Source: a virus
Virus record (IMG/VR): IMGVR_UViG_3300046167_000487
Location: 1 to 40,334 of that record
DNA: 40,334 nucleotides
Reading direction: 5' to 3' (one strand)
How positions within the stretch are numbered: the stretch's first letter is position 1; each line of letters begins with the position of its first letter. The notes beneath the pieces were generated by a model. It saw only the letters and a list, made by a program, of their open reading frames with translations. It did no database searches and had not been told where the DNA came from. The position numbers and the translations under genes were made by a program. Positions 1-40,334 of this stretch are shown here, one piece after another.

Positions 1-76
1 GCTTGTGGTTGATGTTGTCTTGCTTCAGTTGCTGGTAGTCCAGCGCGTCCCCATCATATCCGTCTTCAAATAACAT
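1..76 (-). CDS. Partial 5' end of the DNA-binding-like early protein (second copy, cut by window edge)
   Basis: Reading leftward from an ATG at 74-76 there are 25 codons (MLFEDGYDGDALD...) that closely match the N-terminus of the complete gene at 38093-39244. The frame runs off the window edge. The start overlaps the stop of the 93-residue gene, as in the right-hand copy. This shows that the left end of the window continues into the same gene order as the right end, as expected if the molecule is circular or terminally repeated. The function is discussed under the complete copy. Confidence 0.75.
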   Translation of the reverse strand, partial: MLFEDGYDGDALDYQQLKQDNINHK

Positions 77-347
77 ACCCTAGCTCTCCCATTAGCTTAA
101 TGAATCCGTAGTAGTCCAACTTCTTATCGAAGGTTTGCATGAACATATACAGCTCGTCTTCAGTAATCTTTTCTTCTCGGTAGTCCATGATAGCTTGCCA
201 TAGCTCTGCCCGTTTGGTCTGTCGACTCAGTGCAGCGCCGTACCTGTCGGTCGGGACGCGTACTACGTCACCCAGTCCGGTGTGATCGTTAGGGTTGGCG
301 CGTGCATCATCAATGGCAGTAAATAGTTCTTGGATGTAGTTCTTCAT
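66..347 (-). CDS. Small conserved early protein, 93 aa (left copy)
   Basis: This is an unrecognised acidic, Tyr- and Lys-rich soluble protein. It is near-identical (two substitutions: Ser for Asp in the RQTK segment, Val for Ala before the last residue) to the product of 39234-39515. Its start ATG overlaps the stop of the 30-residue gene upstream (CTATGA), and its own stop overlaps the start of the next gene. This is the tight coupling typical of a phage early operon. About 26 base changes against two amino-acid changes between copies argue that it is a real, selected protein. I cannot assign a function. Confidence 0.8.
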   Translation of the reverse strand: MKNYIQELFTAIDDARANPNDHTGLGDVVRVPTDRYGAALSRQTKRAELWQAIMDYREEKITEDELYMFMQTFDKKLDYYGFIKLMGELGYVI

Positions 348-436
348 AGTAAGCCCTCAGCTTTAAGTAGTTGAATTAGTTGGAGTTTGTCGCCCAGTGT
401 TAGGTTTTCCCAGAGTGTTTCCATTGGTAGTGTCAT
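344..436 (-). CDS. 30-aa Leu-rich micro-protein
   Basis: An ATG at 434-436 opens a 30-codon frame whose product ends in LQLIQLLKAEGLL, and whose TGA overlaps the ATG of the 93-residue gene. The C-terminal half, LGDKLQLIQLLKAEGLL, is preserved in frame in the right-hand copy near 39512-39565, but no good start codon is visible there. Conservation of this frame between diverged copies is the main support. The similar sequence EFIQLLEA in the neighbouring 62-residue frame suggests a local duplication. Function unknown. Confidence 0.45.
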   Translation of the reverse strand: MTLPMETLWENLTLGDKLQLIQLLKAEGLL

Positions 437-551
437 TTATGTCCTCAGCTAATCGCTTTAATCTGTACGCTTCAAGTAGTTGTATGAATTCTAGTATGGT
501 GTGTTCACCTTCTTTAACATCCGGTGTCGGTGGTTTGAATGTCGCTCTCAT
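363..551 (-). CDS. Hypothetical 62-aa protein unique to the left copy
   Basis: The ATG at 549-551 follows a GGAG element about nine bases upstream, so translation is plausible. The first ~40 residues (MRATFKPPTPDVKEGEHTIL...) look protein-like, while the Pro/Thr/Asn-rich tail lies out of frame over the 30-residue micro-gene. The segment coding for it is most of the ~115 bases absent from the right-hand copy. It may be a partial local duplication of the LQLIQLL-coding stretch. Function unknown. Confidence 0.4.
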   Translation of the reverse strand: MRATFKPPTPDVKEGEHTILEFIQLLEAYRLKRLAEDINDTTNGNTLGKPNTGRQTPTNSTT

Positions 552-735
552 CTATCTCTACTCCTTCAGCTAGTATCTTAACCAGTAGTCTATCAAGCTG
601 TCTACATGCTGAGCCATACGCCCACGTCGCACCCTGTGCCACCTTGTCGTCGGGGCAGTCTGCGTTCAGCCGTCGTTGGTGCTCGAGATTAGCCAACATC
701 CCCTGCAATTCGCCTAGTATTTGTAATTGGTTCAT
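514..735 (-). CDS. Small helical early protein, ~73 aa (left copy)
   Basis: Starting at the ATG at 733-735 (MNQLQILGELQGML), the frame matches the 69-residue gene at 39576-39785 almost residue for residue until the last ~12 residues. A single extra base near 752 removes the upstream stop, so the open frame formally extends to 870 and fuses it with the preceding gene. The ATGA overlap seen in the right copy argues that two separate genes are ancestral. The product is charged and helical with a Cys in GSACRQLDRL. Function unknown. Confidence 0.6.
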   Translation of the reverse strand: MNQLQILGELQGMLANLEHQRRLNADCPDDKVAQGATWAYGSACRQLDRLLVKILAEGVEIDESDIQTTDTGC

Positions 736-974
736 CGTCCCATGATCCCTCCAAGCTTCGTATATTTCATCGGCGCCATTGTCGTTGCGGTACATGTCAA
801 TGGCTGCGTCGAGCAGATCATCCTGCACCATGTCCGGCACTTCAGTCCAGCGCGCACACCGTGTCGTCAATGAGAGCTAGACACGTAGAAAAGTCTGCGT
901 CCCCGTCATCATGTACAGTCGACCCATGCTTCGTAGGTTACGCCGTCGATCGTCACTTCAGATAAGTATTTCAT
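732..974 (-). pseudogene. Frameshifted left copy of the 79-aa acidic protein
   Basis: The ATG at 972-974 begins MKYLSEVTIDGVTYEAWVD exactly as in the intact 40021-39782 gene. An extra base near 914 then shifts the frame to an early stop, and further small indels follow near 840-860 and 752. The downstream part is still recognisable in another frame (VPDMVQDDLLDAAIDMYRND). It could be a decayed duplicate, but the same kind of single-base insertion occurs in essential genes elsewhere in the window, so sequencing error is at least as likely. Confidence 0.6.
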
Positions 975-1171
975 TCTTCCTCCTTGTAGATGTCTAGCCA
1001 TGCGCTTGCAGTGGCTCTCGACTAGACGATAGCCAGACGCTCTACCCTCTAGCCATTGGACGTGCAATTCGCCCAGCTCAGTGTCAGTTAGCGACTCTTC
1101 AGCATCCTTGCAGCGTAGCCTCCGAATAGATCAGCGACTGCCATTAGCTGATTGTAAATATCCTTTCTCAT
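971..1171 (-). pseudogene. Frameshifted left copy of the 66-aa early protein
   Basis: The ATG at 1169-1171 (TAATG overlap with the stop of the membrane peptide) starts MRKDIYNQLMAVADLFGGYA, homologous to MMNKDIYEQLMAVSELFGSYA of 40218-40018. A missing base near 1107 moves the frame to an early stop. The rest of the homologous sequence (TELGELHVQWLEGRASGYRLVESHCKR in content) continues in another frame, with one more indel near 997. This could be a sequencing artefact or genuine decay. Confidence 0.6.
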
Positions 1172-1278
1172 TATAGCTCCCCTGTCAGTAACACGGCGTA
1201 CACCGTGATATAGAATAAACCCGCATAGATGATACAGCGGGCCGCGTGGTTCAAACGCTCTCGATCTTTACCTGTCAT
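1171..1278 (-). CDS. 35-aa single-pass membrane peptide (left copy)
   Basis: From the ATG at 1276-1278 the product is MTGKDRERLNHAAR followed by a hydrophobic stretch (IIYAGLFYITVYAVLL type), so it has a basic N-terminus and one membrane span. It is conserved with one change in the right-hand copy at 40215-40322. An in-frame extension upstream is possible, but this start is the one shared by both copies. Its stop overlaps the next start (TAATG). Function unknown; tiny early membrane proteins of phages often act on host envelope functions, which is only an analogy here. Confidence 0.65.
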   Translation of the reverse strand: MTGKDRERLNHAARCIIYAGLFYITVYAVLLTGEL

Positions 1279-1693
1279 TGTGGGTTCCTCCGCAACATGT
1301 ACATGGGCAAGTAGCTGCCACCTCAGACGCCATAAACTCTCGAATGGAATCCTTCTCATATCCTAGGGCGCGGCCCATGGTGCGTTGCAAGCGCTGCCGT
1401 GCAGCCGCTCCGGAGCGCGTAGCGGTAGGATAGCCGTCACCTACTAGCATTAGCTCTATGACCCATCCTTGCATTTCTTCTTTAGTGTCCGCCACGATTA
1501 GGAAGCGGTTAGCCTCTCCGCTCTCGCCTACTCCGTCCATGATAAAGGTTGCTAGACCCAGCTCACCAGCTGTCACGGCTAGCGTAGTGAGTGCTACTGC
1601 CGACTTCTCAGAGTCTGCAATGGCTAACGTTCGATTGCTGTTAGGGTTTGCAACGTCGGTTATGTCGCGAATGATTTGGTTAGTGTAGTTCAT
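1268..1693 (-). CDS. Hypothetical 141-aa early protein with C-terminal Cys cluster
   Basis: No family recognised. The frame is open for 141 codons from the ATG at 1693. The middle is Ala-rich with alternating hydrophobic stretches (SAVALTTLAVTAGELGLATF), and the C-terminus carries CPCTCCGGTH, a compact Cys/His group that could bind a metal. Its end overlaps the ATG of the membrane peptide, and its start overlaps the stop of the 69-residue gene. It belongs to the leftward early operon. Confidence 0.65.
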   Translation of the reverse strand: MNYTNQIIRDITDVANPNSNRTLAIADSEKSAVALTTLAVTAGELGLATFIMDGVGESGEANRFLIVADTKEEMQGWVIELMLVGDGYPTATRSGAAARQRLQRTMGRALGYEKDSIREFMASEVAATCPCTCCGGTHNDR

Positions 1694-1899
1694 GCTCTTA
1701 ACTCCTTTTCTCGAATGATAGTGTAGAAGATTCCGTCTTCAAATAATGCGGTCGACCAGTCTTCCTTGATCTCTACGTCCCCGACCATTTCAGCCAGTGC
1801 TTTAAGCTCAGCTATAGCGCCGTCATACGTGGCATAGACGCCTAGTACTTGCTCGCCTTCGTATTTCTCGCCCTCACTTAGTATCCATACATGTGACAT
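1690..1899 (-). CDS. Small early protein, 69 aa, beginning SHVWILSEGEKYEGE
   Basis: I chose the internal ATG at 1897-1899 because it follows a GAGGAA ribosome site, whereas the longer frame to 1950 starts inside a hairpin. The layout V-W-I-L-S-E-G-x-x-Y-E-G-E followed by V-L-G-V-Y-A-T-Y-D-G-A resembles the small alpha/beta DUF7336-type proteins found widely in phages. That resemblance is from memory and unproven. No catalytic motif is visible. Confidence 0.65.
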   Translation of the reverse strand: MSHVWILSEGEKYEGEQVLGVYATYDGAIAELKALAEMVGDVEIKEDWSTALFEDGIFYTIIREKELRA

Positions 1900-1941
1900 G
1901 ATACTTTCCTCTTTAGTTGTTGTTTGGTGTAGCTTCCTATT

Positions 1942-1982
1942 ATGCCCCACCTCAGGGCATTTCGACCAGTAGCTAGCTGGTC
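1942..1982 (-). promoter_or_regulatory. Two tandem RNA hairpins with 7-nt loops in an early operon gap
   Basis: Between two leftward genes there are two adjacent perfect 6-bp inverted repeats: GACCAG/CTGGTC (1964-1969, 1977-1982) and ATGCCC/GGGCAT (1942-1947, 1955-1960), each with a 7-base loop. Neither is followed by a T run on the coding strand, so simple termination is unlikely. They may be mRNA-processing or stabilising structures ahead of the 69-residue gene. TGCCC/GGGCA recurs as a hairpin at 12132-12146, just after the capsid terminator. Confidence 0.45.
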
Positions 1983-1985
1983 TCG

Positions 1986-2282
1986 TCAGATAGGTTTACC
2001 GTTCAGTAGTACTTCACCCTTTCGGGTACAGACGTCCACTCCAAGCGCTCTCAAGCGGCTCATAGTAGTTCGGGTGGGGTAGTCGCGCAGTGTGTCTACG
2101 TTAGGCTTGACGATGTCATCACATCCCATTCGGCATATAACCTCTGCAATGTGGTTACCGTGTAGGTAGACATCAGCGAAATACGACCGATAACTAGCGT
2201 CCACTTCGACGCAAGTATTATCCTTCGACCAGTCACGGCCGTGTTTGATAGCTTCCAGCATTTCCTTTTCAATAACTCTCAT
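1986..2282 (-). CDS. Conserved small phage protein, 98 aa (LHGN type)
   Basis: The product begins MRVIEKEMLEAIKHGRDW and contains NTCVEVD, VYLHGNHIAEV and a C-terminal segment with TRTTMSRLRALGVDV. This layout is familiar to me from small proteins of T7-like phages (an RxIExxMLxAI start, an LHGNxIA motif, a T-R-SRL motif near the end), for which I know no established function. The ATG overlaps the stop of the upstream gene. No signal peptide or membrane segment is visible. Confidence 0.65.
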   Translation of the reverse strand: MRVIEKEMLEAIKHGRDWSKDNTCVEVDASYRSYFADVYLHGNHIAEVICRMGCDDIVKPNVDTLRDYPTRTTMSRLRALGVDVCTRKGEVLLNGKPI

Positions 2283-2539
2283 TACACAATCCTCATTATG
2301 TTGGATGACGCGCCTACAGCGCCGTTACATACTTGACCAGACCCGACCGGCGGTACTCTACGCTGGCCTAGGAAGGGTGCTTCCTTGCCCATCCTGTTAT
2401 ACCCCTCTTTGATGAGCGCTTGAAGACATAGACGACGGGTTATGTTAGCTAACCGTTGCGCCCTTGTCTCTCCAAGTGAGTAGTACTCTACTTCCCAGCT
2501 ATCTACCACTTTTTCCATTTGCTTCATTGTTGGCTTCAT
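2282..2539 (-). CDS. Hypothetical 85-aa early protein
   Basis: The start ATG at 2537-2539 overlaps the stop of the next gene upstream. The N-terminal 55 residues are charged and helical (MEKVVDSWEVEYYSLGETRAQR). The C-terminal 30 residues are Gly/Pro/Val-rich and look different in composition, so a frame change near 2390 cannot be excluded. No known family. Confidence 0.5.
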   Translation of the reverse strand: MKPTMKQMEKVVDSWEVEYYSLGETRAQRLANITRRLCLQALIKEGYNRMGKEAPFLGQRRVPPVGSGQVCNGAVGASSNIMRIV

Positions 2540-2871
2540 TATTTCTTACTCCAAAGTTTGTTACGTGATTGAGCTTCTCGCTCTATGCGTTGTGCTGGTG
2601 TTTCTGGTGTGCGGTACATTGCAGCCAGCTCAGCTTCGAACTCCTTGCCGCTATACGTGTTGTTGCCAACCGATGCGGCCTCAGTGGTCTTGTTGACTTC
2701 AAAGCCAGCGTTAACCACACCGTCTAGCGTGTCGGGCTTGCTTGTTGCGTCATGCAAGGGCGTATCATCACGACCAGCCTTGCGACCCACGTAGACCTCG
2801 ACTATTTCCTGCTTCAGCTTGGTGCGAAGCCTAGCGGCCTTAGAGGCTCGCTTCATTGATATATTAGCCAT
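2539..2871 (-). CDS. First gene of the leftward early operon, 110 aa
   Basis: This is the promoter-proximal gene of the leftward cluster, starting at 2871 about 0.3 kb downstream of the promoter at 3187-3214, with AAGGA upstream of the start. The N-terminus is very basic (MANISMKRASKAARLRTKLK), suggesting nucleic-acid or acidic-partner binding. The rest is polar, and it ends with a charged helix (PAQRIEREAQSRNKLWSKK). No known family; its position suggests it is among the first phage proteins made. Confidence 0.6.
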   Translation of the reverse strand: MANISMKRASKAARLRTKLKQEIVEVYVGRKAGRDDTPLHDATSKPDTLDGVVNAGFEVNKTTEAASVGNNTYSGKEFEAELAAMYRTPETPAQRIEREAQSRNKLWSKK

Positions 2872-3183
2872 TGTAATTTCATCCTTTTGGAATCATCAGC
2901 GACACTGTCGAAGTGCCGTATTACATTGCCGATTGCGTTTTGGTTCACTCTTCACCGGACGTTTCACAACGTGTTGGCTCAGATCACCCAGCGCCGGTTA
3001 CTGCCTTTTACAGCAACGCGACTCCCTTATCGGACTTCCTTTCTACTCTCCACCCAATCCACCATAACAGTCGTGAGGGCTTCCTAGTAGGGAAGGGGCC
3101 ATATTTTATTCCAGCGTGGCTACACTTGGTCGATAATCGGTAGGGGCTTTCCGGAATCCGGTAGCGACATCCAGCCGATGAAT

Positions 3184-3214
3184 GGGAATATACAGCATTC
3201 CCCGAAGGCGTCAA
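3184..3214 (-). promoter_or_regulatory. Leftward sigma70-type early promoter with overlapping operator
   Basis: On the minus strand TTGACG (3209-3214) is followed after 16 bases by TATATT (3187-3192), each five of six matches to the sigma70 consensus. An inverted repeat GGGAAT/ATTCCC (3184-3189 and 3197-3202) overlaps the -10 and could be an operator. The AT-rich tract immediately upstream could act as an UP element. The promoter points at the early gene cluster starting at 2871. This is pattern recognition only. Confidence 0.6.
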
Positions 3215-3218
3215 CACC

Positions 3219-3266
3219 TAAATGCATTTATTTTCATATTTATTTGTATTATTTGTATTTATTTTC
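3219..3266. other. AT-rich tract (UP element or unwinding element)
   Basis: About 48 bases are almost pure A/T with very few G or C. Within them ATTTGTATT occurs twice in direct tandem (3242-3250, 3251-3259). The tract lies directly upstream of the -35 of the early promoter, where an alpha-CTD-binding UP element would sit. It is also adjacent to the G-rich array, as an easily melted part of an origin might be. Confidence 0.5.
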
Positions 3267-3409
3267 ACCGCATACTGGCAGCGATACAGATACAATTCAT
3301 AAGGGTTTATTCGGGGCCATTTGTTACCCCGACTTCCGCAAACCCCTTTGTACGTTAGTGTATTTTACGTTTGGGACTGGATGGTGGGCATAGTAGTGGT
3401 CATAGTAGT

Positions 3410-3590
3410 GGGCTAGATGGTGGGCTAGATGGTGGGCTGGATGGTGGGCTGGATGGTGGGCTGGATGGTGGGCTAGATGGTGGGCTGGATGGTGGGCTGG
3501 ATGGTGGGCTGGATGGTGGGCTAGATGGTGGGCTGGACTGGTGGGCTGGATGGTGGGCTGGATGGTGGGCTGGATGGTGGGCTGGATGGT
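3410..3590 (+). repeat. 12-bp G-rich tandem array, 15 units (GGGCTGGATGGT)
   Basis: Fifteen consecutive copies of GGGCTRGATGGT run from 3410 to 3590. All are 12 bp except unit 11 (GGGCTGGACTGGT, 13 bp). Units 1, 2, 6 and 10 have A instead of G at position 6, so part of the array has a 48-bp super-period, pointing to expansion in blocks of four. Related sequence precedes it (3374-3409), and one isolated unit follows near 3666. All G runs are on the plus strand. The array lies between divergent promoters and is not a gene. Confidence 0.95.
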
Positions 3591-3604
3591 GCTACATGAT
3601 ACAG

Positions 3605-3637
3605 TATATCATTATATCATCTTGTATTATCTTGTAT
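3605..3637. repeat. AT-rich short direct repeats next to the G-rich array
   Basis: TATATCAT occurs twice in tandem (3605-3612, 3613-3620), followed by ATCTTGTAT twice with a 10-base period (3619-3627, 3629-3637). They lie just after the G-rich array. Short iterated AT-rich repeats with helical-turn spacing are typical of initiator-binding or melting sites at origins, but no factor can be named. Confidence 0.5.
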
Positions 3638-3870
3638 CATTATGAGCTGAGGTCGAGGGGTCAGTGGGCTGGATGGTGCGGACTGGTAGCCGTACGATAC
3701 GACACGGGAGCCATACGACCCGATACGGGAGCCACACCCCACATCCTCCCCATCGGAAGCTGACAGGTGCCGGACTGGTAGACCACAATGTCTTATAGTA
3801 TGACCAAATAACTATCGAGTAGATCAATACATAAGACAATGTTACGATATATCATATCACAAGGCTGGAT

Positions 3871-3909
3871 GGGGGCTGGACGGGGGGCTGGATCGGACGG
3901 GGTGGGGGG
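3871..3909 (+). other. Strong G-quadruplex-forming sequence
   Basis: Four long G runs occur within 39 bases: five G at 3871-3875, six at 3882-3887, four at 3899-3902 and six at 3904-3909, with loops of 6, 11 and 1 bases. This meets the usual requirement for an intramolecular DNA G-quadruplex. The intervening CTGGA sequences relate it to the 12-bp array upstream, suggesting a degenerated extension of the same repeat. Confidence 0.75.
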
Positions 3910-4052
3910 CCTGTCGGCGACCTCACGGCACGGCACTTGGCGCTCCGGCTTGCAAAGAGGCCATTTGGGAAGCTATCGACTCACAAACAGAGGCAGGATA
4001 GCCCACCACAACAGAGCTGAGACCCCCGGATGGCCTACCTTTGAGTGGGATT

Positions 4053-4068
4053 AGTACCTTATGGTACT
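4053..4068. promoter_or_regulatory. Inverted repeat AGTACC-TTAT-GGTACT
   Basis: This is a perfect 6-bp inverted repeat around a 4-base centre, located about 60 bases upstream of the rightward promoter element and just before the tandem operators. It may be a binding site for a dimeric regulator. Related GTACCTTAAAG and GTACCATAAAG strings occur downstream at about 4271 and 4410, inside the leader of the structural operon. Confidence 0.4.
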
Positions 4069-4081
4069 TTGTCGGGTAAGG

Positions 4082-4125
4082 GTGCACCAAAATGGTGCGT
4101 TACTGTGCACCAAAGTGGTGCGTTA
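4082..4125. promoter_or_regulatory. Tandem pair of 15-bp inverted repeats (GCACCA-N3-TGGTGC)
   Basis: GTGCACCAAARTGGTGCGTTA occurs in two copies of 21 bp (4082-4102 and 4105-4125), a 23-base period, or about two helical turns. Each contains the perfect inverted repeat GCACCA/TGGTGC with a 3-base centre (4084-4098, 4107-4121). The copies differ at one base of that centre. They end five bases before the rightward promoter element and are centred about 82 and 59 bases before the expected transcription start, a typical activator position. The factor is unknown. Confidence 0.75.
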
Positions 4126-4129
4126 TGGG

Positions 4130-4169
4130 GACAAGAGGTCGATAATAACCCATTATTTGTTATATTATA
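4130..4169 (+). promoter_or_regulatory. 39-bp promoter element, copy 1, driving the structural operon
   Basis: The element starts GACAAGAGGTC (4130-4140), has TAACCCA in the middle and ends TTTGTTATATTATA, containing an extended -10 (TG-T-TATATT, -10 at 4161-4166). Two more copies with the same spacing lie at 36324-36362 and 38056-38094 on the minus strand. There is no -35 hexamer 16-18 bases upstream of the -10, so activation by a bound factor is likely. The first gene downstream starts at 4460, after a leader of about 290 bases. Confidence 0.75.
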
Positions 4170-4459
4170 GAGAGAGACACTTTATAGTACTATAAGGCAA
4201 ACCTTAAAGGCACTCCACTACGGCACATACTAAAGCTACTCACTAAAGCTTATTACTTTAGCTGTTGTCTGTACCTTAAAGCAGGGCCTTATAGTACTGA
4301 ACGTCTTCAAACAACAATGGAAGCCTCTAGCTGGATCGGTTCCTTAGCCCTACGGTTCATGCTTCCTACATTCTTACTTTAATTAGTCGTCGTCTGTACA
4401 ATACTGTACCATAAAGTAGCCGACTGATGCCTTAGAGCTGAACCACTGGAGGTCGTTGG
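4170..4459 (+). other. Long untranslated leader of the structural operon
   Basis: Between the promoter and the first structural gene there is a 14-bp perfect palindrome TTATAGTACTATAA (4182-4195), just after the expected start site. A hairpin CTAAAG/CTTTAG has a 7-base loop (4243-4248, 4256-4261). TACTATAAGG occurs at 4188-4197 and, inverted, at 4287-4296; the same 10-mer also follows promoter copy 3 (38050-38059, minus strand). A 21-codon frame begins at the ATG near 4318 but has no ribosome site, so I do not call it. The leader may be regulatory. Confidence 0.5.
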
Positions 4460-4825
4460 ATGTCGAAAGAAGTTAAAGGCCGCCCTACTAGAGCAGCCCT
4501 AGATGCAACAAAGGACTTAACCAAGAGAGAGCAGGCAGCAGCCATGAAGGAGTTCCGTAAGCGACTCCTACTGCACCCCTCCTCTCCTAAACTTATAGAG
4601 AAGCTATTCACTACAGCATTCGATGACGAAGCTAAACAACAAGGCTTAGCCATGAAGTTACTTGCGGATCGTCTTATGCCAGTCGCGGGGTTCACCAGTG
4701 ACGGGAAGCAGCAGAACCAAGTTAGCATTAACATTACTGGCATTGGGTCTACCGTTGGTACTTCTTCTGATGAGTCCCCTAGTGTCGTTATTGATGGATC
4801 AAGCGGAGAAGTGGAAGATGAGTAA
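4460..4825 (+). CDS. Terminase small subunit (putative)
   Basis: A 121-residue protein with a basic, helical N-terminal part (GRPTRAALDATKDLTKREQAAAMKEF), a helical middle and an acidic, Ser-rich tail ending SSGEVEDE. Small terminases recognise the packaging site and hand DNA to the large subunit. This call rests on position as first gene before endolysin and large terminase, on size, and on a basic start with an acidic tail; there is no diagnostic motif. GGAGG lies upstream of the ATG. The stop overlaps the next start (ATGAGTAA). Confidence 0.6.
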   Translation: MSKEVKGRPTRAALDATKDLTKREQAAAMKEFRKRLLLHPSSPKLIEKLFTTAFDDEAKQQGLAMKLLADRLMPVAGFTSDGKQQNQVSINITGIGSTVGTSSDESPSVVIDGSSGEVEDE

Positions 4826-5513
4826 AGGATCTGTACCCGCCACAAAGAAAGAAGCCATGAAGAAGCTGATTGGTGGTCTTGAGAGCAATGGCGACTACAA
4901 CATAATGGTTGGTGGTAAGAAGAAGCCATTAACCTCTATGACCATCGGTGAGGTCTTGGATATGCAATCCAAGATGGATGGAGACACAGCAGCTGGTAAG
5001 TACCAGATCAAAGAGTCCACCCTACGCTCCCTAGTGTACAAACCCGGCGAGAACGCTGGAGAGTACAGCGACAAGGAACGCAACCCCTCTGACTTCAGCC
5101 CCGATATGTTATTCGACGAGGCTGCTCAAGAGTGGGCTGCTGATGCTATCCTTGATCGTAGAGGATGGAAGGACTTCGAGGCAGGAAAGATTACAGACAA
5201 GCAGATGGCTACCAATCTAGCAAAGGAGTGGGCCTCACTGCCTGATCCTGCTAAGGGCGCTAATGTATCCCACTACGGTGGTGATGGTAAGCACGACAAC
5301 GCAACACGCGCCTCAGCTGATGACGTATTCAAGGTACTTAACGTAGTAGAAACCCAAGGAGGAATGAATGGCAGAAGTCAACCTATCGCTCCTCCCATGG
5401 CAGGAGAAGGTGCACAACGACCCAGCACGATTCAAGGTAATAGCAGCGGGGCGCCGATGCGGCAAGACCCACTACGCGGCGGTCACCCTCATCCTAGCAG
5501 CCTTAGACGGTAA
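4818..5513 (+). CDS. Endolysin-type peptidoglycan hydrolase (lysozyme-like)
   Basis: I start at the ATG at 4818, which overlaps the terminase stop, giving 231 residues; a longer frame to 4662 runs inside the terminase gene. The N-terminal domain has GLESNGDYN (Glu22, candidate catalytic acid), LTSMTIGEVL and AAGKYQI (58-64), then a late SHYGGDG motif. This pattern is typical of lysozyme-like muramidases of marine phages that cut the glycan backbone of the cell wall. The last ~49 residues lie out of frame over the terminase gene and look like chance translation, so the natural end may be near 5365. No signal peptide, so export would need a holin. Confidence 0.7.
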   Translation: MSKGSVPATKKEAMKKLIGGLESNGDYNIMVGGKKKPLTSMTIGEVLDMQSKMDGDTAAGKYQIKESTLRSLVYKPGENAGEYSDKERNPSDFSPDMLFDEAAQEWAADAILDRRGWKDFEAGKITDKQMATNLAKEWASLPDPAKGANVSHYGGDGKHDNATRASADDVFKVLNVVETQGGMNGRSQPIAPPMAGEGAQRPSTIQGNSSGAPMRQDPLRGGHPHPSSLRR

Positions 5514-6621
5514 CCCCGGTGGTGTAATGTACGTAGGCCCAACCATGGGTCTTGCACGTGACCTCATGTGGGACAAGCTGTTTGAGCTGGCCGGAGAGAT
5601 CATAGTATCCTCCAATGTGAATAACCTTGAGATAGTGCTTGCTGGTGGAGGGAAGATTGCCCTCAAAGGCTCGGACAGACCCGACACTTTACGAGGCTAC
5701 AGCCTCAAGCACTTAGTACTCGATGAGTTCGCGTTTCACAAAGATGGAGTCTTCGATACGATCCTCCGGCCAGCTCTTGCAGACCGTAAGGGATCTGCTA
5801 TATTCATTAGTACCCCCGAGGGTCGCAACCAGTTTTACGACGTTTACATGAACGGCGAAACGGGAAAGACAGGATGGGCCAGCTGGCACTTAACGTCCTT
5901 CGATAACCCACTCCTTGACCCCGAGGAAATACAGAATGCCAAAGAGACAATGCCCGGCTGGATGTTCCGACAGGAATTCCAAGCGTCCTTCGACGCTAAA
6001 GGTTCGGAGTTCTTCGATCCCGAAGCGTTCATCTACTACGACAAGAAGCCCGACATCCCCGGTGATTACTACATCGCCGTCGACTTGGCAGGCTTTGAGT
6101 CGGAGCGGGGTAACAAAACAAAGCGCAGGGACAACTCTGCAATGGCTGTGGTGTTCGTTACAGACGAAGGCACATGGCACGTTGAGGATGTACAGTACGG
6201 TCGTTGGACTCTAGACGAGACAGCTGAGAACATCTTCAAGGCAGTAGAGAAGTACAAGCCCATGGCAGTAGGGATCGAGAAAGGGATTGGACAGCAAGCC
6301 GTCATGAACCCTTTGAACGATCTCATGCGTCGTACCCATCGAGTGTTCAGGATCGAACTACTCACTCACGGTAATCAGCGCAAACAGGATAGGATCCTTT
6401 GGGCGCTGCAAGGCCGATTCGAGCATGGTAAGATTAAACTTAAGAAAGCAGATTGGAACCTTGCCTTGGTGGACGAGGCGTCGGCTTTTCCTAGCCAGCT
6501 GGTACATGATGATCTACTTGATGCCTTGGCTTATATCGACCAGATGGCAATCGTACCCTACGGCAATGCTGATGATTACGAAGATGACTATGAATACTTA
6601 GATGAGGTCGCAGGATACTAA
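5368..6621 (+). CDS. terL: Terminase large subunit (packaging ATPase-nuclease)
   Basis: A 417-residue motor protein that pumps phage DNA into the prohead and cuts the concatemer. The ATPase domain has Walker A AGRRCGKT (27-34), Walker B HLVLDE (115-120) and the coupling motif FISTPEG (146-152). The RNase H-like nuclease domain has its acidic residues in IAVDLAG (Asp239), VGIEK (Glu304) and HDDLLDALAY (Asp381-385). Length and motif order are normal, though it is shorter than T7 gp19 (~586). An AGGAGG site sits five bases before the ATG. It overlaps the glutaredoxin start by one base. Confidence 0.95.
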   Translation: MAEVNLSLLPWQEKVHNDPARFKVIAAGRRCGKTHYAAVTLILAALDGNPGGVMYVGPTMGLARDLMWDKLFELAGEIIVSSNVNNLEIVLAGGGKIALKGSDRPDTLRGYSLKHLVLDEFAFHKDGVFDTILRPALADRKGSAIFISTPEGRNQFYDVYMNGETGKTGWASWHLTSFDNPLLDPEEIQNAKETMPGWMFRQEFQASFDAKGSEFFDPEAFIYYDKKPDIPGDYYIAVDLAGFESERGNKTKRRDNSAMAVVFVTDEGTWHVEDVQYGRWTLDETAENIFKAVEKYKPMAVGIEKGIGQQAVMNPLNDLMRRTHRVFRIELLTHGNQRKQDRILWALQGRFEHGKIKLKKADWNLALVDEASAFPSQLVHDDLLDALAYIDQMAIVPYGNADDYEDDYEYLDEVAGY

Positions 6622-6893
6622 TGTATGATATATACGGTACGGAATGGTGCCCAGCTTGCACTATAGTAAAGAAGCACCTGACCTCTATCGACGTACCTTA
6701 CACCTTCACGCGCCTACCAGCTGGGCAGAGGGGATGGGAGATAGCAGAAGAACTTAGTGGCCGACGGGCCTTACCTGTCATTATGAAGCACGGATCTCAC
6801 ATGGAGATGACGGACTTCAAGGCAGAAGTAAACGCACTCGGTCGGACACCCCGTCCGCTTACCCAACAAGAACAGGATGAACTAGATGAGTGA
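6621..6893 (+). CDS. Glutaredoxin/thioredoxin-fold protein
   Basis: A 90-residue protein with the redox motif CPAC (Cys10, Cys13) after the first beta strand and a cis-proline in RALPVI (Pro52), the hallmarks of the glutaredoxin fold. It would reduce disulphides; the class II ribonucleotide reductase encoded on the other strand is a plausible client, but its position between terminase and portal instead ties it to late expression. It overlaps both neighbours by a few bases (TAATG at the start, shared bases with the portal start). Confidence 0.85.
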   Translation: MYDIYGTEWCPACTIVKKHLTSIDVPYTFTRLPAGQRGWEIAEELSGRRALPVIMKHGSHMEMTDFKAEVNALGRTPRPLTQQEQDELDE

Positions 6894-8904
6894 TGACATA
6901 TTTGAAGACTTCAGCTCAGCGACTGGGCCAGAAGACCTAGCCGAATGGGTGATGGGTCGCTGCAATGATTGGAGGGATCACTACGAGAGCAACTACTCCG
7001 AGAAGCACGAAGAGTACTACCGCATCTTTAGGAACCAATGGGCCAAAGAGGACTCCGAGAGGGACTCTGAACGGTCTCGCCTCATAGCCCCAGCTACAGC
7101 TCAAGCAGTTGAGTCCAACGTAGCTGAGATCGAAGAGGCTACATTTGGTCGTGGTAAGATCTTCGACATCAAGGACTCCTTCCAGATGGAAGCTGATCCT
7201 AATGCAGCACAGCAGATCAACTACCTCAAGAAGAAGCTGCACGAGGACTTCGGTCTTGCACGTGTACGCTCCTCCGTTGCTGAGGTTCTAATCAATGCAG
7301 CTGTGTACGGTACAGGGATTGCTGAGGTTGTCCTCGATGAGGTTAAGACCTACGCGCCCACCACCCAGCCAGCAATGGACGGGATGATTAACGAGATCGG
7401 AGTCACTGAGTCCTTCCGTCCTTTGGTTAAGCTCAACCCCGTAATGCCTAAGAACTTCTTGGTTGACCCATCAGCCACCTGTGTCGAAGAGGCACTGGGT
7501 TGTGCAGTTGATGAGTTCGTATCACGCCATGTCGTTGAAGAGCTACAGGAGTTCGGAGTCTACCGCGATGATGAAGTTGTGCACACAGCAGCCTCTGACT
7601 CAGAGATAGAGTTCGACACACAGATCACTACATCCCCTAAGGATCGTGTTCGTTTAACCAAGTACTACGGCAAGGTTCCTCGTGAACTCCTCCTAGGTGC
7701 TGGTGTAGAGGAAGACGAGATCGAGGAGACAGGTTACTACGTTGAAGCTGTCATCGTCCTAGCCAATGAGGGTACAGTACTGAAGGCTAACGCCAACCCT
7801 TACATGTGCCAAGACCGACCCATCGTAGCATTCCAGTGGGACATCGTACCTTCTACCTTCTGGGGTCGTGGTGTATGCGAGAAAGCCTACATGAGCCAGA
7901 AGGCTCTTGATGCTGAACTCCGTGCACGTATGGACGCTCTAGCCCTAACTACCCATCCTATGCTAGCTGTAGATGCTACCCGCATTCCACGTGGCAGCAA
8001 GATGGAAGTACGACCCGGACGTATCATCCGAACCCAAGGTAATCCTCAAGAGACATTGATGCCCTTCAAGTTCGGTGAGCTAAGCAACGCAAGCTTCCAG
8101 CAGTCAGCAACTCTCCAACAGATGGTGAGTCAAGCTACTGGAGCAGCTGAGGCTAACGCTGGTATGGTGCAGAATGATGTAACAGCTGCGGGTCAGTCCA
8201 TGTCCCAAGGCGCTATCGTTAAGCGACAGAAGCGAACCCTCTTGAACTTCCAAGAGAACTTCCTACTGCCCTTCGTAACTAAGGCAGCTTATCGGTACAT
8301 GCAGTTTGACCCAGAGAACTACCCAGTACAGGACTACACGTTCACAGCCTTCAGCTCCTTAGGTGCTATGGCCCGTGAGTACGAAGTAGCTCAGCTGAGT
8401 CAGATACTCCAGATGGTTGGCCCTGAGTCACCGGCTCATCCAGCAATCATCAAGGGTATCATCGACCACCTCAACGTCAGCAACAGGGAAGAGTTGATAG
8501 CCGCTATTGATGCAGCTAACCAGCCCAACCCAGAAGCAGAGCAGAAGCAACAGCAGATGCAGGAAGAAGCACACCAAGCCCAGATGGCTATACAGCAGGG
8601 GCAGGTTGCCTTGTTGAACGGTCAAGCTGAGGAGTCCATGAGTCGTGCGAATAAGTACAACACTGAGACACAGCTGATGCCTGAAGAGCTTACACTCAAG
8701 TATGCTGAGGATGATGACGAGAAAGAGTTCCAACGTAAAGCTAAGATGTCTGAACTACTACTGAGGGAGCAAGAGCTTCAGGGTAAGCAGAACCTCTCAG
8801 CTATGCAAACCAAAGCTAAGGCTGAGGGTGAGCTAGCGAAGGAACTAATGGGGCATGAAGCCCAGCTCTCTAAGAGGCCACAGGAGCCTCCACAGGGCAT
8901 GTAA
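6886..8904 (+). CDS. Portal (head-tail connector) protein
   Basis: A 672-residue protein that forms the ring through which DNA enters and leaves the head and where the tail docks. Features: acidic N-terminus, WRDHYESNYSEKHEEYYRIFRNQW and SRLIAPATAQAVESNVAEIEE, the typical start of marine podovirus portals; a beta-rich centre; and a long Gln/Glu/Ala-rich helical C-terminus (about 540-672) that fits the barrel of podoviral portals. The position directly after large terminase supports the call. Confidence 0.9.
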   Translation: MSDDIFEDFSSATGPEDLAEWVMGRCNDWRDHYESNYSEKHEEYYRIFRNQWAKEDSERDSERSRLIAPATAQAVESNVAEIEEATFGRGKIFDIKDSFQMEADPNAAQQINYLKKKLHEDFGLARVRSSVAEVLINAAVYGTGIAEVVLDEVKTYAPTTQPAMDGMINEIGVTESFRPLVKLNPVMPKNFLVDPSATCVEEALGCAVDEFVSRHVVEELQEFGVYRDDEVVHTAASDSEIEFDTQITTSPKDRVRLTKYYGKVPRELLLGAGVEEDEIEETGYYVEAVIVLANEGTVLKANANPYMCQDRPIVAFQWDIVPSTFWGRGVCEKAYMSQKALDAELRARMDALALTTHPMLAVDATRIPRGSKMEVRPGRIIRTQGNPQETLMPFKFGELSNASFQQSATLQQMVSQATGAAEANAGMVQNDVTAAGQSMSQGAIVKRQKRTLLNFQENFLLPFVTKAAYRYMQFDPENYPVQDYTFTAFSSLGAMAREYEVAQLSQILQMVGPESPAHPAIIKGIIDHLNVSNREELIAAIDAANQPNPEAEQKQQQMQEEAHQAQMAIQQGQVALLNGQAEESMSRANKYNTETQLMPEELTLKYAEDDDEKEFQRKAKMSELLLREQELQGKQNLSAMQTKAKAEGELAKELMGHEAQLSKRPQEPPQGM

Positions 8905-8925
8905 GGCAGGAAGCCATACAATCAC

Positions 8926-8948
8926 AAGGGGTTGCATAAGCGCCCCTT
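8926..8948 (+). terminator. Hairpin between portal and the next gene (weak terminator or processing site)
   Basis: AAGGGG (8926-8931) and CCCCTT (8943-8948) form a 6-bp stem around an 11-base loop in the 66-base gap after the portal gene. The T stretch is only TT followed by AG, so it is at best an attenuator. It may tune expression between portal and downstream genes. Confidence 0.35.
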
Positions 8949-8970
8949 AGAAGCCCACTGAGGAGCTTAT

Positions 8971-9300
8971 ATGGCTATATCGCTTAAAGACCACAACAAC
9001 GGATACTTCGGATACATGAGTCAAGACGTTAAAGACGCCTTGGCTGAGTTGCAGGATGTAACGCAGCACATGCACTCCAGTATAATGTACAACCCCAATG
9101 GTGACATAGGGATGCACAGCCTTACTGTACTAAACAATATGCGGGTAGTAGGGGAGCTAGAAGTCTCCAGCGGTAAGATCGTAATGGATCACACACAGCT
9201 ACCGGTATACGCAGACAACGCAGCAGCTTTAGCTGACGGCTTAGAGGTTGGACATATCTATGCTACATCAGCTGGGCAGCTAATGATTACACACTTATGA
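8971..9300 (+). CDS. Putative minor virion protein, 109 aa
   Basis: No firm family. The C-terminal third reads LPVYADNAAALADGLEVGHIYATSAGQLMITHL in content, a motif seen at the ends of many phage structural and fibre-associated proteins (a YxxNxAAxAxGLxxGxxYxTxxG pattern). The N-terminal part is polar and Met/His-rich. It follows the portal gene with GAGGAG upstream of the start and overlaps the next gene by four bases, so it is probably a late structural or assembly protein. Confidence 0.6.
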   Translation: MAISLKDHNNGYFGYMSQDVKDALAELQDVTQHMHSSIMYNPNGDIGMHSLTVLNNMRVVGELEVSSGKIVMDHTQLPVYADNAAALADGLEVGHIYATSAGQLMITHL

Positions 9301-9488
9301 GCTTTGTAGTCCTCGAAGTAGAGGGCGAAGTCACGGCTATTAACCTATCCAGAGTAGACAGGATTGTGCACTCCTTCAAAGCAGGGAAGGACAATCTGGA
9401 CTTCTACTTTAATAGAACAGAGAAGTACACAGTGGAGGACATTACACTAGAGCACATCCTCCATGATCTACCTACGTATAAACTATAA
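9297..9488 (+). CDS. Hypothetical 63-aa late protein
   Basis: The ATG overlaps the stop of the preceding gene (ATGA). The product is a small mixed alpha/beta protein with no membrane segment (SFVVLEVEGEVTAINLSRVDRIV...), ending THE-like (LEHILHDLPTYKL). I do not recognise the family. Tight coupling supports it being translated. Confidence 0.55.
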   Translation: MSFVVLEVEGEVTAINLSRVDRIVHSFKAGKDNLDFYFNRTEKYTVEDITLEHILHDLPTYKL

Positions 9489-9499
9489 CAGGATCTCCC

Positions 9500-9709
9500 A
9501 TGGAATACCGAACAGCAGTAGCAATCGGTGGGATTGTGACACTAACACTAGCATGCTTTGTCCTCTATGCTAATGCAGAGGGTAACAATGCACACTTGAA
9601 TCAAGAAGTAACACACCAGATCATGGATCATATTCTTATGTTCTTTTCTGGTGCACTAGTAGGTGTCGGCACCGACCGACTCATAAGGAAAGCGACCTCA
9701 AGGAGATAA
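9500..9709 (+). CDS. Small two-span membrane protein, holin candidate
   Basis: A 69-residue protein with two hydrophobic segments, about residues 6-25 (VAIGGIVTLTLACFVLYANA) and 45-60 (ILMFFSGALVGVG), and a basic C-terminus (DRLIRKATSRR). Size, two spans and charged tail suit a class II-type holin, which would let the endolysin at 4818 reach the wall. It sits in the late operon. Holins have little sequence conservation, so this is inference from topology. Confidence 0.5.
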   Translation: MEYRTAVAIGGIVTLTLACFVLYANAEGNNAHLNQEVTHQIMDHILMFFSGALVGVGTDRLIRKATSRR

Positions 9710-9714
9710 TCGCA

Positions 9715-9870
9715 ATGGCATCATTGGTAGACGAGAAGAAGTTCAACGAGCTGGTAGAGAGCACAACCCACTACCTCCAGAGTATCCTTAACAGGGTAAC
9801 TGCTTTGGAAAAGGAAGTGGCTGAGCTGAAGGCTAAGAAGACAATCAGCAGGAGTAAGAAGGATGACTGA
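9715..9870 (+). CDS. 51-aa coiled-coil mini-protein
   Basis: ATG at 9715-9717 with GGAGATAATC upstream; 51 codons to the TGA at 9868-9870, which overlaps the next gene's start. The central part follows a heptad pattern (YLQSILNRVTALEKEVAELK), predicting a short coiled coil, and the tail is very basic (KAKKTISRSKK). It lies between the membrane protein and a small conserved gene. Role unknown; it could be a minor structural or lysis-timing protein. Confidence 0.6.
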   Translation: MASLVDEKKFNELVESTTHYLQSILNRVTALEKEVAELKAKKTISRSKKDD

Positions 9871-10096
9871 AGACGAGAAGTTCTTTGATGCATCACGGGA
9901 CATGTTCCTTGGAGATGGTTGGAACTTCTTCATGTCCGAAGTAGAACTCAAGCTGGAGTCTACCACGTTAGACCATTGCAACAGCACAGAGGACTTCTGG
10001 CTTGCCAAGGGCAGGCTGCAAGCACTCCGTGAGATATACATATACGAAGACCAAGTTAAAGAAGCTGAGGAGTCCTACGATGCGAAGGATCTATGA
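9863..10096 (+). CDS. Conserved small late protein of podoviruses, 77 aa
   Basis: The layout is an acidic start, DMFLGDGWNFFMSEVE, a polar middle, then FWLAKGRLQALREIYIYED. Many podoviruses carry a similar short gene between portal and scaffold (DxFxxxGWxxFxxDxE ... GRLxxLRxI). No function is established as far as I know. It overlaps both neighbours by a few bases. Confidence 0.65.
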   Translation: MTEDEKFFDASRDMFLGDGWNFFMSEVELKLESTTLDHCNSTEDFWLAKGRLQALREIYIYEDQVKEAEESYDAKDL

Positions 10097-10298
10097 TGTA
10101 CGTTGTACGGACACTAGCTGTAACGAAATGACCGAAGTGTTTGGTAGGGAGTCAGATGATTTCCGGTGCGGAGCCTGTGGCTCTCCTGCTAACACTGTCA
10201 TCTCTCCGGGGAACTTTGTACTTGAAGGCGTTACTGGGGACTACCCCGGTGCTGCTATCAAGTGGAAACGTGACCACGAGCGGAGAGCCAAGGGATAA
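10080..10298 (+). CDS. Zinc-ribbon small protein, 72 aa
   Basis: I start at the ATG at 10080, which overlaps the previous gene; a longer frame to 10002 would sit inside it. The product has two Cys pairs, CTDTSC near residue 8 and CGACG near residue 30, forming a likely zinc ribbon. It then has an LEGVTGDYPGAAIKWKRDHERR-type tail that I recognise from small phage proteins between portal and scaffold genes. It could be an assembly or regulatory factor; function unknown. Confidence 0.65.
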   Translation: MRRIYDVRCTDTSCNEMTEVFGRESDDFRCGACGSPANTVISPGNFVLEGVTGDYPGAAIKWKRDHERRAKG

Positions 10299-10312
10299 CC
10301 TAGGATAACCTA
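10293..10312 (+). repeat. Tandem 10-bp repeat GGATAACCTA x2
   Basis: GGATAACCTA occurs twice back to back (10293-10302, 10303-10312); the first includes the stop codon of the zinc-ribbon gene. It lies in the 63-base gap before the scaffold gene, one of the few gaps in the late block. It is too short to assign, perhaps a regulatory site for scaffold/capsid expression. Confidence 0.5.
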
Positions 10313-10361
10313 GACCCCTTTACATTTATCTGATAAGCCTTTAAGGCCCGGAGTTTAATAA

Positions 10362-11192
10362 ATGGCTACATTGATTGATACCGATGGTGAAGTTGTCGCA
10401 GAGACAAGCAACCTTACTTTAGATGATATGGTAGAAGAAACACCTGAAACGACTGAGGTAGCTCCTGAGTCAGCTGAGGTGGAGTCCACTACTGAAGAAC
10501 CTAATGAGGATGCCCTCCCCGATAAGTACCAAGGTAAGTCTGCTACAGACATAGCTCGTATGCACCAAGAGCTAGAGAAGCGCTTAGGACAACAGTCGTC
10601 CGAAGTCGGAGAGCTTAGGCAAGCCTTCGACGATATGGTACGACAAGGTATGGCGCAGCAGGCTCCAGCACCGGAAGTAACGGAAGTCGAAGAGGTTGAC
10701 TTCTTTGCTGATCCGAACGCCGCTGTGAACCAAGCGATAGCGAACAACCCCGTAATGCGACAGATGCAGGCAGCTACTGTACAGTTGCAGAAGGAGAAGT
10801 CCCTTACCGCTATTCAAGCAAAGCACCCTGACATGAAGGACGTTATCGGCACCGACAAGTTTCAAACTTGGGTGAAGGGTAGCCAGTTCCGTCAGAACTT
10901 GTTTGCTCAAGCAGATCGTAACTACGACTTTGCAGCAGCAGATGAACTGTTGACACTCTACAAAGACACGCAGGGCGTTGTCAAGAGTCAAGCAGCAGTT
11001 GAGAAGGTAGCAAAGAAAGCCGAACTTAAGAAGGCTTCCACTGGCTCGTCACGTTCTAACCCAGAGGGTCAATCAACCCGAAAGGTTTATCGAAGGCGTG
11101 ACATTATTGAACTAATGAACAGCGATCCGAAACGGTACGCAGCAATGTCTGAGGAGATAATGAAAGCGTACGCGGAGGGACGCGTTAAATAA
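10362..11192 (+). CDS. Capsid assembly scaffolding protein
   Basis: A 276-residue acidic protein immediately before the capsid gene. Residues 1-50 are extremely Glu/Thr-rich and disordered, followed by the typical LPDKYQGKSATDIARMHQELEKRLG segment, a helical middle and a basic C-terminal helix (KVYRRRDIIELMNSDPKRYAAMSEEI) that would bind capsid subunits. This matches T7-like scaffolding proteins, which guide prohead assembly and leave before packaging. GGAG lies eight bases upstream of the ATG. Confidence 0.88.
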   Translation: MATLIDTDGEVVAETSNLTLDDMVEETPETTEVAPESAEVESTTEEPNEDALPDKYQGKSATDIARMHQELEKRLGQQSSEVGELRQAFDDMVRQGMAQQAPAPEVTEVEEVDFFADPNAAVNQAIANNPVMRQMQAATVQLQKEKSLTAIQAKHPDMKDVIGTDKFQTWVKGSQFRQNLFAQADRNYDFAAADELLTLYKDTQGVVKSQAAVEKVAKKAELKKASTGSSRSNPEGQSTRKVYRRRDIIELMNSDPKRYAAMSEEIMKAYAEGRVK

Positions 11193-11211
11193 CCCTTAAA
11201 GGAATATCATC

Positions 11212-12084
11212 ATGGCACTTGGAACTAACCACGTAACAAACGCAACCGCAGCCACTTTCATCCCAGAGATCTGGAGTGACGAGATCATTGCTTCTTACGA
11301 GAAGTCATTGGTAGTTAAGCCCCTCGTTCGCGCTATGTCTATGGTCGGCAAGAAGGGCGATACCATCCGTATCCCTAAGCCAGATCGTGGTTCTGCTTCT
11401 GCCAAAGTAGCAGAGACTGAAGTTACTCTTATCGCTGGCACCACTGGCGAGTTGGTCATCAGCATCGACCAGCACTTCGAGTACTCACGTCTGATCGAAG
11501 ACATCACTGGTGTACAGGCTCAGAACAGCCTCCGTACATTCTACACGCAAGACGCTGGCTACGCTCTGGCAACTAAGGTTGACACTGACCTTATCGCCGA
11601 AGCTAACTCTGGCTTCACTGCTAAGAAGTCTTTCGTATCTGGTGGAATCGCTGACGAAGCTGGCGCAACTACTACTGCTTTCAACGATGCAGGCTTACGT
11701 GCTGCAATCCAGATCTTAGATGACAACGACGTACCCGGCGACAGCCGTGTATTAGTTATCCCACCTGCCGTTAAGATGGCAATGTTGGGTGAGTCTAACT
11801 ACATCTCTAGCGACTTCGTTGCTGGTTCACCTGTAACCAACGGTAAGCTTGGAAGCATCTACGGCGTTGAGCTGTACGTTTCTACTAACCTGACTGGTAA
11901 CGCTGGTGAGAAGAACTGTATCCTTATGCACAAAGACGGTCTTGTATTCGCTGAGCAGCTGGGTGTTCGCACTCAAACTCAGTACAAGCAAGAGCACTTG
12001 GCTGACCTCATGACTGCTGATACTATCTACGGATTCGAGACTTACCGTCCCGAGTGCGGCGTTACTATCGCAGCATTGGTATAA
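11212..12084 (+). CDS. Major capsid protein
   Basis: A 290-residue protein with an HK97-type capsid layout: N-terminal arm with TFIPEIWSDEIIASYEKSLVVKPLVR, GDTIRIPKP, an A-domain region VLVIPPAVKMAMLGESNYISSDF, and a C-terminal LADLMTADTIYGFETYRPECGVTIAAL. It directly follows the scaffold with a short gap and GGAATA upstream, and is followed by a strong terminator hairpin, as usual for the most abundant virion protein. Codon use is biased towards C-ending codons compared with its neighbours. Confidence 0.93.
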   Translation: MALGTNHVTNATAATFIPEIWSDEIIASYEKSLVVKPLVRAMSMVGKKGDTIRIPKPDRGSASAKVAETEVTLIAGTTGELVISIDQHFEYSRLIEDITGVQAQNSLRTFYTQDAGYALATKVDTDLIAEANSGFTAKKSFVSGGIADEAGATTTAFNDAGLRAAIQILDDNDVPGDSRVLVIPPAVKMAMLGESNYISSDFVAGSPVTNGKLGSIYGVELYVSTNLTGNAGEKNCILMHKDGLVFAEQLGVRTQTQYKQEHLADLMTADTIYGFETYRPECGVTIAALV

Positions 12085-12094
12085 GCTAAACCTT

Positions 12095-12120
12095 AGCGGT
12101 CCTTCGGGGCCGCTTTCTTC
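12095..12120 (+). terminator. UUCG-loop terminator after the capsid gene
   Basis: AGCGGTCC (12095-12102), loop TTCG (12103-12106) and GGGCCGCT (12107-12114) form an 8-bp stem with one G-T pair and the very stable C(UUCG)G tetraloop, followed by TTCTTC. This is a rho-independent terminator, probably partial, since fibre and tail genes follow in the same direction. A second small hairpin, TGCCC/GGGCA (12132-12136, 12142-12146), lies before the next gene. Confidence 0.8.
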
Positions 12121-12173
12121 TGTCTGTCCTTTGCCCACAGAGGGCATACAAAAGAATCCTATCGGAGCATACA

Positions 12174-12929
12174 ATGGCATCATATACACCTACTACTAAC
12201 TTCGGCGCTAAAGACTCTCTCCCATCCAACGACCCAAACAAGGTTGTTAAAGGTGCTGAGTTCACTGATGAGTTCGAGGCTATCTCTACTGCACTCTCAG
12301 GTGTAGCCCCTACACTAGACCCTGTGTTTACAGGTACACTTACAGCAGCTGACATCTCAGCCGCCTCTATCACACTGACAGGTAACGCCGCAGCAGTAGG
12401 CATCACAGCTACTGACATCACATACACTGGCGTACTGTCCGGCCCTGCTGGTGCCTTAGCCACTGAGCAGTATGCTACTGATCTAGTCAACGCAGCTGTA
12501 CTGGCTCCTATCACGGGCTTCGATTCGTTGGGTGACGTCAACGTAGCAGGTGTCACAGACGGTCAGTCTATCGTATGGGACAACGCCAACAGCGAGTGGG
12601 TTGCGACCAGCACCTTGAAGGCTGACAGCTTCGTAGAGACACACAGCGTAACGACTGGTGTTCTGGACTGCTCTGTATCTAACGTATTCTCAGCTGTACT
12701 CACTGCACCTACAACGTTCAGCTTCACCAATGTACCAGCAGTAGATGGCGCATACGCCTGCACCTTAGACCTCACAGCAGCAGGTAATGCTGTAACGTGG
12801 CCTGCCGGTGTCGTATGGCCCTCAGCAACTCCCCCAGCACTGAGCGCAGGGAGGGATGTTATTGTATTCTTTACTCGCGATGCGGGTACTACATGGAACG
12901 GCTTTGTCGCCGGACAGGAGATGGGATGA
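12174..12929 (+). CDS. Virion appendage / tail-fibre protein, 251 aa
   Basis: The N-terminus (YTPTTNFGAKDSLPSNDPNK, then GAEFTDEFEAIS) is the tail-attachment motif seen in many phage fibre proteins. A short Ala/Thr-rich repeat part follows, then a DSLGDVNVAGVTDGQSIVWD motif and a beta-rich C-terminal domain typical of particle-surface proteins. It probably links longer fibre parts to the tail. It overlaps the next gene by four bases (ATGA), so the two products may form one fibre complex. Confidence 0.75.
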   Translation: MASYTPTTNFGAKDSLPSNDPNKVVKGAEFTDEFEAISTALSGVAPTLDPVFTGTLTAADISAASITLTGNAAAVGITATDITYTGVLSGPAGALATEQYATDLVNAAVLAPITGFDSLGDVNVAGVTDGQSIVWDNANSEWVATSTLKADSFVETHSVTTGVLDCSVSNVFSAVLTAPTTFSFTNVPAVDGAYACTLDLTAAGNAVTWPAGVVWPSATPPALSAGRDVIVFFTRDAGTTWNGFVAGQEMG

Positions 12930-15544
12930 GTATTTCACGGAAGCTGATGACGGTAGGCGGTGGAGAACCTACGTATGTAGATGATGTATTCTCTACCTAC
13001 TTGTACGAGGGAAACAGTAAACCTCAACGAGAAGTTAAGACAGGCCTTCAAATAGGTAATGCAGGTTACGGCACCTCTACCAGCTTTGACGGCACTACAG
13101 ACGCATTAGTTAAGAACAGTGACCTGACAGGAAACGTTGACGGTAAGCAGTTCACGTTCAGTGCTTGGGTTAGACCTGAGTCTACTGGGACTGTATACGG
13201 AGTATTCGACGGTGCTACTCAGGAGTTTGTTGTCGACTATAATGAATCAAACGAACGGTTTAGCGTAGTCGCAGACGGGGGTAATACCTTTGCATGGCAG
13301 ACTAACAACGGTACTTGCCCTGTCGGGAACTGGTATCACATACTTGTATCTGCTGACTTGACTGACCCAACCAACAAGCGTCACATCTATGTGAATGACG
13401 TATCTAACAGACAGTTCAATACCACCAACAACTTAACCATCAACTTCGCTCAGCTCTTCCATTCTATAGGCAGAGGCGTTAGTTACCTCGGCGGCAGCGT
13501 GGCTCACGTCTACCTCGACTACACATACCGTGATATGTCGATAGAAGCCAACCGTAGGATATTCAACGACGGTGCTGGCAGCTCTACATCAAGCGCTTCC
13601 TTAGCTGCTTTGTCTCCTATTCTGTATGTGCCTCTGGTAGACGGCAACACAGCAAACTTAGGGACAGGCGGCAGCTTCACAGAGGAAGGTTCTCCGTCGC
13701 TGTCTGATACAGGGGTTGAAGTAGGGGAAGGTAAGGGCGGTCTGGTTTGGTTCAAGAACAGATCACTGGATGTAGTTCATCTCCTATACGACACCGAAAG
13801 AGGGGCGGGAAAGTGGCTAAATACTAATAACTCGGACGTCGAAGGCACACTCAGTACTGAGCAGCTGAAATCATTTAACTCTGACGGCTTCACTCTCGGA
13901 GACTTCTACGGAGTCAATGAGACGGGGTCAGACTTCGCCTCATGGTCATTCGCCAAGCAGGAAGGCTTCTTCGATATCGTGACATACACTGGTAACGGTG
14001 TAGCTGGGCGTGAGATAGCTCACAACCTTGGCAGTACGCCGGGGATGATTATTGTTAAGTCAACTACCCGCATAGATTCTTGGGCGGTGTATCACAGATC
14101 GCTAGGCAATCAGTACTCGATGCGCTTGGACAGGGACGTTGTTAAGAATCTGGACATTCGGTTCTGGAATGACACCGACCCAACTGATGCAGCATTCACT
14201 ATAGGGACAGACGCCCAAGTTAACTCGTCAGGAGAGGAATACGTAGCCTACGTCTTCGCACATGACGTTCAAGAGTTCGGCCCTGATAGCGACGAGAGCA
14301 TCATCAAGTGTGGGAGCTATACAGGCACTGGCGCGGATGACAATGAGGTAGACCTTGGCTGGGAACCTCAATGGGTGCTGGTTAAGAACGCCGACACTGC
14401 TACTGGTTGGTACATACAAGACAGTCTGCGGGGACTTGGCGCAGGTCAAGCGACCCAACGTTGGCTTCTAGCTAATGAGTCACTTCCCGAAGGAGGGCCG
14501 GGACGGAACCTACAGATAACGCCTAACGGATTCAAACTGAATCAAGATGGTTCTGGCTTTAACCAAAGCGGGGACAACTACATCTACATGGCAATCCGCA
14601 GGCCCAACAAGCCAGCAAAGGAGTTCGAGCCAGATGAGTTGTTTGCTCTGGATACTGCATCCACTGCAGACCCATATCAGCTACACTCAGGATTCCCTGT
14701 GGATATGGCTTGGAGGAAATATGTCGGCGGTGCTGAAAACAACTATCTGTCGGCGCGTTTAATACAGGCACAGCAACTTGTAACAAACGACAACGTTGTA
14801 GCGGCTGCGAATTCCGCTAGCACTTTCGACTTTATGGAGGGATGGTATTCAGGAGGTCAAGGGACAGGTACTCATTCATGGATGTTCAGACGCGCCCCCG
14901 GCTTCTTCGATGTGGTGACGTATGAGGGTGATGGCGTGGACGATAAGGTAATCCCCCATAACCTTCAAGCAGTTCCTGAAATGTTCTGGATGAAGTCTTT
15001 AAGTACTACTGGGGATTGGTTTGCTTATAACAAAGACCTTCCTTTAGGATTTGGCGATAACTACAGTGGATATTTATCCCTAAACTCAACAGACCAAGCA
15101 AGCGTTTCATCAGCAATCCGCATGTCAGGACTGACAGATGAGAGTTTGATGTGTAGTCCTCAGACGGGAATGAACCAACTGGGAGTAGACTACATAACCT
15201 ACCTCTTCGCCTCAGTGCCCGGCATCTGTGACATCGGTAGCTACACAGGGACAGGCGCCGACAGAGACATAGACTGTGGTTTCTCCAACGGGGCTAGGTT
15301 TGTGTTGATTAAGAGGTACGAAGGTCAAGCAGGCTCTTGGTATTACTTCGATACGGTGCGAGGAATCGTTACTCGAAGCTCTCCTACCTTGTATCTGAAC
15401 GACACTCAGGCTCAGGCTACTGATCCTAAGACGTCAATAAGCCCCTTACCTGCTGGCTTCTCGCTTCTTAACTCACTGGATGGTGAGGCCACTAACTACC
15501 TAAACACCACGGGCCACAAATACATCTACATGGCAATCGCATAA
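12926..15544 (+). CDS. Large tail-fibre / receptor-binding protein with LamG-like and repeated beta domains
   Basis: I start at the ATG at 12926, overlapping the preceding stop, giving 872 residues. About residues 50-210 form a LamG/concanavalin-like module (SFDGTTDALVKNSDL, FTFSAWVRPES, NWYHILVSADL), a carbohydrate-binding fold. Three related modules then follow, with recurring pieces such as GFFDIVTYTGNG / GFFDVVTYEGDG, IAHNLG / IPHNLQ, YVAYVFA / YITYLFA, SYTGTGAD (twice) and YIYMAI (twice). Such repeats occur in marine phage fibre proteins (DUF7483-like, from memory). Likely role: host surface recognition. Confidence 0.75.
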   Translation: MSISRKLMTVGGGEPTYVDDVFSTYLYEGNSKPQREVKTGLQIGNAGYGTSTSFDGTTDALVKNSDLTGNVDGKQFTFSAWVRPESTGTVYGVFDGATQEFVVDYNESNERFSVVADGGNTFAWQTNNGTCPVGNWYHILVSADLTDPTNKRHIYVNDVSNRQFNTTNNLTINFAQLFHSIGRGVSYLGGSVAHVYLDYTYRDMSIEANRRIFNDGAGSSTSSASLAALSPILYVPLVDGNTANLGTGGSFTEEGSPSLSDTGVEVGEGKGGLVWFKNRSLDVVHLLYDTERGAGKWLNTNNSDVEGTLSTEQLKSFNSDGFTLGDFYGVNETGSDFASWSFAKQEGFFDIVTYTGNGVAGREIAHNLGSTPGMIIVKSTTRIDSWAVYHRSLGNQYSMRLDRDVVKNLDIRFWNDTDPTDAAFTIGTDAQVNSSGEEYVAYVFAHDVQEFGPDSDESIIKCGSYTGTGADDNEVDLGWEPQWVLVKNADTATGWYIQDSLRGLGAGQATQRWLLANESLPEGGPGRNLQITPNGFKLNQDGSGFNQSGDNYIYMAIRRPNKPAKEFEPDELFALDTASTADPYQLHSGFPVDMAWRKYVGGAENNYLSARLIQAQQLVTNDNVVAAANSASTFDFMEGWYSGGQGTGTHSWMFRRAPGFFDVVTYEGDGVDDKVIPHNLQAVPEMFWMKSLSTTGDWFAYNKDLPLGFGDNYSGYLSLNSTDQASVSSAIRMSGLTDESLMCSPQTGMNQLGVDYITYLFASVPGICDIGSYTGTGADRDIDCGFSNGARFVLIKRYEGQAGSWYYFDTVRGIVTRSSPTLYLNDTQAQATDPKTSISPLPAGFSLLNSLDGEATNYLNTTGHKYIYMAIA

Positions 15545-15554
15545 GGAGTAATAC

Positions 15555-16139
15555 ATGAAGTACAGAAAGAGAACGGATGGCTCCTTAACGACTAAGAGCC
15601 AGCTGATAGCAGAGAACCCCGACACGAGTCTACCTAAGACATGGACAGCAGCGACGCTGGACTTCCTTAAGGTAGATCCTGTGTTGGCTTCTCCTAAGCC
15701 CACCCTTGGTGAGTTCGAGGTAGCTGTTGCAGCTGCTCCTGTACTCGTCGAGGGTAGCTGGATGGAGGCGTGGACTGTACAGCCTATGTTCGTGGAGTAC
15801 ACGGAAGAGGTTGATACTGACGGAGTTAAGACTGTAAAGATCGTGACAGTAGCTGAGCAAGAAGCAGCCTACACCGAGAGCAAGCTAACTAAGATGCGAG
15901 GGGGTATGGTTATCTCTATGCGTCAGTGCCGCTTGGCCCTACTAGGCGCTGGCTTACTGGACTCCGTGGATGTGGCTATCGCTGCATTGCCGGAACCGGA
16001 CAAGTCAGCAGCTCTTGTTGCATGGGAATACAGCCATTCGGTTGAGCGACTGTCTGACTTTGTTGTATCAATGGGGCCTTTACTCGGCCTCACTGACCTA
16101 GAGGTAGACGCTCTGTTTGAGCAGGCGGTGGAGTTATGA
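15555..16139 (+). CDS. Tail-fibre-associated protein, 194 aa
   Basis: It follows the large fibre gene with GGAG upstream. The C-terminal part (MRQCRLALLGAGLLDSVDVA, IAALPEPDK, AWEYSHSVERLSDFV, LGLTDLEVDALFEQAVEL) is the common module of small proteins encoded next to phage fibres, often thought to act as chaperone or adaptor. The N-terminal part is Thr/Val-rich. No enzymatic motif is present. Confidence 0.65.
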   Translation: MKYRKRTDGSLTTKSQLIAENPDTSLPKTWTAATLDFLKVDPVLASPKPTLGEFEVAVAAAPVLVEGSWMEAWTVQPMFVEYTEEVDTDGVKTVKIVTVAEQEAAYTESKLTKMRGGMVISMRQCRLALLGAGLLDSVDVAIAALPEPDKSAALVAWEYSHSVERLSDFVVSMGPLLGLTDLEVDALFEQAVEL

Positions 16140-16872
16140 GTAAAGGTATGATGGGCGGAGGCTACTCCGACAGCTGGGGTCTCTACCAGAACCCCTACGG
16201 CATCACTGGTGTCACAGGACAATAACACAGGTTCTAGCTTCTCGGGCGGCACTGAGCACATTCAGTTCGGTAACCCCTTCAAGCCAGCACCTGTCAACGG
16301 CCCTAGTCAGAACAACAGCATGATAGCTGCTCAGTACCAAGCAAGCATACCTCAGGGCTTGTCGGACATGGAGAGAGCTATTTGGATGCGTAACAACCCT
16401 ATAGAGAACTTCCAGCCGAATGCGACTACAGAGGAGACACCTACAACTCCTACGCAGCCAATGACACCTCAGGAGATTATAGATAAGTTCTTCTATGGTC
16501 AGGGCACACCCAATGAAACGCTACAGGATACACCGGCCTACATCAATGAAGGCTATGATCCTACTGCGAATGCACAGCCAGACCCCAACATCACAACGTC
16601 TAACCCTACAGGTAACAACGACGACCTAACGTTTGGTGGTGAGTCATCAGTACCTGCTAACGGTGGTGGTAACGCACCCTGCTGTAGAGCCTCCGAACCC
16701 TAACGTTGATGAGCGGCCTATTGATTGGAACGGCGGTGAGAGTCCTGACTTCGCATCGAACTACGACCCACGAGGTAGGAGCACCCCGTTCTTGGATTCG
16801 TACATTCGGTCTAAAGAACAAGCAGCAGCCCCCGGCCCTGTGTCGGGAATGATGTCAAAGTATATGGAGTAA
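16136..16872 (+). CDS. Low-complexity virion-associated protein, ~244 aa, broken by two frameshifts
   Basis: The ATG at 16136 overlaps the previous stop. The frame MSKGMMGGGYSDSWGLYQNP closes at once, but shifting one base near 16205 continues into SQDNNTGSSFSGGTEH. A second shift near 16675 turns a Cys-rich dead end into PAVEPPNPNVDERPIDWNGG and on to SGMMSKYME at 16872. Removing one base at each site gives exactly 245 codons. The product is Asn/Pro/Thr/Gly-rich and probably extended. Function unknown; it sits between fibre and tail genes. Confidence 0.55.
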
Positions 16873-16876
16873 CAGA

Positions 16877-19109
16877 ATGGAAGAAGAAGAGGTTGGACTC
16901 AACAACGAACTACTAGGTGATACAACCTCTGATCTCCCATACGAGGAAGAGGAGACAGATCGAGCTAACCACAACAACGATGGTCAGTACGGCTGGGTTG
17001 ATGTAGATGGTAAGCAATGCACCAACGACTACACCTCAAGGGCATATGGTCAGCAGTACTGTGTCGGGGATACCTATACAGATCCTAACGGCGGTACGCA
17101 GACGATACGTAACATTGGATTCCATGGCTTAGACCTAGCGCCCAACCAATGGGATGCTGAGGAGACTTACGCTGACGTAGGTGAGAAGCTTGGCATGTCC
17201 ATGGAAGAGTGGGTGGAGTTCTCTGATGAGCTACAAGCCCTTAACGGGGACGTGGATGCACTGAAGGGTAACATGTTCGGCCCTACCGAGCAGGAGCGTG
17301 GACGCTTAGGCATTCGCATCTCACAGCAGAACCCTGACTGGGATGAAGCTCAGGTCATGGCTGAAGCCGACCGTCTACTCGAAGAGAAGTGGCAAACGTC
17401 GGATGCGTACGCTGAGGCAGCTGCTGCTGAGACAGCTCTGTTTGAGAAGTATGGCATCACTAAGCCCAACCCCGGAGTGTACGGTACAGGTACGTGGATA
17501 GATGAAGACGGTAAGTACTTCAGGTTTGAAAGCTCATCAGGTAACTTGTGGCAGACGTCACAGGACGATAGCTTATTAGACTACGCTGTACCCATCGGCA
17601 TCGGGATTGGAATAGGAGTGATTACAGGCGGCGTGGGTGGTGCATTAGGCACAGGCTCTCTGGGTTCTGTCGCAGGTGGTGCACTCAACAGCGTCATCAG
17701 CTCAGCCATAGGCCAAGTAGCTGTAACAGGCGGCGTTGACCCTAGCGCATTACTACAGGCTGCAATCCTTGGAGGCATCGGCGGATTAGCTGACGCAGCT
17801 GTGGATGGTAAGCTCCCTGCTGGCGTGAACGATCAGGTCAAGGACATAGCTGAAACCATCGGCATGTCACCTGAGGACACTATACGTTTAATCGAAGGCG
17901 TAGCTACTGGTGCTGTCAAGGGCGATAGCCTACAGGATATAGTAATAGGAGCAGCAGGCAGCTGGTCTACCACACAGATCAAGGACTGGATTACGAATAC
18001 CCTTGGCGATGAATTCGACGTGCAGGATTGGTTCAAGGATGGTTCAAGCACCATACCTACTGAAGCACTAGACCCCCTCATCGAAGGTTCAATCAACGCA
18101 GCTATCAACGGTGGTATGAGCAAGGAAGACGCTATCAGCATGGCATGGGATTACTTCCAAGCTGGCGGTGACGTTGACTTCCTACTGCCAGATAGCCCTG
18201 AGTTCACTGACTGGCTTGGAGGTTTAGACCTCATAGACATCGACATCTCTAAGGATGACGAGTGGTCTTACACTAAGAACCCAGACGGCAGCATCGACAT
18301 CACTTGGGACTTACCCAGTGTGGACATCGGCGGCGGCATAGAACTCCCTGACGTAGTGGAGTGCATGGAAGGCTTCGACTGGGACGGACAGACGTGCGAT
18401 ACCTGATCTCCCTGATGTACCTGACCTCCCTGACGTAGTGGAGTGCATGGAAGGATTCGATTGGGATGGACAGACTTGTGTTCCCACCGATCTCTTACCT
18501 AACGGAACGGACTGTGAAGAGGGCTTCCACTGGGACAGCCTGCTTGGGCAGTGTATCGAGATAGACGTAGAAGTCCCTGAGGTTCCTGAGGTTCCTAAGC
18601 CTGAATGTCTTGCAGGTGAGAGCTGGAGTGAGTTCGATCAGAAGTGTATCCCCGACATCATTGAGTGTGTCGAAGGCTTCGAGTGGGACGGACAGACGTG
18701 CGTCGAGATCCCTGAGGTTCCCGAAGTTCCTGACCTTGTGGAATGTATGGAAGGCTGGGAGTGGTCAGACCTATACGGTAAGTGTATAGAGAAGATAGAC
18801 GACGACGTATCAGTTGTTGAATGCATGGAAGGCTGGGAGTGGTCTGACCTCTACGGTGAATGTATAGAGAAGATCAACGACGACACACAATGCCCTGAAG
18901 GATGGGTCAGTGAGGATGGTCACTGTGTTGAGATCAAGAAGCCCGACATCGACATACCTACCCCTGAGTTCGGTGGTGGTAATGCAGCAGCTGGGCATAA
19001 CTTCCAACACCAAGGTCTGTTCGACTACACTAACATTGACGTCTACCAAGGGGCACCTATCGAGCCTTGGAAGAAGGCGCTTAACACAGCTAAAGGAATG
19101 CTATCATGA
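16877..19109 (+). CDS. Large virion protein with Gly-rich hydrophobic core and Cys-Trp repeat tail, ~743 aa (one frameshift)
   Basis: Two frames, 16877-18406 and about 18403-19109, join if one base near 18397-18405 is removed, giving 744 codons; the junction then reads QTC-x-IPDLPDVPDLPDVVEC without a break. The N-terminal part has GWVDVDGKQCTNDYTSRAYGQQYC. Residues ~230-310 are glycine/alanine-rich and hydrophobic (IGIGIGIGVITGGVGGALG), like internal virion or membrane-inserting proteins. The last ~240 residues carry eight short Cys-x(7-13)-Cys modules. Position before tail-tube genes suggests an ejected or tail-tip protein. No known family. Confidence 0.6.
18359..18930 (+). repeat. Eight Cys-x-x-G-x-x-W-x-x-C-type peptide repeats
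   Basis: Units in order: ECMEGFDWDGQTC twice, DCEEGFHWDSLLGQC, ECLAGESWSEFDQKC, ECVEGFEWDGQTC, ECMEGWEWSDLYGKC, ECMEGWEWSDLYGEC and QCPEGWVSEDGHC. Linkers are Pro/Val/Glu-rich (VPEVPEVP, LPDVPDLPDV). Units 1 and 2 are near-identical DNA repeats with an 82-base period (81 plus the suspected extra base), and units 6 and 7 are also near-identical, so the array grows by recent duplication. Each unit probably holds one disulphide. Confidence 0.85.
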
Positions 19110-19753
19110 CATACTTGGAGCTAGTCAATGGAGTCCTTACGCGCTTGCGTGAGGATTCTATCTCCACCCTAGCAGGCGAGGACGATGTAGTAGCAATCCT
19201 CGTTGCTGACTTGGTGAACGACGCCAAGAACACAGTAGAGACAGCACACAACTGGTCTGCTCTACGAACCGAATGGCCTGTCACTACGACAGCAGGCACT
19301 GCACTGTACACACTGGCTGACAGCAGGGACATCACGTTCCTTGAGTCCGTCACTGATGACAATGGTAGAGCCGTACGGGAGATGCAGAACAAGGAGCTAC
19401 GTAGTCGAGCACGTGCACGTCCAGCTGAGGCTAAGCCTGAGTGGTACGCTGTATCAGGTGCTAACGTCGCAGGCGACAAGCAAGTAACTCTACATCCTAC
19501 CCCTAACGCAGCATACGATCTATACTTTGATGGACACAAGAAGCAGCCCAACCTGAAGCTGGACAACGACATACTGTTAGTCCCCTCTCAGCCTGTGATG
19601 TACTTGGCGTACGCCTTAGCGGTGCGAGAGCGCGGCGAGGTAGGTGGTCAGACAGCTGGTGAGATCTTCCAAATGGCAGCTGGTTACTTGTCCGACGCTA
19701 TAGCACGGGATGCTGAACTCAACTACTTAGATGACATCTGGCAGGTATCGTAA
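19106..19753 (+). CDS. Tail tubular protein A-like (head-tail adaptor/gatekeeper)
   Basis: A 215-residue protein with the layout of T7 gp11-type proteins: LELVNGVLTRLREDSISTL, VNDAKNTVETAHNWSALR, a beta-rich middle (FLESVTDDNGRAVREM, VTLHPTPNAAYDLYFDG), and MYLAYALAVRERGEVGG. The start ATG overlaps the stop of the previous gene, and the stop overlaps the tail tubular protein B start. It forms the ring between portal and nozzle. Confidence 0.85.
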   Translation: MTYLELVNGVLTRLREDSISTLAGEDDVVAILVADLVNDAKNTVETAHNWSALRTEWPVTTTAGTALYTLADSRDITFLESVTDDNGRAVREMQNKELRSRARARPAEAKPEWYAVSGANVAGDKQVTLHPTPNAAYDLYFDGHKKQPNLKLDNDILLVPSQPVMYLAYALAVRERGEVGGQTAGEIFQMAAGYLSDAIARDAELNYLDDIWQVS

Positions 19754-21450
19754 TGGCCCAACCGCAGCAAGTACTTAAGATCGACGCTCCCGGCTTTCAC
19801 GGGATCAACACTGAAGACAGCCCGTATGGTTTGGATACGTCTTTCTGCTTGCAGGCGGACAACGCTGTCATCGACCAGAACGGACGTATCGGTGCACGTG
19901 AGGCATTCGCTACGCACACACAGGCAATCATAGTACCATTCGTATCTAACCCCACCATGGCATCAGAGACCAAGGAGATCCTACGGACTGGCTCTGGTGT
20001 CATCGACGATAAGATGTACGTCATCGGGGTGATGGAGCACGTACAGTATGACTCTAACGATGTTGAGCTGTCGCGGGATCACTATGTGGTCGTGGACGAT
20101 CAGCAGATCCTAGGGTCTATCGACATCCCTGCACTACCTAACACACCTTCATTGAACAACGCTGAGGTTATCCCCTTCAACAACAGGATATACATCTTCA
20201 GCTTAGGCAACCCCGCCTTAGTGTATGATGGTACTGACATAACCCTACTGTTTGATGGCGTAGCAGACACTGACTACATTCCACCACAGGACGACACTGG
20301 TGTGTTCGCTCCGGAGATAGATGGTGATGTAGGCGTAGGCGCGTACGGTAGACTGTGGATCTCAGGAGTCAACGGAGACCGCAACAACATCTACTACTCA
20401 GACCTACTGGTTGCTAAGCAGTGGTACGACGGTAAGGCTACACCCACTGATACATTCAACACAGCTGGTATCATTGACGTATCCGAGTACTGGCCTAACG
20501 GCGGTGACAGGATCATGGCCCTAGCGGCGCATAACAACTTCCTCGTAGTCTTCGGTCGGCAGTCCATCCTCGTGTTCGCTAACGCAGCATCGGGTGACCC
20601 AGCTGGAGCAGACGGTATCTTCCTACAGGACACCATTAAGAACATTGGTGCTGTAGCTAGGGATGCTGTCGTGAACACTGGTAATGATGTACTCTTCGTG
20701 GACGACACAGGCATACGGTCGCTTGGTCGTACGATACAAGAGAAGTCCGTACCAATCGGTGATCTGTCGTACAACGTACGGTATGACATAGTGGAAGTCA
20801 TCAAGCAGACAGCAGATAAGAGAACAATACAACTAGCCTACCTCCCCGAGAAGGACATCACAGTGTGTCTATTCCCTGAGGGACAGCAGGCATACGTGAT
20901 GGAGATGCGCGCACCTTCACCCACGGGTGGCTACAAGATGACCCGTTGGACTGAGTGTGTATTCAACCGCATTGAGTACGTCGAGGATGACGGAGCTGTG
21001 AGCATCCTGCTAGGCTCCAAGATAGGCGAAGGCTTCTTGAAGTACGACGGCTACACACAATACAACGATAGACCCTACCTGTTTCAATGGGCCTCTACAG
21101 CCCTGACCTTCGGCGACTCAAGCATGATTAAGTTCTTGAAGAAGATCGCTGTTACATTGGTGTCACGTAAGACGACATCAGAGGGTACGGTGCAGTGGGG
21201 ATTCGATGGCTACTTAACCAAGTCTAGTAAGTTTGATGTTGAGGGCTACTTGGCTGCGTTGTTCGGAGAGGAGGACGCTACGTTCGGTCAAGCTCTCTTT
21301 GGTGCAGCACCATTCAGCATCACTAGGTACAGGAAGAATGTCAAGGGTAGCGGTAACGTGATCCGTATCGGGCATAAGAACAAGATACACGGCAATCCGT
21401 TATCTATACAAGAGATTCTAATCCAAACAACTACAGGAAGGATATACTAA
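19753..21450 (+). CDS. Tail tubular protein B-like (tail nozzle)
   Basis: A 565-residue beta-rich protein beginning with the familiar APGFHGINTEDSPYGLDTSFCLQADNAVID, which marks the nozzle/stabilisation protein of many marine podoviruses. Further motifs are GRLWISGVNGDRNNIYYSDL and ALAAHNNFLVVFGRQSILVF, pieces of beta-propeller-like blades. It is shorter than T7 gp12 (~794) but normal for this lineage as I recall it. It follows gp11-like without a gap and overlaps the next gene by one base. Confidence 0.85.
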   Translation: MAQPQQVLKIDAPGFHGINTEDSPYGLDTSFCLQADNAVIDQNGRIGAREAFATHTQAIIVPFVSNPTMASETKEILRTGSGVIDDKMYVIGVMEHVQYDSNDVELSRDHYVVVDDQQILGSIDIPALPNTPSLNNAEVIPFNNRIYIFSLGNPALVYDGTDITLLFDGVADTDYIPPQDDTGVFAPEIDGDVGVGAYGRLWISGVNGDRNNIYYSDLLVAKQWYDGKATPTDTFNTAGIIDVSEYWPNGGDRIMALAAHNNFLVVFGRQSILVFANAASGDPAGADGIFLQDTIKNIGAVARDAVVNTGNDVLFVDDTGIRSLGRTIQEKSVPIGDLSYNVRYDIVEVIKQTADKRTIQLAYLPEKDITVCLFPEGQQAYVMEMRAPSPTGGYKMTRWTECVFNRIEYVEDDGAVSILLGSKIGEGFLKYDGYTQYNDRPYLFQWASTALTFGDSSMIKFLKKIAVTLVSRKTTSEGTVQWGFDGYLTKSSKFDVEGYLAALFGEEDATFGQALFGAAPFSITRYRKNVKGSGNVIRIGHKNKIHGNPLSIQEILIQTTTGRIY

Positions 21451-22640
21451 TGGCAGGTATCTGGGACTTAATAGGGGGCGCAGGCTCCATCGCGGGTGGT
21501 ATGGCTATGGCCGACGACATGCGAGACATGGGAGATGATGCTGCTAGTCAGATGGGTGAACTCGCCGGTCAACTACAGCAGGACTCAGCATTCAAGGGCT
21601 ATGGTGTACAGACTGGACTAGGCTTATCGAGCGTTGACTCACAAGGCAACATGCACCTAGGTGTAGGCGCTGACCAAGCTATGCTGGATGCAGCATCAGG
21701 TCAGATGAGTGCAGGTAATACAGCCTACGGCTCAGCTAACACAGCCTTCAACGGTGCACAGGGCGGCTTCGGTACAGCTCAGACAGGACTTGCTGGCATG
21801 GGTACGCACGGTATGACTACTCAAGGCACTAACGCCATGGGTCAGTCACAGGCTGGCTTAGCTGGGCAGCAGGGCAGTATGCTTAGCCACGCACAGCAGG
21901 CAGCTAACAATGCTATGGGTATGGACGTAGGCGCACGTGAGGCGGAGATCTACAACCGTGGCATGGCTATGCAGCAGCCCGGACTGGACGCACAGAAGGC
22001 GCAGCAGCAGGCTCGTGAACACGCTATGGGCCGAGGCGGTATGCGCGGTAGCCAGTACGGCGGCACAGCAGAGGACGCAGCTACGGCTCGTGCACAGGCA
22101 CAGGCTCAGAACGAGATGAGCTATCAGTCCATGGCGCAGGCACAGAATGAGATGATGAACCAAGCCAACATGTCCAACATGTTCGGACAGCAGGGCATGG
22201 CAGCATCTAACGCACAGCAGCAGTACGGTACGGCTCTTGCAGGCATCGGTCAGAACGAGACACAGATGGAGCAGAACCGCTACGGTATGATGACACAGAA
22301 CTCAGCAGCTCAGGCCAACGCAGCAGCTCAGCAGGGTAACATGGCAGCTAACCAGATCCAGAGCGCACTGGCACAACAGCAGGGTGCATACACAGGCATG
22401 AACCAACAGCTTGCAGCGATGCAGCTGGCTCAAGGTAATGCAAGTATGGCTCAGACTGGTCAGCTCACTGGCGCAGGCTACGCAGCACAGCTTGGCATGG
22501 GTGGTATCGAAGCTCAGATCAATGCTAACGTTGCAGCTAACAACCTGTACGGGGATATGTTCGGAGCAGGTATGAGCGCTATCGGTGGCATCGGTGATAA
22601 CGGTGGTAACTGGTGGAGTTCTTTATGGGGAGATGATTAA
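21450..22640 (+). CDS. Internal virion protein, Gln/Ala/Met/Gly-rich, 396 aa
   Basis: It starts with a hydrophobic segment (IWDLIGGAGSIAGGMAMA) and continues as a long low-complexity helical protein dominated by Gln, Ala, Met, Gly and Asn, ending NWWSSLWGDD. The first of three genes after the nozzle gene usually encodes a core protein packed inside the head and ejected to help DNA cross the envelope (compare T7 gp14). Assignment is by position and composition. Confidence 0.7.
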   Translation: MAGIWDLIGGAGSIAGGMAMADDMRDMGDDAASQMGELAGQLQQDSAFKGYGVQTGLGLSSVDSQGNMHLGVGADQAMLDAASGQMSAGNTAYGSANTAFNGAQGGFGTAQTGLAGMGTHGMTTQGTNAMGQSQAGLAGQQGSMLSHAQQAANNAMGMDVGAREAEIYNRGMAMQQPGLDAQKAQQQAREHAMGRGGMRGSQYGGTAEDAATARAQAQAQNEMSYQSMAQAQNEMMNQANMSNMFGQQGMAASNAQQQYGTALAGIGQNETQMEQNRYGMMTQNSAAQANAAAQQGNMAANQIQSALAQQQGAYTGMNQQLAAMQLAQGNASMAQTGQLTGAGYAAQLGMGGIEAQINANVAANNLYGDMFGAGMSAIGGIGDNGGNWWSSLWGDD

Positions 22641-24187
22641 TGAGTGGGTCTAATCAGAGTAGTAACCTCACAGGGATGATGACGCAGATGAGCGGAGCCT
22701 TAGCTACTCAAGGCCGCTCTTATGCTGATGACCTGAAGCGTAACATACAGAACGTCACACGGCCTGAGGTAAAGCCAGACGATGACGTAAGCATGATGAA
22801 CATGGCTAACTGGGCGTCCAAGATGGGACGCAACGACGAAGCCAAGTTGTACCAGAAGCAAGCTGAGCAGATCAGCACACAGCACACACAAGCAGCTCTA
22901 CAAGAGCAAGAGTCTAACTTCGCTCAGGGCATGATGGCTGGTCAAGAGAAGCTCCAAGCGGCTGTGATAGCTGGGGATGTTGTTGGTGCTGAGAGGGAGC
23001 TTGCCGCTATGGGACGTGCTGCTGGTGCGGCACAGACTATCCCTCAGATGAACGCTGGTCGTGGTCTAGTTAAAGATGCACAGCCTCTGATCCAACAGGC
23101 TAAGACTAACAGTGTAAACAACAAGGTGCAGCGTATCTTAGAGTCTGACGCCACTATGGCTCAGATGCCTGAAGAGGTTAAAGGTACTCCTCAAGCTAAG
23201 CAAGCTCTAGCTAGACAAGCAAGTTGGAAAGCTCAACAGCTGCAAGACCCAGAGTTGAACAAAGCGTACAACACTATGCTTCAGAACAATCTCAAGACTC
23301 AAGAGATGCAAGGCAACAACATGAAGGCAGCCCGTGAGCAACAGGCTGGCTCAGTACGTAGCACATTCTCTAACGCATTGGCTAAGAATCCATCTAACCC
23401 TCAAGCGCTAGAGAACGCAATGGACGCAGCCCGTAAGGAAGCCGAGCGGTTGCAGACTCCTGAAGCCACTGACTCTCTCAAGGATGTCGAGCACATCTAC
23501 GAGGGATACAAGAAGGTTCAGGATCTAGCACTGGAGCAAGCTACACTACCCCAAGCGTTGATACACTTACGTACACAGGTAGAGACCTTAACCAATAGGA
23601 TGCCTAAAGCGCACGGGGATGATTACATCACTGAGCTTGAGCGTATCGAAGAGCTGGGTAAGAATGGATCACAGTTCTACAAGGGCCAAGCCCTAGCTAG
23701 CATGAACAAGCTACTGGCTAGAGTCTCTGCTGAATCGTTGCAGATGAACTCTGATGAGCGCAACAGCGACTTCAAAGCAGAGTCTAGGATTAACGCAACC
23801 CGACGTTCTATCATACAGGGCAACCCAAGTGATGACTCTGTGTTTGCTGTAGAAGATCGAATAGCTGAGGCAAACGACGGTGTCTTCGCTACTCGCTGGA
23901 CGTCTACTTGGAGTGGGTTGAAGTATGAAGAGAAGACTAACGTTGCTAAGGACTACGAGCTAATCAATGCAGGCATAGAGCCTAACTACTTCAAATGGGA
24001 GAACGGCAGTCCAGTCATTAAGAATGGTAAGCTAGTCCCGAATGCTGAGCCGATGGACATCAACGCTGCCGACAAGCGCGGCACTGAGAAGAAGTCCACC
24101 CGGACTGGCAGAGGTATAGGTGGTAAGACAAGCGACGGCAAGCCTACAGAAGCACCGCCACCTCCCGGCTTTACGCCAAACAACTAG
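22640..24187 (+). CDS. Internal virion protein, helical, 515 aa
   Basis: The second gene after the nozzle. The N-terminus (NLTGMMTQMSGALATQGRSYADDLKRN) is followed by a long charged helical body with many Gln/Glu/Lys, including tetratricopeptide-like pieces (WASKMGRNDEAKLYQKQAEQIS), and a Pro/Gly/Lys tail (PTEAPPPPGFTP). It corresponds in position to T7 gp15, a core protein of the ejection channel. The start overlaps the previous stop. Confidence 0.7.
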   Translation: MSGSNQSSNLTGMMTQMSGALATQGRSYADDLKRNIQNVTRPEVKPDDDVSMMNMANWASKMGRNDEAKLYQKQAEQISTQHTQAALQEQESNFAQGMMAGQEKLQAAVIAGDVVGAERELAAMGRAAGAAQTIPQMNAGRGLVKDAQPLIQQAKTNSVNNKVQRILESDATMAQMPEEVKGTPQAKQALARQASWKAQQLQDPELNKAYNTMLQNNLKTQEMQGNNMKAAREQQAGSVRSTFSNALAKNPSNPQALENAMDAARKEAERLQTPEATDSLKDVEHIYEGYKKVQDLALEQATLPQALIHLRTQVETLTNRMPKAHGDDYITELERIEELGKNGSQFYKGQALASMNKLLARVSAESLQMNSDERNSDFKAESRINATRRSIIQGNPSDDSVFAVEDRIAEANDGVFATRWTSTWSGLKYEEKTNVAKDYELINAGIEPNYFKWENGSPVIKNGKLVPNAEPMDINAADKRGTEKKSTRTGRGIGGKTSDGKPTEAPPPPGFTPNN

Positions 24188-24196
24188 GAGTATTAA

Positions 24197-27100
24197 ATGA
24201 AGACAGCCACCAATCCCGAGACAGGCGAAGTGATGTACCTTGACCCCGACAAGAACGAGTGGGTCAAAGCTAAGACAGCAACCAATGATGAAACAGGGGA
24301 AGTCGTCGCCTATATCGGGGGCGAGTGGCAGCCCCAACCTAGCCTTCAGCGACAAGGCTCAGGCATCAACCTAGAGGGAGAGATACCCGTAGTAACAGAC
24401 GTGGATGCATACGCTGAAAGCCACAAAGCTGTTCGGCAGGACGAGCAACGGAACGCTGAGCTAGAGTCCAAGAAGCTACAAGCTGAAGCTGACTTCTACG
24501 ACAAGCCTCTGCACGAGCAGGCTCTAGCTGTAGCTGCTGATGCTGCCTCCGTAGCCACTGACATACCTAAGCTGGTGTTGGACGCTCCATCTATCCTAGC
24601 TCGTGGTATGGGCCTTGACGTTGCTAACGTAACGGACGTCATGAACATACCCCGTGGTATGCACTACACCCCTGAGGGTTCTATCTCTAGGGCCGGTGCT
24701 GAGATGGTGGGTAACACTGCCGCTGTTGGTGTAGGCTTTGTGCCTGTCGATCGAGTGGCCGGTAAGGCTGGCTCTGTCACTGCTGACATCCTAGGTATGG
24801 GTAACTCTACAGAGAACGCAGCTGCAATGGCTGCACGTACACAGGTGCCTACTCCTGAGGCGCATCAAGTAATGGATGCTAACCTACGTACGGAGTTTGA
24901 TCCCCGTAACGTGGAGCAGGTACAGGAGCAGGTCGGCCTAGCTAATGACTGGGTAGTAGCCCGTATGCATGCCCCTGAGTTTGCTAAGATGGATGACATT
25001 GAGATGACGCTAACCGCTGACCTCAAGGCTATCGACCAGCAAGCCGACGAGGGCCGCTTAGGTGGCGACATCGACACCATCAACAAGAATAAGATTAGAC
25101 TTAAGAAGGAAGCTGAGAAGAAGTACGACAGGGCTATGGCTGAAGTTGAGACTAGCGCTCGTGGTACAGAGCAGGGTGACTTCGGTGGTGTGAACGTCTT
25201 CGGCAAGGAGTTCGATGAGTCAGTGATTAAGCACATGGCCCGTCGCTTCGACATGCCTGAGGAAGAAGTATCTCTCGCTGTCACCCGCGCTGGTGGCGTA
25301 CGGCACATGGATGAGTCCGGTAACCTGTTGAATGACAAGCTAGTGGACATACGACGTCGTGTGTACCAAGCAGAGAACGATGATCTGTACACTACAACAG
25401 GTAAGCCCAAGACTGGTGCAGTTGATGACTACCAGTGGGGTGGCGTACAGGAGACTATACGTCCTGCTACTGCACTGCTGCGTGAGAACGTAGGTCAAGG
25501 CTTCTCGGCTCGGGTCGAGCAGTCATACATGAAGGCCACCGCCGACAAGACAGCTCTTGTGACTAAGTACCAAGGTCGCAGCGCTGACTTCAAGGAAGTG
25601 GTTGAGTGGGCCGACGACATCAACATCAAGCGTAAGTTCATGGATCTACAGTACTCTGGTGTTGCTGGACGTACTGAGTTACTACAGCTAGCTAGGCGTG
25701 AGATGAACCAAGATGCTTACGAGTTGTTCGCTGAGTTCGTAGAGGATAGCTTTAAGCACCAGACCCGCATGAAGGATCGAGTGTTCGCTGCTGATGCAGT
25801 GCTGGATGACATCCACTGGGGCATTGCTCGTCGAGCTGACGCCGACCCAGACATCACAGAGGAGATGATCAACAAAGCAGCTGGCGAGATGGAGCAGATG
25901 CAGAACCCTAGTAAGGTTGATGGTCTATCCAAGCGTGAGCGTAAGTCCGCAAAGTACATGAGTGAGAACCATTTAGCTACATACGACAATCCTATCCTGA
26001 GCCAGTTCACCCGAATGGCAGAGGATCAAGACATCTTCAGACTGTACGACGGTCTGGGTATGGGGCCGTCTTTACGAGAGACAGCCAAGCTGGGAGATGT
26101 CAACGCCGCTATCGTCAAGCACGTCAAGGCTGTCACTAAGAATGACAACAAGGCTAACGCTGCTGGTAAGGTGATGGATGCTATCCTGCAAGGGAGCCGT
26201 AAGGCACCGCCTCAGGCACAGCGTATCTTCATGGCTCAGGCGTACGCTGGTACGTTGGGACAGGTGGACTCAGCTGCGTTGAACATGCACGATGTCTTCA
26301 CTGCTGCGTGGCGTCAAGGCCCTATAGCTACAGGCTAAGGCTGTTGCTGACTTCTTCGACTCAAGCCGTATACGTGCTACTGAGTTCGGGATCAGCGATG
26401 CTCACGTTGCTGAATTCAGGGAGGGTGTGAACAATGCATTCAACCAGAGTCCCACTAAGATGGACAAGGCTGGAGAAGGCAGGTCAATGGCTACTCGGAC
26501 GTAGCGTTCACGTGGTCTGGGTTTAAGGCTTTGGATCTGGCGGGGAAGGGAGTTGTAATGCGCTCTACCTTGTACGATATGCAGAGGCTAGTTGGTAAGA
26601 AGGATGGTGTGCAGAAGATGCGCTCCAAGTACGGGCATCTGATGACCAACAGAGAGTTGGCCGAAGTGACTGGCTTCCTGAAGTCCGGTAAGGACATACG
26701 ACAGGCTAGCCCACGACAGCTGGACATCCTAGGCAACGCTATGCTGGGCCGATTGGCTGAGCAGCAGCTGGTGTCTATGGCATCTCGTCCTATGAAGTAC
26801 TTGAAGAACCCTGAGTGGCGCCCAGTATGGGCCATGAGTGGCTTCGCGATACGACAGGCTGACTTGCTAAAGCTAGAGGTCATTGATCGTGTTAAGAAAG
26901 GGGACTACGTTGGAGCAGGTGAAGCAGCAGCTGGATACTACGGCTGGGTTGTTGGTGGATACGTTATCGTTGACACCATGCGAGATGCACCTACCTACGC
27001 TATGTCTGGTAAGGACACTAAAGATCCCGGCAATGTGGGTACTCGTGTCATGGAAGGTACTCTTGGCCCTCTCACCTTTAACAAGGCTGGAGATGCCTAC

Positions 27101-27349
27101 TCCCTTTCACAGTTCAAGCAAGATCCTGTAGGTCATGCGCTTGAGTCACTACTGCCACCAACTGGTGCAGCTGGTAGCTTGGGCAAGGCGGGTGTTAAGG
27201 CTGCCTTCGGTGAAGATCCAATGAGTAACCTGTTCGAGGCTATGCCTTGGATTGGTCGTCAGCTGAAGTACGTCTATGAAGCTGAGGATGAGCGTGGCCG
27301 TAGTAGAGATCGTAAGCGTAAGCGCGGAGACACCGTGCGTAACCGATAA
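24197..27349 (+). CDS. Large internal virion (DNA-ejection) protein, ~1050 aa, with two compensating frameshifts
   Basis: A first frame (24197-26338) stops at GPIATG. Moving one base, the reading continues LQAKAVADFFDSSRIRATEFGISD to about 26480, and a second shift in the opposite sense gives VNGYSDVAFTWSGFKALDLAGKGVVM to 27349. The two shifts cancel (3153 bases, 1051 codons), so this is almost surely one gene with two sequence errors. The N-terminus holds a tandem repeat (KTATNPETGEVMYLDPDKNEWVKA, then KTATNDETGEVVAYIGGEWQ). The rest is helical; it ends in a basic tail (RGRSRDRKRKRGD). By position it resembles T7 gp16, without a visible transglycosylase motif. Confidence 0.75.
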
Positions 27350-27367
27350 CACAAGGAACTATATGAG

Positions 27368-27724
27368 ATGTCTGATGAGATGGAGGTGGGCCGCCGACTG
27401 GCCCATCTTGAGCGTGAGCTAGCCTCACATGGGCAGGGGATTGTGATGGCTACAACAGCAGCACAGGCCACTGAACGTGCAAGTGGTGAGCGACTCGAGT
27501 ACTTAAAGGAAAGGTTCGACGCAGTAGAAGCGCGGATGGAGAGGGCTGATAGTAGTAGTAAGTTCTGGACTACAACAGCTTTAACTATCTTATTCACAGC
27601 AGCTATAAGTGTAAACTATATGTACATAGAACCCGTGATAGAGAAGGTTCAAGGACTAGAACGGAGGTTAATGTATGTGGAGAAAGAGCTTAGTCGTTTC
27701 CATCCTGTGCGTGATCCTGAGTAG
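27368..27724 (+). CDS. Coiled-coil protein with one membrane span, 118 aa (inner-membrane spanin or holin-type candidate)
   Basis: Residues 1-62 are a charged helix with heptads (RLAHLERELASH, RLEYLKERFDAVEARMERA). Residues ~66-85 form one membrane span (TTTALTILFTAAISVNYMYI), followed by a second short coiled coil (EKVQGLERRLMYVEKEL). It overlaps the lipoprotein gene downstream by 50 bases in another frame, as Rz/Rz1 pairs do. A periplasmic coiled coil after a single span fits an inner-membrane spanin, but the long cytoplasmic helix is unusual; XhlA-like hemolysin-type proteins are an alternative. Confidence 0.5.
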   Translation: MSDEMEVGRRLAHLERELASHGQGIVMATTAAQATERASGERLEYLKERFDAVEARMERADSSSKFWTTTALTILFTAAISVNYMYIEPVIEKVQGLERRLMYVEKELSRFHPVRDPE

Positions 27725-28070
27725 TTGTGCCGGTGTTCCTCCCTTGGCTAAGAGTTTGCTCGCTAGGAGCGCCGAGAAGAGGGGCATAGAGGTTGATGCT
27801 AATGTAGGTCAAGCCAAGACAGAGGGTGAGGGTAGCGTCGCTCAGCAGGCCAATACGGCTGTCTCTGTGGGCATAGAAGAAGACACCATCGAGACCTTCG
27901 AAGGCCCCGTAGGTACGGTGATTAATGAAGCAGGACTAGAGATGCATGAGTTGCTTCTGCTAATCCTGCTTGCGGGGTGGGCTATTCCGTCGCCGGGTGA
28001 GATGCTCCATAGCATAGCGAGATCTCTTCGGGGATCATACGATCAGTTGCGACGTCCTCGTTCTGACTGA
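27675..28070 (+). CDS. Lipoprotein of the lysis module (outer-membrane spanin-like), 131 aa
   Basis: The N-terminal signal ends in lipobox LSSC (Cys18), so the mature protein is a lipoprotein. The body is Val/Glu/Thr-rich, and a C-terminal hydrophobic stretch LLLLILLAGWAIPSPGEML resembles the GWxxPSPxEM segment common in small lipoproteins near the lysis genes of marine podoviruses. It starts inside the preceding membrane-protein gene, as o-spanins do. Its 3' end overlaps the convergent metzincin gene by 89 bases. Confidence 0.6.
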   Translation: MWRKSLVVSILCVILSSCAGVPPLAKSLLARSAEKRGIEVDANVGQAKTEGEGSVAQQANTAVSVGIEEDTIETFEGPVGTVINEAGLEMHELLLLILLAGWAIPSPGEMLHSIARSLRGSYDQLRRPRSD

Positions 28071-28906
28071 GTTCGTACGCTATAGCCTTGTCGGTGGTCT
28101 TACTACGCAGGTACTCGACAGCTGTGTGCTCCTCGTCCCCTATTGGGTCACCGTCCTTGGTGAACCCATTGGCTGCGAAGAGTGGCAGTCGTCCGTTACC
28201 TGAGTATGACATCAACGTACCCTTGGTGCACTCCTTGGCTGAAGGGTAGGGGATCTATACAGTACCCCTTGCGTCCTACATAGCCACCTTGGTGTGCATG
28301 CTTGAGTCCGAAGTTGTGTCCCAGCTCGTGAGCTAGAGTCTTAGGGCTACAGCTGGAGACAGACTTACGTCCACCTACACCTGCAATACCACAGTAAGGA
28401 TCACCCGCCATGTAGGGCTTAAGACCTATCACTAGGTCGGCCCCATCTGCTGCGTACTTGTCGAAGTGCATAGCATGGTAGGCTTCCTCTACAGTGTCGG
28501 GCATATCGTCCCACATGTAGATCCCCTCGATGATAAAGCGAACAGGTACACCGCTGTTGCGGTACATCTGCTCAGCTTGACGCATCCAGTCGATGGCTTG
28601 ACGCCACGGCTCCTCGCCCTCGTACCACAGAGGGTGAAGCACCAGCACCACGGAGACAGGCGGCTCACCTAAGAAGCTAAACGAGCCGTCGTCGTTCCGT
28701 CGTACGTCAGATGAGTAGGCTGGATCAGTCCAGTACAGCTCACCCTTCATGGTACGGAGGCTATACCAATGCCCCCGCCCACCTATCTCTCCGACCGGAG
28801 AACTCATGGGGATCATCCCCGCCTCTGCTTGAGCGTCATGGATCATGAACGCCTTCATCAGCAGCAGGAACGTACCCATCATTAGGAAGTATTTAGTTAG
28901 GCTCAC
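27982..28906 (-). CDS. Secreted metzincin-type zinc metalloprotease, ~307 aa (one frameshift)
   Basis: I start at the GTG at 28904-28906 (in frame, overlapping the upstream gene), giving a hydrophobic signal (SLTKYFLMMGTFLLLMKAFM) and a likely cleavage after AQA. The zinc site HELGHNFGLKH (His193, 197, 203) is of the metzincin HExxHxxGxxH type. One frame stops at 28196, but shifting one base near 28255 continues into KECTKGTLMSYSGNGRLPLF, which supplies the expected Met-turn (LMSYSG), and ends at 27982. So the two frames are one protease. It is the last gene of the leftward block. Substrate unknown: host envelope or phage proteins in the periplasm. Confidence 0.8.
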
Positions 28907-29093
28907 TAGCCACCCTCCCCAAGTCAGTGTGATGACGCACCCTGAAGTACTCTTCAGCACGTTCAGTGTAGTAGTCCCGCATCCTCACCTCCAGCTCGTC
29001 CCATGCCTTGTTGGTTTGGATACGGATGGTAGTGCCCTGCGCTTCGAACCACTGGGCATACCCGTCTTCGTACTTCTCTTCTTTAGTTCTCAC
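28893..29093 (-). CDS. Hypothetical 66-aa charged protein
   Basis: The GTG start overlaps the stop of the HNH gene (GTGTGA), and the 3' end overlaps the metzincin start. The product is highly charged and aromatic (RTKEEKYEDGYAQWFEAQG, MRDYYTERAEEYFRV), helical and soluble. No family recognised. Coupling on both sides is the main support. Confidence 0.5.
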   Translation of the reverse strand: MRTKEEKYEDGYAQWFEAQGTTIRIQTNKAWDELEVRMRDYYTERAEEYFRVRHHTDLGRVASEPN

Positions 29094-29467
29094 ACAATCC
29101 TCCCGTGATTCACATGGAATCCATATTGATTCTCTCCAGACTTACGAGCACACACTGCCTCGAACCAGTCAGTAGATATGCCTAGATGGATGCTCTTACC
29201 TTTGACGTTGATCCTAGACAGCCACTTACCTGACTGCTTCTGGAAGGTTACTCCCATAAGACCAGATGTATTAGTGGCGTACTTCTTGGAGTTCCTACTA
29301 TTCTCCAGCCTGTCCACAAGCCTCAGGTTCTCAAGGCTGTTGTCTTGTATGTTGCCGTTGATATGATCTATCTGCATACCCGAAGGGATAGGCCCGAAGG
29401 CCTTCTCCCAGATACGCCGATGGTCATACTCTCTGACTCCAGCAACAGTTGTTGTTGAGTATCTCAT
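29090..29467 (-). CDS. Free-standing HNH homing endonuclease with AP2-like domain
   Basis: A 125-residue protein with HNH core IDHINGN...NSLENLRLV (residues 33-51; Asp34-His35 and Asn48 positions normal), followed by an AP2-type DNA-binding module at ~68-110 (SGLMGVTFQKQSGKWLSRI, HLGISTDWFEAV). Such genes are mobile selfish elements that cut a specific target and spread by repair. It sits directly downstream of, and overlaps by four bases, the ribonucleotide reductase gene, a common homing site in phages. It appears intact. Confidence 0.9.
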   Translation of the reverse strand: MRYSTTTVAGVREYDHRRIWEKAFGPIPSGMQIDHINGNIQDNSLENLRLVDRLENSRNSKKYATNTSGLMGVTFQKQSGKWLSRINVKGKSIHLGISTDWFEAVCARKSGENQYGFHVNHGRIV

Positions 29468-31361
29468 TCAGCTGACCCCACTATTTCACATACGCCGCCA
29501 GTACAGGCAAGCTCTTGACTACTTGTTGTTGTATCCTCTAACTCATAGCTAGGGAATATAGACCAGTCTACCTCTGGGAACTCCTCGACTGCGAGTTCGT
29601 AAGCATGACTATCTATCTGCTGATACGGAGCCTGCTGGTATGTGCCATTGTCGTACGGCAGCATACTCACACCACTCATAATATCCCAGTTGTCCCAAAC
29701 CCAAGCCATCATAGCGAAGAAGTTATCGTCGTTATAATAGACCGTGATGCTGGGCTTGTGCTCACACCACGCCTCTTGGTAGATCTTCCATAGTCGGAGT
29801 TGCTCCAACGCATCCTGCTCGTCCCTCGTCACCGCTGTATCTGGTGTCTTGATAGGGAAGCTGAAGATGGTGGTGGTGTCCGGCTTCATGACACATGGCT
29901 CATTAGGTACGCCTTGGTCACGCATGAAAGCAGTCATCGGATCTTTGTTATCCTGTCGCACTGTACGTGTGTAGTACCTAGAGTATGCAGGGTGAATGCC
30001 CGAGCTGCACAAGGCTAGCTGGCTCACCGTACCACTTGGCTTGACACACGTTATAGCTGCTGACACAGGGATCTTCAGCTGCTTGGCCCACTTCTTGTTC
30101 ACTGTGATAGCGTGTTCCCGCATGGTGGTTAGCCATTCGGTTAGCTTCTCGTCGCCTTCACTACCGTTCAGCACAGGGTGATCCATGATGCCAGTAAGGC
30201 TCACACCCAGCAGCCTCTCCTCCTCACAGTTGTCCTTCCATACCTTACGCAGGTAGCGGAAGTCCGTGAGTGTGGACTGCAACGTACCAAAGATAGTAGC
30301 AGCGTCCACCTTATGGAGCAGGTCAGCTAAGCTGTCGTCACTTCGCACGATAACCTCGGATAGATTACAGAACTCAGACGGTCGAAGGATGATCTCGGAG
30401 CAGGGGTTGCATCCCCACTTGTGTCCGGTCTCTCTCCTGCCGTGGGAGTCGATGATCTTATCCGCAGCTTCACGGTTGAAGAACCCACGCTCACCACTGT
30501 AGCTTTCATACAGGGCTTTGGACTGGTTCATGTAGAAGTGGAAGTCGGGCTTCTTCTCGTAGCATGCTGAGTTGTTAGCCAGCGCACGCTGTCCCGTCTG
30601 TGTTCCACCAAGCACCTGACTTAGCTGTAGCCATGCGATCCGATGTGGGTGAACTCAGGGAGATGAGGGCTGAACGCCTAACCCCACCGACCACCACAAT
30701 GGCAGCGACCTTACAGATGAGATCGTGTGCCTCAAGGTCTGTCAGCTTACGACCAGCAGCCTTACGGAACAGAGCTACCGTGAAGTTGAACAGATCGACT
30801 AGCGGAGCCGGGCCTGACGCACGACCACCAAAGGTCTTGAGCTTAGCACCGGCAGGTCGTATCTTACTCACGTCCCACGATGGTACTTCACCAGCCCATA
30901 GCATAGCGAGTAGCTGCTTGAATGCCTTAGCCCACCCCACCTTGGAGTCAGCTACTACAATCACTGAGTCTGTATCATGGAACTCCTCAGCTACGACAGG
31001 TAGCTTAGCAACCTCATCACGCTCACAGCTAAAGCCCTACACCTGTCCCACATAGTAGGATGTACATGCACTCATCGAAGGCCCGAGGGTGATCGACGCT
31101 GAGGTAGGCACAGTTGTATCCAGCTACGTGGTCACGATCCAGCGCAGGGCCAGCAGTCATGAGAGCGCGCATGCTAGGCACAACGTCCAAGTCCACGATC
31201 ATCTTACGTAGGGTGTTGGCTTGCATGCTACTGAGTACACCCTTGTCTTTCCAGTAGTTGGTATAACGAGAGCATGTCTCGTCCCATGTCTCCCGACGTC
31301 CAGCGTACTCGATCCATCTGGCGTATCGGGACATGGCTATAAAGTTCTGGTAATCATTCAT
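29464..31361 (-). CDS. nrdJ: Adenosylcobalamin-dependent ribonucleotide reductase, class II (two frameshifts)
   Basis: It makes deoxynucleotides from ribonucleotides using coenzyme B12. Three consecutive frames join if one base is removed near 31030 (GTGVG then FSCERDEVAKLP) and one near 30600 (SGAWW then TQTGQRALANNSA), giving 632 codons. Family motifs: GTGVG, DSKVGW, LKTFGGRASGP, IVVVGGVRRSALISLS, active-site loop GCNPCSEI (Cys about 320), PSGTVSQL and C-terminal redox pair ELACTGGVCEI (Cys619, Cys624). This is the monomeric phage type. The two indels are most likely sequencing errors, since both halves are perfectly conserved around them. Confidence 0.92.
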
Positions 31362-31444
31362 GAAAGATCCTTATACACGGCAATACAAAACAGGACTAGC
31401 AACAACGCTAGCCCCGCGAACAACCCAAAGAAGAAGCAGCTCAT
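31358..31444 (-). CDS. 28-aa membrane micro-protein coupled to nrdJ
   Basis: The ATG at 31442-31444 overlaps the stop of the gene upstream (CGATGA), and its TGA overlaps the nrdJ ATG (TCATGA). The product is one hydrophobic span (FFFGLFAGLALLLVLFCIAV) with a short charged tail. Perfect coupling on both sides suggests it is translated. Function unknown. Confidence 0.55.
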   Translation of the reverse strand: MSCFFFGLFAGLALLLVLFCIAVYKDLS

Positions 31445-31911
31445 CGCTTCAACTCCTCGGGGTGGTTCTCTAACATGTGCAACATCTGTAGTATATTACA
31501 CATCGCGTGTCCCAGATGGTTCCGTCCTGACTCTGGGTCTAAGTCTTCACCACTCTGCCATGCGGCAAGGTGACGCTGAAGGCAAGCAAAGCTTACACTC
31601 CAGTGAGTAGGGCGCTTCCAGTTGTCCCTCTCGTACTTACTAGCACCATACTCCAACACCTTAGCAGCCTCTTGCATAGCAGCAATCGGGATCAGTGAGT
31701 AGTCTGGCTTGCCTGAGTTATAGCGTAGGCTGCGCTCAGTCTTAGGCGTAGGCTCCGCCATGTAGTTCATCATACGTGCATCGTACTCGTCGTGTGCCTT
31801 ACGCTTACGCTCAGCGCTGGACTCGAACGGTGTGTTCCTGTCACACTTAGTACCGAAGGTGTACTCAGGCTCATCGTTAAACTCAGGACTAGTGTATCGT
31901 GTCATCGCCAT
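31441..31911 (-). CDS. dATP/dGTP diphosphohydrolase-like protein (DUF5664 type)
   Basis: The N-terminal 60 residues are polar. The conserved part begins RYNSGKPDYSLIPIAAMQEAAKV, then YGASKYERDNWKRP, LQRHLAAWQSGEDLDPESGRNH and AMCNILQMLHML. This is the pattern of the phage family known as DUF5664, labelled dATP/dGTP diphosphohydrolase N-terminal domain, helical MazG-like nucleotide hydrolases. It lies next to nrdJ, so a role in shaping the dNTP pool is reasonable. Whether it acts on modified or normal purine nucleotides cannot be told. Confidence 0.75.
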   Translation of the reverse strand: MAMTRYTSPEFNDEPEYTFGTKCDRNTPFESSAERKRKAHDEYDARMMNYMAEPTPKTERSLRYNSGKPDYSLIPIAAMQEAAKVLEYGASKYERDNWKRPTHWSVSFACLQRHLAAWQSGEDLDPESGRNHLGHAMCNILQMLHMLENHPEELKR

Positions 31912-32167
31912 CCTCCCCGAACTCTTCAGTGTATTCCTCGTTGATGAGAGCTGTAATCAGATCCCACTTAGCGTAGTCCAGCAGCGAACCCATACGATCC
32001 ATGTCCACGTTACTGTACATGATGGTGGGTACGCCCTTCATGTGGATGATGGTCACTACCTGCATGTCCACCCCCTCGTCCTCCATCTCGGAGGCGAAGT
32101 CAGCAGCTGCTTGTAGCATGTCGGAAGCCTTAGGGTCTTCCTTCTTTGGGAAGTCTATTACTTTCAT
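31889..32167 (-). CDS. Hypothetical 92-aa acidic protein
   Basis: It begins MKVIDFPKKEDPKASDMLQA, contains a hydrophobic strand pair around VDMQVVTIIHMKGVPTIMYSNV, and ends with a very acidic tail (EEYTEEFGEDGDD). The first segment resembles short proteins found in phage replication regions, without known function. The ATG overlaps the small gene upstream by a few bases. Confidence 0.55.
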   Translation of the reverse strand: MKVIDFPKKEDPKASDMLQAAADFASEMEDEGVDMQVVTIIHMKGVPTIMYSNVDMDRMGSLLDYAKWDLITALINEEYTEEFGEDGDDTIH

Positions 32168-32308
32168 ATCTCATCCCTCTCTTCAGCCCAGTCCACGATG
32201 TAATCCTCAAGCGCATCCACTAGCTCAGCAGCGGAGATGCCTAGTGTATCCACGATCTGATCTGGGATCTAGCTCCTTCAGTTGGTTCATTGCATCTAAG
32301 AAATCCAT
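32164..32308 (-). CDS. 47-aa helical protein, broken by one inserted base
   Basis: From the ATG at 32306-32308 (TAATG overlap with the phosphoesterase stop) the product reads MDFLDAMNQLKELDP. Removing one base from the CCC near 32268 continues DQIVDTLGISAAELVDALEDYIVDWAEERDEI to the stop at 32164, exactly 48 codons. Short proteins with a KELDPxxIVDxLGIxxxELVDAxED pattern are common in phage replication modules; function unknown. As printed, the frame ends early. Confidence 0.6.
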
Positions 32309-32994
32309 TACGCTCTCCGAATCCGCTTACCTAAGTTCATGTATTCAATGTGTGGTTCACCTTCAATGACAACACCGCATGCAATGATGGGCTTGTTAGC
32401 GAAGTGCTTACCGTATGCAAAAGCCATGTGCTTCTGGTCAACACCACAGCCTACACCCATACCCCATACCAGCTCCTGATCGGTAGCTGTAGCAGAGATG
32501 CCAGCGTTACTGTGGTTGTGTCCACTAACAGTGCAGCGCATACGCTTCTCGGCATCCTTACGGAATCCGTTGACGCCACCAGCTGTCTCACCATGATGAT
32601 ACAATACATCATCTATCTCTATCTCGTTAGCTACAGCCCATCCCTTGGGCATGTTGAACAGATCTTCAATAGGCTTCATGAAGATGTTGGGTTCCATCCC
32701 TAGCTTACGGAGTTGACGTGCAGGTATGCGGTCGTGGTTGCCCATGATTAGTGTTGCTTCGGGGAAGGCAGCGTACCAGTCCTCAGCCCGTCGATATGCC
32801 GACTCATACTCGCCGACCACATTGTGAAGCATAGGCTCACTATCGTGGAAGCTAAGGCTATGATTGTCGAACATGTCACCAATGTGTACAACAGTGTCAA
32901 CACCCCAAGCCTCAAAGGTTTCAATACAAAAGTCAAGGTAGCCCTCCAGTTCATACGGTAAGTGTGTGTCTCCAATGATTCCTACTCGTGCCAT
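32308..32994 (-). CDS. Calcineurin-like metallophosphoesterase, 228 aa
   Basis: Metal-binding motifs occur in the normal order: GDTH (8-11), GDMFDNH (39-45), GNHD near residue 85, HHGE near 152 and SGHNHSN near 175. These define the two-metal calcineurin-like fold that hydrolyses phosphomono- or diesters. The substrate cannot be deduced; it lies in the replication/nucleotide block. Its start overlaps the stop of a 34-residue membrane peptide, and its stop overlaps the next gene (TAATG). Confidence 0.88.
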   Translation of the reverse strand: MARVGIIGDTHLPYELEGYLDFCIETFEAWGVDTVVHIGDMFDNHSLSFHDSEPMLHNVVGEYESAYRRAEDWYAAFPEATLIMGNHDRIPARQLRKLGMEPNIFMKPIEDLFNMPKGWAVANEIEIDDVLYHHGETAGGVNGFRKDAEKRMRCTVSGHNHSNAGISATATDQELVWGMGVGCGVDQKHMAFAYGKHFANKPIIACGVVIEGEPHIEYMNLGKRIRRA

Positions 32995-33098
32995 TACAAT
33001 CCACTCCCTGCATTCAAGATAGCTCCAACGGTTAGGATACCGAAGACGGTGAACCCCATTAGTACAATAAAGATCGCTTCAAAGTCTGGCTGTTTCAT
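32994..33098 (-). CDS. 34-aa membrane micro-protein
   Basis: The ATG at 33096-33098 overlaps the EndoVII stop (ATGA) and follows AGGAAAAGGA. The stop overlaps the phosphoesterase ATG (TAATG). The product is MKQPDFEA followed by one hydrophobic span (IFIVLMGFTVFGILTVGAIL). It is the same style of coupled tiny membrane protein as at 31358-31444 and 40215-40322. Function unknown. Confidence 0.55.
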   Translation of the reverse strand: MKQPDFEAIFIVLMGFTVFGILTVGAILNAGSGL

Positions 33099-33424
33099 TT
33101 CCTTTTCCTCTTAGGTTTAGGCTTGCCGTGCTTAGGATGTAGTGGGTTCACTGAATGCTCCATCTTCCAGTAGTCCAGTAAGTTCTCAACGAACGTTACG
33201 TGGCAGTCCCCCTTGCTCATACGTCCAGCCCAGTGCAGTATCCTACCCTCCGCGCTATTACAGCTGCGGTGTAGCACCATGCGTACGTGGCCTTCAGTGT
33301 GGCAGTGATCCAGTACAGCTTCCTCAGGTTGTATAGTCAGTCCACACAGGGGACACATACTGTCTTGTGCTAGCAGCTGTGTCTCCCTGTACTCCTTAAT
33401 GTCTTTCTGCTTTAGGGTGTCCAT
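33095..33424 (-). CDS. Recombination endonuclease VII-like nuclease
   Basis: A 109-residue protein with the EndoVII zinc/nuclease core: CPLCG (Cys24, Cys27), LDHCHTEGHVRMVLHRSCN (His40/42, Cys55, Asn56) and then AEGR. These nucleases resolve branched DNA before packaging, the job of T7 gp3 in T7. The C-terminus is strongly basic (KPKPKRKRK). The start overlaps the exonuclease gene by 13 bases. Confidence 0.9.
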   Translation of the reverse strand: MDTLKQKDIKEYRETQLLAQDSMCPLCGLTIQPEEAVLDHCHTEGHVRMVLHRSCNSAEGRILHWAGRMSKGDCHVTFVENLLDYWKMEHSVNPLHPKHGKPKPKRKRK

Positions 33425-34140
33425 GTTTGTCCCTCTTCACGGCGCATCCATAAGCACCCACCAATGCGTAGTAGCCAAGCGTCCACCACCTCGTACATCT
33501 CACCAAGGCACATACCAACTTCCTCATACCCGTCACAGTAGACAGTGTATACGTAGTCGTACATCTCCTTGGGATCAGTCATCTCTTGTAGTGGTGCCTT
33601 GATCTTAGCCATGGCCTTCTTGCCTACCATCTTGTACAGACCGGGGATGTTATCAGTCGCGTCCCCCGTTAGCATCTGAGTGTAGAAGAACCTATCGGCC
33701 TCCACCTCGGACACGTAGTACATGTCGTCCTTGACCCAGTTGTAGTGCCAGCCCGGACAACCATCTAAATCCTTGTCGAGTGTAGCTATACCGTGACCCT
33801 CTTGGACGGCGCCGATTGCCAATGCATCGTCAGCCTCCTGTCCCTCGATCATCACTGCGCCTAGCTCATCAACCATATAGTCTCTGATCTCTTGGTAGTA
33901 GCGCGGCTTACCCGCATCCTTCCTGTTACCTTTGTAGTTTGGATCTAAGTCGTACCTGAAGTTCCCCTTTCCTGTTAAGTAGATCGTGGACTTCTCTCCG
34001 CAGCTGTTGATGATATCCTGAAGGGCATTCTTCACTCCGCTGAGTGTACCCTCCAAGGTATCTTCATTCTTGTCGGAGGCGAAGCCCACCCGATAGACGA
34101 TGATGTCACCATCAATCCCCCAGTAGGTGGGCTTATCCAT
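33412..34140 (-). CDS. 5'-3' exonuclease (T7 gp6 / FEN-like)
   Basis: A 242-residue protein with the flap-nuclease acidic residues in IDGD (9-12), the arch-like YKGNRKD (69-75), EADDALAIGA (102-111), LDKDLDG (121-127) and LTGDATDNIPG (158-167), the last a helix-hairpin-helix entry. It would degrade host DNA, remove primers and take part in recombination. The start overlaps the SSB stop by one base. Length is near T7 gp6 (~300), slightly shorter. The Trp-rich C-terminal tail overlaps EndoVII. Confidence 0.9.
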   Translation of the reverse strand: MDKPTYWGIDGDIIVYRVGFASDKNEDTLEGTLSGVKNALQDIINSCGEKSTIYLTGKGNFRYDLDPNYKGNRKDAGKPRYYQEIRDYMVDELGAVMIEGQEADDALAIGAVQEGHGIATLDKDLDGCPGWHYNWVKDDMYYVSEVEADRFFYTQMLTGDATDNIPGLYKMVGKKAMAKIKAPLQEMTDPKEMYDYVYTVYCDGYEEVGMCLGEMYEVVDAWLLRIGGCLWMRREEGQTWTP

Positions 34141-34571
34141 TAGAGTGCGTCCAGATCGTTGTCGTAGTCGAAGCTATCTTCTGAGGGTTGACCCAGCTCA
34201 GTGACCAGCATCTTCTGTACGAACGCGGACGTACCACGCTTACCCTTGAACTCCCAGTCGAACGTCTTGAGTACAGCCTCAACCTTAGAACCCTGTGTTA
34301 CTAGGTCGGGGTCGAGTGCTAAACCTTGATCGTCCACTACAGTAGGGAACTTGCTGTTATCAATAGGGAACTTAGAGGTGCAGGTGATGAACTGTCCACG
34401 ACCGTAGTCATCCTCTTTGAACTTCACGTTCATGCCCAAGCTCTCAAGCTTATCTACTGCTGCGCTGCTGAGGTTAGCCAGTTGTACACTGTACTTACCG
34501 GACATCTCCTCGACGCGAGTCAAGTTAGGGAATGCAATGGTAGCTTTAACTTTAACTAGGTTGGTATCCAT
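34140..34571 (-). CDS. Single-stranded DNA-binding protein (gp2.5-like)
   Basis: A 143-residue protein with a beta-rich body (VKVKATIAFPNLTRVEEMSGKYSVQLANL, FKGKRGTSAFVQKMLVTEL) and a very acidic C-terminal tail (DSFDYDNDLDAL), the hallmark of T7 gp2.5-type SSBs, whose tail contacts polymerase and helicase. Position between DNA polymerase and exonuclease supports the call. AAGGATACC lies before the ATG. Confidence 0.85.
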   Translation of the reverse strand: MDTNLVKVKATIAFPNLTRVEEMSGKYSVQLANLSSAAVDKLESLGMNVKFKEDDYGRGQFITCTSKFPIDNSKFPTVVDDQGLALDPDLVTQGSKVEAVLKTFDWEFKGKRGTSAFVQKMLVTELGQPSEDSFDYDNDLDAL

Positions 34572-34586
34572 AATGGTATCCTTTGA

Positions 34587-36252
34587 TTAGTGAGTGTCGG
34601 CCCATGATGAGCCTATCTTTACATCGCCCTCGGTAGGGACAGCGTAGACCTAAGTCAACACCAGCCTGCCGTATGGCATCACGGAAGATAACGCCGACCC
34701 GATCAGCGTATGCATCCGGTACTTCTACTTGGAACTCATCGTGCACTTGAGCCACTAGCTTATACGGGTAGCTGTTCTCATCCAGCCTACCTACTGCTAT
34801 GACTAAAGCTTTCTTCATTACTATCGCCCCTGCTGATTGGAGGAGCGTGTTAAGAGCAGCGTGTTCAGAGCGTACGTGTACTCGTCGTCCGTCCAGCCCT
34901 TTGATGTGCCCTCTTCCAGCAGCCACGCCAACGCGGTCGAGTAATCTTCGAAGCGCTGGAAGGGACTGTAGAAACTTCCTCTTAAGAGTAGCTCCTTGCT
35001 TTGCTCCTCCGCCAACAATCTCACCGATCTTCGCGTCACCAGCACCATAGAGAAAGCCGTATATAAACGTCTTAGCATTGTCTCTCGTCGGCAAACCTGC
35101 CGCCTCCTGATTGTATGTGTGAATGTCACCATCCAGTATTAGATTAGTGTACTCCTTGTCGTGCATGTAGTGAGCTAACATCCTGAGTTCTAGTCCAGAG
35201 GCATCGACCCCGACGAGCTTGGTGCCCTCGTCAGTGATGAACAACTCTCGGTACTCAGGGGCGGATGGTATCTGTGCAAGGTTGGGTTTGCTGTGGGACA
35301 TACGGCCGGTGATTGCACCAATGGTGTTGACTCTACCATGGATGCGTCCATCTTCTCCGCAAGCGTCGACCCAGCTGCGTACCATACCAATGCGCTTACT
35401 AATAATAAGGTACTCGAGTACAGCTTTAGCTTCGTCGAGGTGGCTGTTCTCACCCAGAGTCTTCTCATCAATCTTAGGCTTTCCCGTAGGAGTGAGTTCA
35501 GTCCATACAGCACCGATCGTTTCGAGCCGCTCCGCAACCTGCTGCCTTGAGCCGGGGTTGAAGACTGTAACCTTGTCCTTGAGTTGCTTACCTGTCTTGG
35601 CGCTCCATCGTTCCTCAATGATGGGCGGGAAGATCTGTTGTAGTTCATCTTCAATCTCCTGCATTCTCTGTTCATGGTTATTATATAGAGTACAAGCAGA
35701 TGCAAAGTCGAACTTGAATCCGTTGTCTTCCTGTATGGTAGTGACCCTGCGTACCTCAGCTTCGAGGTCATAGCTTGCATCACTAAAGCCTAGCTTCTCC
35801 TTCTTCTTAAGTAGTCCTTGGTACACGTCCCAGTTCGCATGGCAGTCAGCGATACAGTACTGGGTCATCCGTTCCCTGACCATGGGTACATCTCCGAGGT
35901 CGAAGTCGGAGGCGTCGAAGTCTTCCTTGAGGGACTTTCCTGCTGCTTGAGCAAGCGCCCGTAGCGAATGACCGCCATCCCGAGCAGGCTCCAACAACCT
36001 AGAGAGAACAAGAGTATCAACAACATCCCTATTCCACTCAAAGCCCCACACCTTCTTGAGTATCGGAAGGTCGAAGGCTATTAGGTTGTGTCCCATTACG
36101 CAGTCCACGCCACTGAGTGCGCGGTGTAGTTCGCCCACTGAGTTGCACACAGTAGTCATCCCACTGCTGTAGCGTACCACTGCCATCCAGATGTGATCCC
36201 ATGCTAGGTTTGTTTCGATGTCGAGTGTTACTATTCGCTCTTGAGTGTACAT
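34587..36252 (-). CDS. T7-type family A DNA polymerase, ~554 aa (C-terminal frameshift)
   Basis: Proofreading domain: DIET (11-14), HNLIAFDLP (Asn56, Asp61) and YCIADCHAN (Asp136). Polymerase domain: motif A VGVDASGLELR (Asp350), motif B RDNAKTFIYGFLYG (390-403) and motif C QVHDEFQVE (His504, Asp505). As printed, the frame runs to 34552 with an odd tail; removing one base of the CCC near 34638 gives PTEGDVKIGSSWADTH and a stop at 34587, the conserved T7-family C-terminus. AGGAGA lies before the ATG at 36252. It is driven by promoter copy 2. Confidence 0.95.
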
Positions 36253-36323
36253 ACTCAGCGTTCTCCTGTTGTGTTTGAAGTTCTAAAACATATGCTCCCA
36301 TCTTACTCATAAGTTCTCCTCTC

Positions 36324-36362
36324 ATAATATAACAAATAGTGGGTTAGTGTTGACCTCTTGTC
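36324..36362 (-). promoter_or_regulatory. 39-bp promoter element, copy 2, upstream of DNA polymerase
   Basis: On the minus strand it begins GACAAGAGGTC (36362-36352), continues with CTAACCCA and ends TTTGTTATATTAT, the same order and spacing as the other two copies. The first bases overlap the TGA stop of the primase-helicase gene (CTTTGACAAG), so the element is packed into a 108-base gap. The next real start is the DNA polymerase at 36252, about 65 bases after the expected transcription start. Confidence 0.75.
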
Positions 36363-38004
36363 AAAGCGCCTCCTCCGCTAGGTCTTCAGGGGTGAACTCA
36401 CTCAGTCGTCCAGTGTGGTTGTCGTACAGTAGATGTCCGGCTGGCCCAGTGATACCACTAAACCTGTTCTTGAGTACACGCATGTGAGTTGTGTTCCGTT
36501 CAATTGGATCCTCTGCTTGCCCGTTCCGCTCAAGACCGATAACAAAGTCAGACAGCTGAGCAATAGAAGCACTGCCCCTAAGTTGAGCCACTGACGTAGC
36601 CGCTCCTTCTTCATGGCCCTTACCCTCCGGTCGTTTCAAGTGGGACACTGCGAACAACACAATGCCTGTGTCCTGCGTCAAGGTGCGTAGCTTAGTCATG
36701 ATCTCGTCGAGTGCTTTACGCTCGTCGCCATGCTGCCCACCCGATACAAGTATACTAATGTGATCTAAGATTATAACCTTGCAGTCCATAGCCTTAGCCA
36801 TGAAGCGAACACGTGCTACCACTGCGTCAACAGTAGCGCCAGTGTCAAAGCTAGCATCCATAATCATTAGCTGCTCGTCGCCGAACACCCTGTTGAATGA
36901 CTCCTTGTACTCCTCTGAGCCACGCTTGACTGCACTGGTAGGTAGGTGCACGGGTGTGGATAGATCAACGCCCATGAATCCCTCAGCCGTACGCTCGACG
37001 CTCTCCTCCATGAAGAGACACCCGATGCGGTTGGGCGTAGTGTTCTTCACGTGCATGACCAGCTCCCGTAAGATACTGGACTTGCCTAGACCTGAGCCAG
37101 CTGTAACAGTGATGAGTTCAGTAGGTCGGAAGCCGTAGGTGAGGTTGTTGAGTGCTTCCCACGGGTAGTCACCCAGCTTGTCGGGACGCTCAGCATTCAA
37201 GCGATCCCATAGCTCGTCCTTAGAGAGGATACCCTTGGGTGTGTACTGAGAAGCGCTCCAGTACAGATCACTAAACGCCTTCTTCTCACCCGCCTTCAGG
37301 TAATCACATGCATCCTTCCCGATAGCAGGGTCGAGCCGCATGATGCGTAGCTTACCAGCGAATACCTCAGCTGCCTTCTCAACAGCAGCAAGGCCAGCCT
37401 CATCGGCATCAAAGCACACTACAATCTCAGTGAATCCATCGAGGAAGTTGTATGCATTCTTGAAGTCCTTAGCTGCTGCGGCTGCGCCACCCTTAAGGGA
37501 TACGACTGCTACCTTATCGTCGAACAAAGCGCTAGCTGCGAGTGCATCCAGCTCACCCTCTACCACGACCACTCGGTTCTGCTTGTGGTTGCCGTACCTC
37601 TGTTGACCGAACAAGCCACCCGACTTGATGTCCCCGACTGAACGGAATGCTTTAGTCTTGACGTGGCGTACCTTAAAGCCCACCGGATCGGTCGACTCAG
37701 CAGAAAAGTAAGGGTAATAGTGGTGCTCCCCTACGACTGCGACCTTGTACTTAGACGCAGTAGCTGAAGTGATTGACCGATCCGGTAGGGCTACTGGCTT
37801 AGCCTGTTGCCATGCTTGAGTGAGGCGTCCAAGTTCGTGGACACTAGTGAGTGTTACTGTTTCAGTTGGTGCCATTGTGGAATCTCCATGCGTATAGGCT
37901 TCACAAACAAAGCAATAGCTGTGTCCGTCATCGTAGAGTACGTTACCGTCCGATGAGCCACACTTATCGCATGGCCCTTTGCTTACTACTGTACTTTCTG
38001 TCAT
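36361..38004 (-). CDS. T7 gp4-type primase-helicase, 547 aa
   Basis: N-terminal zinc-binding domain with CDKC and CFVC (Cys12, 15, 31, 34), then a TOPRIM primase core with EGELDALA (149-156) and CFDADEAG (197-204), and a DnaB/RecA-type helicase with Walker A GSGLGKSS (303-310), the Walker B-like IILDHISILV, and GSASIAQLSDFVIGLERN near the end. It unwinds DNA and makes primers at the fork. AAGGAG lies nine bases before the ATG. Promoter copy 3 lies directly upstream. Confidence 0.95.
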   Translation of the reverse strand: MTESTVVSKGPCDKCGSSDGNVLYDDGHSYCFVCEAYTHGDSTMAPTETVTLTSVHELGRLTQAWQQAKPVALPDRSITSATASKYKVAVVGEHHYYPYFSAESTDPVGFKVRHVKTKAFRSVGDIKSGGLFGQQRYGNHKQNRVVVVEGELDALAASALFDDKVAVVSLKGGAAAAAKDFKNAYNFLDGFTEIVVCFDADEAGLAAVEKAAEVFAGKLRIMRLDPAIGKDACDYLKAGEKKAFSDLYWSASQYTPKGILSKDELWDRLNAERPDKLGDYPWEALNNLTYGFRPTELITVTAGSGLGKSSILRELVMHVKNTTPNRIGCLFMEESVERTAEGFMGVDLSTPVHLPTSAVKRGSEEYKESFNRVFGDEQLMIMDASFDTGATVDAVVARVRFMAKAMDCKVIILDHISILVSGGQHGDERKALDEIMTKLRTLTQDTGIVLFAVSHLKRPEGKGHEEGAATSVAQLRGSASIAQLSDFVIGLERNGQAEDPIERNTTHMRVLKNRFSGITGPAGHLLYDNHTGRLSEFTPEDLAEEAL

Positions 38005-38055
38005 GCAGTGTGTCTCCTTGGGTTGCTGTAGTCTGTACGATGACGCTTACCTTAT

Positions 38056-38094
38056 AGTATATAACAAAGTCTGGGTTATTACCGACCTCTTGTC
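38056..38094 (-). promoter_or_regulatory. 39-bp promoter element, copy 3, upstream of primase-helicase
   Basis: It starts GACAAGAGGTCGG (38094 leftward), then TAATAACCCA and TTTGTTATATACT. The spacing between GAGGTC, AACCCA and TTTGTTATAT is identical to copies 1 and 2. The first two bases belong to the TGA stop of the upstream gene (CGGTGACAAG), as in copy 2. It is followed by TACTATAAGG (38059-38050), also present just downstream of copy 1. The helicase start is 52 bases beyond the element. Confidence 0.75.
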
Positions 38095-39244
38095 ACCGCT
38101 TGCACGTGTTAATGAATAGTATCTTAGCTGCAATAGCCTCCTCCTCTGTGTCGAAATCCCCTATAACAATCAATCGCTTACCTCCAATCATCATCTGTGC
38201 TCGGTACTTATCGGCCATCATGCTACGTACCCGAACTGCTATACCCTCCGATGCCGTGCTATTAGCTGTGGTCTCAAGCTTCAAGCTGCTGATACGTAGG
38301 TCTGAAGTACCGCCAGTCTCAACGATGGTATTGTTAGCTGGATCAGTGCCATGGTGCAGCGCCCACACGATACGTGAGGTGTAATAGTCCTGTCCGTCTA
38401 TCTTGGTGGACAGCCTACCATCTACACGTACCTTGTAAGCCACTGAGCCAGCCTTCACGCGACCCCGTGACACTTTCCATACTAGACTACCTGTCTCGCT
38501 ATCGTAGCTGAGAAGCTCATTCAAGCGCTCCTGTGGGGGCATAGGTTTAGCGCCCGACTTGGCTGGCTTCAGCTTCAAACCCTTAGCCTCCTCCTCTATG
38601 GCACGGGTGACACCGTTGTACTCCTGCATGCCACGCCAACGCAGTCCCTTAGCTTGCTTGATAGCGTACCTCTGGTATGACTCCGCCTTGACAGCAGCAA
38701 GGAAGTTCTGAACAGACTCAGTGCCAAACCCTGCGGCTAGTAACAGACTACGTAGCTGTTTGTCCGTAGCATTCTTGCTTGTGAGTGTAGAAAAAGTGGA
38801 CATCCTAGGGTTTAGTGCGTCGATACCCTCGCGGAAGTACAGACCCACGCGGTCATCTTCCCGTGATGCATCCGCTACTGCTATGTCTGCAATCCTATCC
38901 TCTACTGTACCCACGTTCACCATTACGGTGTGACCCGACGTCTCCCCGTTCTCGTTCTCCAACTCGTTGGGTAGCTCGTGCGCGTTCGAGTTCAGCCAGT
39001 CAATGCAGTCCTGTACCTGCTCCTTGCCTCGGGTGTTGGACTTGCGGTAGTACATATGCCTCGCAGGAATGGTGGGATCTTTCATCATCCGTCGTCGCTC
39101 CTTACGATCGACAGGTGTTGCCGCCATGGATGCAGTGAATCCCCGAAGGTTGCCGATGGATGTTAGCTTGTGGTTTATGTTGTCTTGCTTCAGTTGCTGG
39201 TAGTCCAGCGCATCCCCGTCGTACCCGTTGTCTTCAAATAGCAT
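38093..39244 (-). CDS. Early protein with degenerate HNH/AP2-like C-terminus, 383 aa
   Basis: I start at the ATG at 39242-39244, overlapping the previous stop; TTG at 39250 would add two residues. Residues 1-230 match no family I know. Residues ~235-325 follow the layout of HNH endonuclease N-termini (LNELLSYDSETGSLVWKVSRG, a DGRLST / YYTSRIVWALHHG segment). Where DHINGD...NLRLVT is expected there is NNTIVETGGTSDLRISSLKLETT, so the catalytic His is absent. The end (YRAQMMIGGKRLIVIGDF, then EEAIAAK) is AP2-like. It may be a domesticated, nuclease-dead DNA-binding protein, lying at the early/middle boundary. Confidence 0.65.
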   Translation of the reverse strand: MLFEDNGYDGDALDYQQLKQDNINHKLTSIGNLRGFTASMAATPVDRKERRRMMKDPTIPARHMYYRKSNTRGKEQVQDCIDWLNSNAHELPNELENENGETSGHTVMVNVGTVEDRIADIAVADASREDDRVGLYFREGIDALNPRMSTFSTLTSKNATDKQLRSLLLAAGFGTESVQNFLAAVKAESYQRYAIKQAKGLRWRGMQEYNGVTRAIEEEAKGLKLKPAKSGAKPMPPQERLNELLSYDSETGSLVWKVSRGRVKAGSVAYKVRVDGRLSTKIDGQDYYTSRIVWALHHGTDPANNTIVETGGTSDLRISSLKLETTANSTASEGIAVRVRSMMADKYRAQMMIGGKRLIVIGDFDTEEEAIAAKILFINTCKR

Positions 39245-39515
39245 AGCCAAGTTCTCCCATTAGCTTGATGAATCCGTAGTAGTCCAGCTTCTTATCGAAG
39301 GTTTGCATAAACATATACAGCTCGTCTTCAGTAATCTTTTCTTCTCGGTAGTCCATGATGGCTTGCCATAGCTCAGCCCGTTTAGTTTGGCGATCCAGTG
39401 CAGCGCCGTACCTGTCAGTTGGTACCCGTACCACGTCACCTAATCCGGTGTGGTCGTTAGGGTTAGCACGTGCATCATCAATGGCTGTGAATAGTTCTTG
39501 GATGTAGTTCTTCAT
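39234..39515 (-). CDS. Small conserved early protein, 93 aa (right copy)
   Basis: It differs from the product of 66-347 at two residues although about 9% of the bases differ, a sign of strong purifying selection. It is acidic, with many Tyr and Lys and no membrane segment. The stop overlaps the start of the 383-residue gene, so the two are translationally coupled. Function unknown. Confidence 0.8.
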   Translation of the reverse strand: MKNYIQELFTAIDDARANPNDHTGLGDVVRVPTDRYGAALDRQTKRAELWQAIMDYREEKITEDELYMFMQTFDKKLDYYGFIKLMGELGYAI

Positions 39516-39575
39516 AGTAATCCCTCGGCTTTAAGTAGTTGAATTAGTTGGAGTTTATCTCCCAAGGATAGGTGA

Positions 39576-39785
39576 TCATATATCGTCGTAATCGGTATCA
39601 TCTACCTCTACTCCTTCCGCTAGTATCTTTTGGATTAGTCTATCAAGCTGTCTACATGCTGAGCCATACGCCCACGTCGCACCCTGTGCCACCTTGTCGT
39701 CGGGGCAGTCTGCGTTCAGCCGTCGTTGGTGCTCGAGATTAGACAACATCCCCTGCAATTCGCCTAGTATTTGTAATTGATTCAT
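39576..39785 (-). CDS. Small helical early protein, 69 aa (right copy)
   Basis: I start at the ATG at 39783-39785, which overlaps the stop of the 79-residue gene as ATGA and has GGAGG upstream; a TTG-started extension to 39803 is possible. The product is charged and helical (NQLQILGELQGMLSNLEHQRRL) with Cys in NADCPDD and GSACRQ. It is nearly identical to the left copy except at the acidic C-terminus (VEVDDTDYDDI). Function unknown. Confidence 0.7.
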   Translation of the reverse strand: MNQLQILGELQGMLSNLEHQRRLNADCPDDKVAQGATWAYGSACRQLDRLIQKILAEGVEVDDTDYDDI

Positions 39786-40021
39786 CGTCCCATGTCCCTC
39801 CAAGCTTCGTATATTTCATCGGCGCCGTTGTCATTGCGGTACATATCAATGGCTGCGTCGAGCAGATCATCCTGCACCATGTCCGGCACTTCGTCCACGT
39901 CGCACACGTTGTCATCAATGAAAGCTAGACACGTAGAAAAGTCTGCGTCCCCGTCATCATGTACGTCGACCCATGCTTCGTAGGTTACGCCGTCAATCGT
40001 CACTTCAGATAAGTACTTCAT
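39782..40021 (-). CDS. Acidic early protein, 79 aa (right copy, intact)
   Basis: It begins KYLSEVTIDGVTYEAWVDV, then a very acidic body (HDDGDADFSTC, DDNVCDVDEVPD, DDLLDAAIDMYRNDNGADEI). The beta-hairpin start and strong negative charge recall DNA-mimic-like small phage proteins, but this is only a compositional impression. The ATG overlaps the stop of the 66-residue gene (ATGA). The left copy is frameshifted. Confidence 0.7.
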   Translation of the reverse strand: MKYLSEVTIDGVTYEAWVDVHDDGDADFSTCLAFIDDNVCDVDEVPDMVQDDLLDAAIDMYRNDNGADEIYEAWRDMGR

Positions 40022-40218
40022 TCTTCCTCCTTGTAGATGTCAGCTATACGCTTGCAATGGCTCTCTACTAGACGATAGCCAGATGCTCTACCCTCTAGCC
40101 ATTGGGCGTGCAATTCACCCAGCTCGGTGTCATTAGCCGCTTTGGCATCCTGTACAGCGTAGCTTCCGAATAGCTCAGACACCGCCATTAGCTGCTCATA
40201 TATATCCTTATTCATCAT
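40018..40218 (-). CDS. Early protein, 66 aa (right copy, intact)
   Basis: The sequence begins MMNKDIYEQLMAVSELFGSYA and continues as a helical, charged protein (LGELHAQWLEGRASGYRLVE). The start ATG overlaps the stop of the membrane peptide, and the stop overlaps the next start. No family recognised. The left copy carries indels. Confidence 0.65.
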   Translation of the reverse strand: MMNKDIYEQLMAVSELFGSYAVQDAKAANDTELGELHAQWLEGRASGYRLVESHCKRIADIYKEEE

Positions 40219-40322
40219 AGTTCCCCTGTCAGTAGCACGGCATACACCGTGATGTAGAATAGACCCGCGTAGATGATAACACGGGCCGCGTGGTTTAACC
40301 GCTCTCTGTCTTTACCTGTCAT
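40215..40322 (-). CDS. 35-aa single-pass membrane peptide (right copy)
   Basis: The ATG at 40320-40322 has GGAGG seven bases upstream at the window edge. The product has a basic N-terminus (MTGKDRERLNHAAR) and one span (VIIYAGLFYITVYAVLL). It differs from the left copy at one residue (Val for Cys at the span start). The stop overlaps the next start (TGATG). Function unknown. Confidence 0.65.
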   Translation of the reverse strand: MTGKDRERLNHAARVIIYAGLFYITVYAVLLTGEL

Positions 40323-40334
40323 AAAACCTCCAGT

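Follow-up and report, generated by a model that had tools for sequence, protein, structure and literature searches.

Several phages turn host RNA polymerase to their middle and late genes by means of an activator of their own, as T4 does with MotA, Mu with Mor and C, and P2 with Ogr. As in the mechanism proposed here, the activator's own site by the -10 box replaces the -35, and host polymerase is directed to later genes. Unlike the putative regulator described below, MotA, Mor/C and Ogr are not derivatives of HNH/AP2 homing endonucleases, and we know of no description of them that includes private, fast-changing site codes with module swapping. The T7-type system offers a second comparison, with which the present locus shares an early product whose gene directly precedes those for replication, several near-identical phage promoters per genome, and promoter specificity that diverges between relatives. 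It differs from that system in that no polymerase gene was found, in the length of the site (∼36 bp versus about 23), and in that specificity changes appear tied to a small DNA-binding protein.

The HNH-AP2 genes of phages have been discussed previously (PMC10448857), and regulation derived from homing endonucleases is represented by the plant AP2/ERF factors, CapR of the PLE satellites and the repression exerted by I-TevI (PMC10448857). In these cases, the DNA-binding part of a homing endonuclease is reused for gene regulation, as we propose for the present protein; those are plant factors, a satellite repressor and a still-active enzyme, whereas the present one would activate the middle/late genes of the phage that encodes it. 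The phage HNH_3-AP2 homing endonucleases (PHROG 99) resemble it in the C-terminal domain, both in sequence and in predicted fold. Unlike them, the putative regulator has lost the catalytic residues, carries a long extra N-terminal part, keeps a fixed place before the primase gene and has its proposed sites in the genome that encodes it. A search of mostly open-access literature gave no report of a phage using a dead HNH-AP2 endonuclease as its own promoter switch, although homing-endonuclease-derived regulators and phage proteins that activate host polymerase have each been described. From sequence comparisons, we consider it likely that host RNA polymerase is activated at three middle/late promoters of the phage studied here by a domesticated homing endonuclease without nuclease function.

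The window, that is, the whole stretch of DNA analyzed, is a virus record of 40,334 bases, and no near DNA match to its positions 1 to 20000 was found among deposited phages. The pattern GACAAGAGGTC-N5-TAACCCA-N3-TTTGTTATAT had exactly three matches in it (4130-4165, +; 36362-36327, -; and 38094-38059, -), in agreement with the three copies of identical internal spacing claimed in an earlier note on this DNA, while the reversed control pattern gave no matches. With a 40-column weight matrix, the three copies scored 50 to 54, and the next-best position in the window scored 14. The element is directional and ∼36 bp long, and PHROG matches confirmed that each copy points at a major gene block. 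The late-site copy (4130-4169, + strand), an exact pattern match found at the same place in relatives L006 and L084, points to the terminase/structural block. The first open reading frame (ORF) of that block (4460-4825, +, from the ORF list, with homologs in relatives) is probably the small terminase, a function read from its gene place, and the large terminase lies at 5368-6621 (+; PHROG 2, E 2.1e-47). The primase-site copy (38055-38094, -) begins within the stop codon that ends the putative regulator ORF (38093-39250, -) and aims at the primase-helicase gene (36361-38004, -; PHROG 239, E 1.9e-166), which it would control. For its part, the polymerase-site copy (36323-36362, -) starts inside the primase-helicase stop codon and aims at a small ORF and the DNA polymerase gene (34552-36252, -; PHROG 17, E 1.2e-127), which would be under its control. 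These last two pattern matches recur at the same places in L006, L075, L004 and L086. Two tandem palindromes, GTGCACCAAAATGGTGC (4082-4125; TRF period 23), lie directly upstream of the late copy only, and are present before that copy in L006 and L084 as well (L084 1962-2006, GCACTGTTTTGGTGC); a second operator for the structural block is a possible function.

The absence of a phage RNA polymerase, also claimed in the earlier note, was borne out for the T7-type enzyme. A search for it (PF00940) was blank in the window and in 11 relatives, and the positive control, pelagiphage HTVC019P, was detected with an E value of 4e-106. The sites were accordingly not assigned to the T7-type promoter class, which is read by a phage single-subunit RNA polymerase.

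To study the element in other phages, relatives were collected by DNA polymerase and primase searches, which yielded ∼150 loci (some being overlapping fragments of the same contig), and the closest elements were located by a degenerate pattern search of these loci. One match, in L085, was left out as possibly due to chance, the contig containing neither primase nor polymerase, and L084 and L086, two contigs of one metagenome, were assumed to represent one phage. Lack of conservation in relatives had been named beforehand as an outcome that would speak against the element; the element was found at the same places, with its specificity bases changed, in phages whose DNA polymerase is 96 to 99% identical to that of the window. 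L006 (polymerase 99% identical) carries GACAAACGCGGT..TCACCCA..TTTGTTATAT at each of the three places, L075 (96% identical) carries GACAACGGGGGT..TAACCCA..TTACGTATAT at both available places, and L084/L086 carries [GA/AG]CAAACTGTC at three of three. L004/L087 has the motif of the window although its polymerase is only 63% identical, with a degenerate polymerase-site copy. In the aligned sites, ten columns (6 to 11, 18 and 29 to 31) vary between phages and never within one phage, a concerted change with a P value of 4e-4 when phage labels were permuted within sites. Such concerted change at all sites implies a trans-acting, phage-specific reader. The spacer bases, in contrast to these columns, mostly follow location across phages, which excludes copying of the whole element as a block. 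The conserved upstream half described in the earlier note is retained at all sites within a phage. It differs between close relatives, which means that the element has no single fixed sequence. The concerted sequence changes and a probable trans-acting factor go beyond what that note had proposed.

Matched primase and late elements were also sought in more distant phages, with the gene that precedes the primase as a guide. G001 (L015 plus L153) showed CAACATACCCC-N2-TTGCCCC-N3-TTACCCATAGGTATAAGGAC at both the primase and late places, and L094 showed AGGTCCCCCCTAACCGGTCC-N4-TCGGAAT at both. In L091, CTAATTCACCTTACCATGTCCAC[CT]TCAGTACTAT was present at three places, and in L108/L010, [CG]ACAAAGTGTCCTTTTG[TC]AC was present at the primase, late and polymerase places. 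The conserved part in these phages appears to cover roughly 30 bp ahead of a -10-like hexamer. At least eight distinct matched elements were obtained overall, and the gene precedes them in all phages where elements were found.

The protein encoded by this gene in the window (38093-39250, -; 385 amino acids according to the ORF list, with a predicted TTG start; PHROG 99, E 8.9e-27) appears to be the best candidate for the reader. Comparison of the window with L006 revealed at least 90% DNA identity in 150-bp segments from 39365 to 33366, except in the segments covering 38465-38166, the 3' part of this ORF, where identity fell to 62 to 67% between flanks of 91% or more; the most distal segment (39515-39366) was 83% identical. 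In the protein, residues 10 to 270 are 97% identical between the two phages, residues 271 to 300 are 50% identical (Fisher, 3e-7), and residues 301 to 345 are 59% identical. The codons for residues 271 to 345 (38216-38440, -) behave as an exchangeable module that diverges from L006 and tracks the motif, and this module is probably the DNA-reading part. In the same-motif pair window/L087, residues 271 to 300 are 87% identical versus 73% elsewhere, a contrast that is not significant alone (P = 0.13), whereas pairs with differing motifs show the opposite trend, these residues being less conserved than the remainder. Motif distance correlated with distance in residues 271 to 345 once the rest of the protein was accounted for (0.92, P = 0.01, in five phages; partial correlation of 0.34, P = 0.03, in nine), a co-variation that rests on few independent events because the module, in which dS is high, changed as one block. 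Point mutation under positive selection was not supported for this module, since dS is high there too; the block was probably replaced by recombination, like the modules of other modular specificity systems.

A different reader of phage-factor-dependent promoters seems rather unlikely to us. It could be a small, highly variable protein from the early region (1285-2900) or an undetected polymerase or sigma-like factor. The early region (∼1285-3720), which encodes small unknown proteins, differs between the window and L006 as well, and the 36-bp length of the element, with TATA followed by a purine-rich start, resembles phage-polymerase promoters. Against this, the C terminus of the putative regulator is the only strongly diverged block in an otherwise near-identical stretch and is kept in the same-motif pair, no T7-type polymerase was found, and it is this gene that precedes the matched elements wherever these were found.

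Sister phages that lack the gene indicate what the places themselves are. In L034, L104 and L133, TTGACW-17-TAARAT is common to the late and primase places, with 22 to 27 of 34 positions identical between them; shuffles reach 22, so L034 taken alone would not stand out. The same sigma70 pattern was found at the primase and polymerase places in L020, L030, L032 and others without the gene. Since sister phages carry sigma70 promoters at the same places, promoter function there is very probable, and phages with the regulator gene very probably lost the -35 in favor of a private upstream site. In agreement with the earlier note, no -35 was present at the proper distance from the -10-like box of the elements. 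Mean sigma70 scores of gene-bearing and gene-less phages were not significantly different (P = 0.28), in a comparison that counted some regulator-bearing loci (L004, L010, L074 and L080) as lacking it; the scores fail to separate the groups because many gene-less phages also have no recognizable sigma70 promoter there. A -10-like box without a -35, joined to a phage-specific upstream site, is what would be expected of promoters served by a phage activator, and the earlier proposal that the upstream block resembles an activator site is upheld to the extent that the sites behave like promoters needing a phage factor.

These observations also bear on whether the HNH-derived protein could bind the three sites as a repressor, or as a replication or packaging mark, rather than as an activator. 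Repressors derived from homing endonucleases exist (I-TevI and CapR; PMC10448857), and binding beside the -10 could block polymerase. We nevertheless find this role improbable: the -35 has been lost where sister phages keep it, which fits a need for activation, and the sites are directional and stand at the head of each gene block.

The C-terminal half of the putative regulator matches phage HNH endonucleases (PHROG 99; viral HNH matches in Foldseek, E 5e-9). The window protein itself gave no Pfam match, while HNH_3 was detected in 15 of 27 aligned family members and AP2 in 5 of 27, and by domain it belongs with the HNH_3-AP2 homing endonucleases. It lacks the catalytic residues of the HNH motif (Asp-His and Asn), VETGGTSDLRISSL occupying the position of IDHINGxxxDNRxxNL in intact relatives. 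None of the proteins encoded directly before the primase (∼20 loci) has the catalytic Asp-His, and in several the entire metal-binding loop is gone, whereas every short, free-standing HNH relative encoded at other positions of the sister genomes retains D-H-I and N-R..NL. The N-terminal ∼230 residues are predicted, with low confidence, to be mainly helical and have no known relative, all matches to cultured phages falling on the HNH part. A first structure model, built from nine sequences, was poor, and a Foldseek search of the model against the PDB gave no match. The gene was not found in bacterial genome contigs.

A homing endonuclease that is still selfish and recognizes the elements, or elements that are remnants of such sites, are suggested by the domain family and by the position of the gene next to one site. 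This seems very improbable, given the loss of the catalytic Asp-His in all primase-preceding members, the presence of three uncleaved sites within one genome, and the location of the sites at the head of operons with a -10-like box retained; the fixed place of the gene before the primase likewise would speak against mobility.

The 3' end of the element had been described as an extended -10, a resemblance that holds for the window, L006 and L084 (TGTTATATT), but at both L075 sites, which read TTACGTATAT, TG is replaced by AC, so TG belongs to the variable specificity, and the sites were not assigned to the extended -10 class, which has TGn before the -10 throughout. Look-alike extended -10 sigma70 promoters of the ordinary kind, or a single promoter duplicated to three places, are hardly credible despite that resemblance, as L075 has no TG at either site, all sites retain the upstream block, whose changes are concerted, and the mostly location-specific spacers exclude block duplication.

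Activation by the nuclease-dead protein would proceed as follows. Early genes are presumably transcribed from host sigma70 promoters, running leftwards around the genome ends; a sigma70 candidate for the early operon lies at 3214-3187 (-), with a score not above chance. Early transcription would come last to the regulator gene, right before the first of the regulator's own target promoters. The three elements would be middle/late promoters for host RNA polymerase, with a -10-like box and no -35, in which a nonpalindromic binding site of ∼30 bp abutting the -10 stands in for the -35. The regulator, an HNH_3-AP2 homing endonuclease that has lost its catalytic residues and would have turned into a phage transcription switch, would bind the three sites over about -43 to -13 and recruit or position host polymerase, turning on the genes for replication and the structural block, which is oriented the opposite way. 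The role of this protein as the reader, an activating and not a repressing effect, the use of the host's polymerase and this order of expression are all inferred from the sequence.

Several repeats were observed in and near the early region and the genome ends. Positions 1-1278 and 39166-40322 of the window are the same stretch with ∼90% identity, as if the genome were circular or terminally redundant and the assembly had continued beyond its junction into the sequence of a variant strain. A divergent intergenic region (3384-3591) holds ∼15 copies of the 12-bp unit GTGGGCTGGATG, and arrays of 11- to 12-bp units with other or related sequences occupy the same region in L006, L084, G001 (L153 1320-1416) and L094. 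Multicopy repeats also occur in the early regions of L024 (864-2240), L017 (2311-3690), L080 (1157-1370) and L008 (2001-3741), most with a palindromic GAGAAYNRTTCTC-like core (TGAGAATGATTCTCA in L024 and TGAGAACGGTTCTCA in L017). In more distant relatives, TTATAACATGTTATAA is repeated in L065 (35 and 620), L067 (1799 and 2235) and L069 (803 and 1408), and the variant TTATAACAATGTTATAA in L063 (217 and 2147), in several cases right before the ribosome site of small genes.

We regard as fairly probable the wider proposal of a family of switches derived from dead HNH-AP2 endonucleases, in which an exchangeable DNA-reading module co-evolves with all middle/late promoters of the phage, each phage type has a private code, and close kin without the gene use plain sigma70 promoters at the corresponding places. 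A selfish endonuclease apparently was made into a regulator inside a phage, which may answer how genes are timed in podovirus-like phages without an RNA polymerase of their own. The natural matched protein-DNA pairs, with at least eight distinct elements, are a data set for the DNA-recognition code of HNH/AP2 proteins. Private codes in near-identical phages also raise the question of why turnover is so fast, avoidance of cross-talk in co-infection and escape from host or satellite interference being candidate reasons. If true, the proposed switch would be a previously undescribed means by which a virus takes control of host transcription.

Follow-up and report, generated by a model that had tools for sequence, protein, structure and literature searches.

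T4 MotA and other middle-promoter activators are early phage proteins that act at promoters having a −10 box, where they take the place of the −35 contact. The role that we propose below for a phage protein is similar in its timing and in the type of promoter, but MotA has no homing-endonuclease ancestry. The Smad MH1 domain, a non-nuclease DNA-binding domain from an animal signalling protein, is linked to homing endonucleases. Moreover, the AP2 DNA-binding domain of plant AP2/ERF proteins is thought to be derived from a homing endonuclease (PMC3794426), and the bacterial transcription factor WhiA has homing endonucleases among its relatives (PMC3781837); the step from homing endonuclease to regulator thus has precedents. 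HNH homing endonucleases of the I-HmuI type (1u3e; PHROG_99, Pfam HNH_3) have reported targets of up to 30 bp (PMC3943268), and the catalytic residues of I-HmuI are D74, H75 and N96 (PMC12724721).

The phage protein described here shares the beta-hairpin, the HNH core and the extended DNA-binding region with the I-HmuI type. It differs by the loss of the D74/H75/N96 equivalents, a fixed genomic position, an extra family-specific N-terminal region and a proposed target that occurs several times per genome, at promoters. Its likeness to plant AP2/ERF proteins consists of profile and fold matches to WRI1, but the phage protein still has the HNH core attached and is carried by a bacterial virus. 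WhiA, in contrast, belongs to the LAGLIDADG family, has another fold and is encoded by a cellular gene. In the open-access literature, with most subscription journals outside the scope, we found no earlier report of a phage middle or late activator formed from a dead HNH/AP2 protein. We consider it likely, mainly from sequence comparisons, that a domesticated, nuclease-dead HNH/AP2 protein is made early and activates middle and late transcription by the host RNA polymerase in a site-specific manner.

The window, which is the whole stretch of DNA analysed, is a virus record 40,334 bases long that has a T7-like gene set, including primase/helicase, DNA polymerase, exonuclease and endonuclease VII as well as ribonucleotide reductase, terminase, portal and major head protein (Table 1). 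Its ends (positions 1–1278 versus 39166–40322) overlap with ~85–97% identity and many differences, as if two variants had been co-assembled, and the genome is probably ~39 kb long with joined ends. The first-pass annotation had placed the HNH/AP2 gene last among the early genes before element copy 3, with expression from the ordinary sigma70 early promoter if the ends join. Such a joined arrangement was found in a relative, L001, in which a single contiguous 11-kb piece spans the junction in the order late promoter, early genes, HNH/AP2 gene, primase, polymerase. The reading frame is encoded by the minus strand and runs from an ATG at 39244 to a TGA at 38095–38093, immediately ahead of copy 3 and the primase gene.

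Each of the three element copies is oriented with its downstream operon, i.e. primase, polymerase and the divergent late operon, and pairs including copy 1 are 87–90% alike over 39 nt. The element promoters have a −10-like box, and a −35 box is not recognisable. In copy 3, the −10 region is two bases longer than in copies 1 and 2. The exact pattern ACCCANNNTTTGTTATAT found 107 stretches, which were mostly unrelated chance matches. No T7-type RNA polymerase (PF00940) was detected in the window or in three records of the family, a search in which the positive control S-CBP1 scored E 1.7e-67, and no sigma factor was found by search, so both were rejected as readers of the elements.

Table 1. Features of the HNH/AP2 locus, of its proposed target genes and of the promoter elements in the window
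Feature	Position	Strand	Basis or remark
HNH/AP2 protein, 383 aa, predicted to be nuclease-dead; proposed middle/late transcription activator	38093..39244	-	translation; PHROG_99 match
Family-specific N-terminal region, residues 1-228	38561..39244	-	conserved LRWRGM(Q/E)E stretch inside
Beta-hairpin AYKVRVDGRLSTKIDGQDYY, residues 269-288	38381..38440	-	best tracker of element box between genomes
Degenerate HNH block, residues 290-320	38285..38377	-	first His, DH pair and HNH Asn correspond to S290, V308-E309 and S320
AP2-like strands and helix, residues 334-383	38096..38245	-	model, profile and structure matches
93-aa companion gene, overlaps start of HNH/AP2 gene	39234..39515	-	
DNA primase/helicase, proposed target gene	36361..38004	-	
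DNA polymerase, proposed target gene	34552..36252	-	
Terminase large subunit, within proposed late target operon	5368..6621	+	
Element copy 1, late divergent promoter upstream of the terminase and structural genes	4130..4165	+	sequence comparison
Element copy 2, located between the genes for primase and DNA polymerase	36327..36362	-	starts within primase stop codon
Element copy 3, pre-primase promoter	38059..38094	-	starts within HNH/AP2 gene stop codon
Sigma70-like early promoter TTGACG-N16-TATATT	3187..3214	-	consensus match only

The layout of an HNH-AP2 homing endonuclease with a replaced catalytic block, which the first-pass annotation had seen in the C-terminal part, was borne out by a PHROG_99 match, by the family-wide loss of residues and by the predicted fold. 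Residues 193–373 matched the 'HNH endonuclease' PHROG_99 with an E value of 8.8e-27; a Pfam search with the window protein by itself gave no match, AP2 included. We aligned 20 family rows with 44 rows of ordinary HNH/AP2 proteins. Of the active-site residues, the first His was kept in 0/20 family rows, the Asp in 0/20 and the DH-pair His in 1/20 (a gapped row), versus 42/44, 44/44 and 44/44 of the ordinary rows, a contrast that arises partly by construction because some ordinary rows were retrieved with the IDHINGVR peptide. As an independent control, the second HNH/AP2 gene of the window (29090–29467) retains HR...DHINGN. The catalytic D, H and N required of an HNH homing endonuclease are V308, E309 and S320 in the window protein, and D and H are lost family-wide. 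One group of distant members has also lost the latter half of the HNH block and retains the last strands and helix. These data support the prediction that the protein is a nuclease-dead HNH/AP2 scaffold.

Structure prediction of the C-terminal part, which had also been proposed from the first reading of the sequence, was run on residues 190–383 and yielded an I-HmuI-like fold. The AlphaFold2 model from a 64-row alignment had a mean pLDDT of 82.5, and its top match with VIA-align 2 was I-HmuI (1u3e; Z 7.0, rmsd 2.7, 83 residues), followed by I-PpoI, Smad4 MH1 (a weak match, Z 3.0) and then the AP2 protein WRI1 (last 50 residues, Z 2.6). With the profile of the model's alignment, the values were 5.6e-7 against WRI1 and 3e-6 against I-HmuI; Foldseek with the model gave no match below E 0.001 in the PDB. 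We take the fold as support short of proof, because a Z of 7 is moderate and the alignment contains ordinary HNH homologues. A full-length AlphaFold2 model from 8 rows was discarded (pLDDT 39), and the full-length profile matched only nitrophorins among the PDB sequences, at chance level.

Database searches with residues 1–228 gave no match outside the family, and distant members were recovered with a profile of this N-terminal region alone. The family comprises ~22 contigs with identities down to 25%, and in each of them the gene is located directly 5′ of the primase gene, 48–135 bases off. No relative was found in GTDB genome contigs. Among the early genes of the window, only the HNH/AP2 gene was present in all 16 loci examined. 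HNH genes abound in phages, frequently in truncated form (PMC12724721), and the protein could accordingly be an ordinary decaying homing endonuclease that is retained by chance, with the elements being recognised by a host factor. We regard this as very improbable. The gene is under purifying selection (dN/dS ~0.1–0.3 in most segments with measurable dS), the active site is dead in all members, and the position before the primase gene is fixed across ~22 divergent genomes, unlike the mobile, variable insertion sites expected of an HNH homing endonuclease. In addition, a common host factor would not account for genome-private elements.

In close relatives, the element copies of one genome vary together at the same bases, and their spacers and flanks are copy-specific. 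The primase and polymerase of L001 are ~99% identical to those of the window. All three copies in L001 carry the box GACAAACGCGGT..TCACCCA where the window has GACAAGAGGTC..TAACCCA; the flanks and spacer bases of each copy are largely window-like, with TTA and CTA remaining at copies 1 and 2. Seven of the 36 element columns (6, 7, 9–12 and 18) were changed in all three copies between the two genomes, and none of 200,000 random placements equalled seven concerted columns. Copy 3 adjoins the HNH/AP2 gene, which leaves copies 1 and 2 as the only ones at a good distance from it. In L003, two copies are altered together, including TTTGTT to TTACGT, and L002 carries a third box. Gene conversion among the copies as the source of their likeness is ruled out by the copy-specific spacer bases and flanks.

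When the proteins were compared, residues 1–268 of L001 and the window were near-identical (dS 0.12–0.17), whereas segment 269–325 was replaced (dS 1.77). The window's box also occurs in L004, together with nearly the window's hairpin; the remainder of the L004 protein is more diverged, with synonymous sites near saturation. Across five closely related genomes, a small number, element distance correlated with the distance of segment 269–325 (rho 0.74, Mantel P 0.03). Residues 91–110 also correlated with it in these genomes (Mantel P 0.08), and no correlation was obtained with residues 1–228 or 326–383. We thus found repeated promoter elements that covary with a protein, as is expected of a phage promoter-specific activator. 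The link of the protein to the 39-bp elements, which the first-pass annotation had offered as a conjecture, gained support from these concerted changes matching segment 269–325. It gained support also from the private elements of distant members and from consensus-like sigma70 promoters before primase being entirely lacking only where the gene is present (see below).

The elements might instead be read by another early protein, for example the 93-aa product, with the HNH/AP2 protein as its partner or a passenger. In nearly all members (all of the 16 loci examined except L119), the 93-aa gene neighbours the HNH/AP2 gene, and the two reading frames overlap. However, no 93-aa gene was detected in L119 despite the three elements of that genome. 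Furthermore, the 93-aa protein is ~95% identical between the window and L001, which have different boxes, and ~73% identical between the window and L004, which have the same box. This pattern is the opposite of that of a specificity factor and counts against the 93-aa protein as the reader. We therefore consider this explanation improbable, although the 93-aa neighbour, being almost as widespread, could be a partner or the activator itself. Other early genes were ruled out as the specificity factor by their identity patterns; a 141-aa early protein was 79–96% identical between genomes with unrelated elements.

Distant family members have elements of their own. In L119, the same places as in the window are occupied by a 36-base element of entirely different sequence, in three copies, L122 has two copies of another private element, and L006/L189 have two copies of yet another (a 42-kb record lies behind L006). 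In L277, which was retrieved after the idea had been formed, the sequence of the pre-primase gap was found once more, ahead of the terminase operon, with a score of 21.2 compared to 10.8 for the next best recurrence. A second element copy was not seen in the remaining family contigs, most of which are too short to include the late promoter. In related phages without the gene, no such long element was found. Several of these gene-less relatives have promoters of the kind TTGACT-N17-TAAGAT before the primase gene and at a second, divergent site. Within 260 bases of the primase gene, where random stretches give 6.6%, a consensus-like sigma70 promoter was present in none of 19 family loci versus 26 of 44 loci of gene-less relatives. 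After similar loci had been collapsed, the counts were 0/18 and 10/25 clusters, respectively (Fisher P 0.002), a clear sigma70 match being absent also from 15/25 gene-less clusters.

The same coevolution data would be obtained if the protein bound the elements as a repressor or timer that delays the middle and late promoters. The sites overlap promoters, and the active homing endonuclease I-TevI can repress transcription (PMC3943268). Nevertheless, we think that repression is rather unlikely. We infer an activator rather than a repressor because a −35 is not recognisable in the element promoters, and the many gene-less relatives with consensus-like sigma70 promoters fit a needed positive factor. 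Moreover, a repressor that is made early and acts on all later genes would need a further switch, and none was seen.

If the HNH/AP2 protein is the activator, it would be produced early from a sigma70-type promoter and would bind the 36–39-bp elements of its genome via the beta-hairpin/HNH-like surface and the AP2 strands. Host RNA polymerase would then be activated at promoters with a −10-like box and without a recognisable −35, whereby primase, DNA polymerase and the late operon would be switched on. Direct element binding, activation and contact with the host polymerase are predictions of this reading, and the polymerase contact would perhaps be made through the N-terminal region. As a wider and distinctly more tentative proposal, a T7-like lineage without an RNA polymerase gene may run its middle and late transcription by a dead homing endonuclease, with the specificity segment being swapped together with all promoter elements and resulting in a near-private promoter code for each phage. 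Such a code, if true, could prevent related phages in a co-infection from exploiting one another's genes. The protein would represent a homing endonuclease domesticated as a phage master regulator, with intact relatives beside the dead family and one of them in the same genome. The matched protein/DNA pairs would form a natural series from which recognition rules of the HNH/AP2 scaffold could be derived, and the proposal offers a testable answer to the question of gene timing in T7-like phages without an RNA polymerase gene.

Further repeats were observed near the promoters. A tandem array of ~14 copies of the 12-base unit CCATCCAGCCCA is located upstream of the early genes (3362–3598), and an inverted repeat of 28 nt, whose arms are 57 nt apart, lies just downstream of late copy 1 (4186–4298). 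In L005, L006, L181 and L010, an inverted repeat AAGCTT...CTTAAGCTT follows the element between the HNH/AP2 gene and the primase gene, and it is perhaps an attenuator in this clade. Elsewhere in the window (29464–31361), ribonucleotide reductase extends over three ORFs that match successive parts of one family, and the intact-looking HNH/AP2 gene comes after this split gene. Frameshifts or an insertion are possible causes of the split.
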